This document shows positions 1 through 64,000 of a DNA stretch of 64,000 nucleotides, piece by piece (the first letter of the stretch is position 1; each line of letters begins with the position of its first letter). Below the pieces are notes generated by a model. It was not told where the DNA came from. It saw only the letters and a program-made list of their open reading frames with translations, and ran no database searches. Location of the stretch: positions 372,001-436,000 of the forward strand of contig CP133159.1 of the NCBI GenBank assembly GCA_030913385.1. The letters run 5' to 3'. Made by a program: the position numbers and the translations under genes. Source of the DNA: Cytophagaceae bacterium ABcell3. Its GTDB lineage: Bacteria > Bacteroidota > Bacteroidia > Cytophagales > Cytophagaceae.

Positions 1-2300
1 CACCAGGGTTCTTCAAAGCCTAACAATATTTTAAAAGAAGGCTCAATTATAACAGAGGCAAGGTTATGTTGTAGCTCCTTCTGCTTATCAGGATCAAAAA
101 AGAAATTGTACTGGTCGAGCAGTTGCAGTGATCTTCGTGGCATGCCTAAAATGATGTCTTTTGCATAGACATTATAATAGGAGTCGCTTTCAATATTATA
201 CATTTTAAGCACATACCTGTACTCACTATCCGCATTTTTGTCAAACCGAACCAGTTTATTTTTTGTCCATATAGTTCCTCCAAGCTCTAGGAATGAAGAA
301 GCCAAACAGGTAAGCACTTGGTCAAAACCACCTTGAATAGTCTTATATACTGTTTCTGCATCAGCAAAGTCTCCCGCCATATATGGAAACGCTTCGGCTG
401 CATTCCAGTTTAAAGTATTAGAGTAATAACCTCCTGCCTGGGAAAGAAAAGTATAACACTCTTCTGAAGAGCGGTCTTTGATCAGGTTCCAGAATCCCAT
501 TTTATAAACAGGCATGTCTTTATAAGGCCCGTCAAACCTGTAGGTCAACTTTTGCTTGACCTCGTCCCATTTACGCACAGGGTCTTCACTATTCTGTATA
601 TCTTCAAGAGAATACCCATCTGCCTTAAGCACCTCATCTATGATACTGATAAAAATTTCATCCGAGCTTAACCCTTCAAATTTCTCATCCAGAAAATATC
701 GAGTCTTAAAACCATCGCCTGTAATTTTTGACTGGCGGAACCTACTAGCAAAAAACCTCTGCCCTCTTAAATAATAAAGGTGGTGTGAAGGATCACCCAT
801 AGGAAAAGGCAAAGACTTCAACCCATATTTTGTAGCAAATACTTTTTCTATGAGACCGGTCACAATTTTCTGTTCTGTCATATAACGCATCCCCCCAAGC
901 TCTCCAACTACATTCATGCCTGGCAACTTAACAGATTCCAGTCTACCTCCAACACGCTCCCCCATCTCAAATATATTCACCTTTTTGCCTAAAGGTTTCC
1001 CATTCGCATCTTTTCCCGATAGTAGCCTGTATCCAGAATATAAACCAGAAGCACCTCCTCCAATAATCGCTACATCAAGTTTGAGATCATCTTCCTTATC
1101 TGTTCTGAAATACTTACTATACTCTCCTCTGACTTTTGGCCAAGAAATTTTAAAAGGGCTGATGTCATAAGAAGTGGCTCCCTCAATGGCCATATCCGCA
1201 ATCATTTTTCCAAGTAGCGGAATAAACTTTGCAGCCCATCCTCCAGTATAAACCACAATGTTCTTATTGTTGTGCAACCAGTCTGGCGCAAAGTCAAGCA
1301 AAAGCTCTTTAGAATTATTGCTCAGTGCAATCAAGCAAGTAGACTCATAAGCAGGTTTATCAGAAACACCTTTCATATGCTTTAGTACCCAATCCGAGTT
1401 ATACCTCAAACTCTTCTGGCTTGGTATACCAGTTCTGTCTACTGGATCTATTATAACCCTGTCAGGAATATCTGGTGCTACTCTGATATAACCAGGATTA
1501 GACCAGTCAACCTCAGGGAATCCATAAAACAAATTGGTATCCTGAGGTTCTTGAAAAACAAACCAGGTGGGATATTTTACAGTAGGGTCTTCTACTTTAT
1601 AATATGCAGAAGACATTTCCCAGATATTGATATCCACTGAAAGTCCCAGGTGCTGAAGTGCATCATTAACATAAGCGCCAGCTGTAATTATTAGCTTTTC
1701 AGTTGTGTAGCATGTGCCATTTGCAAAAACCTGTATAATGCCATCAGCATTAGATTGGATATCTGTTACAGGAGAAAACTCCTTTAGATCAATATTTTCT
1801 GCATTGTCTACAAACCTGAACAAGGCTGATAGTGTCGCATTTAGATTAATAATTCCACCATCTTTTTGGAAAAACCCACTATAATCAGAAGGCAAGTTTT
1901 TAAAATGATATTTCTCCTCAATTTGCTTTGCCTCCAATTTTTCATAAGAAATATTCAGCTCATCCATAACCTGCATGGCGGCATTGATCCCACCTTCCTG
2001 TGAGCTAATATCAGGAGAGCCGAACCATAAAGAACCTGTTTTATCTATAAGCTGTTCATTTGAATGCTTTTGTAAGTCATCCCAATATTTTACAGAGTCC
2101 AGTGCAAGCTGAGACATGTACTTTTGCGCATATTGTAGACGAAATTGTCGGGAGTCACCGGCAGAGCTTCCGTTTTGATTATTAAAACCATACTTTTCCA
2201 GCACCAAAACTTTTTTACCTGTGCTGGCTAAATGGTAAGCAGTAGAAAGGCCCATAGCTCCGCCTCCAACAATTGTTACATCGTATTTGTTAGAAACCAT
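1..2300 (-). CDS. Double FAD oxidase: sarcosine-oxidase-like (DAO) domain fused to an amine-oxidase domain (partial)
   Basis: The reading frame opens at an ATG (2298-2300) and stays open to the window edge, so at least 766 residues are present and the C-terminus is missing. Residues 1-390 resemble monomeric sarcosine/N-methyl amino acid oxidases: an N-terminal dinucleotide site (VTIVGGGAMGLSTAYHL), the SSAGDSRQFRLQY segment after it, and a Cys in YESTCLIALS near residue 320, where sarcosine oxidase attaches FAD covalently. A second dinucleotide fold starts near residue 409 (DVAIIGGGASGLYSGYRLL), followed by RVGGRLESV and ELGGMRYM, typical of flavin monoamine/L-amino acid oxidases. I checked that both motifs lie in one frame. 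Oxidation of amines or amino acids is inferred from the families; the substrate is unknown. A single fused protein is favoured because no stop or start separates the domains. Confidence 0.8.
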   Translation of the reverse strand, partial: MVSNKYDVTIVGGGAMGLSTAYHLASTGKKVLVLEKYGFNNQNGSSAGDSRQFRLQYAQKYMSQLALDSVKYWDDLQKHSNEQLIDKTGSLWFGSPDISSQEGGINAAMQVMDELNISYEKLEAKQIEEKYHFKNLPSDYSGFFQKDGGIINLNATLSALFRFVDNAENIDLKEFSPVTDIQSNADGIIQVFANGTCYTTEKLIITAGAYVNDALQHLGLSVDINIWEMSSAYYKVEDPTVKYPTWFVFQEPQDTNLFYGFPEVDWSNPGYIRVAPDIPDRVIIDPVDRTGIPSQKSLRYNSDWVLKHMKGVSDKPAYESTCLIALSNNSKELLLDFAPDWLHNNKNIVVYTGGWAAKFIPLLGKMIADMAIEGATSYDISPFKISWPKVRGEYSKYFRTDKEDDLKLDVAIIGGGASGLYSGYRLLSGKDANGKPLGKKVNIFEMGERVGGRLESVKLPGMNVVGELGGMRYMTEQKIVTGLIEKVFATKYGLKSLPFPMGDPSHHLYYLRGQRFFASRFRQSKITGDGFKTRYFLDEKFEGLSSDEIFISIIDEVLKADGYSLEDIQNSEDPVRKWDEVKQKLTYRFDGPYKDMPVYKMGFWNLIKDRSSEECYTFLSQAGGYYSNTLNWNAAEAFPYMAGDFADAETVYKTIQGGFDQVLTCLASSFLELGGTIWTKNKLVRFDKNADSEYRYVLKMYNIESDSYYNVYAKDIILGMPRRSLQLLDQYNFFFDPDKQKELQHNLASVIIEPSFKILLGFEEPW

Positions 2301-2522
2301 ATTAAAAATTTATACAAAATGAATAAAAGTGTATTCCTAGTTCCAAAAAATGCAATAGCATCCATAGGTTGACTTTTAGTTGTTAATTAGTCTAGAGGTT
2401 ATTATCAGCTAGCCAAGAAACCGTTAACGGCCTTCTAACAATTCTGAAAAATCAAAAAGTCAACAACCTAAAATCGAAAGTAATATTAGTGTAGCAATAT
2501 TCAAAAGTTAGCAAGTAGTTTT

Positions 2523-3854
2523 TTAAAGCATATTCCTAGCCTTAACCTCCATGTATTTATTGATGGTGGACAAGGTAAGTTCCTGAGGTGTGGTCAATAC
2601 CGAGGCAATGCCGAAAATCTCCAACTCTTTGCGTATAAGCTTTTTCTCAAAATTTAACTTTTCGGCAATCGTTTTTACATAAATAGCTCCTGTATCAGAA
2701 GCTTTTTGTTCCGCTAGCGCTTTTAGTTCAGTATTTTCAAAGAATATAACAACCAACAAATGGTTGAGGGCCAATTTTCTTAAATAAGGCAACTGCCGTC
2801 GGAGGGATGAAAGAGACTCAAAATTGGTAAACAACAGCATAAGACTGCGTTGGTTGATTTTACGGCTAATGTGGGTATAAAGCAAAGGAAAATCAGGCTC
2901 TGTAAAACTTGTTTGAAGGTTATACAGGTTGTGCATAACCTTCTGCAAAGTAGCCCCTTTCCTTTCGGCCGTTACCATGCTTTCTATTTGATGATCAAAA
3001 GTTATTAAACCTGCCTTATCGTCTTTTTTTAGAACAATATTAGAAATGGCCAGCGTGGCATTGATAGCATAGTCCAAAAGTGTCATTTTTTCAAAAGGCA
3101 TTTTCATAGCCCGACCTTTGTCTATAATACAATAGACTGACCTGGACCTTTCATCCTGGTATTGATTGACCATCAACTTGGCAGCCCTAGCCGTAGCATT
3201 TCTGTTAATAGTACGAATATCATCGCCAGCAACATATTCCTTTATTTGCTCAAATTCCATCGTGTTGCCAGACCTACGCAAGCGACGGATACCGGTGTCA
3301 AAAACCCGACTGCTAAAGGCAAGCATTTCATACCTCCGCATTTGAAGAAAAGAAGGGTAAACAGGAACCTCTTGTTCTTGCGAAAATATAAACCTCCGTT
3401 CTGCCAAACCCAGCAAACCTTTTACAAAAACATTAATACGGCCAAACTGATATAACCCTCTTTCAAAAGGGCGTATATGGTATATGACCTCTTTGCCTTT
3501 ACCCGAACGCAATCTTGAGGAGCGGGAAAAATCCCTTTCCTGCAGTTGAATGGGAAGCTCATCTGTCAAAGTAATATTTACAGCATAGGGGTAATTGTTC
3601 CTTAAGCGTACGCATGTCGGGTTTTCATCGCCATTTGAAAGCCTTGGGGGAATACTTCTGGAAGCAATTATACGCCTACGGCCACTAAATAGCATGGCCA
3701 CATCCAATAACAGAAAAGCAGCTACGGCCAAAAACAGAAAAGCAGCAGGCGCATTTAAAATTGGAAAGAAAAATGACAATACAAACACCACCGCACTTGC
3801 CCCAAGCAGGATAAAAAGTCGCTTTGTAAAATATAATGTTTTAATGAGCTTCAC
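2523..3854 (-). CDS. DUF58 domain protein (MoxR-associated, vWA-like)
   Basis: This 443-residue protein has two hydrophobic helices at the N-terminus (about 14-55) followed by a soluble region. Around residues 200-240 it has the DUF58 signature (YVAGDDIRTINRNATAR), then CIIDKGRAMK where a vWA metal-site motif would start. That motif is degenerate (D-K-G-R-A instead of D-x-S-x-S). DUF58 proteins are the usual partners of MoxR ATPases and are thought to help assemble or activate other proteins. The start is GTG at 3852-3854 and shares one base with the MoxR stop (TAGTG), so translation is probably coupled. It is the last gene of a six-gene minus-strand operon. Confidence 0.9.
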   Translation of the reverse strand: MKLIKTLYFTKRLFILLGASAVVFVLSFFFPILNAPAAFLFLAVAAFLLLDVAMLFSGRRRIIASRSIPPRLSNGDENPTCVRLRNNYPYAVNITLTDELPIQLQERDFSRSSRLRSGKGKEVIYHIRPFERGLYQFGRINVFVKGLLGLAERRFIFSQEQEVPVYPSFLQMRRYEMLAFSSRVFDTGIRRLRRSGNTMEFEQIKEYVAGDDIRTINRNATARAAKLMVNQYQDERSRSVYCIIDKGRAMKMPFEKMTLLDYAINATLAISNIVLKKDDKAGLITFDHQIESMVTAERKGATLQKVMHNLYNLQTSFTEPDFPLLYTHISRKINQRSLMLLFTNFESLSSLRRQLPYLRKLALNHLLVVIFFENTELKALAEQKASDTGAIYVKTIAEKLNFEKKLIRKELEIFGIASVLTTPQELTLSTINKYMEVKARNML

Positions 3855-4831
3855 TACCTTGGCACCTCTATAGCGTTGATAAGATTTGTTATAACTTCAT
3901 CTGTCGGTACACCCTCCATCTCCTTTTCGGGAGTCAAAATGATCCTATGACGGAAGATTGCTGGCGCAAGCTCTTTAATATCCTCTGGAGTTACAAAATC
4001 CCGAGCACTCAGAGCCGCATAAGCTTTAGAAGCAGACAGTAATGCAACAGCCGCCCTAGGAGAAGCGCCCAAAAATACCGAACGGTCATTTCTGGTCTGC
4101 TCTACAATAGCCGCTATATAGTCAATGATTTTATCTTCAACATGGATGTTCTGGACTATAGCCCTAAAGTTTTCAATTTTTTCCGGATCCAACACAGCGT
4201 TGATAACAGAAAGGTCAGGGGCACCTTTTCTCTTATGATGGTTGTATAACATCTGCACCTCTTCCTTCCTGGATGGATAGGTAACATCTATTTTAAACAG
4301 AAACCTGTCTAGCTGAGCTTCTGGCAACCTATAAGTACCTTCTTGTTCAACTGGATTTTGTGTAGCCAGGACCATAAAAGGCTTGCCCATAAGATAGGTC
4401 TGGCCATCAATAGTAACCTGCCGCTCTTCCATGACTTCAAACAGGGAGGACTGTGTTTTGGCAGGAGCTCGGTTAATTTCATCTATCAGGATAATATTTG
4501 AAAATATAGGCCCTTTCTTAAAATCAAAGTCGGTAGTCTTCATGTTAAAAACAGATGTTCCCAACACATCAGAAGGCATTAGATCGGGGGTGAACTGAAT
4601 ACGGGAGAACCCTGCTGAAATGGTTTTTGACAAGGCTTTGGCTGTTAACGTTTTTGCTACCCCAGGCACTCCCTCGATTAATACATGCCCATCGCAAAGA
4701 ATGGCTGTAATCAACAAGTTTACCATCCGGTCTTGCCCTACCACAAGCTTAGAAACTTCTGCCCTAATAGCTTCAGCAGAGGTTGCCAGTTTATCCAGAT
4801 CTGTTCTATTTTCAAAAAGCTGCTCTTCCAT
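3854..4831 (-). CDS. moxR: MoxR family AAA+ ATPase
   Basis: This 325-residue MoxR-type ATPase has a Walker A near residues 55-62 (GVPGVAKT) and a Walker B with the MoxR hallmark ILIDEINRAPAKTQ. It also has a sensor-1 region (LATQNPVEQEGTYRLPEAQ) and a C-terminal lid domain. MoxR ATPases act as chaperones for vWA or DUF58 client proteins, and the client here is probably the DUF58 protein encoded directly downstream. The gene starts with ATG six bases after the upstream DUF4350 gene. Length and motifs are normal for the family. Confidence 0.95.
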   Translation of the reverse strand: MEEQLFENRTDLDKLATSAEAIRAEVSKLVVGQDRMVNLLITAILCDGHVLIEGVPGVAKTLTAKALSKTISAGFSRIQFTPDLMPSDVLGTSVFNMKTTDFDFKKGPIFSNIILIDEINRAPAKTQSSLFEVMEERQVTIDGQTYLMGKPFMVLATQNPVEQEGTYRLPEAQLDRFLFKIDVTYPSRKEEVQMLYNHHKRKGAPDLSVINAVLDPEKIENFRAIVQNIHVEDKIIDYIAAIVEQTRNDRSVFLGASPRAAVALLSASKAYAALSARDFVTPEDIKELAPAIFRHRIILTPEKEMEGVPTDEVITNLINAIEVPR

Positions 4832-4837
4832 AAAAAA

Positions 4838-6031
4838 TTATTTAATGTTTTCCTTAACCTCCTCTTCAAATTCTTCTATTAAAGAATTTAATATCACAAG
4901 GTCATTTTCTACTACTTTATCACTGCCCTTCACCTTACTAATATGGGCAAAAAGTTTATCGATTAACGTTTTAGGTGCCACTTGTTTCCGTATTAGTTTA
5001 TCCCGCACACCATCTTCTTTTTCTTTAAGTGGGATATGAAACATATTCTTTACCTTGTCCATAAAATACAAGATTCTTTTCTCTGCTAGGTTCTTATGGT
5101 TTTTGTAATAAAAATAAAGATGTCCTAAAGTTTCCGCAAACTCAATGCTAGAGTTTGTAGGGGGCGGCACAACAGGTATCACCCTCTGACGACGCTTTAA
5201 TTCAGAAAAAAGGTATAGTACCATAGCAGCCAGTAAAGTAAAGTAGGCCATCTTTAAAGACCGGTTATTTAAAATAACCCTAATAGGAGAAGAGGCCGCA
5301 AGGTTTCCAGGCTTATAATACTCGTCCCACACCACCTGTCTAATGGGCATAAAGCTAAATATTCTGGAAATAAATTCGTGATTATCTTTATAAAGAATAT
5401 TAAAATTGGTAAAAGCTTTAGGGACACAGCAAAGTATGACGTGCCCGTCTCCTTCAGGAAACCTCACCACCACAGGATGGTTATCATGGTTTACGGCAAT
5501 TACTTCTCCGCCTTCACCATATTTAGAAAAGTAAAAGGGCAACATGCCTGGTTTATAATTGTACACCTTAGACATCTTTTCGCCATATAATACCCTTAGA
5601 AAGTTATTGCCTGGCGTACCATGCTTGTCGACGCTCACTACATTTGCCTGAGTTTCCAAGCCAAACCTCTCAGCAATTTCATCGGGGAAGTAATGACTGG
5701 CTACAAAAACATCAGAGCCTTCACCGACCAACGTCAGCAAGTTTTCAAAATGTGAAGGGAATACATTGAACTGGTCAGATATAAAGATAAAGTTAGAAGG
5801 TTCTAAAATTTCCCTATAAAGCCCTGGCAAATCTTTTTTTACCTTAACCACAGATGCTTCGGGGAAAATATCTTCTAGCAGATCATAAAGCACATAATTT
5901 CCAAAAGGAATTTTGTCGTTCTGCGAATAGCTCTCATTCCAGTTGGTTTCATCAGGTTTCTGCCACTCCAGCACAAACAACAGCGATCCAATAACAATGG
6001 CAGCAACTACATATATAAACGACTTTTTCAA
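4838..6031 (-). CDS. DUF4350-type membrane protein
   Basis: This 397-residue protein has one N-terminal membrane segment (about 4-22), a long presumably periplasmic region with a GATase-like alternation of strands and helices, a second membrane segment near 270-290 followed by a basic ELKRRQR stretch, and a charged cytoplasmic tail. This layout and its position between DUF4129 and MoxR match DUF4350 proteins of MoxR operons; the molecular role is unknown. The start codon is TTG (6029-6031) inside the overlap TTGA with the stop of the preceding gene, which fixes the start and suggests coupled translation. Confidence 0.75.
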   Translation of the reverse strand: MKKSFIYVVAAIVIGSLLFVLEWQKPDETNWNESYSQNDKIPFGNYVLYDLLEDIFPEASVVKVKKDLPGLYREILEPSNFIFISDQFNVFPSHFENLLTLVGEGSDVFVASHYFPDEIAERFGLETQANVVSVDKHGTPGNNFLRVLYGEKMSKVYNYKPGMLPFYFSKYGEGGEVIAVNHDNHPVVVRFPEGDGHVILCCVPKAFTNFNILYKDNHEFISRIFSFMPIRQVVWDEYYKPGNLAASSPIRVILNNRSLKMAYFTLLAAMVLYLFSELKRRQRVIPVVPPPTNSSIEFAETLGHLYFYYKNHKNLAEKRILYFMDKVKNMFHIPLKEKEDGVRDKLIRKQVAPKTLIDKLFAHISKVKGSDKVVENDLVILNSLIEEFEEEVKENIK

Positions 6032-6720
6032 TGGCTTCTTTTTAATTTATGAAGAAAGTCTGCAAAACTATGGTCTATTTGCTTATAACGTTCCTCGCTC
6101 AACTCAAAACCTCCATACCATATATGGTCAAATACAGAAGACACATTCCGAAAACCCGGTTTAAGGCTAGGATTTTTAATTTCGCTTAGGTAATCTCTGT
6201 TAGTTTTTTCGGCTGCCCAACGAATAAAGTTCCGCTGGCCAAGCTCTTGCAATATGATTAAATAATAATAACGAACGGCATTTCTGAAATCCTGCGTTTC
6301 AACAGCCTTCTCCAAAAGCATTTGCAGGTCAGGAGTAGAAGGAAGTTCACCTTCCTCTGAGTTAATGGCAGGCACATTAGCGTCACTACGCCAAAGCGAG
6401 GCGAAATCTACCTTAAGCAGCTTGAAAACAACAAAAACAATCAATGCTAAAATCGCCACCCACAGCAACACTTCTCCAACATTGGCCATTCCTGAAAAGT
6501 CACCATCACCAAATATATAATTCAATAATCTTTCCAGCCAACTAGGCGAACGAGGAGCGTCGTCCAGGGTATATGCAAACTGCTTGTTAGCCCTGTACTC
6601 TTCTATTTTCTCCTTATCAAAAAACCTATTATCATTCTCTGCACAAACAGACATAGGCAAGGCAAGTAGAAGAACAAAGCCTAAAATAATATTTTTCAAT
6701 ATGTTAATATTGAACCTCAT
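6028..6720 (-). CDS. DUF4129 domain membrane protein
   Basis: This 230-residue protein starts with a signal peptide or anchor (about 8-27, ending at SVCAEN) and has a second membrane helix at about 83-103. Its C-terminal cytoplasmic helical domain (about 130-225) contains RYYYLIILQELGQRNFI and FDHIWYGGFELSEERY, typical of DUF4129. This family is a standard member of MoxR/DUF58 operons and has no proven biochemical activity. It overlaps the upstream gene by ATGA and the downstream one by TTGA. Confidence 0.85.
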   Translation of the reverse strand: MRFNINILKNIILGFVLLLALPMSVCAENDNRFFDKEKIEEYRANKQFAYTLDDAPRSPSWLERLLNYIFGDGDFSGMANVGEVLLWVAILALIVFVVFKLLKVDFASLWRSDANVPAINSEEGELPSTPDLQMLLEKAVETQDFRNAVRYYYLIILQELGQRNFIRWAAEKTNRDYLSEIKNPSLKPGFRNVSSVFDHIWYGGFELSEERYKQIDHSFADFLHKLKRSH

Positions 6721-7655
6721 AAAGAAGTTTCTTCCTCAGTTTTACCGATGTCAGAAATTCTATCCATTAGCCCCGTAGCATCCCTCTCTTCTGATAAAGA
6801 AAAATACAGAAAATTGATAGCCACCAAAGTAATGGCACCTTGTATAAAACCTAATATCCCAGAAACAAAAGAAGCTATTATTCGAACTGCACGGCCATAT
6901 TCATTCAACAAACCACCCATTTGTCCAAACATTGCCAATAAATCTGGTGCAGAACTAATTACCCCAAACACAAACTGCAATCCTATAAAAATTAAAACAA
7001 CGATAAAGCTTTTCTTCCAATTGGTGGACGCTAACTGATAAGCCTTCTGTACAGAAGCAAAAAACCTGCTTTTTTCATACATTCTCACATTGAATACCAA
7101 GGATAACGGCATCACTAAACAAAACAGCAGAAAATAAATAGCCAACATACCTATGAAAACACTCCAAAAACCAGCTATTGATGCCAATGCTGCCGTCATT
7201 GCCACCACTATCCCCCCAGCAATTGCAAACACAAAAAACATGGCAAAAAGGACAAAAATCAATCCTATAAAAGTTTTTACAAACAACCAAGCGTTCTTTT
7301 TTACCCGAGACCAAGTATCGCGCACTGTTACTTCGCCATCGTTTTCCATAAAGGAAGCGATGTATTGATAAACACCTGAGAAATAAAAAAAGCCACCGAC
7401 CGCTCCGAGCAACAATGTAATGGAAAACAAACCACTGTTGTGTGCCATGGTGACCCCAGAATCAAAACCGGGAGAAATTTGGCCAAATTCGGCTTTCAAT
7501 ATTCCAGTAGCAACCATTGAAGCCAAGTAAAAAGGGCCTGCCACAAAAAGTAGCACTTTATACATAGAGGCAAAATTCTTGACAATAAACGAGAAGGCGT
7601 CGCTGATAATCTCTCCTGAGTTTCTTGTGCGCCGAAAAATCATTCTATTTTCCAT
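6717..7655 (-). CDS. Polytopic membrane protein of the MoxR operon
   Basis: This 312-residue protein is dominated by hydrophobic helices (about six, including about 35-60, 75-100, 125-150, 150-185, 215-235 and 245-285). It starts with a short cytoplasmic RRTRNSGEIISDAFSFI segment, as in membrane proteins of the DUF4013/glycerophosphodiester-phosphodiesterase membrane-domain type. I see no catalytic motif. It overlaps the SpoIIM-like gene by 11 bases and the DUF4129 gene by 4, so it is an integral part of the operon. It is probably a structural or scaffold partner; the function is not known. Confidence 0.7.
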   Translation of the reverse strand: MENRMIFRRTRNSGEIISDAFSFIVKNFASMYKVLLFVAGPFYLASMVATGILKAEFGQISPGFDSGVTMAHNSGLFSITLLLGAVGGFFYFSGVYQYIASFMENDGEVTVRDTWSRVKKNAWLFVKTFIGLIFVLFAMFFVFAIAGGIVVAMTAALASIAGFWSVFIGMLAIYFLLFCLVMPLSLVFNVRMYEKSRFFASVQKAYQLASTNWKKSFIVVLIFIGLQFVFGVISSAPDLLAMFGQMGGLLNEYGRAVRIIASFVSGILGFIQGAITLVAINFLYFSLSEERDATGLMDRISDIGKTEEETSL

Positions 7656-8610
7656 AATCTATTTTATCCTTTAGTCTTGAGGGGTATACAATAAAATAAA
7701 ACACTACAAACAGTGCAGACAATATAATAATCAATAGTTTCAAAGCATCATGCATGCCAGTAAGTCTGGTAACAAAACTTTCCAGAAAACCCGCAACAAT
7801 AAACAAAGGAAGCACGCCAATAACGATTTTCATACCTTTTAACGCACCTTTTTGAAAGGATTGCATACGGGAATAGGTTCCAGGAAACAGTATACTATTG
7901 CCCATAACCACGCCACCACAACCTGCTATAATAATAGCAGAAATCTCTAAGGTTCCATGAATCCAAATTGTTAAAAATGAAGTTAACAACAGATCTTGGT
8001 CATAAAAGAAATACTGAAAAGACCCAAGCATTATGCCATTGGTCATTAGCAAGTAGAAAGTACCCGCAGAAAACATGACCCCAAAAGCAAACACCAAAAA
8101 AGACACGCGGATATTATTAAATGTGATGCCCAAAAACATTTCGGCCTGATGCATTGATTTATAAACAGCCATAGGATCACCGCTATCTATATTTTCTAAA
8201 GTCATGTCTACATACCTGTCTCCTAAAATTAACCTTACAAAAGAGTCGTCATAAGCAGCAGAGATAACGCCTATGCCAGCCGAAACTAAAAACACCACAA
8301 AAGAGTATAGTAGGTATTGTCTATTTTGAGCCATTAACAGAGGGAGTTCGACCAGCCAGAAATGTGCAAACCTATCTTTTTTCTCTTTCCGGTTTCTGTA
8401 CACACGTTGGTGCACAGAAGAGGCAAGACCGTTGAGATAAGCCACGGTTTTACCCTCTTTATATTTGGTTTTGGCATAAGCCAAGTCGTCGGTAAGCTCA
8501 ATGTACATGGCTGCCAATTGGTCCGGGTCATTGATGGTGTTATTTTTAAGCCCATCTTCCAGTTTTTTCCACTTGCCAGCGTTAGACTTTATAAAGGAAA
8601 TCTCCTTCAT
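7645..8610 (-). CDS. SpoIIM-family (stage II sporulation protein M-like) membrane protein
   Basis: This 321-residue protein has a charged cytoplasmic N-terminus (about 100 residues) followed by about six membrane helices. It carries the family motif WIHGTLEISAIIIAG, with the conserved His-Gly and Glu, near residue 210, and SFLVFAFGVMFSAGTF before it. In non-sporulating bacteria, including Bacteroidota, SpoIIM relatives sit with MoxR, DUF58 and RDD genes and may form a membrane channel-like component. It is the first gene of the minus-strand operon, 46 bases from the divergent RDD gene. The shared promoters must lie in that short gap. Confidence 0.88.
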   Translation of the reverse strand: MKEISFIKSNAGKWKKLEDGLKNNTINDPDQLAAMYIELTDDLAYAKTKYKEGKTVAYLNGLASSVHQRVYRNRKEKKDRFAHFWLVELPLLMAQNRQYLLYSFVVFLVSAGIGVISAAYDDSFVRLILGDRYVDMTLENIDSGDPMAVYKSMHQAEMFLGITFNNIRVSFLVFAFGVMFSAGTFYLLMTNGIMLGSFQYFFYDQDLLLTSFLTIWIHGTLEISAIIIAGCGGVVMGNSILFPGTYSRMQSFQKGALKGMKIVIGVLPLFIVAGFLESFVTRLTGMHDALKLLIIILSALFVVFYFIVYPSRLKDKIDYGK

Positions 8611-8656
8611 ATTATTATATTTATATTTACATTAATATTGCCAAATTAATGAGCTT

Positions 8657-9370
8657 ATGCAAACCATTAATATAGATACTACTCAAAACGTTTCAATCTC
8701 CTACCAGCTTGCAAATGTAGGCGAAAGAATCATTGCAAACCTGATAGATTACATTTTTCTTGGCATATACATGCTACTTATCTCCTACTTGTTCAGCCTC
8801 TCCGGCTTTTCGGGAGATTCCATTGGTTTATGGATGCTGTTTACCTTGCCTCCTTTTTTCTACCAACTCTTTTTTGAACTGGTTATGCATGGCCAAAGTC
8901 CCGGAATGCGTATACGTAAAATAAAAGTAATAAGATTAGATGGTAAACAACCCAGTATCGGCAACTATTTATTGCGCTGGCTCCTGAGACCGGTAGACAT
9001 ATTGTTGACTACTGGTTTAGTAAGCATCATATCTATAGCAGTATCGAAAAATGGTCAAAGGCTAGGCGATATGGCAGCAGGCACTACTGTGGTAAAGCTA
9101 CAAGAAGACAACTTACTGAGCAATACCATTTTTGAAGAAGTAAACGAGGATTACAAAGTAAAGTATCCACAAGTGGAAAAGCTAAGCACAAAAGATGTTG
9201 AGATAATAAAAGAAAGCTTATCCATTTATGAGAAAAGCAACAACATACAACCGGTAATTGCCACAGCCAAGAAAATTAGGACTTACTTAAATATTGAAGG
9301 AAATAAATCATCCGTACCTTTTCTCAAGAGGGTAGTAAAAGATTATAATTATATTCACGGGAAAGCATAA
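8657..9370 (+). CDS. RDD family membrane protein
   Basis: This 237-residue protein has an RDD domain at about 10-150. It shows the Arg of GERIIANLIDYIFLG, then membrane helices, GQSPGMRIRKIKVIR between helices, and the closing NGQRLGDMAAGTTVV. A soluble C-terminal tail of about 85 residues (charged, helical) follows. RDD proteins are often found beside SpoIIM/MoxR clusters, and some have been proposed as transporters. The gene is divergent from the operon on the other strand, across a 46-base gap. A cytochrome b5-like gene follows 19 bases downstream. Confidence 0.9.
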   Translation: MQTINIDTTQNVSISYQLANVGERIIANLIDYIFLGIYMLLISYLFSLSGFSGDSIGLWMLFTLPPFFYQLFFELVMHGQSPGMRIRKIKVIRLDGKQPSIGNYLLRWLLRPVDILLTTGLVSIISIAVSKNGQRLGDMAAGTTVVKLQEDNLLSNTIFEEVNEDYKVKYPQVEKLSTKDVEIIKESLSIYEKSNNIQPVIATAKKIRTYLNIEGNKSSVPFLKRVVKDYNYIHGKA

Positions 9371-9389
9371 TCTTTAAAAGGCTTAAACC

Positions 9390-9626
9390 ATGGAAGATCT
9401 TCCTACATATACCCGCTCACAGTTAGCGCTTAGAAATGGTTCGGACAAAGAAGAAATTTGGTGCGCTTACAAAGGCATTATTTATGATGTTACAAAATCC
9501 AGAATGTGGCGCAACGGAAAGCACTACGAACATTGGGCCGGGCAGGACCTGACTGAAGAATTGGCTGAAGCCCCGCACAATGAAAATGTTTTTGATAAAT
9601 TTAAAGCCGTCGGCAAGTTAAATTAA
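9390..9626 (+). CDS. Cytochrome b5-like heme/steroid-binding domain protein
   Basis: This protein of 78 residues is a single cytochrome b5-like domain. YTRSQLALRNGSDKEEIW is the start of the fold, AYKGIIYDVTKSRMWR matches the central strand-turn, and GKHYEHWAGQDLTEEL supplies the heme-loop histidine region, followed by APHNENVFDKFKAVG. There is no signal peptide or anchor, so it is probably a cytoplasmic heme or small-ligand binder. It lies 19 bases after the RDD gene and may be co-transcribed with it. Family assignment is confident; the partner is unknown. Confidence 0.88.
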   Translation: MEDLPTYTRSQLALRNGSDKEEIWCAYKGIIYDVTKSRMWRNGKHYEHWAGQDLTEELAEAPHNENVFDKFKAVGKLN

Positions 9627-9740
9627 AATATAGGATTACCCATTTAAATCTCTAGGAAGTAATAGGTTTTTTTTGTACGATAAAATGCTTTAAACTGCTT
9701 TTATTAAATAGCGATATGTGCGATTGTTAGAAAATAAAGC

Positions 9741-9960
9741 GGCCATTGATGAAATTGCGTTAAGAACTTTATAAGCATGAAGCGGCCAAAAAATTTGCTG
9801 TTTGAGCCCGACGCAAGGAGGGTGAGTTTCATCCCGATAGCTATCGGGATAGCGTAATGCTTATAAAGTTTAGCAAATTTCATCACAGGCCTTGACTTTT
9901 TTGCTTACTTTTTTTGTCAAGAAAAAAAGTAAGGCCCTGCCGGCGAGGCAAAAAGTAACT
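9741..9960. repeat. Intergenic repeat with nested inverted repeats
   Basis: Outer imperfect arms lie at about 9741-9777 and 9858-9891 (GGCC, GATGAAATT, ACTTTATAAGCA in the left arm, mirrored in the right). Between them is a perfect 20-base palindrome at 9831-9850 (ATCCCGATAGCTATCGGGAT). A second hairpin follows with a perfect 12-base stem (9904-9915 with 9922-9933, arm CTTACTTTTTTT), then CCCTGCCGGCGAGGC. A piece of the same tail (GCAAAAAGTAACT) recurs near 19800. Repeats of this appearance are common between genes in Cytophagales. It fills most of the 495-base gap before the kinase gene; no coding frame is seen in that gap. Confidence 0.8.
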
Positions 9961-10121
9961 TAGCGAGCCTAAGTAAGCTAATAACACATAAGATACCTAA
10001 GTGGGTAACCCTATTAAAATATAAACAATATAGCGTTAACTATACCAGATGCTTTGTTTCAAGTTTTAACAACAGGCTTTATCTATTTAAATTAGCAAAA
10101 ATAACTATCCCTTATTAATAA

Positions 10122-10967
10122 ATGATCGGCATAACTGAAAGCGGAGCAACAAAATCTGACTGGTTTTTTACAGATGGAACCCAAACCTTTAAGATACGCA
10201 CCTCAGGTTTTAATCCATACTACCAAAAGGAGGAAGAAATTCAACAAATATTAAAAGAAGAGCTGCTACCCCAGTTGACTTTTAAAGTGGACACCCTTTG
10301 GTTCTACGGAGCAGGGTGTGAGCCACAGATCAACAGGAAAAAAATGACTGCTGCATTTTCACATTTCCTTCCTGAAGCAAAAATACATATAAACCATGAC
10401 CTTTATGCTGCCGCAAGGGCTTTGTTTGGGGATGACCCAGGGTTGGTATGCATTGCCGGCACAGGCTCTAATACCTGCGAGTACGATGGGACAAACATTG
10501 TCAGAAACGTAAACTCCCTAGGCTTGTTTATGGGCGATGAAGGTAGCGGCGGGTATTTGGGTAAATTGCTCATTAGGGAATATATTAGAGAGGGACTGCC
10601 CAAACCGCTAAGAGAGAAATTTGAAGAGAAATATACCGACCGCACAGAAGACATAATGCAAAAAGTATACGGTGGCAAAATGCCTTCAAAATATTTGGCT
10701 TCTTATGCACCTTTTCTACATGAGAATATAAACGACCCTTTTATTGAGAGTCTTGTAAAAGAAAGCTTTGAGAACCTTTTCGAAAACTGCATTTTGAAGT
10801 ATGAAAACTGCCGAAAACTGCCATTAGGCTTTGTAGGTTCTATAGCCTATCATTTTGAAGAAATACTCCAGCAAATAGCCAAGAAGAAAGGGCTATCTGT
10901 TTCGGTGATCGATCCTAGCCCTTCAGAGGCGCTTGTAAACTACCATTTAAAAAAAGCATTCTCATGA
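10122..10967 (+). CDS. BadF/BadG-family sugar kinase (N-acetylglucosamine / MurNAc kinase-like)
   Basis: This 281-residue protein of the ASKHA kinase fold opens with a phosphate-1 loop (GITESGATKSDWFF). It has a phosphate-2/adenosine segment (LVCIAGTGSNTCEYDG near residue 108) and GDEGSGGYLGKLLIREY typical of BadF-type N-acetylglucosamine kinases. It overlaps murQ by ATGA. That context suggests it phosphorylates amino sugars released from peptidoglycan, as the BadF-type kinase MurK does for MurNAc and GlcNAc. Specificity cannot be decided from sequence. ATG start; no Shine-Dalgarno sequence. Confidence 0.85.
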   Translation: MIGITESGATKSDWFFTDGTQTFKIRTSGFNPYYQKEEEIQQILKEELLPQLTFKVDTLWFYGAGCEPQINRKKMTAAFSHFLPEAKIHINHDLYAAARALFGDDPGLVCIAGTGSNTCEYDGTNIVRNVNSLGLFMGDEGSGGYLGKLLIREYIREGLPKPLREKFEEKYTDRTEDIMQKVYGGKMPSKYLASYAPFLHENINDPFIESLVKESFENLFENCILKYENCRKLPLGFVGSIAYHFEEILQQIAKKKGLSVSVIDPSPSEALVNYHLKKAFS

Positions 10968-11779
10968 AACTGACCGAATCACCATCGCCTTACCATCATC
11001 TGGAAAAAATGTCTGTCTCAGAGCTGCTGCACAACATGAACAAAGAGGACAAAACAGTCCCCAATGCAGTAGAGAAAGCTATTCCCCAGATAGAGAAGTT
11101 GGTCAATGCCATTGTACAGAAAATGCAGGCAGGAGGACGGCTTTTTTACGTTGGTGCCGGGACTAGTGGCAGGCTTGCTATTGCAGATGCCTCAGAATGC
11201 CCCCCTACCTATGGAGTACCGCCGGAGCTGGTAACCGGGCTGATAGCCGGTGGCGAAAAAGCCATCAGGCAAGCAGTAGAATTTGCCGAAGACGACCCGA
11301 CGCAGGCACACAAAGACTTAGAAGAGCAGAACATCAGTAGCAAAGATGTATTGATAGGCATTTCGGCCTCAGGTAAAACACCTTATGTAACAGGGGCGGT
11401 AGCCTATTGCAACAACAAAAAGATACTGACAGGATGTATCACCTGCAATCCCGACACCCCACTGGCTGAAATAGCCAATTACCCTGTAGAGGTTATTACC
11501 GGCCCTGAATTTGTCACAGGCAGTACCCGCCTTAAAGCCGGAACAGCACAGAAGTTGACTTTGAACATGATTTCAACCTCCGTTATGATCAGGTTAGGCC
11601 GGGTAAAGGACAACAAAATGGTTGATATGCAGCTAAACAACAACAAACTTTTCCACAGAGGAATCAAAATGTTGGCTGAAGAGTTAAAGATAGAAAAAGA
11701 AGATGCGGAAGCGCTGCTCAAAAAGCACGGCAGTGTCAGAAAAGCCGCCGAATGGTATAAAGCAAATGCACGAACTTGA
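10964..11779 (+). CDS. murQ: N-acetylmuramic acid 6-phosphate etherase
   Basis: This 271-residue MurQ cleaves the lactyl ether of MurNAc-6-phosphate to give GlcNAc-6-phosphate and D-lactate in peptidoglycan recycling. The SIS domain shows GAGTSGRLAIADASECPPTYG (near residue 64), which includes the glutamate region used in catalysis, followed by GLIAGGEKAIR, ISASGKTPYVTGA and GSTRLKAGTAQKLTLNMIST. It is slightly shorter than the usual ~300 residues, mainly at the C-terminus. It is translationally coupled to the preceding kinase and overlaps the next gene by 14 bases. No PTS gene is visible, so substrate entry must occur another way. Confidence 0.96.
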   Translation: MKLTESPSPYHHLEKMSVSELLHNMNKEDKTVPNAVEKAIPQIEKLVNAIVQKMQAGGRLFYVGAGTSGRLAIADASECPPTYGVPPELVTGLIAGGEKAIRQAVEFAEDDPTQAHKDLEEQNISSKDVLIGISASGKTPYVTGAVAYCNNKKILTGCITCNPDTPLAEIANYPVEVITGPEFVTGSTRLKAGTAQKLTLNMISTSVMIRLGRVKDNKMVDMQLNNNKLFHRGIKMLAEELKIEKEDAEALLKKHGSVRKAAEWYKANART

Positions 11780-12332
11780 ACCTTTTTTTAACTGGGAAAA
11801 ATATTACAATGCCGTAAATGACGAACGTTCGCCATTTTTCGGGGCACAATACAATACCCAACAATACACCAATGCCATTTACGGGTATTATATACACCCT
11901 TTGTGGGACTATATTGGCTCTGAAACACTGTACCTCAAAATTTTATATACAAACTACGAACAACGTTTCGTAATTATAGAGATGATAGGTGAGTGGAATG
12001 ACACGCTCCACAACGACATAATGCACCTAAAACGAAATGTCATCGACTATTTAGTAGACCAGGGCATAAATCAATTTATCCTTATAGGAGAAAACGTCAT
12101 GAACTTCCACGGCTCAGACGATTGCTACTATGAAGAATGGTTTGAGGATGTGGAAGATGGATGGATTGCCGCCATAAATTTCCGAGACTTTGTTGAACAA
12201 GAATGGAGAAGGTACAATATAGACTGCTATATCAACTACGGGGGCAGTTTAAATATTGACAACTGGCGGACTATGAACCCAAAAGCTTTTTACAAACAGG
12301 TCAGTAGTCAAATTATGAAAAGGCTTCAATAA
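11766..12332 (+). CDS. Conserved hypothetical protein downstream of murQ
   Basis: This protein of 188 residues is rich in Tyr, Trp and acidic residues (for example DDCYYEEWFEDVEDGWIAAINF). It has no signal peptide and no membrane helix, and I do not recognise a family. I chose the ATG at 11766 because it overlaps murQ by only 14 bases; an ATG in the same frame at 11703 would overlap murQ by 77 bases. The fold looks alpha/beta (FVIIEMIGEWND, QFILIGENVMNF). The tight overlap suggests co-expression with the amino-sugar genes, but a role there is only an inference. Confidence 0.7.
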   Translation: MHELEPFFNWEKYYNAVNDERSPFFGAQYNTQQYTNAIYGYYIHPLWDYIGSETLYLKILYTNYEQRFVIIEMIGEWNDTLHNDIMHLKRNVIDYLVDQGINQFILIGENVMNFHGSDDCYYEEWFEDVEDGWIAAINFRDFVEQEWRRYNIDCYINYGGSLNIDNWRTMNPKAFYKQVSSQIMKRLQ

Positions 12333-12570
12333 CTAGGGCCTGAAGTCACAAGTGTGCAAGTACGGATGGCCTTTTATGAAGACGTATTGGAATACTTCGA
12401 ATGTAAGGCCATAAAGTAGATTGTGCGTTTGTGGCTAGTCCAAAAAACCACTAATATTTTGGTCTGTGACAAATTCAGGTACACATAAGAAAAACTTTGC
12501 ACCAGATCATCATAAACCAATTTCATAATATTTAACAGCAAGTATTTGGGCGTTTTTCAGTGCGCCCTAG

Positions 12571-13179
12571 CTATTCTTCCACCTTATAAATAGGTGCTGC
12601 ATCGGGTATAAGAAACTTCCGCCCCGTACTGACCTCACAGCAAACAGATCGTGTTCTCTTTCGCTGCTCTTTTACGTAAATTTTTTTATTGAAAATAAAG
12701 CTTTCTCCCAAAGAGACCTCCGACAAGTATACTGTAGGCTCTCCTTTCTCGCAGCCATTGAGCGCTTTCAACAGCGCCGCATCGCTACAAGAAGACGCTT
12801 TGGGATTCTTGATGTAATTGTCCAAGGGCTTCAATATTTCTTCCGGAAAAACATCCCTTACCGCCAACAACAAAGAAGAGAAGTTCTCCTTCCACTCTTC
12901 CCCGTGGGGTTTTACATGTCTGCCATGGGCCAAGTTGGTTTTCAAGTGGGCTACTTCATGTAAATACGTTATCAGAAACGAATATGGGTTCAAGTCGCCA
13001 TTGACCGTTATGCAATGCCTACCCGTTTGGAAATAATAGCGATAATCACCAAGCTTAGTAGCCCTTCGGCGGGTAACTTTAAAATCAAACCTGTGGCTCT
13101 CCCACAAATCACAGCAATAATCTACCGCCTCTTCTGGAAGGTATTTCTGAATTACATTTCTAAACTTTACTGAAAGCAT
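12571..13179 (-). CDS. SprT-like zinc metalloprotease domain protein
   Basis: This 202-residue protein carries the SprT/Spartan-type metal site YLHEVAHLKTN (HExxH near residue 73), followed by HGRHVKPHGEEWKENF, which supplies the third histidine and the conserved HG..W. In bacteria the family is mostly uncharacterised; eukaryotic relatives cleave DNA-protein crosslinks. The C-terminal ~80 residues form a small beta-rich domain (FIFNKKIYVKEQRKRTRS) that may replace the usual zinc ribbon: there are Cys residues, but no clear CxxC pairs. The gene stands alone between convergent and unrelated neighbours. Confidence 0.88.
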   Translation of the reverse strand: MLSVKFRNVIQKYLPEEAVDYCCDLWESHRFDFKVTRRRATKLGDYRYYFQTGRHCITVNGDLNPYSFLITYLHEVAHLKTNLAHGRHVKPHGEEWKENFSSLLLAVRDVFPEEILKPLDNYIKNPKASSCSDAALLKALNGCEKGEPTVYLSEVSLGESFIFNKKIYVKEQRKRTRSVCCEVSTGRKFLIPDAAPIYKVEE

Positions 13180-13284
13180 TAACTGGACATTTGTTAAACC
13201 TGAATTATGCGATAGATATCGTCATGAAGAGCAAAACAACAATACATCAGCACTATGCTAATAGAAAGGCCTATTGCATATTTC

Positions 13285-13312
13285 AGTAAATCTAGCTTTT
13301 ACTAGATTTACT
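13285..13312. terminator. Inverted repeat at the 3' end of the small lipoprotein gene
   Basis: A perfect 11-base stem (13285-13295, AGTAAATCTAG, pairs with 13302-13312) with a 6-base loop overlaps the stop codon of the lipoprotein gene. The T-tract (13312-13316) follows the stem on the plus strand. As an intrinsic terminator it would therefore act better on plus-strand transcripts, or as a block between genes. Confidence 0.5.
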
Positions 13313-13496
13313 TTTTGACCTTATCCAACAACTTTTTGCTCTCTTTTTCAGATTCGTCTGCCGCTTTTTCCATCGACTCTTTCACTTCCTTGGCAGACTT
13401 GTTTACCTCATCGGCGAATTTTTCTGATTCACTTTTTTCTTCACAAGAAAACATCATACTAGCAAGCGGAAATAACATCAGGGCAAGTTTCTTCAT
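13308..13496 (-). CDS. Small lipoprotein with charged helical tail
   Basis: This protein of 62 residues has a lipoprotein signal peptide (MKKLALMLFPLASMMFSC, with the lipobox Cys at residue 18). Glu- and Lys-rich heptad-like sequence fills the rest (ESEKFADEVNKSAKEV). An ATG three codons upstream (13505) is an alternative start, but the chosen one gives a canonical signal peptide. It is probably anchored in the inner or outer membrane with a coiled-coil tail. Composition resembles small stress-related or Lpp-like lipoproteins; the function is unknown. Confidence 0.7.
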   Translation of the reverse strand: MKKLALMLFPLASMMFSCEEKSESEKFADEVNKSAKEVKESMEKAADESEKESKKLLDKVKK

Positions 13497-13628
13497 ATTA
13501 ATCATTTTTTACTAAGATAATAAAAATTAAGCGGAGGTAAAACCCTGTAAAAGCTGGTTAAACTCGACTTTAAACTCAAGAGATTAATAGTCAGCAGCCA
13601 AAAAAATACTGCTCTGTAGAACTTTAAG

Positions 13629-14384
13629 TTACTGCTCCTTTTTTTTACTAATCAGACTCTTGCTCCCAGCATGAACCGCAAAACTAAAAATTACAGGAAA
13701 CGGCGCTAACAAAGCAGCCAATGCAGTGTTTGCTCCTGCCCGTGTAAGTAAGCAAAAAACCATCATGGTAGCAATAACAGATACTCCAATAAACCCCCTA
13801 AGCAATACAGGGTCATGCACTTTTATGTAACGGTCCAGAATTCTCTCCAGAAAGAACCTACTCCTTTCCTGTGGCGGGTACAAACTTCTGTAGTGCTGAT
13901 AAGTGACATTGATAATATGTATTCCGATTGGGACGCTAAACAAAGAAATCATGATCGCCCTATCTTTGATCAAAAAAAAGACAATGATAGGCGCTATCAA
14001 AAAAATAATACCCGTAAATAACAAAAACAAATATGAAAACCTGGCTAAGGTAAAATATACTGACCGCCGAAAACGGAGGTAATCTTTATATGCACGCTCT
14101 CGAGCATTTTTTTTAATTTCCCGCACCCTTTCTTGAAATTTGCGTTTTTCCTCCTTACGTCGTACTGCTGCGGGGTCTGGCTGCTGATAGGAACTTGTAA
14201 AAATAGGCTTCTTCTTCAGAAGCACATCATACGCCTCCTGAATTTTCACAAACATCTGCTGCGCATCAGGAGAATCATTAAGGTCTGGGTGAAACTTCTT
14301 CGCTTTTTTCTTAAATGCTTTCCTTATTTGATTTTCTGAGGCACCAGGTTTTAATCCCAAAATATTATAGTACTGATCAAACAT
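13629..14384 (-). CDS. J-domain (DnaJ-like) membrane protein
   Basis: An N-terminal J domain occupies residues 1-65: DQYYNILGLKPGASENQIRK, then KFHPDLND with the HPD motif needed to stimulate Hsp70 ATPase. A very basic linker (RRKEEKRKFQERVREIKK) follows, and then three to four hydrophobic helices (about 115-140, 140-160, 190-235). It is therefore a membrane-anchored co-chaperone that would recruit DnaK to the membrane. I chose the ATG at 14384 because the J domain begins right there; an in-frame upstream start at 14417 adds 11 residues of no evident use. Confidence 0.85.
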   Translation of the reverse strand: MFDQYYNILGLKPGASENQIRKAFKKKAKKFHPDLNDSPDAQQMFVKIQEAYDVLLKKKPIFTSSYQQPDPAAVRRKEEKRKFQERVREIKKNARERAYKDYLRFRRSVYFTLARFSYLFLLFTGIIFLIAPIIVFFLIKDRAIMISLFSVPIGIHIINVTYQHYRSLYPPQERSRFFLERILDRYIKVHDPVLLRGFIGVSVIATMMVFCLLTRAGANTALAALLAPFPVIFSFAVHAGSKSLISKKKEQ

Positions 14385-14713
14385 CACAAAAACACGCTTT
14401 CCTATTAACTTAAGCAATTAAAATTTAGAATTGTTTAGCAAACATAACTGAGCTGCTGAAAGTCACACAATAAAGACTATGGAAAAAGCAGTGCAGAAGC
14501 AGACCGATTTTTTCGTAGCCACAAGCGATGTCTTGTGGCTGCGAAGTGATTTTTTCAGCAGGCCCTAACTATGCGTAGCAAGATGAGTTATTAAAAGAAA
14601 TAGGAACAAAGTAGCGTAAGTATTCAAACATGCATTTACTTACCTCAAGGAACAGTTCAAAAAAATGACCTAACTCACTGCGCAGATGCAGATATTTTTC
14701 TACATTAGTTTAT
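14385..14713. other. Intergenic region with a hairpin
   Basis: These 329 bases separate divergent genes. They contain an inverted repeat at 14517-14540 (arm AGCCACAAG, 9-base stem, 6-base loop) flanked by near-symmetric GATTTTTTCG and GCGAAGTGATTTTTT segments, then CAGCAGGCCCTAAC. It resembles the hairpin repeats elsewhere in the window and may be a degraded copy. No coding frame is seen. Confidence 0.5.
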
Positions 14714-15922
14714 ATGGAAACACAGGTATGGGAATATTTTTTACTGGTTTTTGCCCTTATTTCGGCAGTAGTCTCATGGTATGTCCTTACCAGGCATAAA
14801 ACAAAACGTCCCTATTATGTAAAAGCAGAAAGGGACTGGCACAAACGAAAAGCTGCCGCAGAGAGCCATATCGATTATTCAGTTTTTTTGATTGGAGATG
14901 CTGGCGCAAATACCAGAGAAAATCCGGAGCCTACGCTGGATATATTGAGAAATCAGCTATTGGAGTCGGGCAAGCAAAGTGCTGTGTTTTTTTTGGGTGA
15001 CAATATCTACCCTAAAGGTATGGTCGAGCCAGAACACAAACTGTACAATGAAGCTGTAGAAAGCCTGATGAGCCAGCTTCATATCGTAGACGACTATTTG
15101 GGCAGGGTTTGTATTATCTCTGGAAACCATGACTGGAACAAAGGTCGTAAAGGTGGCTTAAGGGCTGTATTAAGGCAACAAGATTTCGTAGACGACTATT
15201 TTGGAAACGAAAGTGTTTTTTTACCAAGAAATGGTTGCCCCGGCCCAACAGAAATTAAACTAACAGAAGACCTAACTGCCATCATTATCAACACCCAATG
15301 GTGGGTGCATAATGGGAAAAGGCCTATAGGAAAAAAAGACGGCTGCAATATTAACAGTGAGGAAGAGTTTTTTGAAACACTCAAAAAAATATTAGACAGA
15401 AATAAGTCTCGCAAAGTACTGGTAGCAGGCCATCACCCCATGTACAGCAAGGCATCACACGGAGGCAAGTTTGACCCTAAGCAACATATTTTCCCACTTA
15501 CAGCTATCCATAAAAAAGCTTATGTCCCCTTACCGGTGGCAGGGTCTCTATATCCAATGTACCGAAAATTTATAGGTGCCAGAGAAGACATTTCACACCC
15601 GCTTTACAGACGGATGCGAAAAAAAATGTTACAAATATTCCGCCAATACCCTAATCTGGTATACGCTGCTGGACATGACCACAATTTGCAATACATCAGG
15701 AAAGGGAAACAGCATTATATTGTAAGTGGAGCTGGTTCTAAAGTTACCTATGTAACAAAAGGCAAAGGCGCCGCTTTTACCCATGCCCATAAAGGCTTTT
15801 TCAGAATCAACTACTTGAGCACAGGGGAAGTAAACATAGAAGCTTGGGAACCCAACATAGATGGAAGCCCGCGGCTTGCCTATCGGGGACACATTGAACA
15901 ATCTAGGGCAGCAAGACCTTAA
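14714..15922 (+). CDS. Membrane-anchored metallophosphoesterase
   Basis: This protein of 402 residues has an N-terminal membrane helix (about 7-25) and a calcineurin-like phosphoesterase domain. The metal-binding motifs are GDAGANTREN, FFLGDNIYPKGM, ISGNHDWNKG, VAGHHPMYS and AAGHDHNLQY, in the expected order. The domain would face either the periplasm or the cytoplasm; the substrate is not predictable. Its last 20 bases overlap the 3' end of the convergent lipid kinase gene. Confidence 0.92.
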   Translation: METQVWEYFLLVFALISAVVSWYVLTRHKTKRPYYVKAERDWHKRKAAAESHIDYSVFLIGDAGANTRENPEPTLDILRNQLLESGKQSAVFFLGDNIYPKGMVEPEHKLYNEAVESLMSQLHIVDDYLGRVCIISGNHDWNKGRKGGLRAVLRQQDFVDDYFGNESVFLPRNGCPGPTEIKLTEDLTAIIINTQWWVHNGKRPIGKKDGCNINSEEEFFETLKKILDRNKSRKVLVAGHHPMYSKASHGGKFDPKQHIFPLTAIHKKAYVPLPVAGSLYPMYRKFIGAREDISHPLYRRMRKKMLQIFRQYPNLVYAAGHDHNLQYIRKGKQHYIVSGAGSKVTYVTKGKGAAFTHAHKGFFRINYLSTGEVNIEAWEPNIDGSPRLAYRGHIEQSRAARP

Positions 15923-16793
15923 GCCCCTTGGGGAACTCTTCGATTAATAGTTTTTCCACTGCCGGAAAAGGCTCTCCATCAATGTGGAAAGTTTCATTGT
16001 CCAAGTTATAAATTACGGCCCTTTTAGTCCTTATTATTTTATAATATTTAGATTTATGTATTTTCCCGCTTAAGAGATAATACATGATATGAAAACTGTG
16101 CAGCTTTGGAAAAGGGCGAACAATGTCTATTTCAAAATACCCATCACGTATATTTCCAAGCGGGTTTATGGACACATTAGTGCCAAACTTACTGGCATTT
16201 GTAATCACCATCATAAAGGCCTCTCCATCATAGCGACTAATCGGGGTTTCAATAGTGTATTTAAAAGGCTTAAAAGTCAAAAACTCAAGGACTCCATACC
16301 ACACATAGAGAAACTTTCCCCTTAATAGACTTTTCGCAAAACGATGGATGACCCGTGCATTAAAACCAAGGTCACTGATATGAAAAGCATTAAAACCATT
16401 TACCTTTAATGTATCGATAAACCGAGGCCTAAATTTTGCTATTATCTTTAATGCTTCATCAACCTCTTCTGGTATATCCAGGTCTTTTGCAAGCCCATTA
16501 GCAGAACCCATAGGCAGAATGCCCAAAGGGATATTTTTTCCTACCAGTACGTTTCCGACCAAATTTACCGTTCCATCGCCCCCAATGGCAACTACGCCAT
16601 GGTATGGGAACAATATGAGCTGATCCTCTATTAGCTGGTGATCATTCTTGCCTGTAGTTTCAAAAATATCATATAAAAAACCGTTATCAGCACAGAACCC
16701 TTTTAAGATACTGGGGATATCCTGTTTTTTTTTACCTCCTGCAATAGGGTTAAGCACAAACAGCAGCCGTTTTTTTTCTCTATTTCGGGGCAT
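15903..16793 (-). CDS. Diacylglycerol kinase-family lipid kinase (YegS/DgkB type)
   Basis: This 296-residue protein has the DAGK catalytic domain motifs: VLNPIAGGKKK at the N-terminus, the nucleotide-binding GVVAIGGDGTVNLVGN near residue 87, and LGILPMGSANGLAKDL. The C-terminal beta domain ends with NETFHIDGEPFPAV. It would phosphorylate a lipid such as diacylglycerol or a sphingoid lipid using ATP at the inner membrane; Bacteroidota members may act on either. It is 30 bases from the start of the THUMP methyltransferase end and is on the same strand. Confidence 0.92.
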   Translation of the reverse strand: MPRNREKKRLLFVLNPIAGGKKKQDIPSILKGFCADNGFLYDIFETTGKNDHQLIEDQLILFPYHGVVAIGGDGTVNLVGNVLVGKNIPLGILPMGSANGLAKDLDIPEEVDEALKIIAKFRPRFIDTLKVNGFNAFHISDLGFNARVIHRFAKSLLRGKFLYVWYGVLEFLTFKPFKYTIETPISRYDGEAFMMVITNASKFGTNVSINPLGNIRDGYFEIDIVRPFPKLHSFHIMYYLLSGKIHKSKYYKIIRTKRAVIYNLDNETFHIDGEPFPAVEKLLIEEFPKGLKVLLP

Positions 16794-16823
16794 ATCTAGA
16801 AAAACCCTTCGGCATTTATTTTG

Positions 16824-17996
16824 TTAACCCTTGCCCGTTTTCTTCTTTGATCCTCTATATAGCTCATATTCCAACAAGCGGCACTCAATCCGTCCGTTGT
16901 AAAATTCGACCCTTTTGCTCGTCCTCAAACCAATGTTTTTTGCCAAATTCAAGTTTCCTGTAAAAATATAGCCTTTATACCCTTGACATTTAGACTTGAA
17001 AAAGTCCCCTAAAGCTTTGTAAACAGGGACAAGCGCCTCCTCATCTCCTAACCGTTCTCCATATTCAGGGTTTACCATCACCACGCCCCCACCTTCATAC
17101 ACAGGAGTATCCCTAAAGTCACACACTTTAAATTCGATTAAATCAGCCACACCAGCGATTTCTGCATTTGTTTTGGCCGCATGAACAGCTACAGGGTTAA
17201 GATCAGAAGCTACGATCTTGAAGTCTCCCATTTCCCTCAATTGAGACATGGCCTTCCGTTTCACTTCCCTAAAATCAACAGGGTCATAGAGCTTGGTATG
17301 CATAAATCCAAAATTGTCCTTCAAAAGACCAGGTACTTTGTTTATAGCCAACAAAGCAGCTTCAATAGCCAGCGTACCACTGCCACACATAGGATTGATA
17401 AAATTAGAATTCATATCCCAGCCACTGGCAGCAATAGTACTGGCCGCTAAACTCTCGACCATAGGAGCCTTGTAAGGCATTTTCCTATATCCGTGTTTAG
17501 ACAAAGCCCCACCAGAAGTGTCCAGATAAACAGAGGCTTTATTTTCTACCCAATAAAGATATATTACTGTCCGGCTGGTATCTGGACCAGAGTCAGGCCT
17601 ACGGCCCAGTTTATCGTTGATCCTATCTACAATTGCATCTTTCAGTCTGACATTGGCAAAGCGAGTATCAAGAATTTGGTCATTTTTCACAAAAGACTGA
17701 ATACTGATATAGCCATCGGCATCTATCAATTCTTCCCAAGGAAACTTTTTCGCTTCCTTATATAACTGGTCAGGTCCTGGTGTATGCATATCTTTTAAAT
17801 GCCACATAACCCGATATGCAGTTCGCAGGTTAAAGTTTAGGTTAATACAGTCTCTATAATCACCTTTCAGGAACAATCCGTTTTCTGTAACGGTCTGCAC
17901 CTTATAACCCAAAGCTTCAACCTCTTGCTTCACATATCCAGCAGATTTGCGCGCTGTAGTGATATGGATAAGCCTTTTATCTTTTGCATGTAACAT
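16824..17996 (-). CDS. THUMP-domain class I RNA methyltransferase (RlmL/RlmK N-half type)
   Basis: This 390-residue protein starts with a ferredoxin-like and THUMP RNA-binding region (about 45-165). The SAM-dependent domain has NPMCGSGTLAIEAALLA (motif I variant of DP..GSGT), VASDLNPVAVHAAKTNAEIAG and the catalytic-type MVNPEYGERLGDEE, a variant of NPPYG. This architecture matches the rRNA m2G methyltransferases related to RlmL. The target is likely 23S rRNA by family. A basic tail (GSKKKTGKG) ends the protein. ATG start next to a gap of 79 bases before the divergent HepT-like gene. Confidence 0.93.
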   Translation of the reverse strand: MLHAKDKRLIHITTARKSAGYVKQEVEALGYKVQTVTENGLFLKGDYRDCINLNFNLRTAYRVMWHLKDMHTPGPDQLYKEAKKFPWEELIDADGYISIQSFVKNDQILDTRFANVRLKDAIVDRINDKLGRRPDSGPDTSRTVIYLYWVENKASVYLDTSGGALSKHGYRKMPYKAPMVESLAASTIAASGWDMNSNFINPMCGSGTLAIEAALLAINKVPGLLKDNFGFMHTKLYDPVDFREVKRKAMSQLREMGDFKIVASDLNPVAVHAAKTNAEIAGVADLIEFKVCDFRDTPVYEGGGVVMVNPEYGERLGDEEALVPVYKALGDFFKSKCQGYKGYIFTGNLNLAKNIGLRTSKRVEFYNGRIECRLLEYELYRGSKKKTGKG

Positions 17997-18075
17997 AATG
18001 TAAAACTAAGAGGAAGGCGCAAATGTAACAAACCATTCCAAAGATATGTTACTTTTTTAAAGGAGATGGATAAAT

Positions 18076-18447
18076 ATGGACAAGTTTGCAGAAGACAAAG
18101 GACACCTCATAGACATCATGAGGTCTATAGAAGAGATACAAAGTTATGTAGGGGGCGCTTCTTTTGAAGACTTCAACAAGCGTGAAGACTTAAGAGAAAG
18201 CGTATATTACCAACTACAAACTATTGGAGGCGCATCGAAGCTATTGTCTGATGAGTTTAAGGATAAGTATCGCGATATAGATTGGGATACACTTTACAAC
18301 CTTAACTTCGGTGGGTACAATCAACAGGTTGAAATGGACACAAACGGTGTATGGCACATTATCACTGAGGAGTTAACCAACATACATGACCAGGTGGTGG
18401 ACTTAGTAACAGTCCTTGAAGACAGGGACAATGATTTTATGTTTTAG
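18076..18447 (+). CDS. HepT-like (DUF86) protein with degenerate active site
   Basis: This 123-residue protein follows the HepT/DUF86 pattern throughout: DKGHLIDIMRSIEEIQSYV, then DLRESVYYQLQTIGGASKLL, DKYRDIDW and VWHIITEELTNIHDQV. HepT toxins use an R-N-x-x-x-H-x-Y type motif between the Trp and the last helix. Here that stretch reads TLYNLNFGGYNQQV, so the Arg and His are absent. No MntA-type nucleotidyltransferase antitoxin gene lies on either side. It is therefore probably not an active nuclease toxin, and may be an orphan or domesticated relative. A purine-rich AAAGGAG about 10 bases before the ATG is one of the few Shine-Dalgarno-like sites here. Confidence 0.75.
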   Translation: MDKFAEDKGHLIDIMRSIEEIQSYVGGASFEDFNKREDLRESVYYQLQTIGGASKLLSDEFKDKYRDIDWDTLYNLNFGGYNQQVEMDTNGVWHIITEELTNIHDQVVDLVTVLEDRDNDFMF

Positions 18448-18587
18448 GCAAATGAAGTAGTACGGCATATTTACGGGATATGGGCTGTACTGAAAAAAAG
18501 GCAGCCCTTAACCCTTTTTTTAGCTTAGGCTCCTTTATTTGTTAAAGTCTTTTCCTAATATTGCCCAACAATTACCACTATCTGGGC

Positions 18588-19328
18588 ATGTACGAACTAG
18601 CTAAAAAATTTATAAGCAAATTGGTGCCAAGGAGTTTCCTCATAAAAAATGAGGGGCTGCTGCGCTTTTTCATATATCAGCTTTATAAAGGGTCGACCTA
18701 CGGCTGCAATATTTGTGGCAAAAAATTTTCGAGATTTATTCAAATCCAAACAAGCGAAGCTATTTGCCCTTCTTGCGGCAGTCTGCCTAGAAACAGACGG
18801 TTGTGGCAGATCTTGAACGACAATGAACTGCTAAAAGGCAAAGTACTGGATTTTTCGCCAAACAGGTGCCTGCACAAAAACTTCAAAAAAACACTCAAAG
18901 ATGACTATATAAGTACTGACTATGAGGGAGAGTTTTTTGCAGACTATGCTTATGACATAACAGGCATATTTGAACCAAACAACAAATTTGACTTAGTTAT
19001 TTGTTACCATATTTTAGAGCATATTCCAGAAGACCAGAAAGCCATTAACGAACTTCACCGTGTGCTGAAAATTGGAGGCAAGTGTTATATACAGACCCCA
19101 TTTAAAGAAGGGGACACTTATGAAGACCCTAGCATAACCACGCCCGAAGAAAGGAAAAAACACTTTGGACAAGAGGACCATGTGCGCATTTACTCTGTAG
19201 AAGGCCTTAAAAACCGCCTTCAAAAAGCAGGTTTTAAGGTAACACCGCTTAACTTTGCAGAAGGAAGCAATAATTACTTTGGGTTTAAGGAAAAAGAAAC
19301 TGTATTATTGGCAGAAAAAATACTTTAA
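18588..19328 (+). CDS. Zinc-ribbon SAM-dependent methyltransferase
   Basis: This protein of 246 residues has a zinc-ribbon-like CNICGKKF...CPSCGSLPRNRRL near residues 45-75 and a class I methyltransferase domain: GKVLDFSPNR (motif I), FDLVICYHILEHI (motif IV region) and LHRVLKIGGKCYIQTP. Such proteins often lie in glycan or secondary-metabolite loci, but here the neighbours are unrelated. The acceptor is unknown. I chose the ATG at 18588; a TTG nine codons upstream is possible. The stop lies 10 bases before the thioesterase start, so the two may be co-transcribed. Confidence 0.85.
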   Translation: MYELAKKFISKLVPRSFLIKNEGLLRFFIYQLYKGSTYGCNICGKKFSRFIQIQTSEAICPSCGSLPRNRRLWQILNDNELLKGKVLDFSPNRCLHKNFKKTLKDDYISTDYEGEFFADYAYDITGIFEPNNKFDLVICYHILEHIPEDQKAINELHRVLKIGGKCYIQTPFKEGDTYEDPSITTPEERKKHFGQEDHVRIYSVEGLKNRLQKAGFKVTPLNFAEGSNNYFGFKEKETVLLAEKIL

Positions 19329-19338
19329 CAACGAAATA

Positions 19339-19734
19339 ATGGACGAGGCAACAGTAAAAAAAAGGATAGAGGAATCAACCACCAGCATTTTTAAAGCAGT
19401 ATTCCCTAATACCACCAACCATTATGACACCTTATTCGGAGGTACCGCCATGCAAATGATGGATGAAGTAGCTTTTATTACCGCTACCAGATTTTGCAGA
19501 AAGAAAATAGTTACCATCTCATCCGATAAAATCAACTTTACCAAACCCATACCGGCAGGAACCATTATAGAACTAAGAGGAAGAGTATCGAGAGTCGGAA
19601 AAACCAGCATGACTGTTTCGGTAGAAGTTTTTGTAGAAGAAATGTTTAACGATGGCCGAGACTGTGCCATCAATGGCTCTTTCACTTTTGTAGCTATTGG
19701 GGAGAACAAGAAAGCGGTAAGGATTATAGAATAA
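19339..19734 (+). CDS. Acyl-CoA thioesterase (hotdog fold, YciA/BFIT type)
   Basis: This protein of 131 residues has the hotdog acyl-CoA thioesterase signature: PNTTNHYDTLFGGTAMQMMDE, with the conserved N-x-x-x-T-x-F-G-G segment and the following acidic residue, then ATRFCRKKIVTISSDKINF and GKTSMTVSVEV. It would hydrolyse acyl-CoA thioesters in the cytoplasm. I chose the ATG at 19339, which follows the previous stop by 10 bases. An in-frame start at 19255 would overlap the methyltransferase by 74 bases and adds an unrelated basic stretch. Confidence 0.92.
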   Translation: MDEATVKKRIEESTTSIFKAVFPNTTNHYDTLFGGTAMQMMDEVAFITATRFCRKKIVTISSDKINFTKPIPAGTIIELRGRVSRVGKTSMTVSVEVFVEEMFNDGRDCAINGSFTFVAIGENKKAVRIIE

Positions 19735-19955
19735 GTTTCTTTCTCTCCACTAGGCTGGTCGCTCCTAGCCAGCCTTCGCTATTTTGCGCAGGTAAAAGAG
19801 CAAAAAGTAACTTCTGAGGCTATGGAATTGCAACAAAAAACCGTACAAATAATTAAGCCCTTTTTTTGATTAATTAATGCCTGCCGCAGGGCTCCTCAAA
19901 TCCTCCTATGATTTAGAAGAAAAATCATAGGAGGATTTCGAGGTTTATGCTTCTT
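19735..19955. repeat. Repeat-rich left flank of the IS3 element
   Basis: The first part shares GCAAAAAGTAACT (near 19800) with the repeat at 9.9 kb and has a short hairpin (AGGCTGG ... CCAGCCT near 19752-19775). A perfect 17-base stem lies at 19898-19914 (AAATCCTCCTATGATTT) and 19922-19938 with a 7-base loop. This hairpin sits just past the transposase stop and may terminate IS transcripts. No clear copy of the right IS end is seen here. Confidence 0.55.
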
Positions 19956-20810
19956 TTACGCAGCACTTTTTCTATGAATATTATAAAATTCTTCAGGAGA
20001 AAGATATCCAAGAGAGGAATGTCTTCTGGTCCTGTTGTACCATATCTCAATGTATTCAAACAATCCCTTTTTTGCCTGCTTTATTGATTCATATTTCCGG
20101 TAACCAGTTTCAGATTTCAGGGTTTTGAAGAAGCTTTCAGCCACTGCATTGTCCCAGCAATTCCCTTTTCTGCTCATGCTCTGAGTAACATTTAGCTTAC
20201 CAAGCTCATCCCTGAACTCTTTGCATGCATACTGCACGCCTCTGTCTGAATGAAAAACCAGCTCTTGAAAAACAGGTCTGTTTATCAGTGCCATCCTCCA
20301 TGCAGGCACTACTGTTTCATATGCATGCATCGAAGTGGACATAGACCATCCTATTATTTTCCTATCATATAAGTCCATAATCATGGTCAGGTATAACCAT
20401 GCCTCATTTGTCCGGATATAAGTTATGTCTGATACCCATGATTTTGAAGGGCTTTCAGGTTTAAAAGATCTATCAAGAACGTTAGGACTGATGCTAAATC
20501 CATGGTTTGAATCAGTTGTGCAGACTTTAAATTTTTTACTTACAACACTCCTGATTCCGTGGTCTTTCATGATCCTGGCAACCCTTGGCCTGGATACTGC
20601 AAAACCCTTTTTTCTAAGATCTAATGTAATTCTAGGACTTCCATAGGTACCATTGCTTAACTCATGCACTGTTTTGATTTCCTTTAGCAATATCGCTCTT
20701 TGTTGAGCCAGTTTGAGTTGTTTCTCCTTCTTCCACTCATAAAAGCTGTTCCTGGCAACATTAAATGTCCTACACATCTTTTCAACAGCATACTCTTTTC
20801 TATGATCCAT
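19956..20810 (-). CDS. IS3-family transposase OrfB (integrase catalytic domain)
   Basis: This protein of 284 residues has an N-terminal HTH_21-type region (RAILLKEIKTVHELSNGTYG...) and an rve DDE core: SWVSDITYIRTNEAWLYL (first Asp), LVFHSDRGVQYACKEF (second Asp) and GNCWDNAVAESFFKTLKSE (Glu), closing with YNRTRRHSSLGYLSPEEF. The ATG at 20810 overlaps the orfA stop (TAATG), but its frame stays open upstream to the slippery site. The functional product is therefore probably the OrfAB fusion. Confidence 0.95.
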   Translation of the reverse strand: MDHRKEYAVEKMCRTFNVARNSFYEWKKEKQLKLAQQRAILLKEIKTVHELSNGTYGSPRITLDLRKKGFAVSRPRVARIMKDHGIRSVVSKKFKVCTTDSNHGFSISPNVLDRSFKPESPSKSWVSDITYIRTNEAWLYLTMIMDLYDRKIIGWSMSTSMHAYETVVPAWRMALINRPVFQELVFHSDRGVQYACKEFRDELGKLNVTQSMSRKGNCWDNAVAESFFKTLKSETGYRKYESIKQAKKGLFEYIEIWYNRTRRHSSLGYLSPEEFYNIHRKSAA

Positions 20811-21127
20811 TATGAATTGGTATATTTGCTGTCTCCCCTGGAAAAGATGCTTACCGCCTTTTTTAGGATTTCCCTTTCAAGCTCAGATTCCTTTAAGGCT
20901 TTCCTCAAGGCATGAATTTCTTTTTGTTCTTCTGAAAGGTTCTGTTTCCCATTTCCTGGAAAACTGGCAGCGCCATTCGTCTTCATTTCACGTGACCATC
21001 TCCTTACTAAATCAGGACCAATGCCTAATTCTTTCCCAACAGCGGTACTGGTCTTCCCGCTTAAATGCAGCTCTACAGCCATTGTTTTAAATTCGTGGTC
21101 ATATGACCTTCTTTCTCTTTTACTCAT
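20810..21127 (-). CDS. IS3-family OrfA (HTH) with -1 frameshift site
   Basis: This 105-residue HTH_Tnp_1 protein (YDHEFKTMAVELHLSGKTS, LGIGPDLVRRWSREM) ends in a leucine-zipper-like segment (EIHALRKALKESELEREIL). Codons CTA AAA AAG at complement(20858-20866) form the slippery heptamer A-AAA-AAG in the correct phase (20858-20864). After a -1 shift the frame reads KKGGKHLFQGRQQIYQF and continues directly into OrfB. This is the normal IS3 way to make OrfAB transposase. Confidence 0.93.
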   Translation of the reverse strand: MSKRERRSYDHEFKTMAVELHLSGKTSTAVGKELGIGPDLVRRWSREMKTNGAASFPGNGKQNLSEEQKEIHALRKALKESELEREILKKAVSIFSRGDSKYTNS

Positions 21128-21181
21128 CGTTCCAAATTTAAGAAAAAGAGCTTAACTTACTGTCCTATCAAATATATACAT

Positions 21182-21262
21182 TCCACTAATCTAAAGAACA
21201 GTATCAATACACTTGAGGAAATATTAGGAATGACTGTAAATGAATTTCTAGAGCAGTTCTAG
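21182..21262 (+). pseudogene. Possible 3' remnant of a gene cut by the IS3 element
   Basis: Immediately outside the IS right end, a plus-strand frame reads NSINTLEEILGMTVNEFLEQF and then stops at 21260-21262. It has no start codon of its own before the IS end. The helical sequence looks like the tail of a small regulator or HTH protein. The missing 5' part is not found on the other side of the IS. The stretch is short, so this could be chance. Confidence 0.3.
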
Positions 21263-21395
21263 TCCATGCCTTTTATTAAGCCTTTGAAGTTATTCTCAAA
21301 GCTTAGAATAGGTCATAGCGAATTGACATAGCCCTAAATAATTGGCAGGAAACGTATTTGGGAGCAGACCTAAACTAGTAGCTGTCCCAAAACAG

Positions 21396-21788
21396 CTAAT
21401 CCCTGAATGGCTTAAAAAAACGGTGATGTGCCAAATCCAGCATAGGCAGATCACCTTTGCTGTCACCATAAGCATAAATATTAGAATAATCTTCTATCTT
21501 ATAATGCTGCTTGACCCTAGTAACTTTTTCTTCTCCGTAGCAATTGTTACTAGAGAATTTACCTGTAAGTTTGCCGTTCTTTACCTCAAGACAAGTTGAG
21601 ATTAAAGAAATGGAATGCTCATTACACCAAGCACTTAAAAGCAACTCAAAGTTTGCACTTACCAACACAACTTCATGACCATTTTCCAAATGCCACCTAA
21701 CTTTTTCCATAGCCTTTGCGTTTACCATTTTAGGCAATACTTCTTTATTGAAACCTTCACAAATTTTAGAAGATTCGCCAGATGGCAC
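21396..21788 (-). pseudogene. 5'-truncated HAD-IB family phosphatase
   Basis: The 130-residue frame contains the C-terminal two thirds of a HAD-IB (SerB-like) hydrolase: NGHEVVLVSANFELLLSAW (motif II with Ser), EEKVTRVKQHYKIED (motif III Lys) and YAYGDSKGDLPMLDLA (motif IV Asp pair). The catalytic N-terminus with DxDxT is missing; upstream sequence runs into the tail of the flippase fragment instead. The only start available is a GTG in the middle of the cap region. It is most likely a non-functional fragment. Confidence 0.7.
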
Positions 21789-21810
21789 TCACCCATACAG
21801 ACAAAATGTT

Positions 21811-22245
21811 TTATTTTGTTGGTCCAGTTACAGCGAAAAGTGATATGCGATTACAAATAGACGAACTGCCGAATGTCTGTTCGTAAATATTTTTAATTGA
21901 TTTTTTCCCTTCAGTCCGCATTTTTTTTGCAGTTTCTGGGAATATGACAGATGCAATTGCTAAAGTCGGAGCTTCAATTAGAGTTGAAATTCTAATGGCG
22001 GCATTGTACCCAGCTACACCAGCGGTAGAGATCATGGCCCCAACCATTGCTTGATCGATGTACCTGTTTAACATAGAGCTAATATTTGTACCAAAAGTGT
22101 ATTTGCCAAAATTTAGCATGGCTTTAACAATAGTTTTTGGTGGAGTTTTTTGGAAATGGTAGTATTGGCTGCCATAAATTAAGCAGCCCATTGGCTCTAC
22201 TGACTGCCCTATTAAAGCTATGCTATTTTTACCTTTAGTCTCCAT
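21811..22245 (-). pseudogene. Internal fragment of an oligosaccharide flippase (Wzx/MATE-like)
   Basis: Residues 45-125 of this frame (LNFGKYTFGTNISSMLNRYI, DQAMVGAMISTAGVAGYNAA, TLAIASVIFPETAKKM) match the middle of polysaccharide-export flippases of about 450-490 residues. The N-terminal half and the C-terminal half are absent. The last 20 residues (SSICNRISLFAVTGPTK) look out of frame, and the first 20 also seem unrelated. Together with the adjoining phosphatase fragment it marks decay of a former surface-glycan locus. Confidence 0.65.
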
Positions 22246-22256
22246 TTAAACAAGAG

Positions 22257-22646
22257 TTAGTGTGGAAGAGCACTTGGGTTTCTTTCTAACAGGTTTAGGC
22301 AACGTATACGCAATTCCTCTGGACTAAAAGGCTTTGTTATAAACTCATTTACCCCTAACTTATAACACTTTATTCGCTCTGAAGAATCATCTTTGCCACT
22401 CAAAACAACAATTGGAACCCCTTTAAAAACCTGGTTAGATTTAAGGTTCGAGATAAATTCAAACCCGCACATTTCAGGCATTTGCAAATCCGTAATAATA
22501 AGGTCGGGAATATTCCCTTCAAATAGCCACGCTAAAGCTTCCTTTCCGTTAGGTTTCCTAACGACATCAAAATCCTGCGAAAATATGGAAGAAATGACAA
22601 TCTGAATCGATTTGAAATCATCAACCGCTAATAAGAAGCCCTTCAT
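22257..22646 (-). CDS. Single-domain response regulator (CheY-like)
   Basis: This 129-residue receiver domain has acidic residues at AVDDF (9-10), a phospho-acceptor Asp at 53 in LIITDLQMPEM, Ser in IVVLSGKDD and Lys near 105 in FITKPFSPEEL. No output domain is present, so it would work by protein contact or as a phosphate relay or sink. It lies about 500 bases downstream of the receiver-kinase hybrid on the same strand and may take part in the same pathway. Confidence 0.92.
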   Translation of the reverse strand: MKGFLLAVDDFKSIQIVISSIFSQDFDVVRKPNGKEALAWLFEGNIPDLIITDLQMPEMCGFEFISNLKSNQVFKGVPIVVLSGKDDSSERIKCYKLGVNEFITKPFSPEELRIRCLNLLERNPSALPH

Positions 22647-23143
22647 ATTGATTAAAATTTATATAAAAAGAAAAACCTGGTTAAAATAATGCAATAAGCC
22701 AATGTCATATTTAGGTAATAATCCCATAAAAGGGCTGTTCGATTTTCAATGCCAACTATACATAGCAGCACAAGTTCATCTACGAAAAGTACAAACAAAC
22801 ACTTATCTTAAAAGAAATCAGGCAGTGAAAAATATATTTACAGCTAGTTAATTATTAGCAATCTACAAATATTATCAAATCAAACAAACAAGATGTAAAT
22901 TACTTTTTATAATTACATTGCTAAATCCTATTAATCATAGCTAGAATACTATTTTAATGCAAAAGTTAAAAAAAATATCAAGTTTGAAAGGATTTACACT
23001 CTTAGCATTTATTATTATAGTACCATTTATAAGCAAGTATACAGGGACAGTATTGAGGAATGCAAGACCGATGGGAGTCGTTAGCCAGAGCTACAGTCTT
23101 AAGAACCGACTAACAAAAAAGTTGAAAAAAAATATCCTAACCT
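22647..23143. other. Intergenic region, 497 bases
   Basis: This AT-rich gap lies between the single-domain receiver and the hybrid kinase. It should hold the receiver's promoter. A plus-strand 75-codon frame (22957-23184) with one hydrophobic stretch begins here, but it overlaps the kinase 3' end on the opposite strand and I do not trust it as a gene. Confidence 0.4.
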
Positions 23144-24247
23144 TTAGTAAAGAAAAGCATCTGCAGACGGGACATGCACAGTAAACCGGGTACCCGTATT
23201 TTCAACTGAGGAAACATCTATTTTACCGTTAACCCTCAGAACTGCTTCTTTAACTATATACAACCCTATACCAGATCCCGAGTTTTCTCTGGTTGCACGG
23301 TAAAACATATTAAAAATATCTTTAATATACTCATTGTTGATGCCCATGCCGTTATCCTCTATTACCAAACATGCATGATTTTGTTGGTCAAAAGAAACAG
23401 AAACCCGAACTTTTTTAACAGCTTCAGCTGCTCTCTGATATTTTATAGCATTGGAAAGCAAGTTGTTTATAATAACCCGAATCCGAAACTCGTCGCTTAA
23501 GAAACATTCGTTTTTTTCTACATCAACTTCATACTGAATATCAGATGAATAATAATAGCATTGATAGCTTAACAATGTCTCATCAATAATCTTTTCAAAG
23601 TCTATTAGACTAGGCTTACTTTCAATCCTAATATTTTTATAGTAGCTGATTATGCTCCCAATAAACGTTTCAAGTTGGTTAACACTGTTAGAAATAAGTC
23701 CAAAAAGCTGGTCCGCGTTTTTATTTTTTCCTTCAAGCCGGGCAACGTTCAACAAGCCTTTGATAGATAAGAGGGGCGCTTTTAAGTCATGAGAAGCGCT
23801 GTATACAAACCTATTAAGTTCTTCATTTGCTTTCTGAAGTTCTTGGTTCTTAATTTTCAAATCCCTCTTTGCGGCAAAAACTTCGTATGCATTATTTATG
23901 GACATCCGAATTTCTTGCTCATCCCAAGGTTTTTTGATGTAGCGAAACACATTGCCCTTATTAATTGCGTTAATAGCATCATTTACATCCGCATAAGCAG
24001 TAAGCAATATCCGAATTGGCTCTTTATAAAGCTCTTTAATATGATCAAACAGTTCGACTCCTGTCATTCCAGGCATCTTTTGATCAGCAACAATCACATG
24101 CACCTCCTCATCTTTGAGTATATCCAACGCTGCAAAAGCAGATTCAGCAAGTAAAATATCAAAGTCAAAACGAAAGGCGGCCTTAAACATATTAAGGTTT
24201 CCTCGCTCATCGTCTACATACAATATTTTAATGCGTTCTTCTTCCAA
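23144..24247 (-). CDS. Receiver-histidine kinase hybrid
   Basis: This protein of 367 residues has an N-terminal receiver (1-125) with DD at 12-13, phospho-acceptor Asp55 in VIVADQKMPGM and Lys in FRYIKKPWDEQEI. A coiled coil (about 125-145) leads to a HisKA domain (FVYSASHDLKAPL, His near 153) and a HATPase domain with N-box (INNLLSNAIKYQ), G1 (VIEDNGMGIN) and G2 (SGSGIGLYIVKE). It has no membrane segment. Input phosphate may arrive on its receiver, probably from the 7TM kinase whose stop lies 7 bases upstream. The start is TTG (24245-24247); the paralogous receiver at 28440 begins with the same MEE residues, which supports it. Confidence 0.92.
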   Translation of the reverse strand: MEEERIKILYVDDERGNLNMFKAAFRFDFDILLAESAFAALDILKDEEVHVIVADQKMPGMTGVELFDHIKELYKEPIRILLTAYADVNDAINAINKGNVFRYIKKPWDEQEIRMSINNAYEVFAAKRDLKIKNQELQKANEELNRFVYSASHDLKAPLLSIKGLLNVARLEGKNKNADQLFGLISNSVNQLETFIGSIISYYKNIRIESKPSLIDFEKIIDETLLSYQCYYYSSDIQYEVDVEKNECFLSDEFRIRVIINNLLSNAIKYQRAAEAVKKVRVSVSFDQQNHACLVIEDNGMGINNEYIKDIFNMFYRATRENSGSGIGLYIVKEAVLRVNGKIDVSSVENTGTRFTVHVPSADAFLY

Positions 24248-24254
24248 AGGTGTT

Positions 24255-26492
24255 CTAGTTTACAGGTTCTACATATTCTTTTGGTAAAGTAATTACGAAC
24301 TCTGTCCCCACACCTTCCTCAGAGTTGACAGCAATCTCTCCATTGTGACTTTGAATGATACGATATACTATAGAAAGCCCCAACCCAGTCCCTTCGCCTA
24401 CATCTTTGGTTGTAAAGAAAGGATCAAAAATTTTACTTTTCACATCTTCAGGCATGCCTGTTCCGTTATCCTTTATACTCACCTGAACTTCCCCTTTAGG
24501 ATTTAAGCATGTGGTAATGACAATTTCACCTTCATCACCTTTTTCATTCACAGCTTCAATAGCATTACTGAGAATATTCATGAAGACTTGGTTAATTTTT
24601 CCCGCATAGCATTCCACGTCAGGAATATTGCCAAAATTCCTTACAACATTGATATTCTTAACTTTGCTATTAAGCAAAATCATTGTAGAGTCGATCCCTT
24701 CATTGAAATTTACCGATTTTAGTTCACTTTCATCTAAGCGGGAAAAGTTTCTAAGGCCTTTTACAATTTCTGTAGTTCTGGAAGCTCCTTCATCAATTCC
24801 TTTTAATATTGTTTCAATTTCTTCTTTAAGATAGGGCATATCAAGCCGTTTTTCAAAAGCGTGTGCTTCAGAAAAATGATCTTTCACAGATTCTTGAGAT
24901 GAGGATACGCTATATTTTTCTAAAAGTGACATTAAGAACATTATATCTCTGCGAAGAGGAGTAACGCTAGAGCTAACAAAGTTAATAGGATTATTGATTT
25001 CATGGGCAATACCTGCTGTCAATTGACCCAAAGATGCCATTTTCTCAGATGCAACAAGCTTGGATTGCGTATCTTTAAGATGGTTTAAAGCAACCCTTAG
25101 CTCCTCATTAGCATCCTGTAACTCAGCGGTACGCTCTTTTACCTTCTTTTCTAGGTAAAGGTTGTGTTCTAAGATCAATTTCTCATTCTCCTTGAGCGCA
25201 TTTAATGCAGCCGCCTGAGAATCTTCCTTCTCTTTTTTCAACACATTTATTCTATCAGCAAGTGCCAGCGAAAGCAAAATCACCTCAAGTGCGGAGCCGA
25301 ATTGTAGCCCATAAACAGAAAACAAATTGTAAGGGATCAGCTCCATATCTTTCAGCACAAACACGCTTACACTGATCAAGAAAAGTGTCCATGCAATCAA
25401 AAAGAATTTAGCAGGGCGATAGCCTTTTTGATAAATTTTATAGGCAATAAAAAGTAAAAACAGAGATCCGGTTCCTGCAGTAAGGTCTACTAACCTATAG
25501 CTTTCATTATAAAAACCAAATAAAGCAAGAACTATACATAAGCAATACAGTACGGCATAAATATGTAATGCTTTATGATATCCAGGGGCATTTTCTTTGG
25601 TTCGAAGAAAGGACCTAAAAAACATTAGTGTAGCCAATCCGACTGCCGCTCCTACTAGATAGGTACTGTGCATGGCAACCCATGGGTTTGAAGGCCAAAA
25701 GTACTTATACGCATATCCCTGAAGAATACTTTGAGTCAACCCCACAAAAAAAATGTAGATGACATACCATAAGTAGCTTTTATCTTTGACCGTAAAGTAA
25801 ATAAAGAGGTTGTACAGCATCATCACGAGGATGATTCCAAAATAAATTCCCGAAAGGATATCTCTTAAGATGTGCGATTCGGCTATAGCCTGATAAGACC
25901 CTATAACAGCCGGTAACAAAATCTGTTTGCCACTGCTGACCTGCATATAGTATTCCCGGGTCTCACCATGAGGGATTTTTAAATCAAACAAAAATGTTTG
26001 ATAATTGTACTTCCTTGAACCAAAAGGTAAATATTCCCCAGCTTTTATTATATCATATTTTCCTTCTTCTGTTATACTATAGAAGTGTATTTGATCTAAT
26101 AGCGGGTAGCCGATCTCCAAAACAAGGTTTTCTATTTCCGATTGGTTGTGAACTTTAAACTTTATCCAAAAAACAGAGTTACTGACGCCGAGGTTGGGCA
26201 CATTTTTTTTGCTTCTGATAAAATCACCAGAGCTTACTACATCCTCTATACCCAAGCTGCCAGCCTTGTCCTCTAAAATATATAAATGGTCACCAATGGT
26301 AAGGTTTCCAGAAGAACCCGTATACAAGATACTGCTTTGACTTTGCTGAACGTGCGCAGCAACTTCTTTAACGTCCAGAAAGAAAAAACAAAGGAAAGGT
26401 AAAAATAAGACCCTTACTAGGTTAAACTTTTGAAGGCTTGTCTTTTTCTGACTTAAACTCTTGAATATCAATTTGTGGCAAATCAAGTTCAT
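24255..26492 (-). CDS. 7TMR-DISM sensor histidine kinase
   Basis: This protein of 745 residues has an N-terminal signal or anchor (about 20-45), a periplasmic 7TMR-DISMED2 beta-sandwich (about 55-200), seven membrane helices (about 215-420), a coiled coil (to about 485), then a kinase core: H-box [19 protein letters not shown] (His near 496), N-box ([14 protein letters not shown]), G1 ([12 protein letters not shown]) and G2 ([13 protein letters not shown]). DISMED2 domains bind small ligands such as sugars by family inference. The ATG start overlaps the GNAT-like gene by 71 bases, which is unusual but leaves no better Met. It is likely to phosphorylate the hybrid or receivers of the locus. 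Confidence 0.92.
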
Positions 26493-27159
26493 ACTGAATT
26501 TCTATATCTTTTCTTTTGCCTTTTTCTACTGTTCTTTGGAGAGGGTCTCTTCTCAAGTCAAATATTCTATCACATTCGTTATGATCTCCTCCTGTAAGGG
26601 TTGCTGTATCATGAATAAGGGCAACCGTTGCAATAAGATCGGATTTTGGATAGTAAAAAGTTCCTTCGTTTCCTAAACTTTTAACGATCTCAAAACTGTA
26701 GTTTTTACATATCCTAGCCGTAAATGGCGAACATAATGCAAACAGGCTATCCAATCCTAACTGGGTGGTTATAGCAACTCCTGCCCTTATAAGGAACACA
26801 CTTCCAAAACCTAAACCTGCCACTTCTAACGAATTCCACAGTCCACATAGCTCCCCTGTCCCATTTAACCTTTGGGACTTGACAAAGTCATAAATCTTTG
26901 GATCCATATCACCTACTGCGTCTTCTATAGGCAAGGGTATATTCCCATCAGCAGCTTGAACACGGGCACCACCAAAAACCTTAGAGCCATCTTCAGACTC
27001 TACCATAAGCACAAAAACTGCTGGATTATTAAACCAGTCATCTTTTGCCGTAGTCACTTCCGTAACACCCACACTCTTTAAAACCCTCCGGTGCCCCTCC
27101 AGAAATTTTTCACAGGATTGCTGGTCATCTATAGCCCTAAAAACTTTTAACCTTACCAT
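26422..27159 (-). CDS. GNAT / autoinducer-synthase-like acyltransferase
   Basis: This 245-residue protein appears to have a GNAT-like fold related to LuxI/FeeM-type N-acyl synthases. The pattern is FLEGHRRVLKSVG then DDWFNNPAVFVLMVE, FGGARVQAADGNIPLPIED, GTGELCGLWNS, followed by the long helix LGFGSVFLIRAGVAITTQLG and LFALCSPFTARICKNYSFEI. The fold call is from pattern only, so the donor (acyl-CoA or acyl-ACP) and acceptor are unknown. The last 65 residues are charged and may be a partner-binding tail. It lies 45 bases after the E1-like gene and overlaps the 7TM kinase, so all three are probably co-expressed. Confidence 0.6.
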   Translation of the reverse strand: MVRLKVFRAIDDQQSCEKFLEGHRRVLKSVGVTEVTTAKDDWFNNPAVFVLMVESEDGSKVFGGARVQAADGNIPLPIEDAVGDMDPKIYDFVKSQRLNGTGELCGLWNSLEVAGLGFGSVFLIRAGVAITTQLGLDSLFALCSPFTARICKNYSFEIVKSLGNEGTFYYPKSDLIATVALIHDTATLTGGDHNECDRIFDLRRDPLQRTVEKGKRKDIEIQYELDLPQIDIQEFKSEKDKPSKV

Positions 27160-27204
27160 AGTGAAAACTTTATCTATTTACTAAACTCAAAAAAGAACTG
27201 TAAA

Positions 27205-28293
27205 TCAGCAAACTATGCTTTCAAGATCGATATAGAACCTCCCGGACACCTTGAGCTGATCTAATAATATTCTCCGACAAACATCCGTAGCTATGCCACT
27301 TCCCAAAGCCACTGCCGATGCGAGCTGTGGCCAGGAAGTTATTTCCTTTCCAACCCTGCTCATAGAATATTTACCTCTCTCAGAAAGGTTATCATAACCC
27401 AGGATCTTTTTTACAAAGACAGCTTTTTCAGCCATAGACATATCTTTTAATTTATAGATCTCTGATTCTTCTATCAGACCATGCAGTACAGGCCTATTAG
27501 GCTCTAGATCGAAACGTTCAATATCTAAAAGCCCCCTGTCGTTGGTTTCCATTACAACAGGAATCTTAAAAGATCTGGCCACCTGCCTAGCCAATAGCTT
27601 CACATCCATGCTATCACATTCCTCAACAAGAACATCCAATTTTGATGGGCTCAAAAGAAAGCTTTTAAGATTATTTTCATTTACAGCATCATGCATGCAA
27701 GTCACTTTCAAAAAAGGATCTATTTCCGAAATTTCCCGTGCTGTCACTATTGTCTTTTTCAGACCCAGATTATGAACACCGGTTCTAACCCTATTAAGGT
27801 TTGAAAGTTCCAACGAGTCAAAATCAGCAATCCTAATTTCACCAAAAATACGCTCCACCGCCATGGTAAGTGCAATTGAAGATCCAACAGACATCCCAAT
27901 CACCCCAATAGCTTTTGAAGAAAGTATATTACGTTCTTCGGGAGTTATTTTAAAAATGTTTCTTGAAGTCCTCACCTCTGAAAACTCTTTCTCTGGCAGA
28001 AGATGCACTAGGCGATTTGACCAAGGGTAATAAACCCACACGCCAAAATCTTTCGCAGGCATACCATCTAGGTAAGATGCAACACCAGATTTAAGATCTT
28101 CTTCAGAAAATTGCTCTGACGGGTTTTGAATTTTGATCAGTTCCTGAATCTGTTCTTCTATGGTGTCGTATACGTAAATCTGCTTATTTGTTTCTAAAAA
28201 AGTATAAAACTTCGCAAAATCTTCAGATTTGTTCATCCGAAACATAACAGGTTTCGTATGATTATTGGAGTTCAGAGGTCTAGAAGGATTCAT
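27205..28293 (-). CDS. E1-like ThiF-family adenylating enzyme (Rv1355c/MoeY type)
   Basis: This protein of 362 residues has an N-terminal domain (1-125) with GVWVYYPWSNRLVHLLP and a ThiF/E1 adenylation domain: nucleotide loop GVIGMSVGSS (130-139), IADFDSLELSNLNRV (acidic pair 157-159, Asn-Arg 167-168), Lys179-180, and LVEECDSMDVK. The layout follows the Mycobacterium protein Rv1355c, in which ThiF is fused to a C-terminal nitroreductase domain. That second half is absent here. The domain would adenylate a carboxylate; no ubiquitin-like or ThiS-like partner gene is seen nearby. A Cys is the very last residue (ESIVC), whose meaning is unclear. It is the first gene of the minus-strand operon. 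Confidence 0.8.
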   Translation of the reverse strand: MNPSRPLNSNNHTKPVMFRMNKSEDFAKFYTFLETNKQIYVYDTIEEQIQELIKIQNPSEQFSEEDLKSGVASYLDGMPAKDFGVWVYYPWSNRLVHLLPEKEFSEVRTSRNIFKITPEERNILSSKAIGVIGMSVGSSIALTMAVERIFGEIRIADFDSLELSNLNRVRTGVHNLGLKKTIVTAREISEIDPFLKVTCMHDAVNENNLKSFLLSPSKLDVLVEECDSMDVKLLARQVARSFKIPVVMETNDRGLLDIERFDLEPNRPVLHGLIEESEIYKLKDMSMAEKAVFVKKILGYDNLSERGKYSMSRVGKEITSWPQLASAVALGSGIATDVCRRILLDQLKVSGRFYIDLESIVC

Positions 28294-28439
28294 AATCTGT
28301 ACATTTAGAAAAAGTAGATTTAACTGTTAATAAAGAATGTGCGCCACCCTGGTCATATAATAAAGTGATAATATAATCAGGATTTTCATTAATTTGTACT
28401 AATAATTAAACGTTACAAAGTAAAATATCTAAAACTCTT

Positions 28440-28904
28440 ATGGAAGAAGCTCAGATTAACATACTTTATATTGATGATGAAGTAAATAATCTTAACGTTT
28501 TTAAGGCAACTTTTCGCTTTTCTTACAACATCTTTTTGGCCGAGTCGCCGACAGAGGGCCGTAAGATTCTTGACGAAAATGACATTCATATCATTATCAC
28601 CGACCAGCGGATGCCCGAAATGACCGGAGTCGAATTTTTATCATCTATTTTAGACGTGCACCCTGACCCAATACGAATACTCCTTACAGGATATAGTGAC
28701 ATTAATGCAGTAATTGACGCTATAAACAAAGGGAAGATCTATCATTATGTGGGCAAGCCTTGGGACGAAGCCCAAATTAAAATAGTGATCGACAAAGCTT
28801 TTGAGGTTTATTCTCTAAGAAAGGAAAACAAAGAATTAATAGAAAAACTAAGCAAGGCTAATGAGCAACTGGAGTTCCTTTTAAGACAAAATTTATTGTC
28901 CTGA
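28440..28904 (+). CDS. Receiver-only response regulator, paralogue of the hybrid kinase receiver
   Basis: This 154-residue protein has a receiver domain (1-125) with DD at 12-13, phospho-acceptor Asp55 (IITDQRMPEMTGVEF) and Lys in YHYVGKPWDEAQI. A C-terminal coiled coil (ENKELIEKLSKANEQLEF) then ends where a kinase domain would start. It aligns residue by residue with the receiver of the hybrid kinase at 23.1-24.2 kb, including position 55. It is divergent from the E1-like gene with a 146-base gap between starts. It may compete with or relay to the hybrid kinase. Confidence 0.9.
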   Translation: MEEAQINILYIDDEVNNLNVFKATFRFSYNIFLAESPTEGRKILDENDIHIIITDQRMPEMTGVEFLSSILDVHPDPIRILLTGYSDINAVIDAINKGKIYHYVGKPWDEAQIKIVIDKAFEVYSLRKENKELIEKLSKANEQLEFLLRQNLLS

Positions 28905-29239
28905 TATACATATATGGCCATCAGCACGGATTCTTTGTTCTCTTAAAACAATCTTCACAAAAGAAGGTAACTTTTTGTGTTTTTAACCTCAAAAATTAAA
29001 ATCAAGTAGCTAAAGTTAAAGATGGTATGTGCTAAAGTATCAGAAGGGAAGCACTTGACCAAATGGCGAGCAAGACGACCTCCACGGATTCGACCAGTTT
29101 TTTTACTATATGGAAGTGAGGTTTAACAAATTATTAATAGCAAGATAAGTTATGGCAGACCCAAAACCGTCTAATCTTGCACCAAACTGGTTTAGTTTTT
29201 GTTAGAATTGTAAGTAGAAATATCTAAAAAGATTCACCA
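28905..29239. other. Intergenic region, 335 bases
   Basis: No coding frame or recognised RNA is visible. It contains CCACGGATTCGACCAG near 29077-29092, which recalls a tRNA T-arm, but no acceptor or anticodon arms can be built around it. Promoters for the next small gene are expected here. Confidence 0.4.
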
Positions 29240-29530
29240 ATGAAAAACTTCCGTTATACTATATCTTCTTCCTATGGCAAGTTTCGCGCAATGCCAACAG
29301 TAGCAGTAATAGGTATTTCCGTTATTGCCTTTTTTATGATACCGTTAATTTTAGGAATTTTGTTTGTGTTTGCTACTGTAGCACTTGGCTATATACTAGT
29401 AAGATCTTTATTGCCTAAAAAGAAAAACTCTTTTATTAAGCAAACCAGGTACTATAATAATAACCAAACCATACAAACCATTGAAATAGAAGGGGAGGTG
29501 GTAGAGGAAAAGAAAACTCCGACACGCTAA
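29240..29530 (+). CDS. Small membrane protein, unknown function
   Basis: This 96-residue protein has a basic N-terminus, one or two hydrophobic helices (about 20-55) and a polar tail with TIEIEGEVVEEKK. I recognise no family. The ATG is well placed, and codon use looks like that of neighbouring genes. It is convergent with the PorP/SprF gene, whose end is 26 bases away. Confidence 0.6.
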   Translation: MKNFRYTISSSYGKFRAMPTVAVIGISVIAFFMIPLILGILFVFATVALGYILVRSLLPKKKNSFIKQTRYYNNNQTIQTIEIEGEVVEEKKTPTR

Positions 29531-29556
29531 GACTTTCTCCCCAAACATCAACACAT

Positions 29557-30597
29557 TTAAAACTTAGGGCAAGGAAGCTTCCGGGTCCGTCTCTTCAGAT
29601 TTTCAAGGTTGTGAAGATAAGTAATATTAAGTTCATGGCTGCCACCAGTTTGCGCCCGAGTAAGCTTAGAAACCACAAAATCATAACTATAACTAATGCT
29701 CAATGAGTTACTGACTTTAAAACCAATTACTGCCACAGCAGATTCATTGTTGTGCAATCCAGGTCTATATCTTTTAACTAACGGGATACCTCTGTACCAC
29801 AAACCAGCTATAATGTAGTCATACAAAAAGTAAAGGCCTATATCTACTTGATCAGACTCTCCTTGGGTCTTGTAGTGCAGTGTTGGGGTCAAATACATAT
29901 TAGAACCTGCCGCAGCCCCGGTAGCTGGTTTAAGATTAAACCGGTACCCCCCTGTAATGCTCACTTTAGCAGGCAATCGACTGTCTCCCCCATAAAAAGA
30001 CTGATTTGGTTGGTTCATATGGGCATAAGCAAAGCTAACCCAATACTTGTCAGAATAGAAAAGCCCGCCAGAGGTAAAGTCCAGGTAATGGATCATATCT
30101 GTGTCTGTAGGCTGGTGTGTACGGGGACCTAAATAGCCATAACTATCATACTGGTCAGGAAACCTTAACATAGAGTAGTCAACATTTCTTGAAACATACG
30201 ACGCCTGAAGTCCTGCACGGAATGAGTGCTTACTGCTAAGATGCAACTCATAAGAATACTGCAGCGCAATTTCAGTAGTAGTAATATTATTAGCCCCCTG
30301 CCAATCTTTAAACGCCATTAAACCTAAACCGCTATTCGTGTTTTTGAAATAGTGGTCTGCTGAAAAATGGGATGTAAGATACTTGGCATCCAAGGCAGGC
30401 CACTGTACACGCTGATGAAACATGCCTCGCGAACTGTGGGCACTCCCCGCAAATGCGGGATTTAGATACAATACATTGGCATAAAACTGCGAATACTGAA
30501 TGTCTTGAGCCTTTAAGCGTGAAGGAGCCATAAATATAACTAGCGCAAAAACAACAATACCGCAAAAGATCTTTCTTAGATGTATATATATAGTCAT
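29557..30597 (-). CDS. PorP/SprF family outer-membrane protein (type IX secretion)
   Basis: This protein of 346 residues has a signal peptide (cleavage after LKAQ, about residue 30) and the PorP/SprF opening DIQYSQFYANVLYLNPAFAG, then beta-barrel strands through the C-terminus (LGLMAFKD, YWVSFAYAHMNQPNQSF, SLSISYSYDF). In gliding Bacteroidota, SprF-type proteins are needed for surface delivery of the adhesin encoded next to them. Here the 1580-residue SprB-like gene ends 9 bases upstream, which fits that pairing. ATG start; the two genes are clearly an operon. Confidence 0.93.
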   Translation of the reverse strand: MTIYIHLRKIFCGIVVFALVIFMAPSRLKAQDIQYSQFYANVLYLNPAFAGSAHSSRGMFHQRVQWPALDAKYLTSHFSADHYFKNTNSGLGLMAFKDWQGANNITTTEIALQYSYELHLSSKHSFRAGLQASYVSRNVDYSMLRFPDQYDSYGYLGPRTHQPTDTDMIHYLDFTSGGLFYSDKYWVSFAYAHMNQPNQSFYGGDSRLPAKVSITGGYRFNLKPATGAAAGSNMYLTPTLHYKTQGESDQVDIGLYFLYDYIIAGLWYRGIPLVKRYRPGLHNNESAVAVIGFKVSNSLSISYSYDFVVSKLTRAQTGGSHELNITYLHNLENLKRRTRKLPCPKF

Positions 30598-30606
30598 ACA
30601 AAGTTC

Positions 30607-33600
30607 TTATCTAATGATGGTTACGCTTCCTTCTTTCTTATAAGGGCCACGATACTCTTCAGCTATACCCTCATATATAATGATCCATGGATATACACCC
30701 ACAGGCATAGGCTCTCCTCTATAATTACCATCCCAAAACTCGTTTACATCACGAGATTCGAAAATTATTTCACCCCAACGGTTAAAAATCAACATTTGAT
30801 AGTCACCAATAAAAGCAGAGTGTACCGTAAACAAGTCATTGATTCCGTCTCCATCTGGACTAAAAGCATTACCCACGAAAAGCCGTGGCGGACAAACATC
30901 CCTTACATTGGCAGTTCCCTCTGACGAGCAGCCCCATTGATTGGTGATCCTTAATAAATAATCACCCGGCTCGCTTACCGTTATTACCGCACTAGAGTCA
31001 AAAGTTTGTTCCCAAAAGTATGAGTACCCTTCCACTTCATCTACCCCTATATCTTGGTAGTCTTCAGTATCCGTACAAATCCGTTCATTATCTAAAACAG
31101 GCGCTGCTGGATCTGGGTGCACTTTAACAAATTCATTTACCTTTAATTCTGCCAAGCATCCGTTATCAGTAACAACACGCAAAGAAACATCATAGCTGCC
31201 AACCTCCGTGAAACAATGACTAGGGTTTTGCTCCGTCGAAAGAGCTTCTTCTGGGGCAGAGGCATCGCCCAAATCCCATTCCCATGATTCAATCGTGCCT
31301 GAAAGTACAGTAGAAGAATCTATAAAATCAACACACAAAGGCGCACAACCTTCTGACGGTGAACCAAAGTGAGCCCGAGGCAAAGGGAACACCTCTACGG
31401 GTTTAGCAATGTAATCACTACACCCCTTATCAGTAATTACGGTCAGCGTAACTTCAAATATCCCTTCAGAGCCATACTCATGATCAGGATTTTGTACATC
31501 AGAGTGGTTTAAGTTTCCAGATGAAGGATCTCCAAAGCTCCATTCCCATTCTGTAATTTCCGACCCAGGAGGCTCTACAGATAGGTCAGTAAATGAGACA
31601 GGGCCATCGCCCAGACATGCCGTACCGGAAGAGAAGTCAGCCACAGGCATATCAGGTGAACCAAGCATAACCGTATCCGACATTTCGCACTGGTTAGCGT
31701 CCAAAACCGTAACGATATATTCTCCTACACCTAATTCACTTGCCGTGGACGTTGTTTGGACAGGAGAGGTATTCCAGTTATAAGTAAAAGGCGCAGTACC
31801 TCCAGTCACAGATACACTGGCAGAGCCGTCATCCCCATCTAAACAGCTTACACCAGTACTCTCTGTATTAAGTACTATAAGATCCGGCTGGCCAACATTG
31901 GCAGAGACCGTATCCTGACAACCAGAAGAGTCTGTGACGGTAACCGTATAAACACCAGCTGGCAGATCCATTGCGTCCTCAGAAATTTGCGCGGGACTTG
32001 TATTCCAGCTATACTCATAAGGAGCCACTCCACCTGTAACCGATACAGAAGCAGTACCTGAACTATCACCATAACACAAGGCATCAGTAGCTTCGGCCGA
32101 AAGAACTAGCCTTTCAGGTTGGGTAATGGTTACCACTAAACTATCTGTACATCCCACAGAATCAGTAACAGTAAGCACATAGTCACCAGCCGTAAGTCCA
32201 GTTGCATCTGAATCATCTTGCACAGGATCAGTGTCCCAACTATAAGTATATGGTTCTATGCCACCAGTAGTGCTTGCGGAAGCTTGGCCATCATCGCCAC
32301 CATAACATGTTACGTCAGTAAAAACCGCTTCAGAAACAAGAGCCTCTGGCTGACTGATAATGGCACTTGCCGTATCGGTACATCCAAGAGAATCCGTTAC
32401 CGTTACCAAATAAACACCGGCCACAAGATCCTCTGCATGGGCTGTATTTTGTTCAGGGCTTGAATCCCACAGATAGCTATAAGGTGCTGTTCCGCCTGAT
32501 GCATGTACAGTGGCAGACCCGTCATTACCATCGTAGCAGTTTACATTTAAGGTTTCAATGCTCAGCGCAATGGAATCTGGCTGATATATTTGTACGCCTA
32601 TTGTATCTTGGCAACCTAAGGAGTCGGTTACAAGAACATTGTAAATACCTTCAGCAAGATCAGTAATATCAGCAGAGGTTTGCTCGGGGCTGGTGTCCCA
32701 ACTATAACTATACGGCGCTGTCCCTCCCGCTACTTCTACAGCAGCCGACCCATCAGTACCTCCATAACAACTTACATCTATTTTATCTACTACCAGCTCA
32801 AGGGAATCAGGTTGAGAAATAGTAACCATAATTGTATCTTCACAACCAGTAGAGTCTGTTACAAAAACGGAATAATCACCTGCAGAAAGTCCAGTGGCCT
32901 CCTCTGAAGTTTGTTCAGGGATAGTACTCCACCTAAAGCCATAAGGAGCCGTTCCGCCCGCTACAGTAACAGCAGCCGTACCGGTACTGTCCCCATAACA
33001 ATATACATCTGAGGCCTCAACCTCTAACTCTAAACCATCAGGTTGATCAATAATCACTGTCAAAGAGTCAGAACACCCTAAAGAGTCAGTAACAACTACC
33101 GTATATTCACCTGCCATTAGGTCAATGGCTTCAGAAGTTCTTTGCACTGGACTGGTATCCCAAGAGTAGGAGTAAGGTTGCGTGCCACCGCTAACCAGAA
33201 CTGATGCGCTACCATCTGCTCCGCCATAACAGCTAACATCCTCCGTTTCCCCTTCTACCTCAAGCACCTCCGGTTCGAGGATGTCAACACTTGCGCTATC
33301 CACACATCCAATAGAATCAGTAACAATCACTGAGTATGTACCAGCGAAAAGGTTTTCAACAAGTTCTGTATCTTGCTCCGGATCCGTGCTCCAACTATAG
33401 GTGAAAGGCTCTATTCCACCACTAACCTCAACACTTGCTGCACCGCTACTGTCGCCATAGCAGCTAACATCTACAACCTCCGTAGTCAAACTTAATACAG
33501 GGCTTACTGTTACCCAAGCGGTATCAACAGAAGTACATCCCTCAGCAGACCCTGTTACAGTAATAAAATCATTTTCAAGAGGATTAATGTATATGGTTTC

Positions 33601-35349
33601 TGTAGTATCACCCGTTGACCAACTATAAGAAGTAGCCCCCTCGGCCACAAGTTCTGTAGAATCGCCCTCACAAACCAATGGTGAATTCACCGAAACCACA
33701 GGGGAAGGGTTTACAATGACCTCTTGCACAATAGTGTCAGCACAAGATTCACTGGACCCAGCAATCAAGGTAACTTCGAAAGTTCCTGCCGAACTAAAGA
33801 TGTGCTCCGGGTTTTGTAGGTTTGAGGTGTTATCGTCACCCGATGCTGTATCCCCAAAATCCCACAACCAGTACCCCTCTCCACCTGTAGTCTCGTCTAC
33901 AAATGTTGTAGGCAGACCTTCACAAACTGTATCATTTGTAAACTCAGCCACAGGGGTAGACTCTACCTTAACCTGTATGGTATCAGTAACAGTACACCCA
34001 TGCGTAACATGAACTGTATAAGTAGTAGTTTCTGAAGGGCTTGCCATTGGATTAGGGCAAGTCGTACAACTTAACCCTTCAGCCGGCGTCCATAAATAAG
34101 TGGCTTGCGGAGGACCGACAGGCTCACAACCGAGCATAACACTATCACTGCAACCAATTTCCGCTACAGGGCCTCCGGCATCAGCCCATGCCATATTAGG
34201 GTTCCCACTAGCAACAACTGCAGCATTCAAATATAAGCGTAAGGCGTTTAACCTTAGCAAAGTTGTTAGCTCCAAATCAGGGTTTCGTGGGCTACCAGTT
34301 CTGCCATAGTCATGCCCACCCAAGTAATATACATTCCCCCCTGGCACACCAGGATCAGTAAGTTTAGCGCCCATTGCCACCACTGTATCATCAATAATAT
34401 GTGACACAGACCGGTAAGCATGAGGCTGCCACGCTGAACCTTCAGCCAATGTCCAGTTGTCAATAGACCCACCTTCGTTTTCTTCCATTGGCCCATGCAT
34501 TTGAGAATATGCAAGATCCGCATTGGGGTACAAATGCGAGACTTCTGTATTTACCGTCTCAATCCCGTTAGTAGTATGGAAAAGTCCTTGATTTTCATAA
34601 GTTCCTACAGCTGCACACTGAGCCAAAAAATTTCCGCCGTTCATCAAAAACTCCCGAACCCCGTCAACAACCTCTTGACTTACTTGGTTAAGATCAGCAT
34701 GTGGCTCAGAAGCAAATGTATAGCAATTCATAAGCTCGCGGATATCAGCAGCATCCATAATGTCATAATCATGAATACCAGCTCCATTAAGTATTTTTGT
34801 GTGTATCTGCTCATTGTTACCGTTATTAAAGACGGCTATTTTAGGTCGATGCGTAAGTGTGTACCCAACATCAACATTGGTATTTTCAACTAGTTTGTAT
34901 ACCGCAACGTCATTCCCAAAATTATTAATAATATCTAATGAACTTGTACCGCATGGCAAAATAGTATCAGGAACGATAAAAGGCCCGCCACGAAAGTCCA
35001 TCATATTTGCCGCCACATAATCTGGGAAAAACCTTTCTGCCACGGCACTAAAATCTACATCGTCCCTTTCTTTTGGCGTACGGATAGCCCATTTTACACG
35101 TACCCCGCTTTGCAACAAATTATAGATTAACCCGTATGATTTTAAATTAAAAGGTGGTGCGTCAGCAGGAACAATAGATTGGTAAGTGGTACACATGGGT
35201 ACAACAAATGAACCAGCAGGGATTTCCTGAACATTAGACCCAGGATTTGGCAGGTCTCTCTGGGCAAGCGCATCAACTGAAATAAACAGCATAGACAACA
35301 GCCACACTATCACAGCTTTTCTTTTCTTACCTAAAACCTTTATTTCCAT
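30607..35349 (-). CDS. Giant SprB-like surface protein with type B sorting domain
   Basis: This 1580-residue protein has a signal peptide (to about 29, ALAQ) and an N-terminal domain (about 165-385) with a GATase-like look (LMNGGNFLAQCAAVGT, NVYYLGGHDYGRTG). PKD-type domain 1 lies near 465-545. Eight tandem SprB repeats of about 77 residues follow at about 620-1235, each built around CYGG-DGSA and GTAPYSYSW. Two more PKD-type domains lie at about 1235-1410. The C-terminus (about 1485-1580) holds the gliding-type sorting domain (VGNAFSPDGDGINDLF, IFNRWGEIIFES, WDGNYRGEPMPVGVYPW). It is probably a surface adhesin used in attachment or gliding, secreted by the type IX system with the SprF-like partner. 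Confidence 0.93.
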   Translation of the reverse strand: MEIKVLGKKRKAVIVWLLSMLFISVDALAQRDLPNPGSNVQEIPAGSFVVPMCTTYQSIVPADAPPFNLKSYGLIYNLLQSGVRVKWAIRTPKERDDVDFSAVAERFFPDYVAANMMDFRGGPFIVPDTILPCGTSSLDIINNFGNDVAVYKLVENTNVDVGYTLTHRPKIAVFNNGNNEQIHTKILNGAGIHDYDIMDAADIRELMNCYTFASEPHADLNQVSQEVVDGVREFLMNGGNFLAQCAAVGTYENQGLFHTTNGIETVNTEVSHLYPNADLAYSQMHGPMEENEGGSIDNWTLAEGSAWQPHAYRSVSHIIDDTVVAMGAKLTDPGVPGGNVYYLGGHDYGRTGSPRNPDLELTTLLRLNALRLYLNAAVVASGNPNMAWADAGGPVAEIGCSDSVMLGCEPVGPPQATYLWTPAEGLSCTTCPNPMASPSETTTYTVHVTHGCTVTDTIQVKVESTPVAEFTNDTVCEGLPTTFVDETTGGEGYWLWDFGDTASGDDNTSNLQNPEHIFSSAGTFEVTLIAGSSESCADTIVQEVIVNPSPVVSVNSPLVCEGDSTELVAEGATSYSWSTGDTTETIYINPLENDFITVTGSAEGCTSVDTAWVTVSPVLSLTTEVVDVSCYGDSSGAASVEVSGGIEPFTYSWSTDPEQDTELVENLFAGTYSVIVTDSIGCVDSASVDILEPEVLEVEGETEDVSCYGGADGSASVLVSGGTQPYSYSWDTSPVQRTSEAIDLMAGEYTVVVTDSLGCSDSLTVIIDQPDGLELEVEASDVYCYGDSTGTAAVTVAGGTAPYGFRWSTIPEQTSEEATGLSAGDYSVFVTDSTGCEDTIMVTISQPDSLELVVDKIDVSCYGGTDGSAAVEVAGGTAPYSYSWDTSPEQTSADITDLAEGIYNVLVTDSLGCQDTIGVQIYQPDSIALSIETLNVNCYDGNDGSATVHASGGTAPYSYLWDSSPEQNTAHAEDLVAGVYLVTVTDSLGCTDTASAIISQPEALVSEAVFTDVTCYGGDDGQASASTTGGIEPYTYSWDTDPVQDDSDATGLTAGDYVLTVTDSVGCTDSLVVTITQPERLVLSAEATDALCYGDSSGTASVSVTGGVAPYEYSWNTSPAQISEDAMDLPAGVYTVTVTDSSGCQDTVSANVGQPDLIVLNTESTGVSCLDGDDGSASVSVTGGTAPFTYNWNTSPVQTTSTASELGVGEYIVTVLDANQCEMSDTVMLGSPDMPVADFSSGTACLGDGPVSFTDLSVEPPGSEITEWEWSFGDPSSGNLNHSDVQNPDHEYGSEGIFEVTLTVITDKGCSDYIAKPVEVFPLPRAHFGSPSEGCAPLCVDFIDSSTVLSGTIESWEWDLGDASAPEEALSTEQNPSHCFTEVGSYDVSLRVVTDNGCLAELKVNEFVKVHPDPAAPVLDNERICTDTEDYQDIGVDEVEGYSYFWEQTFDSSAVITVSEPGDYLLRITNQWGCSSEGTANVRDVCPPRLFVGNAFSPDGDGINDLFTVHSAFIGDYQMLIFNRWGEIIFESRDVNEFWDGNYRGEPMPVGVYPWIIIYEGIAEEYRGPYKKEGSVTIIR

Positions 35350-35650
35350 ACCTATAGTTTACAAAAGTAGATTTTTCCTATTTCCAAAAGTTAAAACCAC
35401 TAAAAAATAGCCGCTTTAAAATAAGGACAAGCAAAAGGAACGAAACGCAGCCTGGGTTTAAAAAAATTTTTTTTGAGCCATATAATTTTTCGCAAAGGCA
35501 ATAATTGTTAAATATTTACATTTTTTATTTGTAAAATTACATCTACAAAAAGAATCTTTAAAAGATATCCATTAAGTGGCTCCATTATTTGAACGGACAG
35601 TAAATACACCTTAATTGGTATTTATATATGATTAGCACAATATCATAAAA
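35350..35650. other. Divergent promoter region, 301 bases
   Basis: This AT-rich region lies between the SprB-like gene and the ECF sigma operon. It carries an AAAAAAATTTTTTTT run near 35460 and no coding frame. Promoters of both operons must lie here; I could not pick out a convincing sigma motif. Confidence 0.4.
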
Positions 35651-36229
35651 ATGCTTTCAGAAGAAGAGTCAATCATATCGGCAGCTAAGCAAGGAAACAT
35701 AGGCGCATTTAAGAAAATATTTGATTTCTATATGCCCAGAATGCGTCCCGTTTGCCTAAGATATGCCCAATGTGCATTTGACGCTGACGATATTTTACAG
35801 GAAGCATTTATAAAAATACATAAAAACCTTTACCAATTTAAGTTTAAAGGATCATTTGAAGGGTGGATAAAAAGAATTGTAATAAATACCGCCCTGAACC
35901 ACTACAAAAAAAGCAACCCTTCTTATGTCTTACATAATATAGATGAAATTAATGAAGCAGAAATCGGACAGGCAGAAATTACATTATTAGAGGAGTCTAG
36001 CACTTCGGCCATTTTTCTAGCACTAAACAAATTACCTCCAGGCTATAAAATGGTTCTTACTTTATATACCCTTGAAGACTATGCCCATAAAGAAATAGCT
36101 CACATGCTAGGTATTACAGAAGGAAGTTCGAGGTCTCAGTACGCCAAAGCAAAAAAAATGTTAATTAATTTGCTTTCCAGGCAACGAAATGAAGACAAAA
36201 GTGATCTTCTAAAAAAGATTAAGCCATGA
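35651..36229 (+). CDS. ECF RNA polymerase sigma factor (FecI-like)
   Basis: This 192-residue sigma-70-family protein has region 2 (CAFDADDILQEAFIKIHKNL, with the DDILQE core recognition motif, then GSFEGWIKRIVINTAL) and region 4 (LPPGYKMVLTLYTLEDYAHKEIAHMLGI, TEGSSRSQYAKAKKML). It would direct transcription of a small regulon, probably including the outer-membrane gene two genes downstream. Its stop overlaps the ATG of the anti-sigma gene (ATGA), typical of a sigma/FecR pair. Confidence 0.95.
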   Translation: MLSEEESIISAAKQGNIGAFKKIFDFYMPRMRPVCLRYAQCAFDADDILQEAFIKIHKNLYQFKFKGSFEGWIKRIVINTALNHYKKSNPSYVLHNIDEINEAEIGQAEITLLEESSTSAIFLALNKLPPGYKMVLTLYTLEDYAHKEIAHMLGITEGSSRSQYAKAKKMLINLLSRQRNEDKSDLLKKIKP

Positions 36230-37284
36230 GCAATATAAATAAAGGCCGCTTTAAGGATGCATTTAAGAAAAAGATCGGCGAGGATAAGCCTTTGCATTCT
36301 GAAAGAGATGAACAAATATGGGAAAATGTTCTTCAAGAAATTTCAGAGGCTAAACCAACCACATCCAACAAGAAAGTATTACTTGCTGTGGCTGCAAGCT
36401 TAGCCTTCTTGTTAATATGTAGCATTGTTTTTTTATACCAAGACAAAACCTCGCAAACTGCGGTTACTACCAATGAAAAAATAGAAAACAAACAAAAAAC
36501 CTCTGGTCAAGAAGAAGAAAAGGTTGTTGCGCAAAAAGAACAAAAAGAAACTTCTCAAACTTCCGAACCTAAAGAAAAAGCGCCCTCTGCTACTGAAGAA
36601 ACACCTAATCCTCCAAAAGAGAAAACCAATGTATTTGCAAATGCCAGCAGAATTTATTCTGACAATAAAACCATAGGGCATAAACTACCAGATGGCTCAA
36701 TGGTATCGCTCAATACAGGCACCTCGCTTAAAGTGGCCGACGGCTTCTCGCAAAATCGTAAACTCCTTCTTAAAGGTGAAGCCTATTTTGAAGTTGAAAC
36801 CAATACAGGCAACCCTTTTACTGTACATTTTGACAAATTCCAGCTTACTGTAACTGGGACTAAATTTAACATCAGGAGTATTGACGGCGAAAGGTCAAAA
36901 GAAGTAACGGTAACAGAAGGTACAGTAGTCGTTCGTAACACAAATAACAATGACGAAGGTATTGAAGTAAGCAAGAACGAACAGCTAAAAATTAATGAGC
37001 AAGGAAAATATGAACTTGTGAAAGTCGTTTCTGATAATTATATTACATGGAAAACTAATAACTTAAACTTTAATCAGGCCCGTCTTGAGGAAGTTTTCTT
37101 AGTACTTTCAAGACACTATAACATTAAACTGGTGCCAGACGACAACATTACATCGTGTAAATTTACAGGCGACTTAAGTGATCTTTCCGCACAAGAAGCA
37201 CTTAATGGAGTCTGCCTAACAAGTGGTCTTAAAGCCGATACCTTAGAAAACCATATCTTTATTAAAGGGGAGACTTGTGAATAA
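36226..37284 (+). CDS. FecR-family anti-sigma factor with DUF4974-like C-terminus
   Basis: This protein of 352 residues has a cytoplasmic N-terminus (about 1-45), one membrane helix (about 48-68), and a Lys/Glu/Pro-rich periplasmic linker (about 75-135). A FecR domain follows (HKLPDGSMVSLNTGTSLKV, LKGEAYFEVE, FTVHFDKFQLTVTGTKFNI), then a DUF4974-like end (ITWKTNNLNFNQARLEEVFL, CKFTGDLSDLSAQEALNGVC). It should hold the sigma factor until the outer-membrane partner signals. Its long charged linker is unusual but compositionally simple. It overlaps the next gene by 8 bases. Confidence 0.92.
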   Translation: MSNINKGRFKDAFKKKIGEDKPLHSERDEQIWENVLQEISEAKPTTSNKKVLLAVAASLAFLLICSIVFLYQDKTSQTAVTTNEKIENKQKTSGQEEEKVVAQKEQKETSQTSEPKEKAPSATEETPNPPKEKTNVFANASRIYSDNKTIGHKLPDGSMVSLNTGTSLKVADGFSQNRKLLLKGEAYFEVETNTGNPFTVHFDKFQLTVTGTKFNIRSIDGERSKEVTVTEGTVVVRNTNNNDEGIEVSKNEQLKINEQGKYELVKVVSDNYITWKTNNLNFNQARLEEVFLVLSRHYNIKLVPDDNITSCKFTGDLSDLSAQEALNGVCLTSGLKADTLENHIFIKGETCE

Positions 37285-38539
37285 AATCGTTTTGCTTTTT
37301 ATGGCAATATGGTTAAGCACCATGCACTTGTCGCATAGCCAAACGCATGACCAAGATTCCCTTTATGCTATTTCTGGAAATATCCTGGACAAAAAAGTTT
37401 GCTTAAATTATAGTGGTGACAAACTAATCACTGCTTTACAAAAGCTATCAATAGAGCACGGTATTAAACTCTCCTACTCAGACAGCAAACTAGGGCCTAT
37501 CAAAATTAAAGCAGTTAACAAAGATAACATCCCTCTATCCGCTATGCTAGAGCTATTGTTGCGCGGTACAAAGTTCAATTACGTATTGGCAGGAAGAAGC
37601 ATTTTTATTGTAGAAGACAAAAATAAAAAACCAGCACCTGTAAATGAGTCAGAAAGCGATACAGTAAAAACAAAAGAAAGTGTTCAACGTCAAAAACATA
37701 TCTACACGCCAAACAATAACTATATAGCACTGACACCCAAACAAAAGCGTGAGGTTCACAGAAGGTATAAGAAAGAGCTAAAATGGGCTTCAAAAAGAGC
37801 AAAGCGACTTGATGCTCAAAAATCAGATACTTTAAAACCTTCCCAACCCAAGAGAAGTACTAAAACTCCCCATGCAAATAGGCTTTTTGTTGCTGGTAAT
37901 TTAGGTGTGGGAATACCACATACGCGGATTAAAGAAGTAGGCCCAGATGAAATACTGCAAGAAACAAAACCGGATGGAAGCACTTCTGCACTATTCATAC
38001 CAGAAGTTAGTGTTGGAATATTAACAAAAAATTGGCGGTTCCGCGCAGGTATATCTTATAAGACTTTCAGTACAGACAAGACATGGCAAGAAACAAAAAC
38101 CAAAGGTCCTCCTCCTGGAAATCCCGCTCAGGCAGAAAGGCGAACTGAAACCGTACGGCATTTAAACGCTGCGAAATTTCAAGTATTCTCTATACCGCTT
38201 GAAGCCATGTATGTAACGTTTTGGGATAAAACTATGGTAGGCGTAGGGGGTGGATTAGGCATTAATATACTAACCAGGTCAAGTTTTTCAACTAACGAAC
38301 TACGGCAATATTATCGCTCCGAAACAGATGAAGATTTTATTGAACAAACCAACAGCTTAGCCATTGCCGCCCACCTAAGGGCAGAGGCAGGCTATTTTTT
38401 ATCAGAGCATATATTAATTACATCAGGCGTATCGTATAACAGGGTACTATCCCCTTACTACCACAACGCTTTATACCATCTACACCTAGACTATTTTTCA
38501 TTATCCTTAGGTTTGAAATATTTATTTCCTGTCAGGTGA
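37277..38539 (+). CDS. STN-domain outer-membrane barrel protein of the FecIR operon
   Basis: This protein of 420 residues starts with GTG inside the fecR-like gene. It has a signal peptide (to about 22) and an STN (secretin/TonB N-terminal) domain at about 30-115 (SGDKLITALQKLSIEHGIKLSY, AMLELLLRGTKFNYVLAG). A basic Lys-rich linker (about 145-195) leads to a C-terminal beta-barrel (about 200-420; VAGNLGVGIPHTRI, FSLSLGLKYLFPVR). There is no TonB plug or 22-strand receptor barrel. The STN domain probably contacts the anti-sigma factor. This is a FecA-like signal input built on a small barrel rather than a transporter. Confidence 0.75.
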   Translation: MNKIVLLFMAIWLSTMHLSHSQTHDQDSLYAISGNILDKKVCLNYSGDKLITALQKLSIEHGIKLSYSDSKLGPIKIKAVNKDNIPLSAMLELLLRGTKFNYVLAGRSIFIVEDKNKKPAPVNESESDTVKTKESVQRQKHIYTPNNNYIALTPKQKREVHRRYKKELKWASKRAKRLDAQKSDTLKPSQPKRSTKTPHANRLFVAGNLGVGIPHTRIKEVGPDEILQETKPDGSTSALFIPEVSVGILTKNWRFRAGISYKTFSTDKTWQETKTKGPPPGNPAQAERRTETVRHLNAAKFQVFSIPLEAMYVTFWDKTMVGVGGGLGINILTRSSFSTNELRQYYRSETDEDFIEQTNSLAIAAHLRAEAGYFLSEHILITSGVSYNRVLSPYYHNALYHLHLDYFSLSLGLKYLFPVR

Positions 38540-38570
38540 TATTTTATTTGATCATTTTTTAAAATGAATA

Positions 38571-39545
38571 CTAGCTCACCTCTTGTGTTTGTGGTCTAGC
38601 GTCCAAACTTTCAGAACATTCTTCTGTAACCAAGCTTTGAGACAAGGTTTTGGTAACATTCTCTAACCCTACAGAGTTTTCCTTAATTTGTGTAAAGCAA
38701 AACTGTTTCTCCTTTTCACTAGCTCCTTTAAGTTCTGCCATATTTATCAAACCATTAATCCTAGCAACGTATGCCCTGATAATATGTGAGTTAGTATAGG
38801 CAAGCTCCTTGATGCGCTTATTTTGTGTTTCCAGCTTTATAGTCCTTTCACTCACCAGGTCCTCTAACTTAGTATTTAGTACCTTCAGGTCTTTGTTCAC
38901 CATTGCGAGGGTGTCATTCATTCTAAAGATCTCAACTTGAGAGTTATGATAGTCCACCTTTAGCTTAAATAAGTAAACATATAAAAATACTAAAATTAAA
39001 GTCTTAGTAATCTGGAAGTAAAAAAAGTTATAGCTGCTTTCAAAGATAAAAGGGACAATAGAAAGGTCTTCTACAAAAAACGTTAGAAACAATTCATAAA
39101 ACAGAGCAAAAAAAGCAAAAAAGATTACACTGGTATGCAGATACTTTTTCTCAGGCCCATAAGAAAATATCATAAAAGCCAGTCCACCTATAACCATAAT
39201 CCCATAAGAAAATGAGAGAAACATAGCTCCATGAACCGTGTTAGCCAAAACTGGAAAAATGAAAATCAAGAAGAAAGGAGAAAGCAATGTACCAAACTTA
39301 GACACAAGGTATTTTCCTCTACTGTTTAAGTAAATATTAAATACAGCCAATGTCACCAAAGTAAAAAACCGGAAAGTAAAGGAGTTGCCACAATCCAAGA
39401 AGAAGGTATTGCCAATAATAGCCGGTAAAGCAATAAAAAATATTTGCCCTATATTTACCGCATTTGTCAGTCTGATATATTTATTCTCACATATTGAAAG
39501 ACACTCATTGGTCCCAATGTCTGTAATTTTTTTCAGAAGGCTCAT
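38571..39545 (-). CDS. Membrane histidine-kinase-like protein without ATPase domain
   Basis: This 324-residue protein has six to seven membrane helices (about 25-205), a coiled coil (about 215-260) and a dimerisation/H-box segment ELAYTNSHIIRAYVARINGL with a His at about residue 272. The protein then ends after 50 residues. The ATP-binding domain (N, G1, G2 boxes) is missing and is not found in another frame downstream. It may be a truncated kinase or a membrane regulator that receives phosphate from another kinase. The 39719 gene (ccmF) lies 173 bases upstream on the same strand. Confidence 0.7.
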   Translation of the reverse strand: MSLLKKITDIGTNECLSICENKYIRLTNAVNIGQIFFIALPAIIGNTFFLDCGNSFTFRFFTLVTLAVFNIYLNSRGKYLVSKFGTLLSPFFLIFIFPVLANTVHGAMFLSFSYGIMVIGGLAFMIFSYGPEKKYLHTSVIFFAFFALFYELFLTFFVEDLSIVPFIFESSYNFFYFQITKTLILVFLYVYLFKLKVDYHNSQVEIFRMNDTLAMVNKDLKVLNTKLEDLVSERTIKLETQNKRIKELAYTNSHIIRAYVARINGLINMAELKGASEKEKQFCFTQIKENSVGLENVTKTLSQSLVTEECSESLDARPQTQEVS

Positions 39546-39718
39546 TTGATCAGGTTTCCTTGTATGTAGGTTAATAGTCTTAAAAAAATGGATACGCTAA
39601 GTTCTTACTATTCAACTATCTTTACAAGATTTTTTTAAAAAAAGCCTTCACTTTTAATACCTTATGAAAATAATTAAAACGATTTCAAGGAGACCCACAA
39701 CACATACAAGCCTATAAA

Positions 39719-42370
39719 TCAAACACTTGAATCTAAAACAACCACATCCTTAGGGGAGTCTTGGTTATCATTTACAACTTTCTCAGCCCCCTTTTCCTTC
39801 ATATTTTTCCTAAAGGCCATAAAACACCCCACAACCATTATAATGCACCCTGCCCAAAGCAAATTCATTCCAGGAAATTTAAGGGCTTGCAATACAAGAT
39901 ATTCGTCATCTTCAATAGCAAGGTTGATAGTATTTGGCTTACTGGGAAGTTCAACAATTGAAAAGCTTGCACGCAATTCTTCAGAATAGACCTTTACAGG
40001 ATCTACTTGCGCTGAGTCTTTGACAACATACAAAGGATTTACCTGAACAGGATCTTTATGCGGGTCAGACATGCTTCTTATTAATAATTCAGCCTGCACC
40101 ACCAAACTAGCACTGTCATAACCATCTGCTTGTTTTTCCTCCACACCTAATAAATAAATATCTTCAAATGTGATCAAATGGTTTTCGTGTTGGTACTTTT
40201 TACCCATTTCCATATTTAAAAAAACAGGATCCATAAAGTCGTCATCTTCCCCCTGACCATCCGTGTTCATGGGCACATCAGCCCATTTAATATGTGTAAA
40301 TACATCATGAGAAACAAAATGCTTAGTTCCTGGCTCTGACACATTCCCAAACTTTTCATTGAGTTGAATAAAAGGAGAGAGACTAAAAAGGTGCTCGCCT
40401 GGCAAAGAGTCATCTACTTCCTTATCAAAGTAGTCAATCTCGTAGTAAAGGTTAACCCCTTCTTGGTGCTTGCCCTGATAGGAAACAAAATACTCTCCCA
40501 TCGGAACAGTGTCTCCCTTATAAAGCATGACATTTTCAGTATTAAGGAAGTTCTCATCTAACACCTGAAGGTTGACTTCATTTTGATTGTTAGATATAGC
40601 TGTTTTCCCAGAAGCTGAAATTAAAGCCCCAGCAACTAACATTCCGAAACCAATATGAGCCACCGACCCTCCCCAGTAATCCCTACTTCCTCTATAGATA
40701 GATTTCAAAAAGGCAAAATTGGAAAACACAGCAAAAAAAGAAGCAAACATTAATAGTAAATACCATATATCAGTTAAAAAATCATATGAAATCAAATAAG
40801 CAATGATAACAGAAAACAGCAAGGCAAGCAGTAAACTTGTAGTGATATTTTTTATAAATAGTTTAAAATTGGTGTTCTTGTATTTTAGAAATTGAGAAAC
40901 ACCTATAAGCAAGCAAAGGATCGTACCAAAAGGAACCTGCCACATGGCATAATACATGTTTCGCTGTTGAAGATCTGTATAAGCATCTAAGTCGGTTCCA
41001 AAAAGCTTATTGATAAGTGGAACAGAAGTTGAAAGGGTTATCTGCAAGGATGCCGTCACCATTACGAGTGTACCTGTTAAGATCCAAAATTCCCGTGAGA
41101 GTACTTTATCTTCAACACCAGAATCTACTTTTTGCTTTTCAAAAGCATACACAAGCAAAAATATTACGCCTGCGATCCATGACACAACTAAAAACCCATG
41201 AGATTCAACATAGAAGCTTAAAAACAACAGACAAAAAGAGAAACACACGAAAATCCACCTTAATACTGTTGAACCAATAAGCGAGCCTAACCCTAGCAAA
41301 GCAAAAGAGAATAGAAAAAGAAAAAGGTGAACCAGCAAGCCATTTTCTGTAAAAGAATGAACAGAGCTATCTCCAAGCACTCCGCTTCGTGTCAAGAAGC
41401 TAGAATATAAAACAAAGATAAAAGCTGATATTACCAATAAACGAGACAAGAAGAAAAACTTATTCCTCTTTTTAGCAACAAACAACATATGAACTCCCGC
41501 TGTGAGCAAAACCCACGGGACAAGGGAGGCGTTTTCTACTGGATCCCAAGCCCAAAAACCTCCAAAGCTAAGAGACTCATAGGCCCAAGCACCGCCCAGT
41601 AAGATCCCTGCCCCCAAGGTAAGCATTGCAAACAAGCCACAAGTGATAGCAGGCTGGATCCATATTCGGGTGTTATCTACTATAGCCCCAGCAACAGCAA
41701 GTGCAAAAGGAAAAAGTGTGGCGGCAAAACCGAGAAACAAAACCGGAGGGTGAATTACCATCCAATAATTCTGCAACAAGGGGTTGAGTCCAGTCCCGTC
41801 TTGCAGGGCTTCCACCTTGAGCATATAATCAGACATCTCCGTCCAAGGCATGCCTGCATTTTCAGGCAACTCACGAATCAATAAGAATGGGCTACCTCCA
41901 ATTTTGACATCACCGATGTAAACACCTAGCAGCATCGTGAATATAAAAGCCTGAACCGTCGAAACAACCATTAATACAGGGCTTTCCAATTGCCCAAACT
42001 TTGGTTTTAAAAGAAATGAAAGGATCAATATCCAAAAAGACCATAATAGAAAACTACCTTCTTGCCCGCTCCAAAAACTTGAAAGCAAATAATGCCAAGG
42101 CATAGATAAGTTGGAGTATTTCCAGACATAATGATACTCAAAATAGTGGCTGAAGATCATATAAAAGAGGATGCCGATAACTACCAAAAGAGAAATCCCG
42201 TGTAAGAGAAAAAACTTATCAGCAAACTGCTTCCAGCCAATAGACTCCTTTAACGGTTTGTCAATTGCCAAATAGTAGCCAAGCGCAGCAACAAGTGTGG
42301 AAACGAAACATAGTACTACAAAAAAATGGCCATAAGTACCCAAAAATGTGTGTTCTCCTATATAATCCAT
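39719..42370 (-). CDS. ccmF: Cytochrome c heme lyase subunit CcmF
   Basis: This 883-residue polytopic protein carries the heme-handling WWD motif GGFWAWDPVENASLVPW near residue 270 and conserved periplasmic His residues (MVIHPPVLFLGF; SVHSFTENGLL; WGGSVAHIGFGMLVAG). It has a long periplasmic segment before the last membrane helix (about 845). CcmF attaches heme from CcmE to apocytochrome c in system I. It lies 161 bases downstream of ccmE on the same strand, close to the multiheme genes nrfHA. No ccmABCD genes are seen in the window. Confidence 0.93.
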   Translation of the reverse strand: MDYIGEHTFLGTYGHFFVVLCFVSTLVAALGYYLAIDKPLKESIGWKQFADKFFLLHGISLLVVIGILFYMIFSHYFEYHYVWKYSNLSMPWHYLLSSFWSGQEGSFLLWSFWILILSFLLKPKFGQLESPVLMVVSTVQAFIFTMLLGVYIGDVKIGGSPFLLIRELPENAGMPWTEMSDYMLKVEALQDGTGLNPLLQNYWMVIHPPVLFLGFAATLFPFALAVAGAIVDNTRIWIQPAITCGLFAMLTLGAGILLGGAWAYESLSFGGFWAWDPVENASLVPWVLLTAGVHMLFVAKKRNKFFFLSRLLVISAFIFVLYSSFLTRSGVLGDSSVHSFTENGLLVHLFLFLFSFALLGLGSLIGSTVLRWIFVCFSFCLLFLSFYVESHGFLVVSWIAGVIFLLVYAFEKQKVDSGVEDKVLSREFWILTGTLVMVTASLQITLSTSVPLINKLFGTDLDAYTDLQQRNMYYAMWQVPFGTILCLLIGVSQFLKYKNTNFKLFIKNITTSLLLALLFSVIIAYLISYDFLTDIWYLLLMFASFFAVFSNFAFLKSIYRGSRDYWGGSVAHIGFGMLVAGALISASGKTAISNNQNEVNLQVLDENFLNTENVMLYKGDTVPMGEYFVSYQGKHQEGVNLYYEIDYFDKEVDDSLPGEHLFSLSPFIQLNEKFGNVSEPGTKHFVSHDVFTHIKWADVPMNTDGQGEDDDFMDPVFLNMEMGKKYQHENHLITFEDIYLLGVEEKQADGYDSASLVVQAELLIRSMSDPHKDPVQVNPLYVVKDSAQVDPVKVYSEELRASFSIVELPSKPNTINLAIEDDEYLVLQALKFPGMNLLWAGCIIMVVGCFMAFRKNMKEKGAEKVVNDNQDSPKDVVVLDSSV

Positions 42371-42531
42371 ATTAATTACAGGCTGGTTTACAATCCAGCA
42401 AAATCTATTGAAAAAGTTCTAAAAAATAAAAATCTGTTTATATCATCACATATTAGACCCTTGACGAGCCCCATGCATTAACTATTCAAAACCCTCAAAG
42501 AGCAGCCTCCTCTAGACAACTATATCCCTAG

Positions 42532-42951
42532 TCAATTGGGTCTTACCATGCTGCCCTCGGATAAGTCTGCTTTAAATTCATTTTCTTCAGCATACTTTGA
42601 TGGACATTTAAATAAAATAGTAGTAGCATAAAACACTCCGTCTTTCATTCTACCCTTTACAACAACATCTTCAGACCGTTCCATGTCCTGTGGCTTACTC
42701 TGATTCAAAACAACCTTAGACTCATTGCCCATTTTATCAACCATAAAGAAGGTAACCAAATTAGGATCAATACTAGGGTTATATTCAATTGACTTGCCTT
42801 TCTGAAGCGACCCAACTACAGTAAAGTCACCCCCCTCCGACTCTGAAGCCTTTGCAAAGTCTGCATAGGTACTGTTTGTTGACGCTGTACTTATAATAAT
42901 TCCTGCAGAAATAGCTATAATAACAATAGCTAATACATTGGCCTTTTTCAT
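42532..42951 (-). CDS. ccmE: Heme chaperone CcmE, Cys-type
   Basis: This 139-residue protein has an N-terminal membrane anchor (about 5-22) and an OB-fold domain (FTVVGSLQKGKSIEYNPSID, VVVKGRMKDGVFYATTILFK). The heme-binding site reads KCPSKYAEEN, so it carries Cys-x-x-x-Tyr in place of the usual His-x-x-x-Tyr. Cys-type CcmE proteins are known in some bacteria and archaea. I chose the ATG at 42951; a TTG at 42960 would add three residues. It is divergent from nrfH, which starts 157 bases away. Confidence 0.9.
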   Translation of the reverse strand: MKKANVLAIVIIAISAGIIISTASTNSTYADFAKASESEGGDFTVVGSLQKGKSIEYNPSIDPNLVTFFMVDKMGNESKVVLNQSKPQDMERSEDVVVKGRMKDGVFYATTILFKCPSKYAEENEFKADLSEGSMVRPN

Positions 42952-43107
42952 GAATAACAAAACAACTTGCAGATTTACATTAGCTCACTCGTATGTCTAA
43001 CTGAACAGCATGCGAGCGGATTTTTTTTAAACAAATAAAATCCCAAACTGTTTAATCAACATGTATAAGTATATAGTCAGATAGAAAAAGGAATAGGGCA
43101 TGTGTCT

Positions 43108-43716
43108 ATGGGCATAAAAAGATTTTTCGATTTTTTTAAACCTCCAAGGTTCTGGAGAATATATGTCAATTCACTTCTTGCGGTATTTGTTGGTGTGGTA
43201 GCACTACTATTCTACATATCTAATGCTGCCTCCTACATGTCAGACGCTCCTGAGACCTGTATAAACTGTCACCTAATGGCACCGCATTATGCAACGTGGC
43301 AACATAGCTCTCACCGAGAATGGACAAATTGCAACGACTGCCATGTACCCCATGACAATATATTTAGCCACTACTATTTTAAAGCCCAAGACGGACTTGG
43401 CCATGCAACCGTTTTTACTTTAAGGAATGAACCACAAGTAATCCAAATAAAAGAAGCAGGCATAAGGGTGGTACAAGAGAATTGTATAAGATGCCATTCT
43501 GACCTTAATGAACATGTAAACTTGACAGAAGTGACCCGCGAAAAAAATTTACACGGCGAGGGCAAGTTATGTTGGGACTGTCACAGAGAAGTGCCTCACG
43601 GAAGGGTAAAAGGCTCTTCCTCTACACCTGATGCCCAAGTACCACTGCTGGGAAGCCCTGTGCCAGAATGGTTAAGAAAATTAAGAACAAGAAGACAAAA
43701 CCCACAAAATCGTTAA
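43108..43716 (+). CDS. nrfH: Cytochrome c nitrite reductase small subunit NrfH
   Basis: This protein of 202 residues has one N-terminal membrane helix (about 17-40) and four CxxCH heme motifs: CINCH, CNDCH, CIRCH and CWDCH. It belongs to the NapC/NirT/NrfH family, takes electrons from menaquinol and passes them to NrfA. I chose the ATG at 43108 (MGIKRFFDFF); an upstream GTG at 43102 adds two residues. It is followed 7 bases later by nrfA, so the two are an operon. A Pro/Arg-rich tail extends the protein beyond typical NrfH length. Confidence 0.94.
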   Translation: MGIKRFFDFFKPPRFWRIYVNSLLAVFVGVVALLFYISNAASYMSDAPETCINCHLMAPHYATWQHSSHREWTNCNDCHVPHDNIFSHYYFKAQDGLGHATVFTLRNEPQVIQIKEAGIRVVQENCIRCHSDLNEHVNLTEVTREKNLHGEGKLCWDCHREVPHGRVKGSSSTPDAQVPLLGSPVPEWLRKLRTRRQNPQNR

Positions 43717-43723
43717 TTTTTTT

Positions 43724-45274
43724 ATGGAACAACTTAGAAGCATAATCAGGAGAAAACCCTGGGTTGGAGCCGTACTTTTTATAGTAACCGCTGTATTGGT
43801 TTTTGCTTTAGGCTTACTAGCCGCAAATATCATGGAAAGAAGGACAGAAACACTGTATCTTGAACAGCGGCGCATCAACATTGAGCAACTCGAACCCCGC
43901 AATGAAATCTGGGGTATTGCCTACCCACGCCAATATCAGTCCTACCAGCAAACAAAAGACACTTCTTTTGTAAGCCGATACAATGGTGCCAGAAATTTTG
44001 ATATGCTCGAGCGCTACCCAAACTTGGTAGTACTATGGGCTGGATACGCCTTTGCTACGGATTATACACAACCAAGGGGTCACTATTATGCTAACGATGA
44101 TGTAACCGAAACCCTCAGGACAGGCACTCCGGTAGAGGATGATGACGGCCCGCAACCTGCAACATGCTGGACCTGCAAAAGTGCGGATGTCCCTCGTATG
44201 ATGAACAAATTAGGCGTAGAAGAATTTTATGACGGAACTTGGGGAGAAAAAGGGCCACACATGGTCGCTAACGCAATTGGCTGTGTAGATTGCCATGATG
44301 AAGAAACTATGAGCCTAAAAATTACTCGGCCTGCGCTTATTGAAGCCTTTGAAAGAAGAGGGGAGGATATTACACAAGCCTCTCACCAGGAAATGAGGTC
44401 ATTGGTATGTGCACAGTGTCATGTAGAGTATTATTTTGACAAAGAAAGATTTGAAGAAGGGGTTCCTTATTTAACCTTCCCATGGGACAATGGCCTTAAT
44501 ATTGAAGATATAGAAGCTTACTTTGACAGTATTGGCTTTACGGATTGGACACATGAGCTAAGCCGTGCACCGATGATTAAAGCGCAGCACCCAGACTATG
44601 AGCTATACACGGCTGGCATTCATGCCAAAAGGGGCGTTACATGTGCGGATTGCCATATGCCATACCGTAGTGAAGGCGGTGTCAAGTTTACCGATCATAA
44701 AATCCAGAGCCCGCTAAACAATGTCTCTGCGTCTTGCCAGGTTTGCCATAGGCAAAGCGAAAAAGAACTTATAAGCAATGTGTACAGCAACCAAGACAAA
44801 GTCATGGAGGTAAGGCTCATTGCAGAAGACCTATTAGCAAAATTACATATTGAAGCAAAATTTGCATGGGACCTCGGCGCAAGCAAAGAACAAATGGAGG
44901 ATATTCTTCAAGATATACGTCATGCACAATGGCGATGGGACTTTTCAGCAGCCAGCCATGGCGCGTCCGCTCACGCACCTACGGAAACACTAAGGCTCCT
45001 TGGCACATCTATAGATTTATCACATACCGCCAGAAATAAACTAGCAAGGTTGGTCGCTGAGTTAGGACACCGGGGGCCGATACCGGTACCTGACATATCT
45101 ACTAAAGAAAAAGCCCAACAGTATATTGGCATCCCTATAGAAAAACTAGAAAACGAAAAAGAGGAGTGGCTAGAAACCGTAGTTCCTCAATGGATCAGGA
45201 AAGCACAAGAAAGACAAGCCCAATGGCCACAGTATAAAGCTACAGACAGGAGGCCAAGTTTTGTAGATGATTAA
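43724..45274 (+). CDS. nrfA: Ammonia-forming cytochrome c nitrite reductase catalytic subunit NrfA
   Basis: This 516-residue pentaheme protein has the catalytic heme in CWTCK (Lys ligand, typical of NrfA) and four CxxCH hemes: CVDCH, CAQCH, CADCH and CQVCH. An N-terminal membrane anchor (about 15-37) replaces a cleaved signal peptide. NrfA reduces nitrite to ammonium in six-electron steps in the periplasm. The active-site segment MIKAQHPDYELYTAGIHAKRG is as in the family. It is co-transcribed with nrfH. A short inverted repeat (TTAAGTTGCGTAACTT near 45337) follows the gene, but no clear terminator is seen. Confidence 0.96.
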   Translation: MEQLRSIIRRKPWVGAVLFIVTAVLVFALGLLAANIMERRTETLYLEQRRINIEQLEPRNEIWGIAYPRQYQSYQQTKDTSFVSRYNGARNFDMLERYPNLVVLWAGYAFATDYTQPRGHYYANDDVTETLRTGTPVEDDDGPQPATCWTCKSADVPRMMNKLGVEEFYDGTWGEKGPHMVANAIGCVDCHDEETMSLKITRPALIEAFERRGEDITQASHQEMRSLVCAQCHVEYYFDKERFEEGVPYLTFPWDNGLNIEDIEAYFDSIGFTDWTHELSRAPMIKAQHPDYELYTAGIHAKRGVTCADCHMPYRSEGGVKFTDHKIQSPLNNVSASCQVCHRQSEKELISNVYSNQDKVMEVRLIAEDLLAKLHIEAKFAWDLGASKEQMEDILQDIRHAQWRWDFSAASHGASAHAPTETLRLLGTSIDLSHTARNKLARLVAELGHRGPIPVPDISTKEKAQQYIGIPIEKLENEKEEWLETVVPQWIRKAQERQAQWPQYKATDRRPSFVDD

Positions 45275-45498
45275 GGCAAACAACTTTGACTGAAAAAACA
45301 AAACTATTATAAAAAATGGATAGGGTCTGCATATAGTTAAGTTGCGTAACTTCACCAGCAAGCCCCATCCATTTGATTGCAAATAGCTCTTTTGCCAAGC
45401 AGTAATCATTTATTAATTACGGTGAAATGAAAAACAATATTTACTAAAACCATTGTTAGAACATATGAGTATATAGTACAATAAAAGCAATCAGAAAG

Positions 45499-46962
45499 TT
45501 GACGAAGTACTTTGTATATACTAGCTTAACTACCCTTGTATCCTTATTAGCAATATTGCTGGTCATCACCTACACATCTCCGAGCAGGCAAGTTTCAGGA
45601 TATGCAGTAAGCAACATCGGCTTAACCAAAGGCTTTGAGAAAAGGCTTTCTGATGCAATTAAGATAAGAACAGTTACCCGCGTCAAACAAACAGAAGCAG
45701 ATACTGCATCATTTGTTGAACTAAGATCTTTTCTGGAAAGGAATTTCCCTTTAGTGCATAAACACCTATACCGCGAACAGATAAACGACCTTTCTTTACT
45801 TTATACATGGCAGGGAACAGATACCCTTTCAGCACCCATTCTCCTTATGGCACATATGGATATAGTGCCTGCAGATGACAGCCTCCAATGGAAACACCAC
45901 CCATTTGAAGGTAAAATTTCCGAAGGCTATATCTACGGAAGAGGAACATTAGACATCAAAAGTGGTATTTTAGGTATTCTTGAAGCTGTAGAGCTGTTGC
46001 TAAAAGAAGGGGAAAAGCCTAAGCAAACCATTTATTTGGCTTTTGGCCATGATGAAGAAAGCGGGATAGGTTCTGGGGCAAAAGCTATAGCCCAAACATT
46101 AGAAAAAAGAAACATAAAACTCGCTCATGTACTAGATGAAGGTGGGGTAGTTTTGAAAAACGCTCTTCCTGGCTTGAACAAACCGGTAGCCTTGATAGGC
46201 GTCGCAGAAAAAGGAGCCATGAATGTAGAAATTGTATCAAAAGGCATAGGTGGGCATGCCTCAATGCCTCCGGCGGAAAGCTCCGTTACACGGTTGTCTG
46301 ACGCCATTCAGAAAATAAAAAACAACCCTTTCCCTCCGGCATTGTCGGGTGCCACTGGCGCAATGTTTGACTATACTGCCCCCGAAATGGACTTTCCTTA
46401 TAATATCATTTTCACCAACAAATGGCTAACCGGACCACTCATCAAAAATATGATGTCCAAAAAACACACAACAAATGCAAGTATACGAACAACAGTAGCT
46501 GTTACCATGCTAGAAAGTAGCAGCAAAGAAAATGTCCTTCCTTCTGAAGCAAGAGCCATAGCCAACCTAAGACTATTGCCTGGCACAAGCCCAACAGATG
46601 CGCTTGAATACCTTTCTAATGTAATAGATGATACACTAACAGAAGTAAAAATATGGGGCACTAGTTCTAGCCCCTTGGACATTTCCGATACTGCCGCACC
46701 TGAATTTAGACACATTCGCAAAACAGTATCCTCAGTTTTTCCAGAAGCTATAACCGCACCATTTCTCTTAATTGCGCTTACAGACTCAAGACATTTTGAA
46801 GCATTAACAAATAATATATATAGGTTTCACCCTGCGGTATATGAAGAACCTGAAGACTTGTCGATGCTACATGGGAGAGACGAAAAAATATCTGTAAAGA
46901 ACTACAGCCAAGTGATAAAATTTTATTACACCCTAATCAAAAATAGCCAACATATGCATTAA
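45499..46962 (+). CDS. M20-family metallopeptidase (PM20D1-like)
   Basis: This 487-residue protein is an M20 zinc peptidase/amidohydrolase: ILLMAHMDIVPAD (first metal His with Asp), GYIYGRGTLDIKSGI (bridging Asp), GHDEESGIGSGAKAI (catalytic Glu-Glu) and GGHASMPPAESSVTRL (dimerisation-domain His). The N-terminus has one membrane helix (about 4-23), so it is probably anchored in the inner membrane facing the periplasm. It resembles mammalian PM20D1, which acts on N-acyl amino acids, but the substrate here is unknown. The start is TTG (45499); the membrane helix right after it supports this choice. Confidence 0.88.
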   Translation: MTKYFVYTSLTTLVSLLAILLVITYTSPSRQVSGYAVSNIGLTKGFEKRLSDAIKIRTVTRVKQTEADTASFVELRSFLERNFPLVHKHLYREQINDLSLLYTWQGTDTLSAPILLMAHMDIVPADDSLQWKHHPFEGKISEGYIYGRGTLDIKSGILGILEAVELLLKEGEKPKQTIYLAFGHDEESGIGSGAKAIAQTLEKRNIKLAHVLDEGGVVLKNALPGLNKPVALIGVAEKGAMNVEIVSKGIGGHASMPPAESSVTRLSDAIQKIKNNPFPPALSGATGAMFDYTAPEMDFPYNIIFTNKWLTGPLIKNMMSKKHTTNASIRTTVAVTMLESSSKENVLPSEARAIANLRLLPGTSPTDALEYLSNVIDDTLTEVKIWGTSSSPLDISDTAAPEFRHIRKTVSSVFPEAITAPFLLIALTDSRHFEALTNNIYRFHPAVYEEPEDLSMLHGRDEKISVKNYSQVIKFYYTLIKNSQHMH

Positions 46963-47293
46963 TATAGTAAAATGTATGATTCAGGCCCTTGCTATAAATG
47001 TAGAAAAGGGTATTCGTTCTTGTTTTGCTTATTAGTAACTCAAGGCATTAAATGAGTGATAAAACGCTGAATTATGAAATTGTGCTAAAGGAAAACATAA
47101 CAAATCCTGCTGTAAACTAACAAGATTTGCAATGAAGAGGAGCTTATAAGTTTCCCTGTCGTTCTGCAACATGCACCAAACGGCTCTCAAAAGCTCCATA
47201 AAGGGAAGAAGAAAATGTTTTCGCTGGCCACTTACTTATCAATATATGGACTACACTATTTTGACACCCCTCTAGCTCACCAGCCAACCGAGT
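46963..47293. other. Intergenic region, 331 bases
   Basis: No convincing gene is present: the longest plus-strand frame from an ATG near 47052 is 22 codons. I see no strong hairpin; the convergent genes on either side end here. Confidence 0.4.
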
Positions 47294-47593
47294 TTACTGC
47301 TTTTTCTTTTTACCAGTTCCTTCAAAAGGGGCATTAAGAAAAATAAGCAGTAACCCTGAAATAATAAATAGTAAATAGCCAAATGACGAGGCAGCAAGCT
47401 TCATGATCAAAATAGCCGCAATAGCTAAAATATTGGCAGGTTTTGGAGAACCTAAGGCCAAAGAAACCGCCTGAGCATCAACCGTAGCACCAGTATAAAG
47501 GATTTTTACTAAAAAACCTGCAGCAACAAGTCCAGCACCAACTAGCACTAGAACGACATCTGCATTGTTGGCAGACTGACCTTTATTCTTCAT
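47294..47593 (-). CDS. Small two-helix membrane protein, unknown
   Basis: This 99-residue protein has two hydrophobic helices (about 12-32 and 52-88, the second possibly split) and a Lys-rich C-terminal end (GTGKKKKQ). I recognise no family. ATG start, stand-alone gene. The topology suggests a small inner-membrane protein with both ends in the cytoplasm. Confidence 0.6.
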   Translation of the reverse strand: MKNKGQSANNADVVLVLVGAGLVAAGFLVKILYTGATVDAQAVSLALGSPKPANILAIAAILIMKLAASSFGYLLFIISGLLLIFLNAPFEGTGKKKKQ

Positions 47594-48235
47594 TCTTATT
47601 TAAAAAAACTAAAAAAGATTCACTTAGAAATGTTTCAAAAAAACACAAATAGCACAACAGCTATACATTACTTCATAAATATTATTTACCCATTATAAAA
47701 ATTTAATTTATAAGATTCTCTCGCCATTCACAAGCATGAGAGCAATTTAATTACCAAAAAAGCTAAAAATTATCGCCTTTTATTATAACATAGGCGCATT
47801 CCGTCTAAAACCATTGATTCTTCCTTGGGTCTAAAAGGGAGCTAAAAAACACCTTCAAAGCTAAGCGCAGTCAAAAGAAAAGAAACTATTTTAAAGCAAA
47901 ATGATAGTACGATATTGATTGACAGTAAACTCCCAAGCCTTAAGTTTTGGAAATTTACAGATTCTCCAGACCTAATAGAATTAGCTTAAGTCCATGAAAC
48001 CTTGAGAATCTGAAACATACTATTCTAGTTTTAACTATTTTATCCTTAAGGAGTTTTGACTGTTTCAACAAAAAACCTGAAGTATTCGCAAAGACAAGAC
48101 AAGTCACAAGCCCTATATAAATATATAGATACTAATATTTATTGCCCACTCCTATAGGATTGAAAAAACAAAATATTGTATCTATGCTATAAAATAGATA
48201 ACTTTATCATGGTAAAGTCCTTTAAGAAGTAAGAA
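47594..48235. other. Long non-coding region upstream of the cellulase gene, 642 bases
   Basis: There is no coding frame of note. An imperfect inverted repeat (CAGATTCTCCAGACC near 47960 and GAATCTGAAAC near 48008) lies within it. The region just before the cellulase start is very AT-rich. Its length suggests regulatory sites for the large secreted cellulase, but I could not identify any. Confidence 0.4.
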
Positions 48236-51200
48236 ATGAGAAAACTGTTGATAGTTCTTTTGATAGCGCTCGGTATGCCAGATGATTTACTGGCCCAAGC
48301 CTTCGATGCCGGAGACTACCAGAAATCACTATGGATGACGACGAGATTTTATGGTGCACAAAGGTCTGGGTACGATAATTGGACACTTTACAATCACCTT
48401 CCTGACGGCGTTCCTGAGATGTACAGAGGTACAGCATTTATAGAAGACGCCCATTCCGATGGTACAGACCTGGTAGGGGGATGGCATGACTGTGGCGACC
48501 ATGTTAAATTCGGGCAGACCCAGTTTTTCTCTGCATATATGCTATTAAAAGGGTATTCAGAATTTAAAGCGGGGTATGATGATTATTACTCCTACTCCTA
48601 TGATGGCTACAAAGTGTCAGATGAATGGCACTTTGAAGGCAGTGGACATGATCCAAACTGTATACCAGATGTGCTGGATGAGGTAAAGCATGCCACGGAT
48701 TATTTTTTGAAAACCATTCCTGACCCCAATAACTTTTATTTCCAAGTTGGTGTAGGCGGTTGCCCGGGAGACCACTGCCGAAGAGAAACCGCAACCTTGA
48801 TGCAAACCAATGACCCTGACAATGGAGGCCAACCTCGTCCAGCATTCAAAAATCCTAATGACGCATCTATGGCTTCATTTTGCGGAGCCACATTGGCACT
48901 TATGTCTCGCATGTATAGACAGTTTGACGAAGACTATGCTGACCAGTGCCTTCAACATGCACTTTATGCCTATGAATATGCAAGCGAAAACCCCGGCACA
49001 GTAGGTTCTGAAGGTGGAGGTCATTACCCTGCCAACGAAGACTGGAGAGACGACTATGTAACAATGTGTGCTGAACTTTATTGGGCTACTGGAGATGAGG
49101 CGTTTAGAGATGAGGCTATTGCAATGGAAGGGGAAGTTACCTTTAATGAAGGCTGGAGCTTTGACTACTCTAATAATGGGGAAATTGCCATTTATAACCT
49201 TGCCTTGCTAGGAAGCGAAGATGCCAGAACCCGGTTCAACAATAGGGTCACGAGCCACTTTATTGGTCAAAGAAATGCAGATGGGTTGTATAATGGCGGT
49301 GGCGATTGGGGCATGTTAAGGTACAATGGCAATGCCGCTTTTATGATAGGCTTATACTCCGTCTTAAACGATGATGACTCAAACATTAACTACATCTTTA
49401 ATGATATAGATTATATAATGGGGAACAATTCCTTAAATTTATCCTTCATCTCAGGATTCGCCCCTGCAGGTGGCGGGTACTCTTTTGTTCAACAGCCCCA
49501 TCATAGAAATGCTTTTCTAAATGACGAGAACCGTCCTGGAACTGATAATACTTTGGAAATCCCAGAAAAAAACAGGCAATTTGGTGCTTTGGTTGGAGGC
49601 AATAGAGACCCAAACCAGTACCAAGATGTCTGGAATGACTATGTAAACACAGAAATCTGTATTGATTATAACGCTGGTTTGGTAGGCGCTCTTGGGTATA
49701 TCAACTCCCTAATTGCCCCTGTTGATACCACCAAGTTCTGTGGCAATTATACTTGCGAGTCTCCTGACCTTGGTAAAGATATTTCAATATGTGAAGGCAT
49801 TGAGCTGCCTGTTACCCTCGATGCAAATACAACTCAACCTTCCGACGTAACATTTGTCTGGTACAAAGACGGAGAAGCAATTGCGGGTCAAGATGGGCCG
49901 GTTTGCGAAGATTGTGGCACGGAGCCAGCAACATATGTAGTTGTAAGAGACTCTGCGGAAGTGTGTAGCAAAAGCGATACTTTAATTATAAGGGATGACA
50001 TTCCAAACCCTGACTTAGGCGACGAAAGAGTAATATGCACCCCCGCGTCACATGATCTAGCACCATTAAACCCAGATGATTTCCCAGAAGAAACAACTTG
50101 GCAGTGGGCAAAAACACCGGAAGATGATTTGGAATTTGACGACTTAGAAAATGAGACAGACCAAACCTTAGAAGGGGTGTCCTCCAAAGGTATATATCGA
50201 TTAACGGCAACATTAGGAGAGTGCTCCTCTTATGGTACTGTTGAAGTAACATCCGATTTGCCAACACCTGTTGATGCTTGTATTCCAGAACCGGGAGAAG
50301 TTACACTCTCCATTGCAGAACCTGGCCTAAACGGTGAAAACTACAACTGGTACACTTCACCCGAAGGAGGTACTGCCGTATGTGAAAACACTACCAGTTG
50401 CACCTTTGAGGCAGAAGAAGAAACCACTTTATATGTTCAAGACATGAGTTCTGTAAGTGGCACGGTAGGCCCTGATGAAACTTTCGGCACGTCAGGAAAC
50501 TGGGGGTGTACCAGTCAACACAGCTTAGTATTTAACGCTACCACCAATTTCACCCTACACTCCTTTATGTTAAGGGGCGAGTACAACAATTCTCCGGCGA
50601 ATGTAAGTGTGGAGATTTTAAACAGTGCTGGAGCTGTTATGGCTGAATTTACAACAGACAACACCCCTGCGTATACAGGTTCAGGCCTGAGAGAGTTTGT
50701 CTTTAATGATGGTGATGGCGTGTTAATAGATGTAGAGGATTGGGGAAATACATTAAGCATAAGGTTAAGCAACTGTAGCGAGGTTCAACCATTATTTACT
50801 ACAGGAGGAGCCAACTTTCCATATACATCCGAGGGTAATATTGTAACAATCACTGAGGCTATAAATAACGGAACTCCCAACGATAACGATTATATGTTCT
50901 TTCACAATTGGGAGATTTCTACAGGCACAAGCTGTGATCGACTTCCTGTTACTGCCAGTATAGGAGACTGTCCTGACGACCTTCCAGTTGGTTTTATTTA
51001 TGTAAACGCTGAAGCACTTGGAAATGCAGTAAACGTTCAATGGGGAACCTCCTTTGAAAGAAACCACCACTATTATGAAGTTCAAAGGTCTAGCGACAAT
51101 GAGGACTATCAAACCATAGGTACTGTATATGGAGCTGGCAACACAGACTCCCAAAAGAGCTATTCATTTAGAGATGAAGACCCGCATTGGGGTCGCTCCT

Positions 51201-51505
51201 ACTATAGAATTGCAAACATAGATGTGGATGGTTCTGTGCAATACAGTAAAATAGTTACCGTAAACAAGGAACTAAAAGCAGTAAAAGTACACCCAAACCC
51301 TTCGGCTGGCTTATATACTGTAATGGCAAAAGGGAACAAGATTTCTACCATAACAGTGTCAGACCTTTCAGGAAAGGTTATGTATACAGTACACCCTAAC
51401 GAGGCTTCCTTTACTGTTGATGTACAGGACATTCCTGCTGGGGTTTACTTAATGAAGGTGAGTTATGGTGGCTTACAAGAAGTTGTTAAAGTTGTAAAGC
51501 AATAA
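48236..51505 (+). CDS. Secreted GH9 endoglucanase with type A (T9SS) sorting domain
   Basis: This protein of 1089 residues has a signal peptide (to about 21) and a GH9 catalytic domain at about 28-490. Its catalytic Asp pair lies in GGWHDCGDHVKF (85 and 88), the signature 1 region in FVQQPHHRNAF (about 421), and the acid Glu in NTEICIDYNAGLVGAL (about 473). Ig-like modules follow (about 505-680), then a beta-sandwich module (about 730-900), a fibronectin-like segment (about 920-1015) and the sorting domain (VHPNPSAGLYTVMAKGN ... GVYLMKVSYGG). It should cut beta-1,4-glucan at or outside the cell surface. No recognised CBM is present. A strong terminator follows. Confidence 0.95.
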   Translation: MRKLLIVLLIALGMPDDLLAQAFDAGDYQKSLWMTTRFYGAQRSGYDNWTLYNHLPDGVPEMYRGTAFIEDAHSDGTDLVGGWHDCGDHVKFGQTQFFSAYMLLKGYSEFKAGYDDYYSYSYDGYKVSDEWHFEGSGHDPNCIPDVLDEVKHATDYFLKTIPDPNNFYFQVGVGGCPGDHCRRETATLMQTNDPDNGGQPRPAFKNPNDASMASFCGATLALMSRMYRQFDEDYADQCLQHALYAYEYASENPGTVGSEGGGHYPANEDWRDDYVTMCAELYWATGDEAFRDEAIAMEGEVTFNEGWSFDYSNNGEIAIYNLALLGSEDARTRFNNRVTSHFIGQRNADGLYNGGGDWGMLRYNGNAAFMIGLYSVLNDDDSNINYIFNDIDYIMGNNSLNLSFISGFAPAGGGYSFVQQPHHRNAFLNDENRPGTDNTLEIPEKNRQFGALVGGNRDPNQYQDVWNDYVNTEICIDYNAGLVGALGYINSLIAPVDTTKFCGNYTCESPDLGKDISICEGIELPVTLDANTTQPSDVTFVWYKDGEAIAGQDGPVCEDCGTEPATYVVVRDSAEVCSKSDTLIIRDDIPNPDLGDERVICTPASHDLAPLNPDDFPEETTWQWAKTPEDDLEFDDLENETDQTLEGVSSKGIYRLTATLGECSSYGTVEVTSDLPTPVDACIPEPGEVTLSIAEPGLNGENYNWYTSPEGGTAVCENTTSCTFEAEEETTLYVQDMSSVSGTVGPDETFGTSGNWGCTSQHSLVFNATTNFTLHSFMLRGEYNNSPANVSVEILNSAGAVMAEFTTDNTPAYTGSGLREFVFNDGDGVLIDVEDWGNTLSIRLSNCSEVQPLFTTGGANFPYTSEGNIVTITEAINNGTPNDNDYMFFHNWEISTGTSCDRLPVTASIGDCPDDLPVGFIYVNAEALGNAVNVQWGTSFERNHHYYEVQRSSDNEDYQTIGTVYGAGNTDSQKSYSFRDEDPHWGRSYYRIANIDVDGSVQYSKIVTVNKELKAVKVHPNPSAGLYTVMAKGNKISTITVSDLSGKVMYTVHPNEASFTVDVQDIPAGVYLMKVSYGGLQEVVKVVKQ

Positions 51506-51521
51506 ATCTCAATAAAGCAGC

Positions 51522-51561
51522 AAAAAAAGGCGGGGCAAATATATTTGCTCCGCCTTTTTTT
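51522..51561 (+). terminator. Rho-independent terminator of the GH9 cellulase gene
   Basis: A GC-rich stem (GGCGGGGCAAATA with TATTTGCTCCGCC) is followed by TTTTTTT and preceded by an A-run. It starts about 20 bases after the stop. The A-run on the other side makes it usable in both directions. Confidence 0.9.
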
Positions 51562-51578
51562 GTTTAGACCTAGAACAC

Positions 51579-51794
51579 CTATTCCTTAATAAATTTATAA
51601 GAGCCAGAAGCTACAGGAGAGGTAATTTTTAGAATGTACAAACCTCTACTAAAGCTTGAAATATTAATATCGAAAGAACTTTCTATAAGAAGAACTTCAC
51701 TTTTTACAACACTTCCTTTAACATTTACTATGCTCAGCCGGGTAACGCTCTTCATATAGATTTTGATGTTGAGGAAACAACGGTTACTGAGCAT
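51579..51794 (-). pseudogene. Orphan type A sorting-domain fragment
   Basis: The 71-codon frame encodes only the last part of a T9SS type A domain (TRLSIVNVKGSVVKSE, FDINISSFSRGLYILKI, GSYKFIKE). The upstream sequence has stops in this frame and lacks the YPNP-type start of the domain. There is no signal peptide. It looks like the 3' remnant of a lost secreted protein gene, sitting convergent to the cellulase gene. Confidence 0.65.
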
Positions 51795-51973
51795 GATGGA
51801 AATGGAAAACTAATGAAATTAAAACCACCACAACATTTATCAAAACCCATTTTGCAAGAGAGCAAAAAGAATTCGGTGATTAAAAAAAATCAAAACCCAA
51901 AGCGGGGTCAGCGAGAGCCAACAAACATCATAAATTTAAACAAAAGGGGAAGCACAAAGCCTCCCCTTTTAAT

Positions 51974-53626
51974 TTAATCATTGGACAAAATACTATAACT
52001 ATATTTTTTTCCCTTAATACCGTAAAGAATAAGGTTTGAGTTTTTCCCTTGTTGGTAATGATCTAGAGGGCACAAGTAGGTTTGGCTTACCAAATAATCT
52101 GGATATAAAGATTTTTTCCTTTCACCTGTTTCTAAATCAAATTCATATTTAACGGTTACAGCTTTTCTAGGCTTTTTAAACCTTTTCTGCTTATCGTGCA
52201 TAGTTCTCTCGTTAACATTCTTTAACATGTCATTATAAAGAACGACAAGTTTGTCATCAAAAAGACCAGTTGCTGCTGAAAAGTGACGGGTTGTTTTCCA
52301 CTCTAACGGACGGAAAATAAACCGTAGCCCTCTGGAAGAAGCTATAAATGCCCCAGACATGTCTTGCCAAAAGAAGTACTGCCTTTTAGGCAGCCTGTTT
52401 GCCCAAACCATATCTCCCTCATTATCAAAGTTCATGATTACCAAGTCCCCAAACTCTACATATCGCCCATTCACATTACCATGTCTATCTGTATAATTCA
52501 TGGCAGAATATTGTTCAACAATCATCAAAACACTTCCGTCATCTTTGTTAATAACACGCTCTCCGGCATAAGACTTGCCCATATCACCTTTCTTGCCTTT
52601 TTTGACGTCCTTGTTCGTCCTAAATTGCTCAAAAAGCTCTTCAGAAAATGGATTAAATTTGGCCGTATGCAACTCTTTAGACTCTCTATCCATGGAAATA
52701 AAGACAGAGCCTTTTAAATCTCCTTTATTGGTAGCGGATTCTAAGGCAAACCTAATTCCATTGGTTTTTACCTTCGTTTTCCTCCCCGGCTCCCCAACAG
52801 TAACAAGACCCGTTACTGTCATGTTATTATCCTTTGTAATATTAACTTGAAGATTGTGCAGGAAGTGTGACTCGCCAAATGAGTTCTCAAAAACAATCTT
52901 CTCCTCCCAGTTTTCATAGTCTCTGTTGGCATCATAAGAACCTACATATAAGTCCATATCAGAATACTTTAGATAATATATAGATCCGTCATTATCCACT
53001 ATGTAATTTCTTGGCATAAACTCCCCCTCGTCAAGTTCTTTTTCAAACAAGATATTAAGGTCATTATCCAGTAGCATATACTTCCTCATATCCATTTTAT
53101 ACGCCTTGCTGTATGCGACGTGATAAATAAAAAGTTTAGACCTATCATCAGATAGTGCCATAGTAAAATCACCCTTTCTACGTTTTTTCTCAACTTCTAT
53201 ACTGGCAATATCTGCTCTAACATCTTTAAACTCCCCCGTTTTCTTATTAACAGGTTTGGCAAACAGGTTATAAAGCTTTGTTTCTTTATCGAAGTAACTG
53301 TAAAAAACCAGCAATTCATCTTTCAACAATGACACCTTTTCTACCTCCACTTTATTCTTGCCAATCTTGTCGTGTTGGACAGGAACAGAATACATTCTCA
53401 AGTTACTGTTGTTCTTATCATATGCTTCGAGTTTATAGCTCCCCAATGCAAAAGAGGCCAGCACATAAATAGCATCATCATCTTCACCTAAAATAATAGG
53501 ATCATAATAGCTGGAAGCTTTATTAAGAGCTCCAACCTTCAAGTTCTGAGCATGCACATTTCCTATGCAGGCAAAAAAAAGAACACCCAGGCAAAACCTG
53601 GAAAACAAGGTAAAAGTGTTTTTCAT
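51974..53626 (-). CDS. Secreted protein of unknown function (repeated beta pattern)
   Basis: This protein of 550 residues has a signal peptide (cleavage after VHAQ, about residue 27). The rest alternates short strands (AIYVLASFALGSYKLEAYD, LLVFYSYFDKETKLY, SIYYLKYSDMDLYVGSYD, LVVLYNDML), which suggests a beta-propeller-like fold. I do not recognise a family and see no catalytic motif or sorting domain. It lies 10 bases after the M48 protease gene and is co-oriented, so the two probably form an operon. Its cell location is probably periplasm or outer membrane. Confidence 0.7.
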   Translation of the reverse strand: MKNTFTLFSRFCLGVLFFACIGNVHAQNLKVGALNKASSYYDPIILGEDDDAIYVLASFALGSYKLEAYDKNNSNLRMYSVPVQHDKIGKNKVEVEKVSLLKDELLVFYSYFDKETKLYNLFAKPVNKKTGEFKDVRADIASIEVEKKRRKGDFTMALSDDRSKLFIYHVAYSKAYKMDMRKYMLLDNDLNILFEKELDEGEFMPRNYIVDNDGSIYYLKYSDMDLYVGSYDANRDYENWEEKIVFENSFGESHFLHNLQVNITKDNNMTVTGLVTVGEPGRKTKVKTNGIRFALESATNKGDLKGSVFISMDRESKELHTAKFNPFSEELFEQFRTNKDVKKGKKGDMGKSYAGERVINKDDGSVLMIVEQYSAMNYTDRHGNVNGRYVEFGDLVIMNFDNEGDMVWANRLPKRQYFFWQDMSGAFIASSRGLRFIFRPLEWKTTRHFSAATGLFDDKLVVLYNDMLKNVNERTMHDKQKRFKKPRKAVTVKYEFDLETGERKKSLYPDYLVSQTYLCPLDHYQQGKNSNLILYGIKGKKYSYSILSND

Positions 53627-53636
53627 AAATTAAGAG

Positions 53637-55733
53637 TTAGTTGATTATGTTTTCAAAGTCCTCAAGGATAAGCTTTGCCAGCTTTTTGGTACTTAAGTTT
53701 TTGTTTGCTCTCTTGACATGGTAGTAGACACGCTCTCCAGTTTCTTTATCATACAAGAAAAAGACATACCCCACAGCTTTCTTTTTGAGCTTAACAATGT
53801 CGATTGTACAGATATATTTGTATGAAGAAAAGCGCTCGTTATTCAACATTGGCTCTCCATTGACAGGCACCATTTTGGTAAACTTCAAATGGCTTTCGCG
53901 TTCTTGTATCCAGCTTGCTAAAGTAGAATAGTCATTGTAGTAAGAGGCATCATCATGCTTTAATTGAACAGAGCTAACATATTTAATGTTTTTATTAAAC
54001 TTCTTCAGCTCTGGCAATATCATATTAAGAATTTCCGCTTTATCATTTTGTGAAGACTCCACAGATTTTTTAATCTGTTTTTCCACCTTGAAATAGTCGG
54101 GTTCAAAAAATAAGATATTTTTAGCCCTGATCCCGTACCCATTCTTCTTTATATTCTTCTGCTCTAACTTGTCAGCTTTTTTCCTTTCTTTATAAGTCAA
54201 AGCCCCTCTTTCCAAAATTTCATTTCTCTTTTTAAAGGCATTGCGAAACTTATCTTTGATGATAATGTCCTCTTTTTCAGAAGCCAGCCCCAATAGGTAA
54301 AAGTTTTTGTAGTGGTTCCTTAACCTGATCTTTGAAAAAGATGCATCTGGCTTTGATTGCACAAAAAGCTCATCATAAAATTCTTCTGATTCATCCACAT
54401 CCAAAAAATCTTGTAAGGATAAGTCATGTGTCAAAACCAGCTCTTCAATAAGGGCAGTTTCCAAAATATCCAAGTACCTGTTATCTGGAAACTGGTTGCG
54501 CATGCGAATGACAGTTTTTAAAGAAAGAGTGTTAAGTTGACTTGCCGTCAAATGCTTCAACATATACCTGACCTGTTGGCTTTCTCCTTGAGACTTGAAA
54601 TATGAAGAATTCGCATAATGAAATTTCTGCATGTTCTTATATACACAAGCACCATAAAGAGCTTTTGCCAAACAAACATGGAGGTACTCACTGTCGGGAA
54701 ACTCTTTTAGGAGGTTATAGGCCGTGAAAATAGCGTCGCCATAGTTTCTTCCAATCAATAACCTCTGCACAAGTTCAAAACTGGCTTTTTGCCTTATGTC
54801 ATTAAACTCGTCGACAGGGCTTAGAAACTTCTCTCCAGATTCACTACCTGCTATAAATTGACCAACCTTTTCTTTTCTTTTGGCCAAATCTGGGTGAGTA
54901 AGATACTCATCATTATAACCACCTCGCTCCACTACTTCGTTAATATCATCTAAAAAAAAGCAGCTAGGGACTTTTAAAAATTCGTCATTAAAAAAATCTT
55001 GATCAAAAGGCTTATCTCCAACAGGAATATGGCTATTGGCCAAACATGTAAATAAGTCCAGAGCAGATGCTGAACTATAGGGTGATTTTGAGAAAATAAT
55101 GTAACCTAAAGAATCGGCTTCAAACTCATGAGCCCTACTACGGCGAAACTTAAACTTTAGGATATCATCAAGAGACAGCTTACTCCTGGCTTTGCTCAGC
55201 TCCTTAACCTCCTTATGAACCTTAAGGCCCTCTAAAGAATGCTTTAATGCATAGTGGGCGATTTCATGGCTTAACATATATGCCAGCTCTCCTTCAGACT
55301 GAGCCCTGGCAATTAGGGCCAGCGAAACATATATTTTACCGTCAAAAGTACAGAAAGCATTAACAACACCTGATTTCAATGTAAAAACTTCTACCTCATC
55401 TCTTAGCTCAGGCTCGTTTTCAAGAACCCTGTTTTTAATCTTATTAAGGTAATTTGTCACAGGGTCACCAAATAAAAGAAGGCCGTTGCTAAAATAAAAG
55501 TTATGCGTAAAAGCACTTCCCAAGATCAACTGCTCTTTTAGATCTTCAAGATCTCTATCATTACCAAAGTAACCTTTATAGGCTTCTTCGTGAACCTCGA
55601 CATAATTATCAATAGTGTTTAAAAACAAAGATGGAATATTTCCTGAGCATTGAAGAGGGCTGTAATCTCCTTTGTTACTGGAAGAAGAGCTAAAAAGAAA
55701 AGCCAGCAGTAGTACTGAAAATATTGATTTCAC
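53637..55733 (-). CDS. M48-family metalloprotease
   Basis: This protein of 698 residues has a signal peptide with a long Ser run (SSSSSNK, about residue 16). The M48 active site is MLSHEIAHYALKHS (HExxH near residue 155) with the third ligand Glu in RAHEFEADSLGYII. The domain ends near 270, and about 400 mostly helical residues follow, with repeat-like helices (about 310-450) as in BepA-type proteases, and then a charged segment. BepA-like proteins look after outer-membrane protein assembly, which is a possible role here. The start is GTG (55731-55733). It is operonic with the secreted protein at 52-53.6 kb. Confidence 0.88.
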   Translation of the reverse strand: MKSIFSVLLLAFLFSSSSSNKGDYSPLQCSGNIPSLFLNTIDNYVEVHEEAYKGYFGNDRDLEDLKEQLILGSAFTHNFYFSNGLLLFGDPVTNYLNKIKNRVLENEPELRDEVEVFTLKSGVVNAFCTFDGKIYVSLALIARAQSEGELAYMLSHEIAHYALKHSLEGLKVHKEVKELSKARSKLSLDDILKFKFRRSRAHEFEADSLGYIIFSKSPYSSASALDLFTCLANSHIPVGDKPFDQDFFNDEFLKVPSCFFLDDINEVVERGGYNDEYLTHPDLAKRKEKVGQFIAGSESGEKFLSPVDEFNDIRQKASFELVQRLLIGRNYGDAIFTAYNLLKEFPDSEYLHVCLAKALYGACVYKNMQKFHYANSSYFKSQGESQQVRYMLKHLTASQLNTLSLKTVIRMRNQFPDNRYLDILETALIEELVLTHDLSLQDFLDVDESEEFYDELFVQSKPDASFSKIRLRNHYKNFYLLGLASEKEDIIIKDKFRNAFKKRNEILERGALTYKERKKADKLEQKNIKKNGYGIRAKNILFFEPDYFKVEKQIKKSVESSQNDKAEILNMILPELKKFNKNIKYVSSVQLKHDDASYYNDYSTLASWIQERESHLKFTKMVPVNGEPMLNNERFSSYKYICTIDIVKLKKKAVGYVFFLYDKETGERVYYHVKRANKNLSTKKLAKLILEDFENIIN

Positions 55734-56041
55734 AAAATTCTTGTAATAGATTTTAAATCAAAAACATGGTGGCTTCCTACGAAAACAGCGAAAATTAACA
55801 ACAACTAACGCTCGACATATACGTGTTAAGCAAGGACAAATCTACGAAAACTAGTTAACATACTACTAAAAAAAATTTATTTTTTACACATAACAATGAA
55901 ATAACTGGCGCTATAAAATGTATTAAGAGCTGATACTAAACCCCTTTAAACTATAACAGAATTAACCAAGACACATACGCTGCTATTTTTATTTATGTAT
56001 TTTTTTAATACCTTTATCTATTCAAAACACCCATTCATAAA
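55734..56041. other. Divergent promoter region, 308 bases
   Basis: This AT-rich stretch lies between the divergent M48 operon and the secreted two-module protein. Only A/T-rich tracts (AAAAAAAATTTATTTTTTAC near 55867) are visible; no coding frame is present. Confidence 0.4.
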
Positions 56042-58432
56042 ATGAAAAACATTTTTATAGCAACCGCTTTTATTTTTACCTTTAGCCTACCCGGTGTTTC
56101 TCAAACTTTAACTCCAGGCGTACACAGCACCTATATACTTGATGACTTTGGTTCCACAGAACCATATCCAGGGCTATACTGGTTTGGGGATACTAATGAC
56201 GACCACTACACCATATCACGTGCTGGAGACAACCGATTGACTATAGACTGTAAAGCGGCATCTCCCCAACATGATGTTTTTGGAGCTGCATTATTTGACA
56301 ATGAGAACCGCTCTCACATTGATATTTATGATAACCCAATCATAAAAGTAACCTTTGAAAATCCATCAGACGATGAGCTTATCATTTCTCCTATGATCAA
56401 GGATATTAACGATAAGGAAATAAGAGCGAACGCCGACCAAGAGGTTTTCGAGCTGACTTTACCTCCCGGTGAACATGAATTTGAGCTAGACCTTACTGAT
56501 GGCTATGTAGTGAATTGGACAAACTGCACCACCTGTCCTGATATCCATCAGGATTATGACTTGACTAAAATACATAGTATTTTATTTACCGTTAATGGAG
56601 GCGCAGGAAAAGACAACGATTTAGAACCTTATACCGGCCTACTTTATATAAAGAGCCTGCAAATAGGCGATCTCCCATGTACAGGTATCCCTGGTGATAT
56701 ATTTGGAGGGGCAACCGTTTGTCAAGACAGCCTAGGGTATGCATATAGCATTGAGCCAGTGGAAGGTGCCACCTCTTATGAGTGGACAGTTCCTGAAGGA
56801 GCTTCTATAATGTATGGAGAAGGCACAAACCAAGTAATTGTAAACTTTGGAACATCATCAGGAGACATTACCGTAACCCCCGTGGCCGAATGCGGTTCTG
56901 GGAGGAAAGTTACTTTACCGATAACCGTAGAAGCCCCTGTTGAAGCAATTGATGAAATTATAGTGGACACAGAACCCTGTGCTTTTACTGAGGTTGAAGC
57001 CACATTCGATGCCTCCAACTTAACAAACATCTTCACTTGGAGCCTATCTAATAGTGCAGAAATTTTTACTAATGAAGATAGTACAAGAGCTTCTTTCACA
57101 ATAGGTATGGAAGAGACAACCATACATCTTTCTGTAACCAACTCTTGTATAACAGAAAAATCGTTAAGCAAAACAATCTATCCACAAAGTGCACCGGAGA
57201 AGCCTGAAATAACAAAAGACTCCCTTACCCTTTCCGCAACTTCTGCACCTAATTACAGATGGTATAGAAACAACATTCTTTTAGAGGATCAAACATCAAA
57301 GGTATTGGAAGCCAAAGGGCCAGGCTCTTATGTAGTTGAAGTTGGTGACAGTATAACAGGGTGCTGGACTGCTTCTGATCCAACGTTTATAACTATCTCG
57401 CACATCAATGGAAGGACTGCAACTTATGTACGTGATGACTTTGCTTATCCAGAGCCACATGTCAATACAGATGGTGGTGGCGTTTTCTGGTGGTCAAGGA
57501 ATGAAAATGTCTATCAGATAAACCGTAAAGGTGAAGGTGTTATGGAAATTTCTGCCAAAAATGCAGACCCAAACTGGAAATCGTTTGGCGTTTCATGGGG
57601 AAGTGATGAAGACAACCAACCTTACACTGTAGATTTATCACAAAATGCGGTATTAAAATTTACGATTGAAAACCCAACAGACCAAGAGCTTTTGCTTACT
57701 GCATTGATTACAGACATTGAAGACAACCAAGCGCAAGTAACAGCAGACACAAGCGCAGAAAAAGAACTGGCACAGGTAAAAGTCCCTGCCAACGGAACCA
57801 ATGAGCTATTTATAGACTTAACCGGCGGGTATACTACGGAATGGAAATGTGAACAAAACCCATATGAATGTCCCAAACTAACGAGTGACTTCCTGTGGAA
57901 AAAAGTAACAGGCGCTATTTTTCAGATAAATGCAGAACATGTATCTGACCTGCCTCCGTTTACAGGCACCATAATTATGAGAGATTTTCAACTAGGCAAT
58001 TTTATCAGTCAAGAAGACTTTGAGCTGAGAACCATTTCAGCCAAGGCCTATCAATGGTTTAAAGACGATAAGGAAATCTCTTCGGCTACAGGCAGAAACT
58101 TCACTGTAGAAGGCTCTGGTACATATAAAGTTAAAATTACTGACATAGATGGATCCGAATATATGTCACATCCACATGAAGTAGATGTAGTATCAGCACT
58201 AACACCTGAAACAACCGTTGATCTTACTCTATTCCCTAACCCCACCAATGATAAAGTAACTATTGATTACAAGGGGGAAGTAAAGCATGTTCATGTAATG
58301 AATATGCATGGGGCACATGTTCTATCAAGTACTGAGAAAGAAATCTCACTGAACGGCCTTACTTCAGGTGTTTATACCATTAAAATAACAACAGATAAGG
58401 GCTCAGTAGTGAAAAAGCTAATAAAGCAATAA
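56042..58432 (+). CDS. Secreted T9SS protein with two copies of a putative carbohydrate-binding module
   Basis: This 796-residue protein has a signal peptide (to about 20). It contains two copies of a ~190-residue beta-rich module (about 28-215 and 460-655), each starting with a Tyr-x-x-Asp-Asp-Phe motif and sharing ENPSDDELIISPMIKDI or ENPTDQELLLTALITDI and LDLTDGYVVNW or IDLTGGYTTEW. Ig-like domains fill the space between (about 220-300, 300-385, 390-455). A type A sorting domain ends the protein (LFPNPTNDKVTIDY ... GVYTIKITTDKGS). The modules resemble sugar-binding jelly rolls of secreted glycoside hydrolases, but there is no catalytic domain. Near the GH9 gene it may help bind glucan at the cell surface; this is inference. 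Confidence 0.8.
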   Translation: MKNIFIATAFIFTFSLPGVSQTLTPGVHSTYILDDFGSTEPYPGLYWFGDTNDDHYTISRAGDNRLTIDCKAASPQHDVFGAALFDNENRSHIDIYDNPIIKVTFENPSDDELIISPMIKDINDKEIRANADQEVFELTLPPGEHEFELDLTDGYVVNWTNCTTCPDIHQDYDLTKIHSILFTVNGGAGKDNDLEPYTGLLYIKSLQIGDLPCTGIPGDIFGGATVCQDSLGYAYSIEPVEGATSYEWTVPEGASIMYGEGTNQVIVNFGTSSGDITVTPVAECGSGRKVTLPITVEAPVEAIDEIIVDTEPCAFTEVEATFDASNLTNIFTWSLSNSAEIFTNEDSTRASFTIGMEETTIHLSVTNSCITEKSLSKTIYPQSAPEKPEITKDSLTLSATSAPNYRWYRNNILLEDQTSKVLEAKGPGSYVVEVGDSITGCWTASDPTFITISHINGRTATYVRDDFAYPEPHVNTDGGGVFWWSRNENVYQINRKGEGVMEISAKNADPNWKSFGVSWGSDEDNQPYTVDLSQNAVLKFTIENPTDQELLLTALITDIEDNQAQVTADTSAEKELAQVKVPANGTNELFIDLTGGYTTEWKCEQNPYECPKLTSDFLWKKVTGAIFQINAEHVSDLPPFTGTIIMRDFQLGNFISQEDFELRTISAKAYQWFKDDKEISSATGRNFTVEGSGTYKVKITDIDGSEYMSHPHEVDVVSALTPETTVDLTLFPNPTNDKVTIDYKGEVKHVHVMNMHGAHVLSSTEKEISLNGLTSGVYTIKITTDKGSVVKKLIKQ

Positions 58433-58435
58433 ATG

Positions 58436-58473
58436 TAAAAGGCACAGGTAAGTATCTTGCGTGTGCCTTTTTC
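58436..58473 (+). terminator. Rho-independent terminator after the two-module secreted gene
   Basis: The stem AAAAGGCACA pairs with TGTGCCTTTTT, and the loop is about 15 bases. It starts a few bases after the stop codon. Confidence 0.8.
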
Positions 58474-58645
58474 TTTAACCTCAAGTCAGTTGCCTTCGCT
58501 CATATTTGTGTCTTAACCATAGCCGTTGTTTTTTTTGCTCCTCATGACGAAATCTATCGCACACTTTAGGTTTAACCCTTAAAGCAAAGAAAGAAATGAA
58601 CTTCTTTGCTGCCCCAGCAACCAAGATAAACTTACGTTCAGCAAA

Positions 58646-59440
58646 TTATTTCATTAAAAACATGCGCACGCAAAACCGGAAAAGGGAAGGCAAGAACTGC
58701 TTGGTATAAAAAAGGATATGGGCGCTTATAGGAAAGCGGATATGATCTTGGCTTCTATGCAACCGAGAAAGCAATCTTTCAGCGGCTCTGTGGCTGCACA
58801 AACCTGACCCGGCCACAACTTTATTGGCACTTTCCAAAATATCCGGTTCCCCTTTACTATGCTTCATGATATCAGACCGGAAAAAAGTTGGGGTTACGCA
58901 TTTGACCCGAATATTACTACCTGAAACTTCATGTGCCAATGTTTCTGAAAGAGATATTACGGCAGCTTTTGTTACATTATATGGGCTCATTTTAGGCAGA
59001 TTAGAATATCCTGCTGCACTGGCAATATTAACAATCATCCCCCGCTGCTTACTGTCAAAATGATTGATCAAAACATGACACCCGGCCAGTACTGCCTTTA
59101 GGTTAATGTTGATAATCCATGACCAATTCTCTATGCTATAGTTTTTAAATAAAGTACCCTCGCCAACTCCTGCATTATTGAAAATTATGTCTACTTCATG
59201 TTTTTCAATAATTGCTTGAAGCAATTTAACATAGGCTTCTGTATCAGCCACATCACATTCATAAACATATAAACCCGGCACCGTGATGGAGCAAAGCAAC
59301 TTTACATTAATGTCTATACCAATAATCTTCCAGCCGTCTTTTAAAAGATGCTCGGTTATGCCAAATCCCAATCCATTACCTGCCCCAGTAACAATGGCAC
59401 ATTTGCCAGGGTATTGCCTTGCAAGGGCTTTATACTTCAT
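58646..59440 (-). CDS. Short-chain dehydrogenase/reductase (SDR)
   Basis: This 264-residue protein has the SDR signature: cofactor loop TGAGNGLGFGITEHLL, Asp in IGIDINVKLL that suggests NAD preference, IIFNNAGVGEGTLF, Ser in VNIASAAGYSN and catalytic YNVTKAAVISL. It would oxidise or reduce an unknown alcohol/ketone in the cytoplasm. The C-terminus (about 215-264) has a hydrophobic stretch (SAHILFYTKQFLPSLFRFC) that could mediate membrane attachment. It is a stand-alone gene. Confidence 0.92.
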   Translation of the reverse strand: MKYKALARQYPGKCAIVTGAGNGLGFGITEHLLKDGWKIIGIDINVKLLCSITVPGLYVYECDVADTEAYVKLLQAIIEKHEVDIIFNNAGVGEGTLFKNYSIENWSWIININLKAVLAGCHVLINHFDSKQRGMIVNIASAAGYSNLPKMSPYNVTKAAVISLSETLAHEVSGSNIRVKCVTPTFFRSDIMKHSKGEPDILESANKVVAGSGLCSHRAAERLLSRLHRSQDHIRFPISAHILFYTKQFLPSLFRFCVRMFLMK

Positions 59441-59531
59441 GCCTAAAATTTAACTGTACTAAAAGCAAAAAAGGTATTACAAAACATAACATAATAAGAG
59501 TTCTAATCACCCTTTAGAAGCTAAATATTAA

Positions 59532-59798
59532 TTACTTATGCTCGATCCTAAGTTCTTTGCGAAGCTTTTCGAGTTTTTCTGCTTTTAGAATCGGGTAAAC
59601 AAATAAACTTATCATGAAAGTTTTCCAGGCAAACCCTGAAAAGGAAAAAGAAGGGTCAATCATAAACTGATATTTGAAATAAAAAAGCAAAATAGTTAAC
59701 CCTATAGCAACAGAAGCTAACGGCCTTTTATTAATTGTGACACTCAAAATAGCATACTGAAACTGCAACAAAGAGTGAAAGAGAAACATAATTATCAT
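59532..59798 (-). CDS. Small membrane protein, possibly 5'-frameshifted
   Basis: This protein of 88 residues has three hydrophobic helices (about 1-20, 28-48 and 55-73) and a charged helical C-terminus (LEKLRKELRIEHK). I recognise no family. Upstream, one other frame also encodes plausible hydrophobic sequence (GGALLLFAFGISYGIAND, reading into the start of this gene). The true gene might therefore be longer and broken by a frameshift near a G-run at 59853-59858. Confidence in the exact start is low. Confidence 0.45.
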   Translation of the reverse strand: MIIMFLFHSLLQFQYAILSVTINKRPLASVAIGLTILLFYFKYQFMIDPSFSFSGFAWKTFMISLFVYPILKAEKLEKLRKELRIEHK

Positions 59799-60204
59799 TG
59801 GCTATCCCATAACTTATACCAAATGCAAATAGAAGCAAAGCACCGCCCCCAAAACATTAGCGGTATAGTTAATGACCTTAACCACCTTTTTGAGGCTCAT
59901 CTTTCTTCTCTCTTGTAGTTGTATAGGTTTTAATCTTTTTATCTTCGATAGGTTCCATACATTATATTTCTACATTTTAAGTTAACATAAACACTTGACA
60001 ACTAAAAGTAATATCAGGTAAAAGAGGTTTAAGTCACTTTTACGAGCAAAAAACAATTAGTATATAAAGGTTTGTTTTTGAGCTGGGAAGGGCATAACTT
60101 ACTTATTCGCTTCATCTGTGGCATCGCCGTGTTCAAATATGTGTTGCGTATGAAGCTTTGCCTTAAAAGACATATATAATAAACATACACAGTAAGTTGC
60201 ATTC
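59799..60204. other. Region with possible small or frameshifted frames, 406 bases
   Basis: On the minus strand, two short overlapping frames lie upstream of the small membrane gene: a 26-codon charged one (MEPIEDKKIKTYTTTREKKD, from about 59957) and a 28-codon hydrophobic one (MSLKKVVKVINYTANVLGAV). They could be real leader peptides or pieces of a decayed gene. The rest of the region is AT-rich and leads to the DKNYY gene promoter. Confidence 0.35.
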
Positions 60205-61260
60205 ATGAATTTATTAGCCAGTATTACAGTTACGCTTCTTTGCATACCTTGGCCAGCATTTGTTATGATGTCTCCTATGATGGTAGCGGCAAAAGGATTT
60301 TCTTCAAGCAAATCCTCTATCATTATCGCAATGGCAACATTTACTTATCCGGTGTTGCTTTTTTCAACCTTGCAAGCTTTTAACCTCCGTTATTTTGGAA
60401 CAGTCCCTTTATGGTGGGCGGTGAGCGTGTTTTTCATAGGCGTTTTAGCCATTTTAGCTTACCGGCTGCCCTGGCTGTTGCACAACCTAACAAAAGGCAT
60501 TTCTAATGATGGATATTTTATAGGAGACCAACATGTATACCTCAATGGCATCCTTATCAAAGGGGCTGACCCTAAAACGTTTGTACATTATGGGGACACG
60601 GCCTATTACAGCAAGGATGGCAAAAACGTATATGGCGGCACCATAAAAATTCCCGGCGCAGACCCTTCGACCTTTGAACGTATAGAGAGCAAAGGAAGCA
60701 ACTACTGGCGGGATAAAAACCAGGCTTATACCCGATGGCATGTGATTCCAGGCGCCGATGGAGCTACATTTGAGTATATAGGAGAAGGCTATGCCAGAGA
60801 CGCAAAACATGTATATTATCAAAAAAGGGTGCTTGAAGGAGCAGACCCGAAAATTTTTCAAACCATAGGAGATTTTATAGGCCGTGACCACAAACGGGTG
60901 TATGTAATGTCTTACCCTGCCAATAACATCATAGATCTCCAAAACTTCCAACTTGTTAAATTTAACGAAAGTGAGGAGCTTTTTGGAAAGGACAGCAGCC
61001 ATATTTATGCTATTTCTTATAATCGAGAAAACCCTTTGTTACCTTTTCCCAATGCAGACTTAAAAAGTTTTGAAGTGCTTGAGAGCAAATATGCTAAAGA
61101 TGACAATCAAGTGTACTATTATGGCCACGCGACAAAAGAACCAATTATACTTAAAGAAGCGAACCCCAAAACCTTTGTGGTAGAACGAGAAACAGTGCAC
61201 TATACAGACGCAAACGACGGGGAAAACTACTATAAGGATGGGGCATTTTATAAGAAGTAA
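60205..61260 (+). CDS. DKNYY-repeat protein with membrane anchor
   Basis: This protein of 351 residues has N-terminal hydrophobic helices (about 5-30, 42-60 and 70-90). About six DKNYY-type units follow (residues about 100-351), each with a strand pair such as KDGKNVYGGTIKIPGADPST and AKHVYYQKRVLEGADPKIF. DKNYY repeats are found in many Bacteroidota and Proteobacteria proteins; the function is not known. The repeat domain would face the periplasm or surface, depending on anchor topology. A strong hairpin follows at 61385-61436. Confidence 0.85.
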   Translation: MNLLASITVTLLCIPWPAFVMMSPMMVAAKGFSSSKSSIIIAMATFTYPVLLFSTLQAFNLRYFGTVPLWWAVSVFFIGVLAILAYRLPWLLHNLTKGISNDGYFIGDQHVYLNGILIKGADPKTFVHYGDTAYYSKDGKNVYGGTIKIPGADPSTFERIESKGSNYWRDKNQAYTRWHVIPGADGATFEYIGEGYARDAKHVYYQKRVLEGADPKIFQTIGDFIGRDHKRVYVMSYPANNIIDLQNFQLVKFNESEELFGKDSSHIYAISYNRENPLLPFPNADLKSFEVLESKYAKDDNQVYYYGHATKEPIILKEANPKTFVVERETVHYTDANDGENYYKDGAFYKK

Positions 61261-61384
61261 AGTAATATTTTTCCGGGTGCACATTTTTATCTTTCAAAGA
61301 GCTATTTTGTCAGCATTTTACAAAGGGGATACTGGAAAATTGTTAACTGATTGTCTATTAGTATTCTGAACCGGTCAAAAAATA

Positions 61385-61436
61385 AAAAGAAACCCCGAAA
61401 ATAGGCCAAAAAGGCTTTTTTCGGGGTTTTTCTTTT
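61385..61436 (+). terminator. Hairpin terminator between the DKNYY gene and the IS
   Basis: The stem AAACCCCGAAAA pairs with TTTTTTCGGGGTTT and ends in a T-run. A smaller AGGCC-AAAAA-GGCT stem is nested inside. It ends the DKNYY transcript and also shields the transposase gene from outside transcription. Confidence 0.8.
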
Positions 61437-61480
61437 GTTATTTTTGATTTATCAGAAAAAAAACAACTCTTAAAAGTACA

Positions 61481-62818
61481 ATGCAGATATCTATTTTTCA
61501 AGACCCGTACCAATATTCTTACAAGTGGCATATTTTTAAGGGAACTGACTTAGGGAAGATATATGATACGATTCCTTGGGATGACCTGGAAGAATGTTTG
61601 CCTACTCAAAATAGTCCTGTAGGGGCGCCACGATGGTTTAGCAACAAGGGAATGTTTGCCCTGATGTTTTTAAAGGCCTATTTAAACCTAAGCGATGAAA
61701 AGCTGATTGAGAGGTTCAATACCGACTTTAGCCTCCAATTCTTTTGCGGTAAAAATCTTAACAATGAGATTGTTAAAGACAAGACTATTGTAAGTCGGAT
61801 TAGAACCTATATAGCAGATCATGCCGATATGGATAAAGTACAAGGAGCCCTGGTCAATGCCTGGAAAAAGGATATGGGCAATACCCATGTACTTTTGATG
61901 GATGCTACATGTTATGAAAGCTACGTTCGCTTTCCAACTGACGTAAAACTTCTTTGGGAGTGCTGTAAGTTTGTTTTTGAAAAGCAGCTATATAAGTATT
62001 GCAAGGTATTAAAGATAGCCCGGCCCAGGAGCAAATACTTTGTCCAGAAGAAGCTTCAGTTGGGTTATGACCGTATAAGGCGAAAGACTTATAACAAAGG
62101 GCTAAAGCGAAGAAAGTCATTGGTTTATTTATTAGAAAAAGGGCTTAAGCAGTTAGATGAATTACTGGAAACATACCCATCAATCACATTAAACCCTCTG
62201 CAAGCAAATTACTTGTCAACTTCAAAAAAGATACTTGAGCAACAAACTTTTTTACTAAGCAACCCTGCCAAAGAACTAAAAAACAGAATAGTAAGTTTGT
62301 CAAAGCCTTACCTTAGGCCGATAATAAGGGGAAAGGAAACCAAGCCTGTTGAATTTGGAGCCAAGGTACACATGATGCAGGTTGACGGAATCAATATAAT
62401 AGACCACATCAGTTTTGATGCATTTAATGAAGGGACAAGGTTAAAAACCTGTGTAACAAAGCACAAAGGAATATTTAAAGAGTGCCATCAATTAGGTGCG
62501 GACAAAATATACGCTACCAATGCCAACCGCAACTTTCTTACAGAAAATAAAATATTTACCTGCTTCCCCAAAAAAGGCCCTAAAAAACACGGCAAGGCTG
62601 AATCTGTACTTCAATCAGCAATAGGGGCAAAACGGGCCACGGTTATGGAGGGGAGTTTTGGTGTTGAGAAAGAACACTATGGATTAAGAAAGATAAAGGC
62701 AAGGCAGGAAAAAACGGAAAGAGTCTGGATTTTCTTTGGAATTATGACCGCCAATGCTGCCAGAATAGCCAAAAGAAAATCCGTCCAAGACTCACCACAT
62801 CTACAACAAGTGGCTTAG
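61481..62818 (+). mobile_element. IS element transposase (DDE, IS1182/IS5-like)
   Basis: This intact 445-residue DDE transposase has an N-terminal DUF772-type domain (APRWFSNKGMFALMFLKAYL, LSDEKLIERFNTDFSLQFF) and a catalytic core: LLMDATCYESYVRFP (first Asp), GADKIYATNANRNFLTE (second Asp) and EGSFGVEKEHYGLRKIKARQ (Glu). TCFPKKG before the Glu region fits IS1182-type enzymes. I could not find a convincing pair of terminal repeats, so the IS boundaries remain open. The hairpin just upstream may be part of the element. Confidence 0.88.
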
Positions 62819-63233
62819 ACTGATAACAAAGTATTAAAGTTACAAGGGATAGGTGCGTCCAATCCTCAAAAAATATAAATTTATCCTAGTCCCTGCCCTC
62901 TATAAACATCAAAATTGGAAATTTCAGACGAGTTAAAGAGCGATAACAAAAAGAAACGAAGTTATATGTTATTAGAAAAGTACAATTTTTATTTTTTAAT
63001 GATTAATTTTCCAAGAAGCCCTACAAAGACGCCTAATGATTCGGACGAGCACCCCCTCACCCATCTGCCATTAACCAAGTTACACATGGCCTAACTATAG
63101 AGCTTTTGAAACAAAACGAAAGTAAAGCCATACCATATATTCATGACCATAAAACTGCCTATCATAAAATGCTAGTTTGCACCCTTTCAATTTATAGCTA
63201 TAATTAAAAATAAAATATTCAACTACTATAAAT
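62819..63233. other. Intergenic region right of the IS, 415 bases
   Basis: No gene or clear remnant is visible. The IS right end should lie in the first part of this stretch, but no inverted repeat of the left side was found. Confidence 0.35.
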
Positions 63234-63482
63234 ATGATTTTATTACAAACTTATCATAACCCAGAGGTTTGGACTGTAGGAACACCATACCACGTTTTCT
63301 TGCCGGGTTGGGCAAATATAATGCTTATTACCACCATACTCACTATAGCAGTTATTGTTTACTTTCAGATCCGTAAGGTCAAGAAAAGTGGTCTTACTAA
63401 AGAAGAAGTTGAGCAAGAAGCATTTAATAGATTATTGGGAGTGACAAAAAAGGAAAAAAAGAAAGAAAGGTCAAGAAGATAG
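63234..63482 (+). CDS. Small single-helix membrane protein
   Basis: This protein of 82 residues has one membrane helix (about 27-46, ANIMLITTILTIAVIVYFQI) and a strongly basic C-terminal tail (KKEKKKERSRR). The helical EEVEQEAFNRLLG sits between them. I recognise no family. ATG start; a single gene with AT-rich flanks. Confidence 0.55.
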   Translation: MILLQTYHNPEVWTVGTPYHVFLPGWANIMLITTILTIAVIVYFQIRKVKKSGLTKEEVEQEAFNRLLGVTKKEKKKERSRR

Positions 63483-63637
63483 ATTGCCCTTGCCTGACCC
63501 ACGCTGGTGCGAATTTACAGCTCGTACCACTTCTGCATGCTTTATACAAAGTCAATTTCTACTATTCCTTTTCCAAAGATAGTCTATCAAGTTCATTACC
63601 TGATAGGCGTAGCTTCTGCCTGTCTATAGCGTCCAAT

Positions 63638-63671
63638 AACCCTCCAAGGGTTTTGGAACCCTTGGAGGGTT
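63638..63671. repeat. Perfect 15-base-stem hairpin (REP-like)
   Basis: AACCCTCCAAGGGTT (63638-63652) pairs perfectly with 63657-63671 across the loop TTGG. It has no T-run, so it is not a typical terminator. Hairpins of this sequence type occur as dispersed repeats in Bacteroidota. Confidence 0.75.
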
Positions 63672-63780
63672 GATTAGCTGATGCCATCCCATGTTATACT
63701 TAACACCCTCAAACTACCCACTAAAACTAAAAAAGAGAAAAAACAAGCAGAGATAAGATAGTTTAAATTTAATAAATTAA

Positions 63781-63814
63781 GAGGCAGAAAAGTAACTTAA
63801 TTTTTCCTGCCTCT
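63781..63814 (-). terminator. Hairpin downstream of the last minus-strand gene
   Basis: GAGGCAGAAAA pairs with TTTTCCTGCCTC (one bulged base) around an AT-rich loop. It lies just past the stop codon of the minus-strand gene and is followed on that strand by T-rich sequence. Confidence 0.65.
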
Positions 63815-63821
63815 ACCCTGT

Positions 63822-64000
63822 TTATTGAACCAATAACTTTCGTGTATATGATCTGCCATTATTATAAAGTACTGCCATATACACCCCTGGTACAAATGAA
63901 CGCAGGTTTATACTGTTTTCCTGTTTCAGGTTTTTTCTATCTATTAAAATATCCCCGGAAAGAGAGTAAATTTTAACATCATAGTTTTTGTTATCTTTTA
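63822..64000 (-). CDS. C-terminus of a T9SS cargo protein (type A sorting domain, partial)
   Basis: The last ~59 residues of a minus-strand gene that enters from beyond the window. They read NYDVKIYSLSGDILIDR, then SINLRSFVPGVYMAVLYNNG and SYTRKLLVQ before TAA (63822-63824). The strand pattern and the GVYMAVL segment are those of type A sorting domains. The functional part of the protein lies outside the window. Confidence 0.85.
   Translation of the reverse strand, partial: KDNKNYDVKIYSLSGDILIDRKNLKQENSINLRSFVPGVYMAVLYNNGRSYTRKLLVQ

Follow-up and report, generated by a model that had tools for sequence, protein, structure and literature searches.

Does a compact minus-strand operon of Cytophagaceae bacterium ABcell3 encode both the enzymes that make a small molecule and the receptor that senses it? 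The question is raised by its gene content, in which an E1-like enzyme and a putative acyltransferase adjoin a membrane sensor kinase, within the 64,000-nucleotide stretch of contig CP133159.1 analysed here (positions 372,001 to 436,000; hereafter, the window, to which all coordinates refer). The six open reading frames named in the original prediction are all open at their predicted coordinates and strands, and the spacing was reproduced, with gaps of 45 (27160-27204) and 7 bases (24248-24254) and an overlap of 71 bases (26422-26492). The locus has the following features:

27205..28293, minus strand: stand-alone ThiF/E1-type cyclase of the Rv1355c/TrzS family (PF00899, 1.3e-15; NF005901, 455.5 bits)
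26422..27159, minus strand: predicted GNAT-type N-acyltransferase (predicted N-acyl-amino-acid synthase, TrzA-like; remote homology)
24255..26492, minus strand: 7TMR-DISM sensor histidine kinase (PF07695, 1.8e-57; PF07696, 5.1e-34; PF02518, 1.1e-27)
23144..24247, minus strand: REC-HisKA-HATPase hybrid with a TTG start (PF00072, 2.4e-19; PF02518, 1.2e-25)
28294..28439, no strand: divergent intergenic region of 146 bases, presumed from its position to be the site of both promoters
28440..28904, plus strand: divergent receiver-only response regulator of 154 aa (PF00072, 2.8e-17)
22257..22646, downstream of the operon: receiver-only protein (receiver domain match)

The domain assignments of the signalling proteins were reproduced, with an extracellular 7TMR-DISMED2 domain and 7TMR-DISM_7TM, HisKA and HATPase domains in the sensor kinase, REC, HisKA and HATPase domains in the hybrid and receiver domains in both receiver-only proteins. 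Candidate starts in the sensor frame are ATG 26492, TTG 26486 and TTG 26471, with no further ATG, GTG or TTG from the last of these up to where the GNAT gene ends, so that the two genes overlap by ~50-71 bases whichever start is used. The downstream receiver (22257-22646), which had been counted as part of the system, has no close counterpart in the loci of relatives, where its best matches (~32-33% identity) are to other receivers; we have therefore left it out of the unit, to which, judging from this comparison, it probably does not belong.

The first enzyme had been labelled 'Rv1355c/MoeY-type', and the first half of this label holds: the protein aligns with positions 6-339 of the 722 of the NCBIfam 'Rv1355c family protein' model, its score being close to, but formally below, a cut-off (476) that was set for the full fusion, and it shares 45% identity over 272 aa with an Rv1355c-family protein of Rhodococcus qingshengii. 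MoeY, by contrast, is an outdated name for this E1 family, and a role in molybdopterin synthesis was rejected, Rv1355c being now known as TrzS, a cyclase plus oxidase acting on N-acyl-tryptophan (PMC12856293). The ThiF half of TrzS closes N-acyl-amino acids into oxazolones, and Asp217 of the Mycobacterium smegmatis enzyme is required for cyclisation (PMC12856293). Ten residues of the window protein (G133, S135, G137, D157, D159, N165, N167, R168, K180 and D227) are invariant across all 63 aligned ThiF proteins, itself included, and are also present in the R. qingshengii protein; family membership and intact adenylation residues are the features of an acyl-oxazolone-type cyclase. A flavin-dependent oxidase, the enzyme by which many relatives desaturate the ring, is absent from the operon, and a profile search found no match in this genome; the profile does recover G076 and G111, but both sequences belong to it. 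Since no flavin oxidase was found, the oxazolone predicted here is saturated.

The identity of the second enzyme is less direct. The window protein has no Pfam, NCBIfam or PADLOC family match, searches of solved-structure sequences with the protein and its 14-row profile returned nothing significant, and its AlphaFold2 model, built on three sequences (window, L015 and L016), has a pLDDT of 38.4. The GNAT resemblance claimed originally was thus not found in the protein directly, but it does emerge among its relatives: L127 matches Acetyltransf_1 above the cut-off (E 2.5e-7), and L026 (0.0021), L192 (0.0056) and L118 (0.054) give sub-cut-off GNAT matches. In one scan, a GNAT-profile match was obtained for one of 14 relatives, and the remaining relatives scanned gave none. 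Furthermore, a 73-member profile of the family picks the gene beside Rv1355c-type genes in two of six actinobacterial loci (Rhodococcus L138 and L141, E 9.8e-5 and 6.7e-4; next ORF, 2.8), and found no TrzA-type gene in L136, L137, L139 and L140 (two Mycobacterium/Mycolicibacterium and two Streptomyces plasmid loci). In hhalign, the 73-row profile aligned over 172 columns with the gene beside TrzS homologues (P 1.2e-5, probability 81), indicating distant homology between the family and the gene adjoining TrzS homologues in Rhodococcus and Nocardia, a gene whose TrzA identity rests on position. L142 and L143 do not count independently, having entered this comparison because a search for TrzA-type genes led to their records. 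Only the 73-row profile gave a convincing relation: plain hhalign with the 14-row profile was weak against one TrzA-type protein (probability 3.8, E 0.011) and empty against a Streptomyces GNAT beside ThiF. No relative was found in plasmids (tblastn with the single GNAT protein) or viral contigs (pattern scan). Taken together, these profile relationships lead us to predict that 26422-27159 encodes a GNAT-type, TrzA-like N-acyl-amino-acid synthase.

With these assignments, we favour, with modest confidence, the view that the operon is a self-contained production-and-sensing circuit, in which the GNAT product is cyclised by ThiF and sensed by the 7TM kinase. By homology, the GNAT enzyme would take a fatty acyl group from either acyl-CoA or acyl-ACP and couple it to an amino acid through the latter's amino group. 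ThiF, given its homology to TrzS and its intact adenylation residues, would activate the carboxylate with ATP and close the ring, yielding a saturated 2-alkyl-5(4H)-oxazolone, a ring head with an acyl tail resembling acyl-homoserine lactones in shape. The DISMED2/7TM part of the kinase may then recognise the oxazolone or its hydrolysed form, as gene linkage, swaps and covariation suggest. The domain content is consistent with a phosphate transfer from the 7TM kinase in which the acceptor is the hybrid kinase's receiver, the divergent receiver-only protein or both. Given that neither receiver protein matched a DNA-binding domain, and the divergent one contained only a receiver domain in the domain scan, a protein-protein or phosphorelay step is the probable output.

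If synthase and sensor form one system, they should travel together, and the recurrence check attached to the original prediction bears this out. Of the 79 stretches collected, 77 have a GNAT call, the exceptions being fragments L195 and L196; L118, L127 and L194 were set aside because the contig ends just after or within the GNAT gene. At 70 of the 74 loci with a readable downstream side, a 7TMR-DISM sensor gene directly follows GNAT on the same strand, neighbours being called with profiles that we made from a few of these loci and with hand-set score cut-offs. Two of the four loci without a 7TM neighbour, L119 and L120, have ThiF beside GNAT. In 66 of the 71 gaps counted, among which one locus appears twice, the sensor gene is no more than 60 bases from the preceding ORF or overlaps it, and counterparts of the hybrid kinase and of the divergent receiver (divergent or on the opposite strand) are each found near 57 of 70 sensor loci. 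In a sample of 296 genomes from the phylum, GNAT is present in 12; all 11 genomes with ThiF at E < 1e-20 are among these, and in each of the 12 the best 7TM match of the genome is the one adjoining GNAT. A chance grouping of the operon genes was considered and rejected. This is the genetic linkage of synthase and sensor characteristic of an autoinducer two-component system, with the synthase role putative.

The pairing of GNAT and sensor persists while the tailoring enzyme and the sensor output are exchanged. Across the 70 sensor loci, the tailoring enzyme is a ThiF-flavin oxidase fusion at 39 (L088 and L090 assigned by length only), stand-alone ThiF at 21, an FAD oxidase at seven, an ICMT methyltransferase at two and none at one, L016. 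FAD_binding_4 was matched by Pfam in L075, L121, L125 and L126 and by profile in L122-L124. The sensor output is either a histidine kinase or SpoIIE, the latter recognised by Pfam in L121 and L125 only and by similarity and gene order in L122-L124 and L126. In a quick tree (SH-aLRT only, midpoint root, no AU test, several long branches; L079 and L110 omitted as too short), 68 module sensors group with three tandem extra copies and one outsider, and 18 of the 19 non-module 7TM proteins fall outside this group (fork support 90). No GNAT or ThiF match indicative of a hidden synthase was found in 18 stretches, some of them short, around non-module 7TM proteins. The nearest non-module sensor relative by profile score, L183, adjoins a carotenoid-cleavage-type enzyme, and five of 61 genomes of its order have a sensor match.

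The sensors have diverged in step with the enzymes, ThiF most firmly, rather than with the kinase half of their own protein. Over 46 of the 77 loci (excluding SpoIIE loci L121-L126 and those missing any of six parts), the partial correlation of the sensor is 0.65 with GNAT, 0.42 with ThiF and -0.13 with the kinase half of the same protein. After thinning to ~21 loci, sensor-ThiF holds (0.44, p < 1/300), whereas sensor-GNAT drops to 0.21 (median permutation p 0.06). The sensor-hybrid kinase correlation is weak (0.22, p 0.055), and a GNAT-divergent receiver correlation of 0.30-0.36 is not predicted by the circuit model. The suggestion that the enzymes make a molecule that the kinase senses is, accordingly, supported in part: it fits the data and gains from the swaps and covariation, whereas the thinned sensor-GNAT value, the GNAT-divergent receiver correlation, the four of 74 loci without a 7TM gene, the failure of the window's GNAT protein to match any family directly and the finding of a TrzA-type gene in only two of six loci count against it. 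Tryptazolones are, moreover, reported to be enriched in cells and acid-labile (PMC12856293), which is awkward for a diffusible signal, and the 7TMR-DISMED2 protein NicD is described as binding carbohydrates (PMC8544897).

The same cell enrichment would suit a different arrangement: the 7TM kinase would respond to an unrelated external cue, such as a sugar or envelope stress, and serve simply to regulate the enzymes, whose oxazolone or N-acyl-amino acid would act as an effector, for example an antimicrobial, membrane lipid or stress compound. The carbohydrate-sensor description of NicD (PMC8544897) fits this view, and N-acyl tyrosine derivatives of Stieleria are reported to be antimicrobial, with tryptazolones concentrated in cells (PMC12856293). 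Against an outside cue, GNAT-sensor linkage survives changes of both tailoring enzyme and output domain, the sensor diverges with the enzymes rather than with its own kinase half, and L100 pairs one synthase with four tandem sensors; we regard it as unlikely, though deserving serious weight. Slightly more doubtful is a scheme in which the kinase detects the unmodified N-acyl-amino acid released by GNAT, with ThiF, methyltransferase and oxidases only adjusting or inactivating it, a variant of the main circuit with which its probability overlaps. GNAT is indeed the constant part, L016 dispenses with an adjacent tailoring gene, and in the published system acyl-tryptophans were commoner in the supernatant and tryptazolones in cells (PMC12856293), but a ThiF cyclase is present at 60 of 70 sensor loci and the thinned sensor divergence follows ThiF more closely than GNAT (0.44 versus 0.21). 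Finally, despite the E1 fold and weak PADLOC E1-E2 matches (best, 3.5e-8), it is highly improbable that the E1-like and GNAT pair acts on a protein target, be it by ubiquitin-like conjugation, which we rejected, or by acylation of a two-component protein, because no E2 or ubiquitin-like match was found among the window proteins scanned (10 by domain scan, five with PADLOC) and the best family match by far is to the small-molecule cyclases Rv1355c/TrzS.

Synthase genes for LuxM and CqsA adjoin membrane sensor kinase genes, and RetS and LadS are 7TMR-DISM receptors. The favoured production-and-sensing circuit resembles LuxM/LuxN and CqsA/CqsS quorum sensing (sensors in PMC8895600) in its membrane sensor kinase and in its predicted acyl-type ligand and phosphorelay, but differs in its predicted N-acyl-amino acid and E1 cyclase chemistry, its 7TMR-DISM sensor and its phylum. 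With 7TMR-DISM receptors it shares the DISMED2 and 7TM input and exchangeable outputs; unlike NicD, described as a carbohydrate sensor with a GGDEF output (PMC8544897), the window receptor is tied to a putative synthase. Like the acyl-oxazolone pathways OxzAB, TyzACB and TrzAS, the operon sets a TrzS-family ThiF cyclase beside an N-acyltransferase-like gene, and many of its relatives retain the ThiF-flavin oxidase fusion; unlike them, it lacks the flavin oxidase, its N-acyltransferase is only a remote relative, and it carries, in addition, a 7TM sensor kinase, a hybrid kinase and a receiver. The stieleriacine/N-acyl tyrosine clusters likewise combine an N-acyl-amino-acid synthase with ThiF, together with a nitroreductase and, in Stieleria, a methyltransferase, and 'histidine kinase' has no occurrences in the available portion of that paper (PMC12479983). 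The word 'kinase' is absent from the main texts of both the TrzAS and the Tyz papers, and among the papers available to our search none was found that connects genes for oxazolones with a sensor kinase.

The physiological role of oxazolones is, according to the tryptazolone authors, a major unresolved question, and they suggest signalling on the basis of structural likeness to known signals and nearby c-di-GMP genes (PMC12856293). A conserved synthase-plus-receptor pair makes such a role directly testable. That acyl-oxazolones have in this 7TM kinase their first receptor partner, which would make them a new chemical class of bacterial signal, is plausible, if just short of probable. The gene set is common to many related bacteria and would give oxazolones a purpose. 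Few characterised small-molecule autoinducer circuits are known from bacteria of this phylum, so a widespread circuit of this kind would be useful well beyond this genome.

On re-reading of the sequence, the ORFs and strands of the original prediction were recovered unchanged, and so were its 71-base overlap and the two intergenic gaps, of 45 and 7 bases. The features are as follows:

27205-28293, minus strand: ThiF, an E1-like cyclase candidate (family scan)
26422-27159, minus strand: 245-aa GNAT-like protein, a predicted N-acyltransferase (ORF; no family match of its own in domain or family scans)
24255-26492, minus strand: DISMED2-7TM histidine kinase (domain scan)
23144-24247, minus strand: receiver-kinase hybrid (domain scan)
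28440-28904, divergent from the operon: receiver-only gene (domain scan)
22257-22646, downstream of the operon: receiver-only gene

The kinase overlaps the preceding gene by about 50-71 bases, because no start codon in its frame lies closer to the end of that gene than the TTG at 26471 (codon scan). The downstream receiver (22257-22646) has no close counterpart at the loci of relatives and, judged by this comparison, probably falls outside the operon unit. The region 19956-22245, immediately downstream of the operon, is a small gene scrapyard, with an ORF pair that by eye resembles an IS3-type transposase, beside HAD-type and polysaccharide-export genes that both lack their N-terminal parts.

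The GNAT-like gene is present in 12 of 296 genomes of the phylum and in 65 of 291 genomes of the order. ThiF (E < 1e-20) was detected in 11 of the 296, all within the 12 GNAT-positive genomes, and the 7TM sensor part of the kinase (E < 1e-10) in 72. Comparison of coordinates placed each genome's best sensor match beside the GNAT gene in all 12 GNAT-positive genomes. The locus set comprised 11 + 60 + 5 stretches, two named loci, both from Chitinophagaceae, which suggests Bacteroidota as the phylum of the window's genome, and the window; GNAT was called at 77 loci, of which three at contig edges were left out, leaving 74 readable. The expected recurrence beyond the window was borne out, with a same-strand 7TMR-DISM sensor gene next at 70 of these 74 loci, counted either directly after GNAT or after the tailoring gene, which would finish the GNAT product. 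Of the four loci without a sensor, L119, L192 and L193 each hold a second copy whose counterpart in the same genome does have one; the copy in L192 is followed by an FtsX/MacB-type permease gene, and L193 has an ORF at the permease position with the same length and start. The ThiF-GNAT pair of the fourth, L120 (genome G389; 5893-8977), is immediately preceded by a gene for a fatty acid desaturase. Among the neighbours counted, a single receiver, divergent or on the opposite strand, lies near 57 of the 70 sensor loci, and a receiver-kinase hybrid (REC-HisKA-HATPase) likewise near 57; some misses are at contig ends, the SpoIIE loci L121-L126 account for six in each list, and the L018 receiver sits just outside the neighbours counted.

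The tailoring genes of the 70 sensor loci, with the domains of examples identified by Pfam, encode ThiF fused to a flavin-dependent oxidase (39), ThiF alone (21), a FAD_binding_4 oxidase (7) or an ICMT/PEMT-type membrane methyltransferase (2), with nothing adjacent at one locus. Given that ICMT enzymes methylate carboxylates, ThiF and ICMT may be alternative caps for one acid. The sensor output is a kinase in most loci and a SpoIIE phosphatase in L121-L126 (by Pfam in L121 and L125, by similarity in the remaining members). In a quick sensor-domain tree, one group (fork support 90) takes in the 68 module sensors, three tandem extras from a single locus and a lone long-branched outsider. Outside it lie the remaining 18 non-module 7TM proteins, three of them from the genome of the window. 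Across this tree the tailoring label switches no fewer than 13 times. With the tailoring gene and the sensor output exchanged and the module sensors grouping together, GNAT and the 7TM sensor are therefore the constant pair.

Two further arrangements concern the sensors. L100 (G363; 8826-17001) carries one ThiF-oxidase and GNAT pair and, after it, a tandem row of four 7TM sensor genes, the fourth of which is truncated by the end of the stretch; it looks as if several receptors served one synthase. At L183 (G133; 4792-13454), the non-module protein nearest to the sensor kinase by profile score has a receiver-kinase and a carotenoid cleavage enzyme of RPE65 type in its gene set, a single case hinting at another enzyme-receptor pair.

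By its sequence, the E1-like protein of the window belongs with the Rv1355c family, as the ThiF half only: it scores 455.5 bits against NF005901, below the cut-off of 476, over profile positions 6-339 of 722, and shares 45% identity over 272 aa with a member of that family from Rhodococcus qingshengii. Ten presumed adenylation-site residues, including D227, are identical in all 63 aligned ThiF proteins (the window's counted) and in the Rhodococcus protein. From its motif position, D227, the Asp of the ECDS motif, is probably the counterpart of Asp217 (M. smegmatis) of TrzS (Rv1355c), the cyclase and oxidase of N-acyl-tryptophan, in which this residue is required for cyclisation (PMC12856293). 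Related tyrosine-derived compounds come from OxzAB and TyzACB, with OxzAB also taking phenylalanine (PMC10404671). Unlike TrzS, the window protein lacks the oxidase. An oxidase profile, which recovers both positive controls (themselves in the profile), had no match in the window's own genome, a single 5.1-Mb contig, and none in 15 of 16 other ThiF-only genomes, the remaining one giving a marginal match of 33 residues; the sole Pfam nitroreductase match in the window's genome is a separate 248-aa ORF. Because cyclisation precedes desaturation in TrzS (PMC12856293), the predicted end product at the window is a saturated oxazolone. In L139 (Streptomyces sp. NBC_01431 plasmid; 5158-8072), a ThiF-family gene is directly followed by a beta-ketoacyl-ACP synthase 3 gene, possibly another acyl-molecule pairing of the ThiF cyclase family.

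Most scanned members of the GNAT family give no Pfam match (13 of 14 in one scan), and those from L026, L192 and L118 match GNAT models under the cut-off. The family shares the block E-L-C-G-L-W-N-S-x-E-x-A-G-x-G-I-G-S, which we take to resemble GNAT motif A; an AlphaFold2 model from a three-sequence alignment only reached pLDDT 38. A profile of 73 relatives was searched against every ORF at six actinobacterial loci that carry relatives of the window's ThiF. It matched solely the gene beside TrzS in two Rhodococcus loci (E 9.8e-5 and 6.7e-4; next ORF 2.8), and no gene at the remaining four, two from Mycobacterium/Mycolicibacterium and two from Streptomyces. Profile-profile comparison without secondary structure aligned 172 columns in order with four TrzS-adjacent genes, three from Rhodococcus and one from Nocardia (P 1.2e-5, probability 81). 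These are taken as TrzA, the partner acyltransferase, owing to their position beside TrzS and, in Rhodococcus, also beside a GGDEF gene, c-di-GMP genes having been described beside trzAS (PMC12856293). The clearest GNAT match in the family (Acetyltransf_1, E 2.5e-7, over the cut-off), with a weak FeeM match too, is L127 (G391; 8093-9942), where the acyltransferase domain occurs about three times within one 616-aa ORF running off the contig.

Partial correlations of log evolutionary distances across the 46 loci with all six parts were 0.65 for sensor-GNAT and 0.42 for sensor-ThiF (none of 2000 permutations reached either value), 0.12 for sensor-hybrid (36 of 2000) and -0.13 for the sensor and the kinase half of the same protein; the kinase half gave 0.50 with the hybrid and 0.31 with the receiver. 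In a thinned set of about 21 loci, sensor-ThiF stood at 0.44 (median permutation p < 1/300), sensor-GNAT at 0.21 (p 0.06), sensor-hybrid at 0.22 (p 0.055) and sensor-kinase at 0.03 (p 0.42). The sensor tracks the enzymes more closely than it does the kinase half of its own protein, which in turn tracks the receivers, the pattern expected if the ligand is made by the enzymes. Against this reading, the sensor-GNAT signal is weaker once thinned, and the divergent receiver, too, shows a correlation with GNAT (0.30-0.36). Of all the parts, the sensor has diverged furthest (mean identity 0.35 versus 0.58 for the kinase half), as sensors often do.

The domain scan matched no DNA-binding output domain in the receiver proteins of the window. 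Among the papers listed in searches of a mainly open-access literature, none was seen to link ThiF/GNAT enzymes to a sensor kinase, and the word 'kinase' has no occurrence in the main text of either the TrzAS or the Tyz oxazolone paper. The chemistry is of a known kind; no earlier description of the synthase-receptor pairing has come to our notice. Gene content, conservation, intact adenylation residues, linkage, swaps and covariation are directly seen; in the mechanism proposed on this basis, N-acylation by the GNAT-type protein would be followed by cyclisation by ThiF, and the product would be sensed by the 7TM kinase, which would signal by phosphotransfer.
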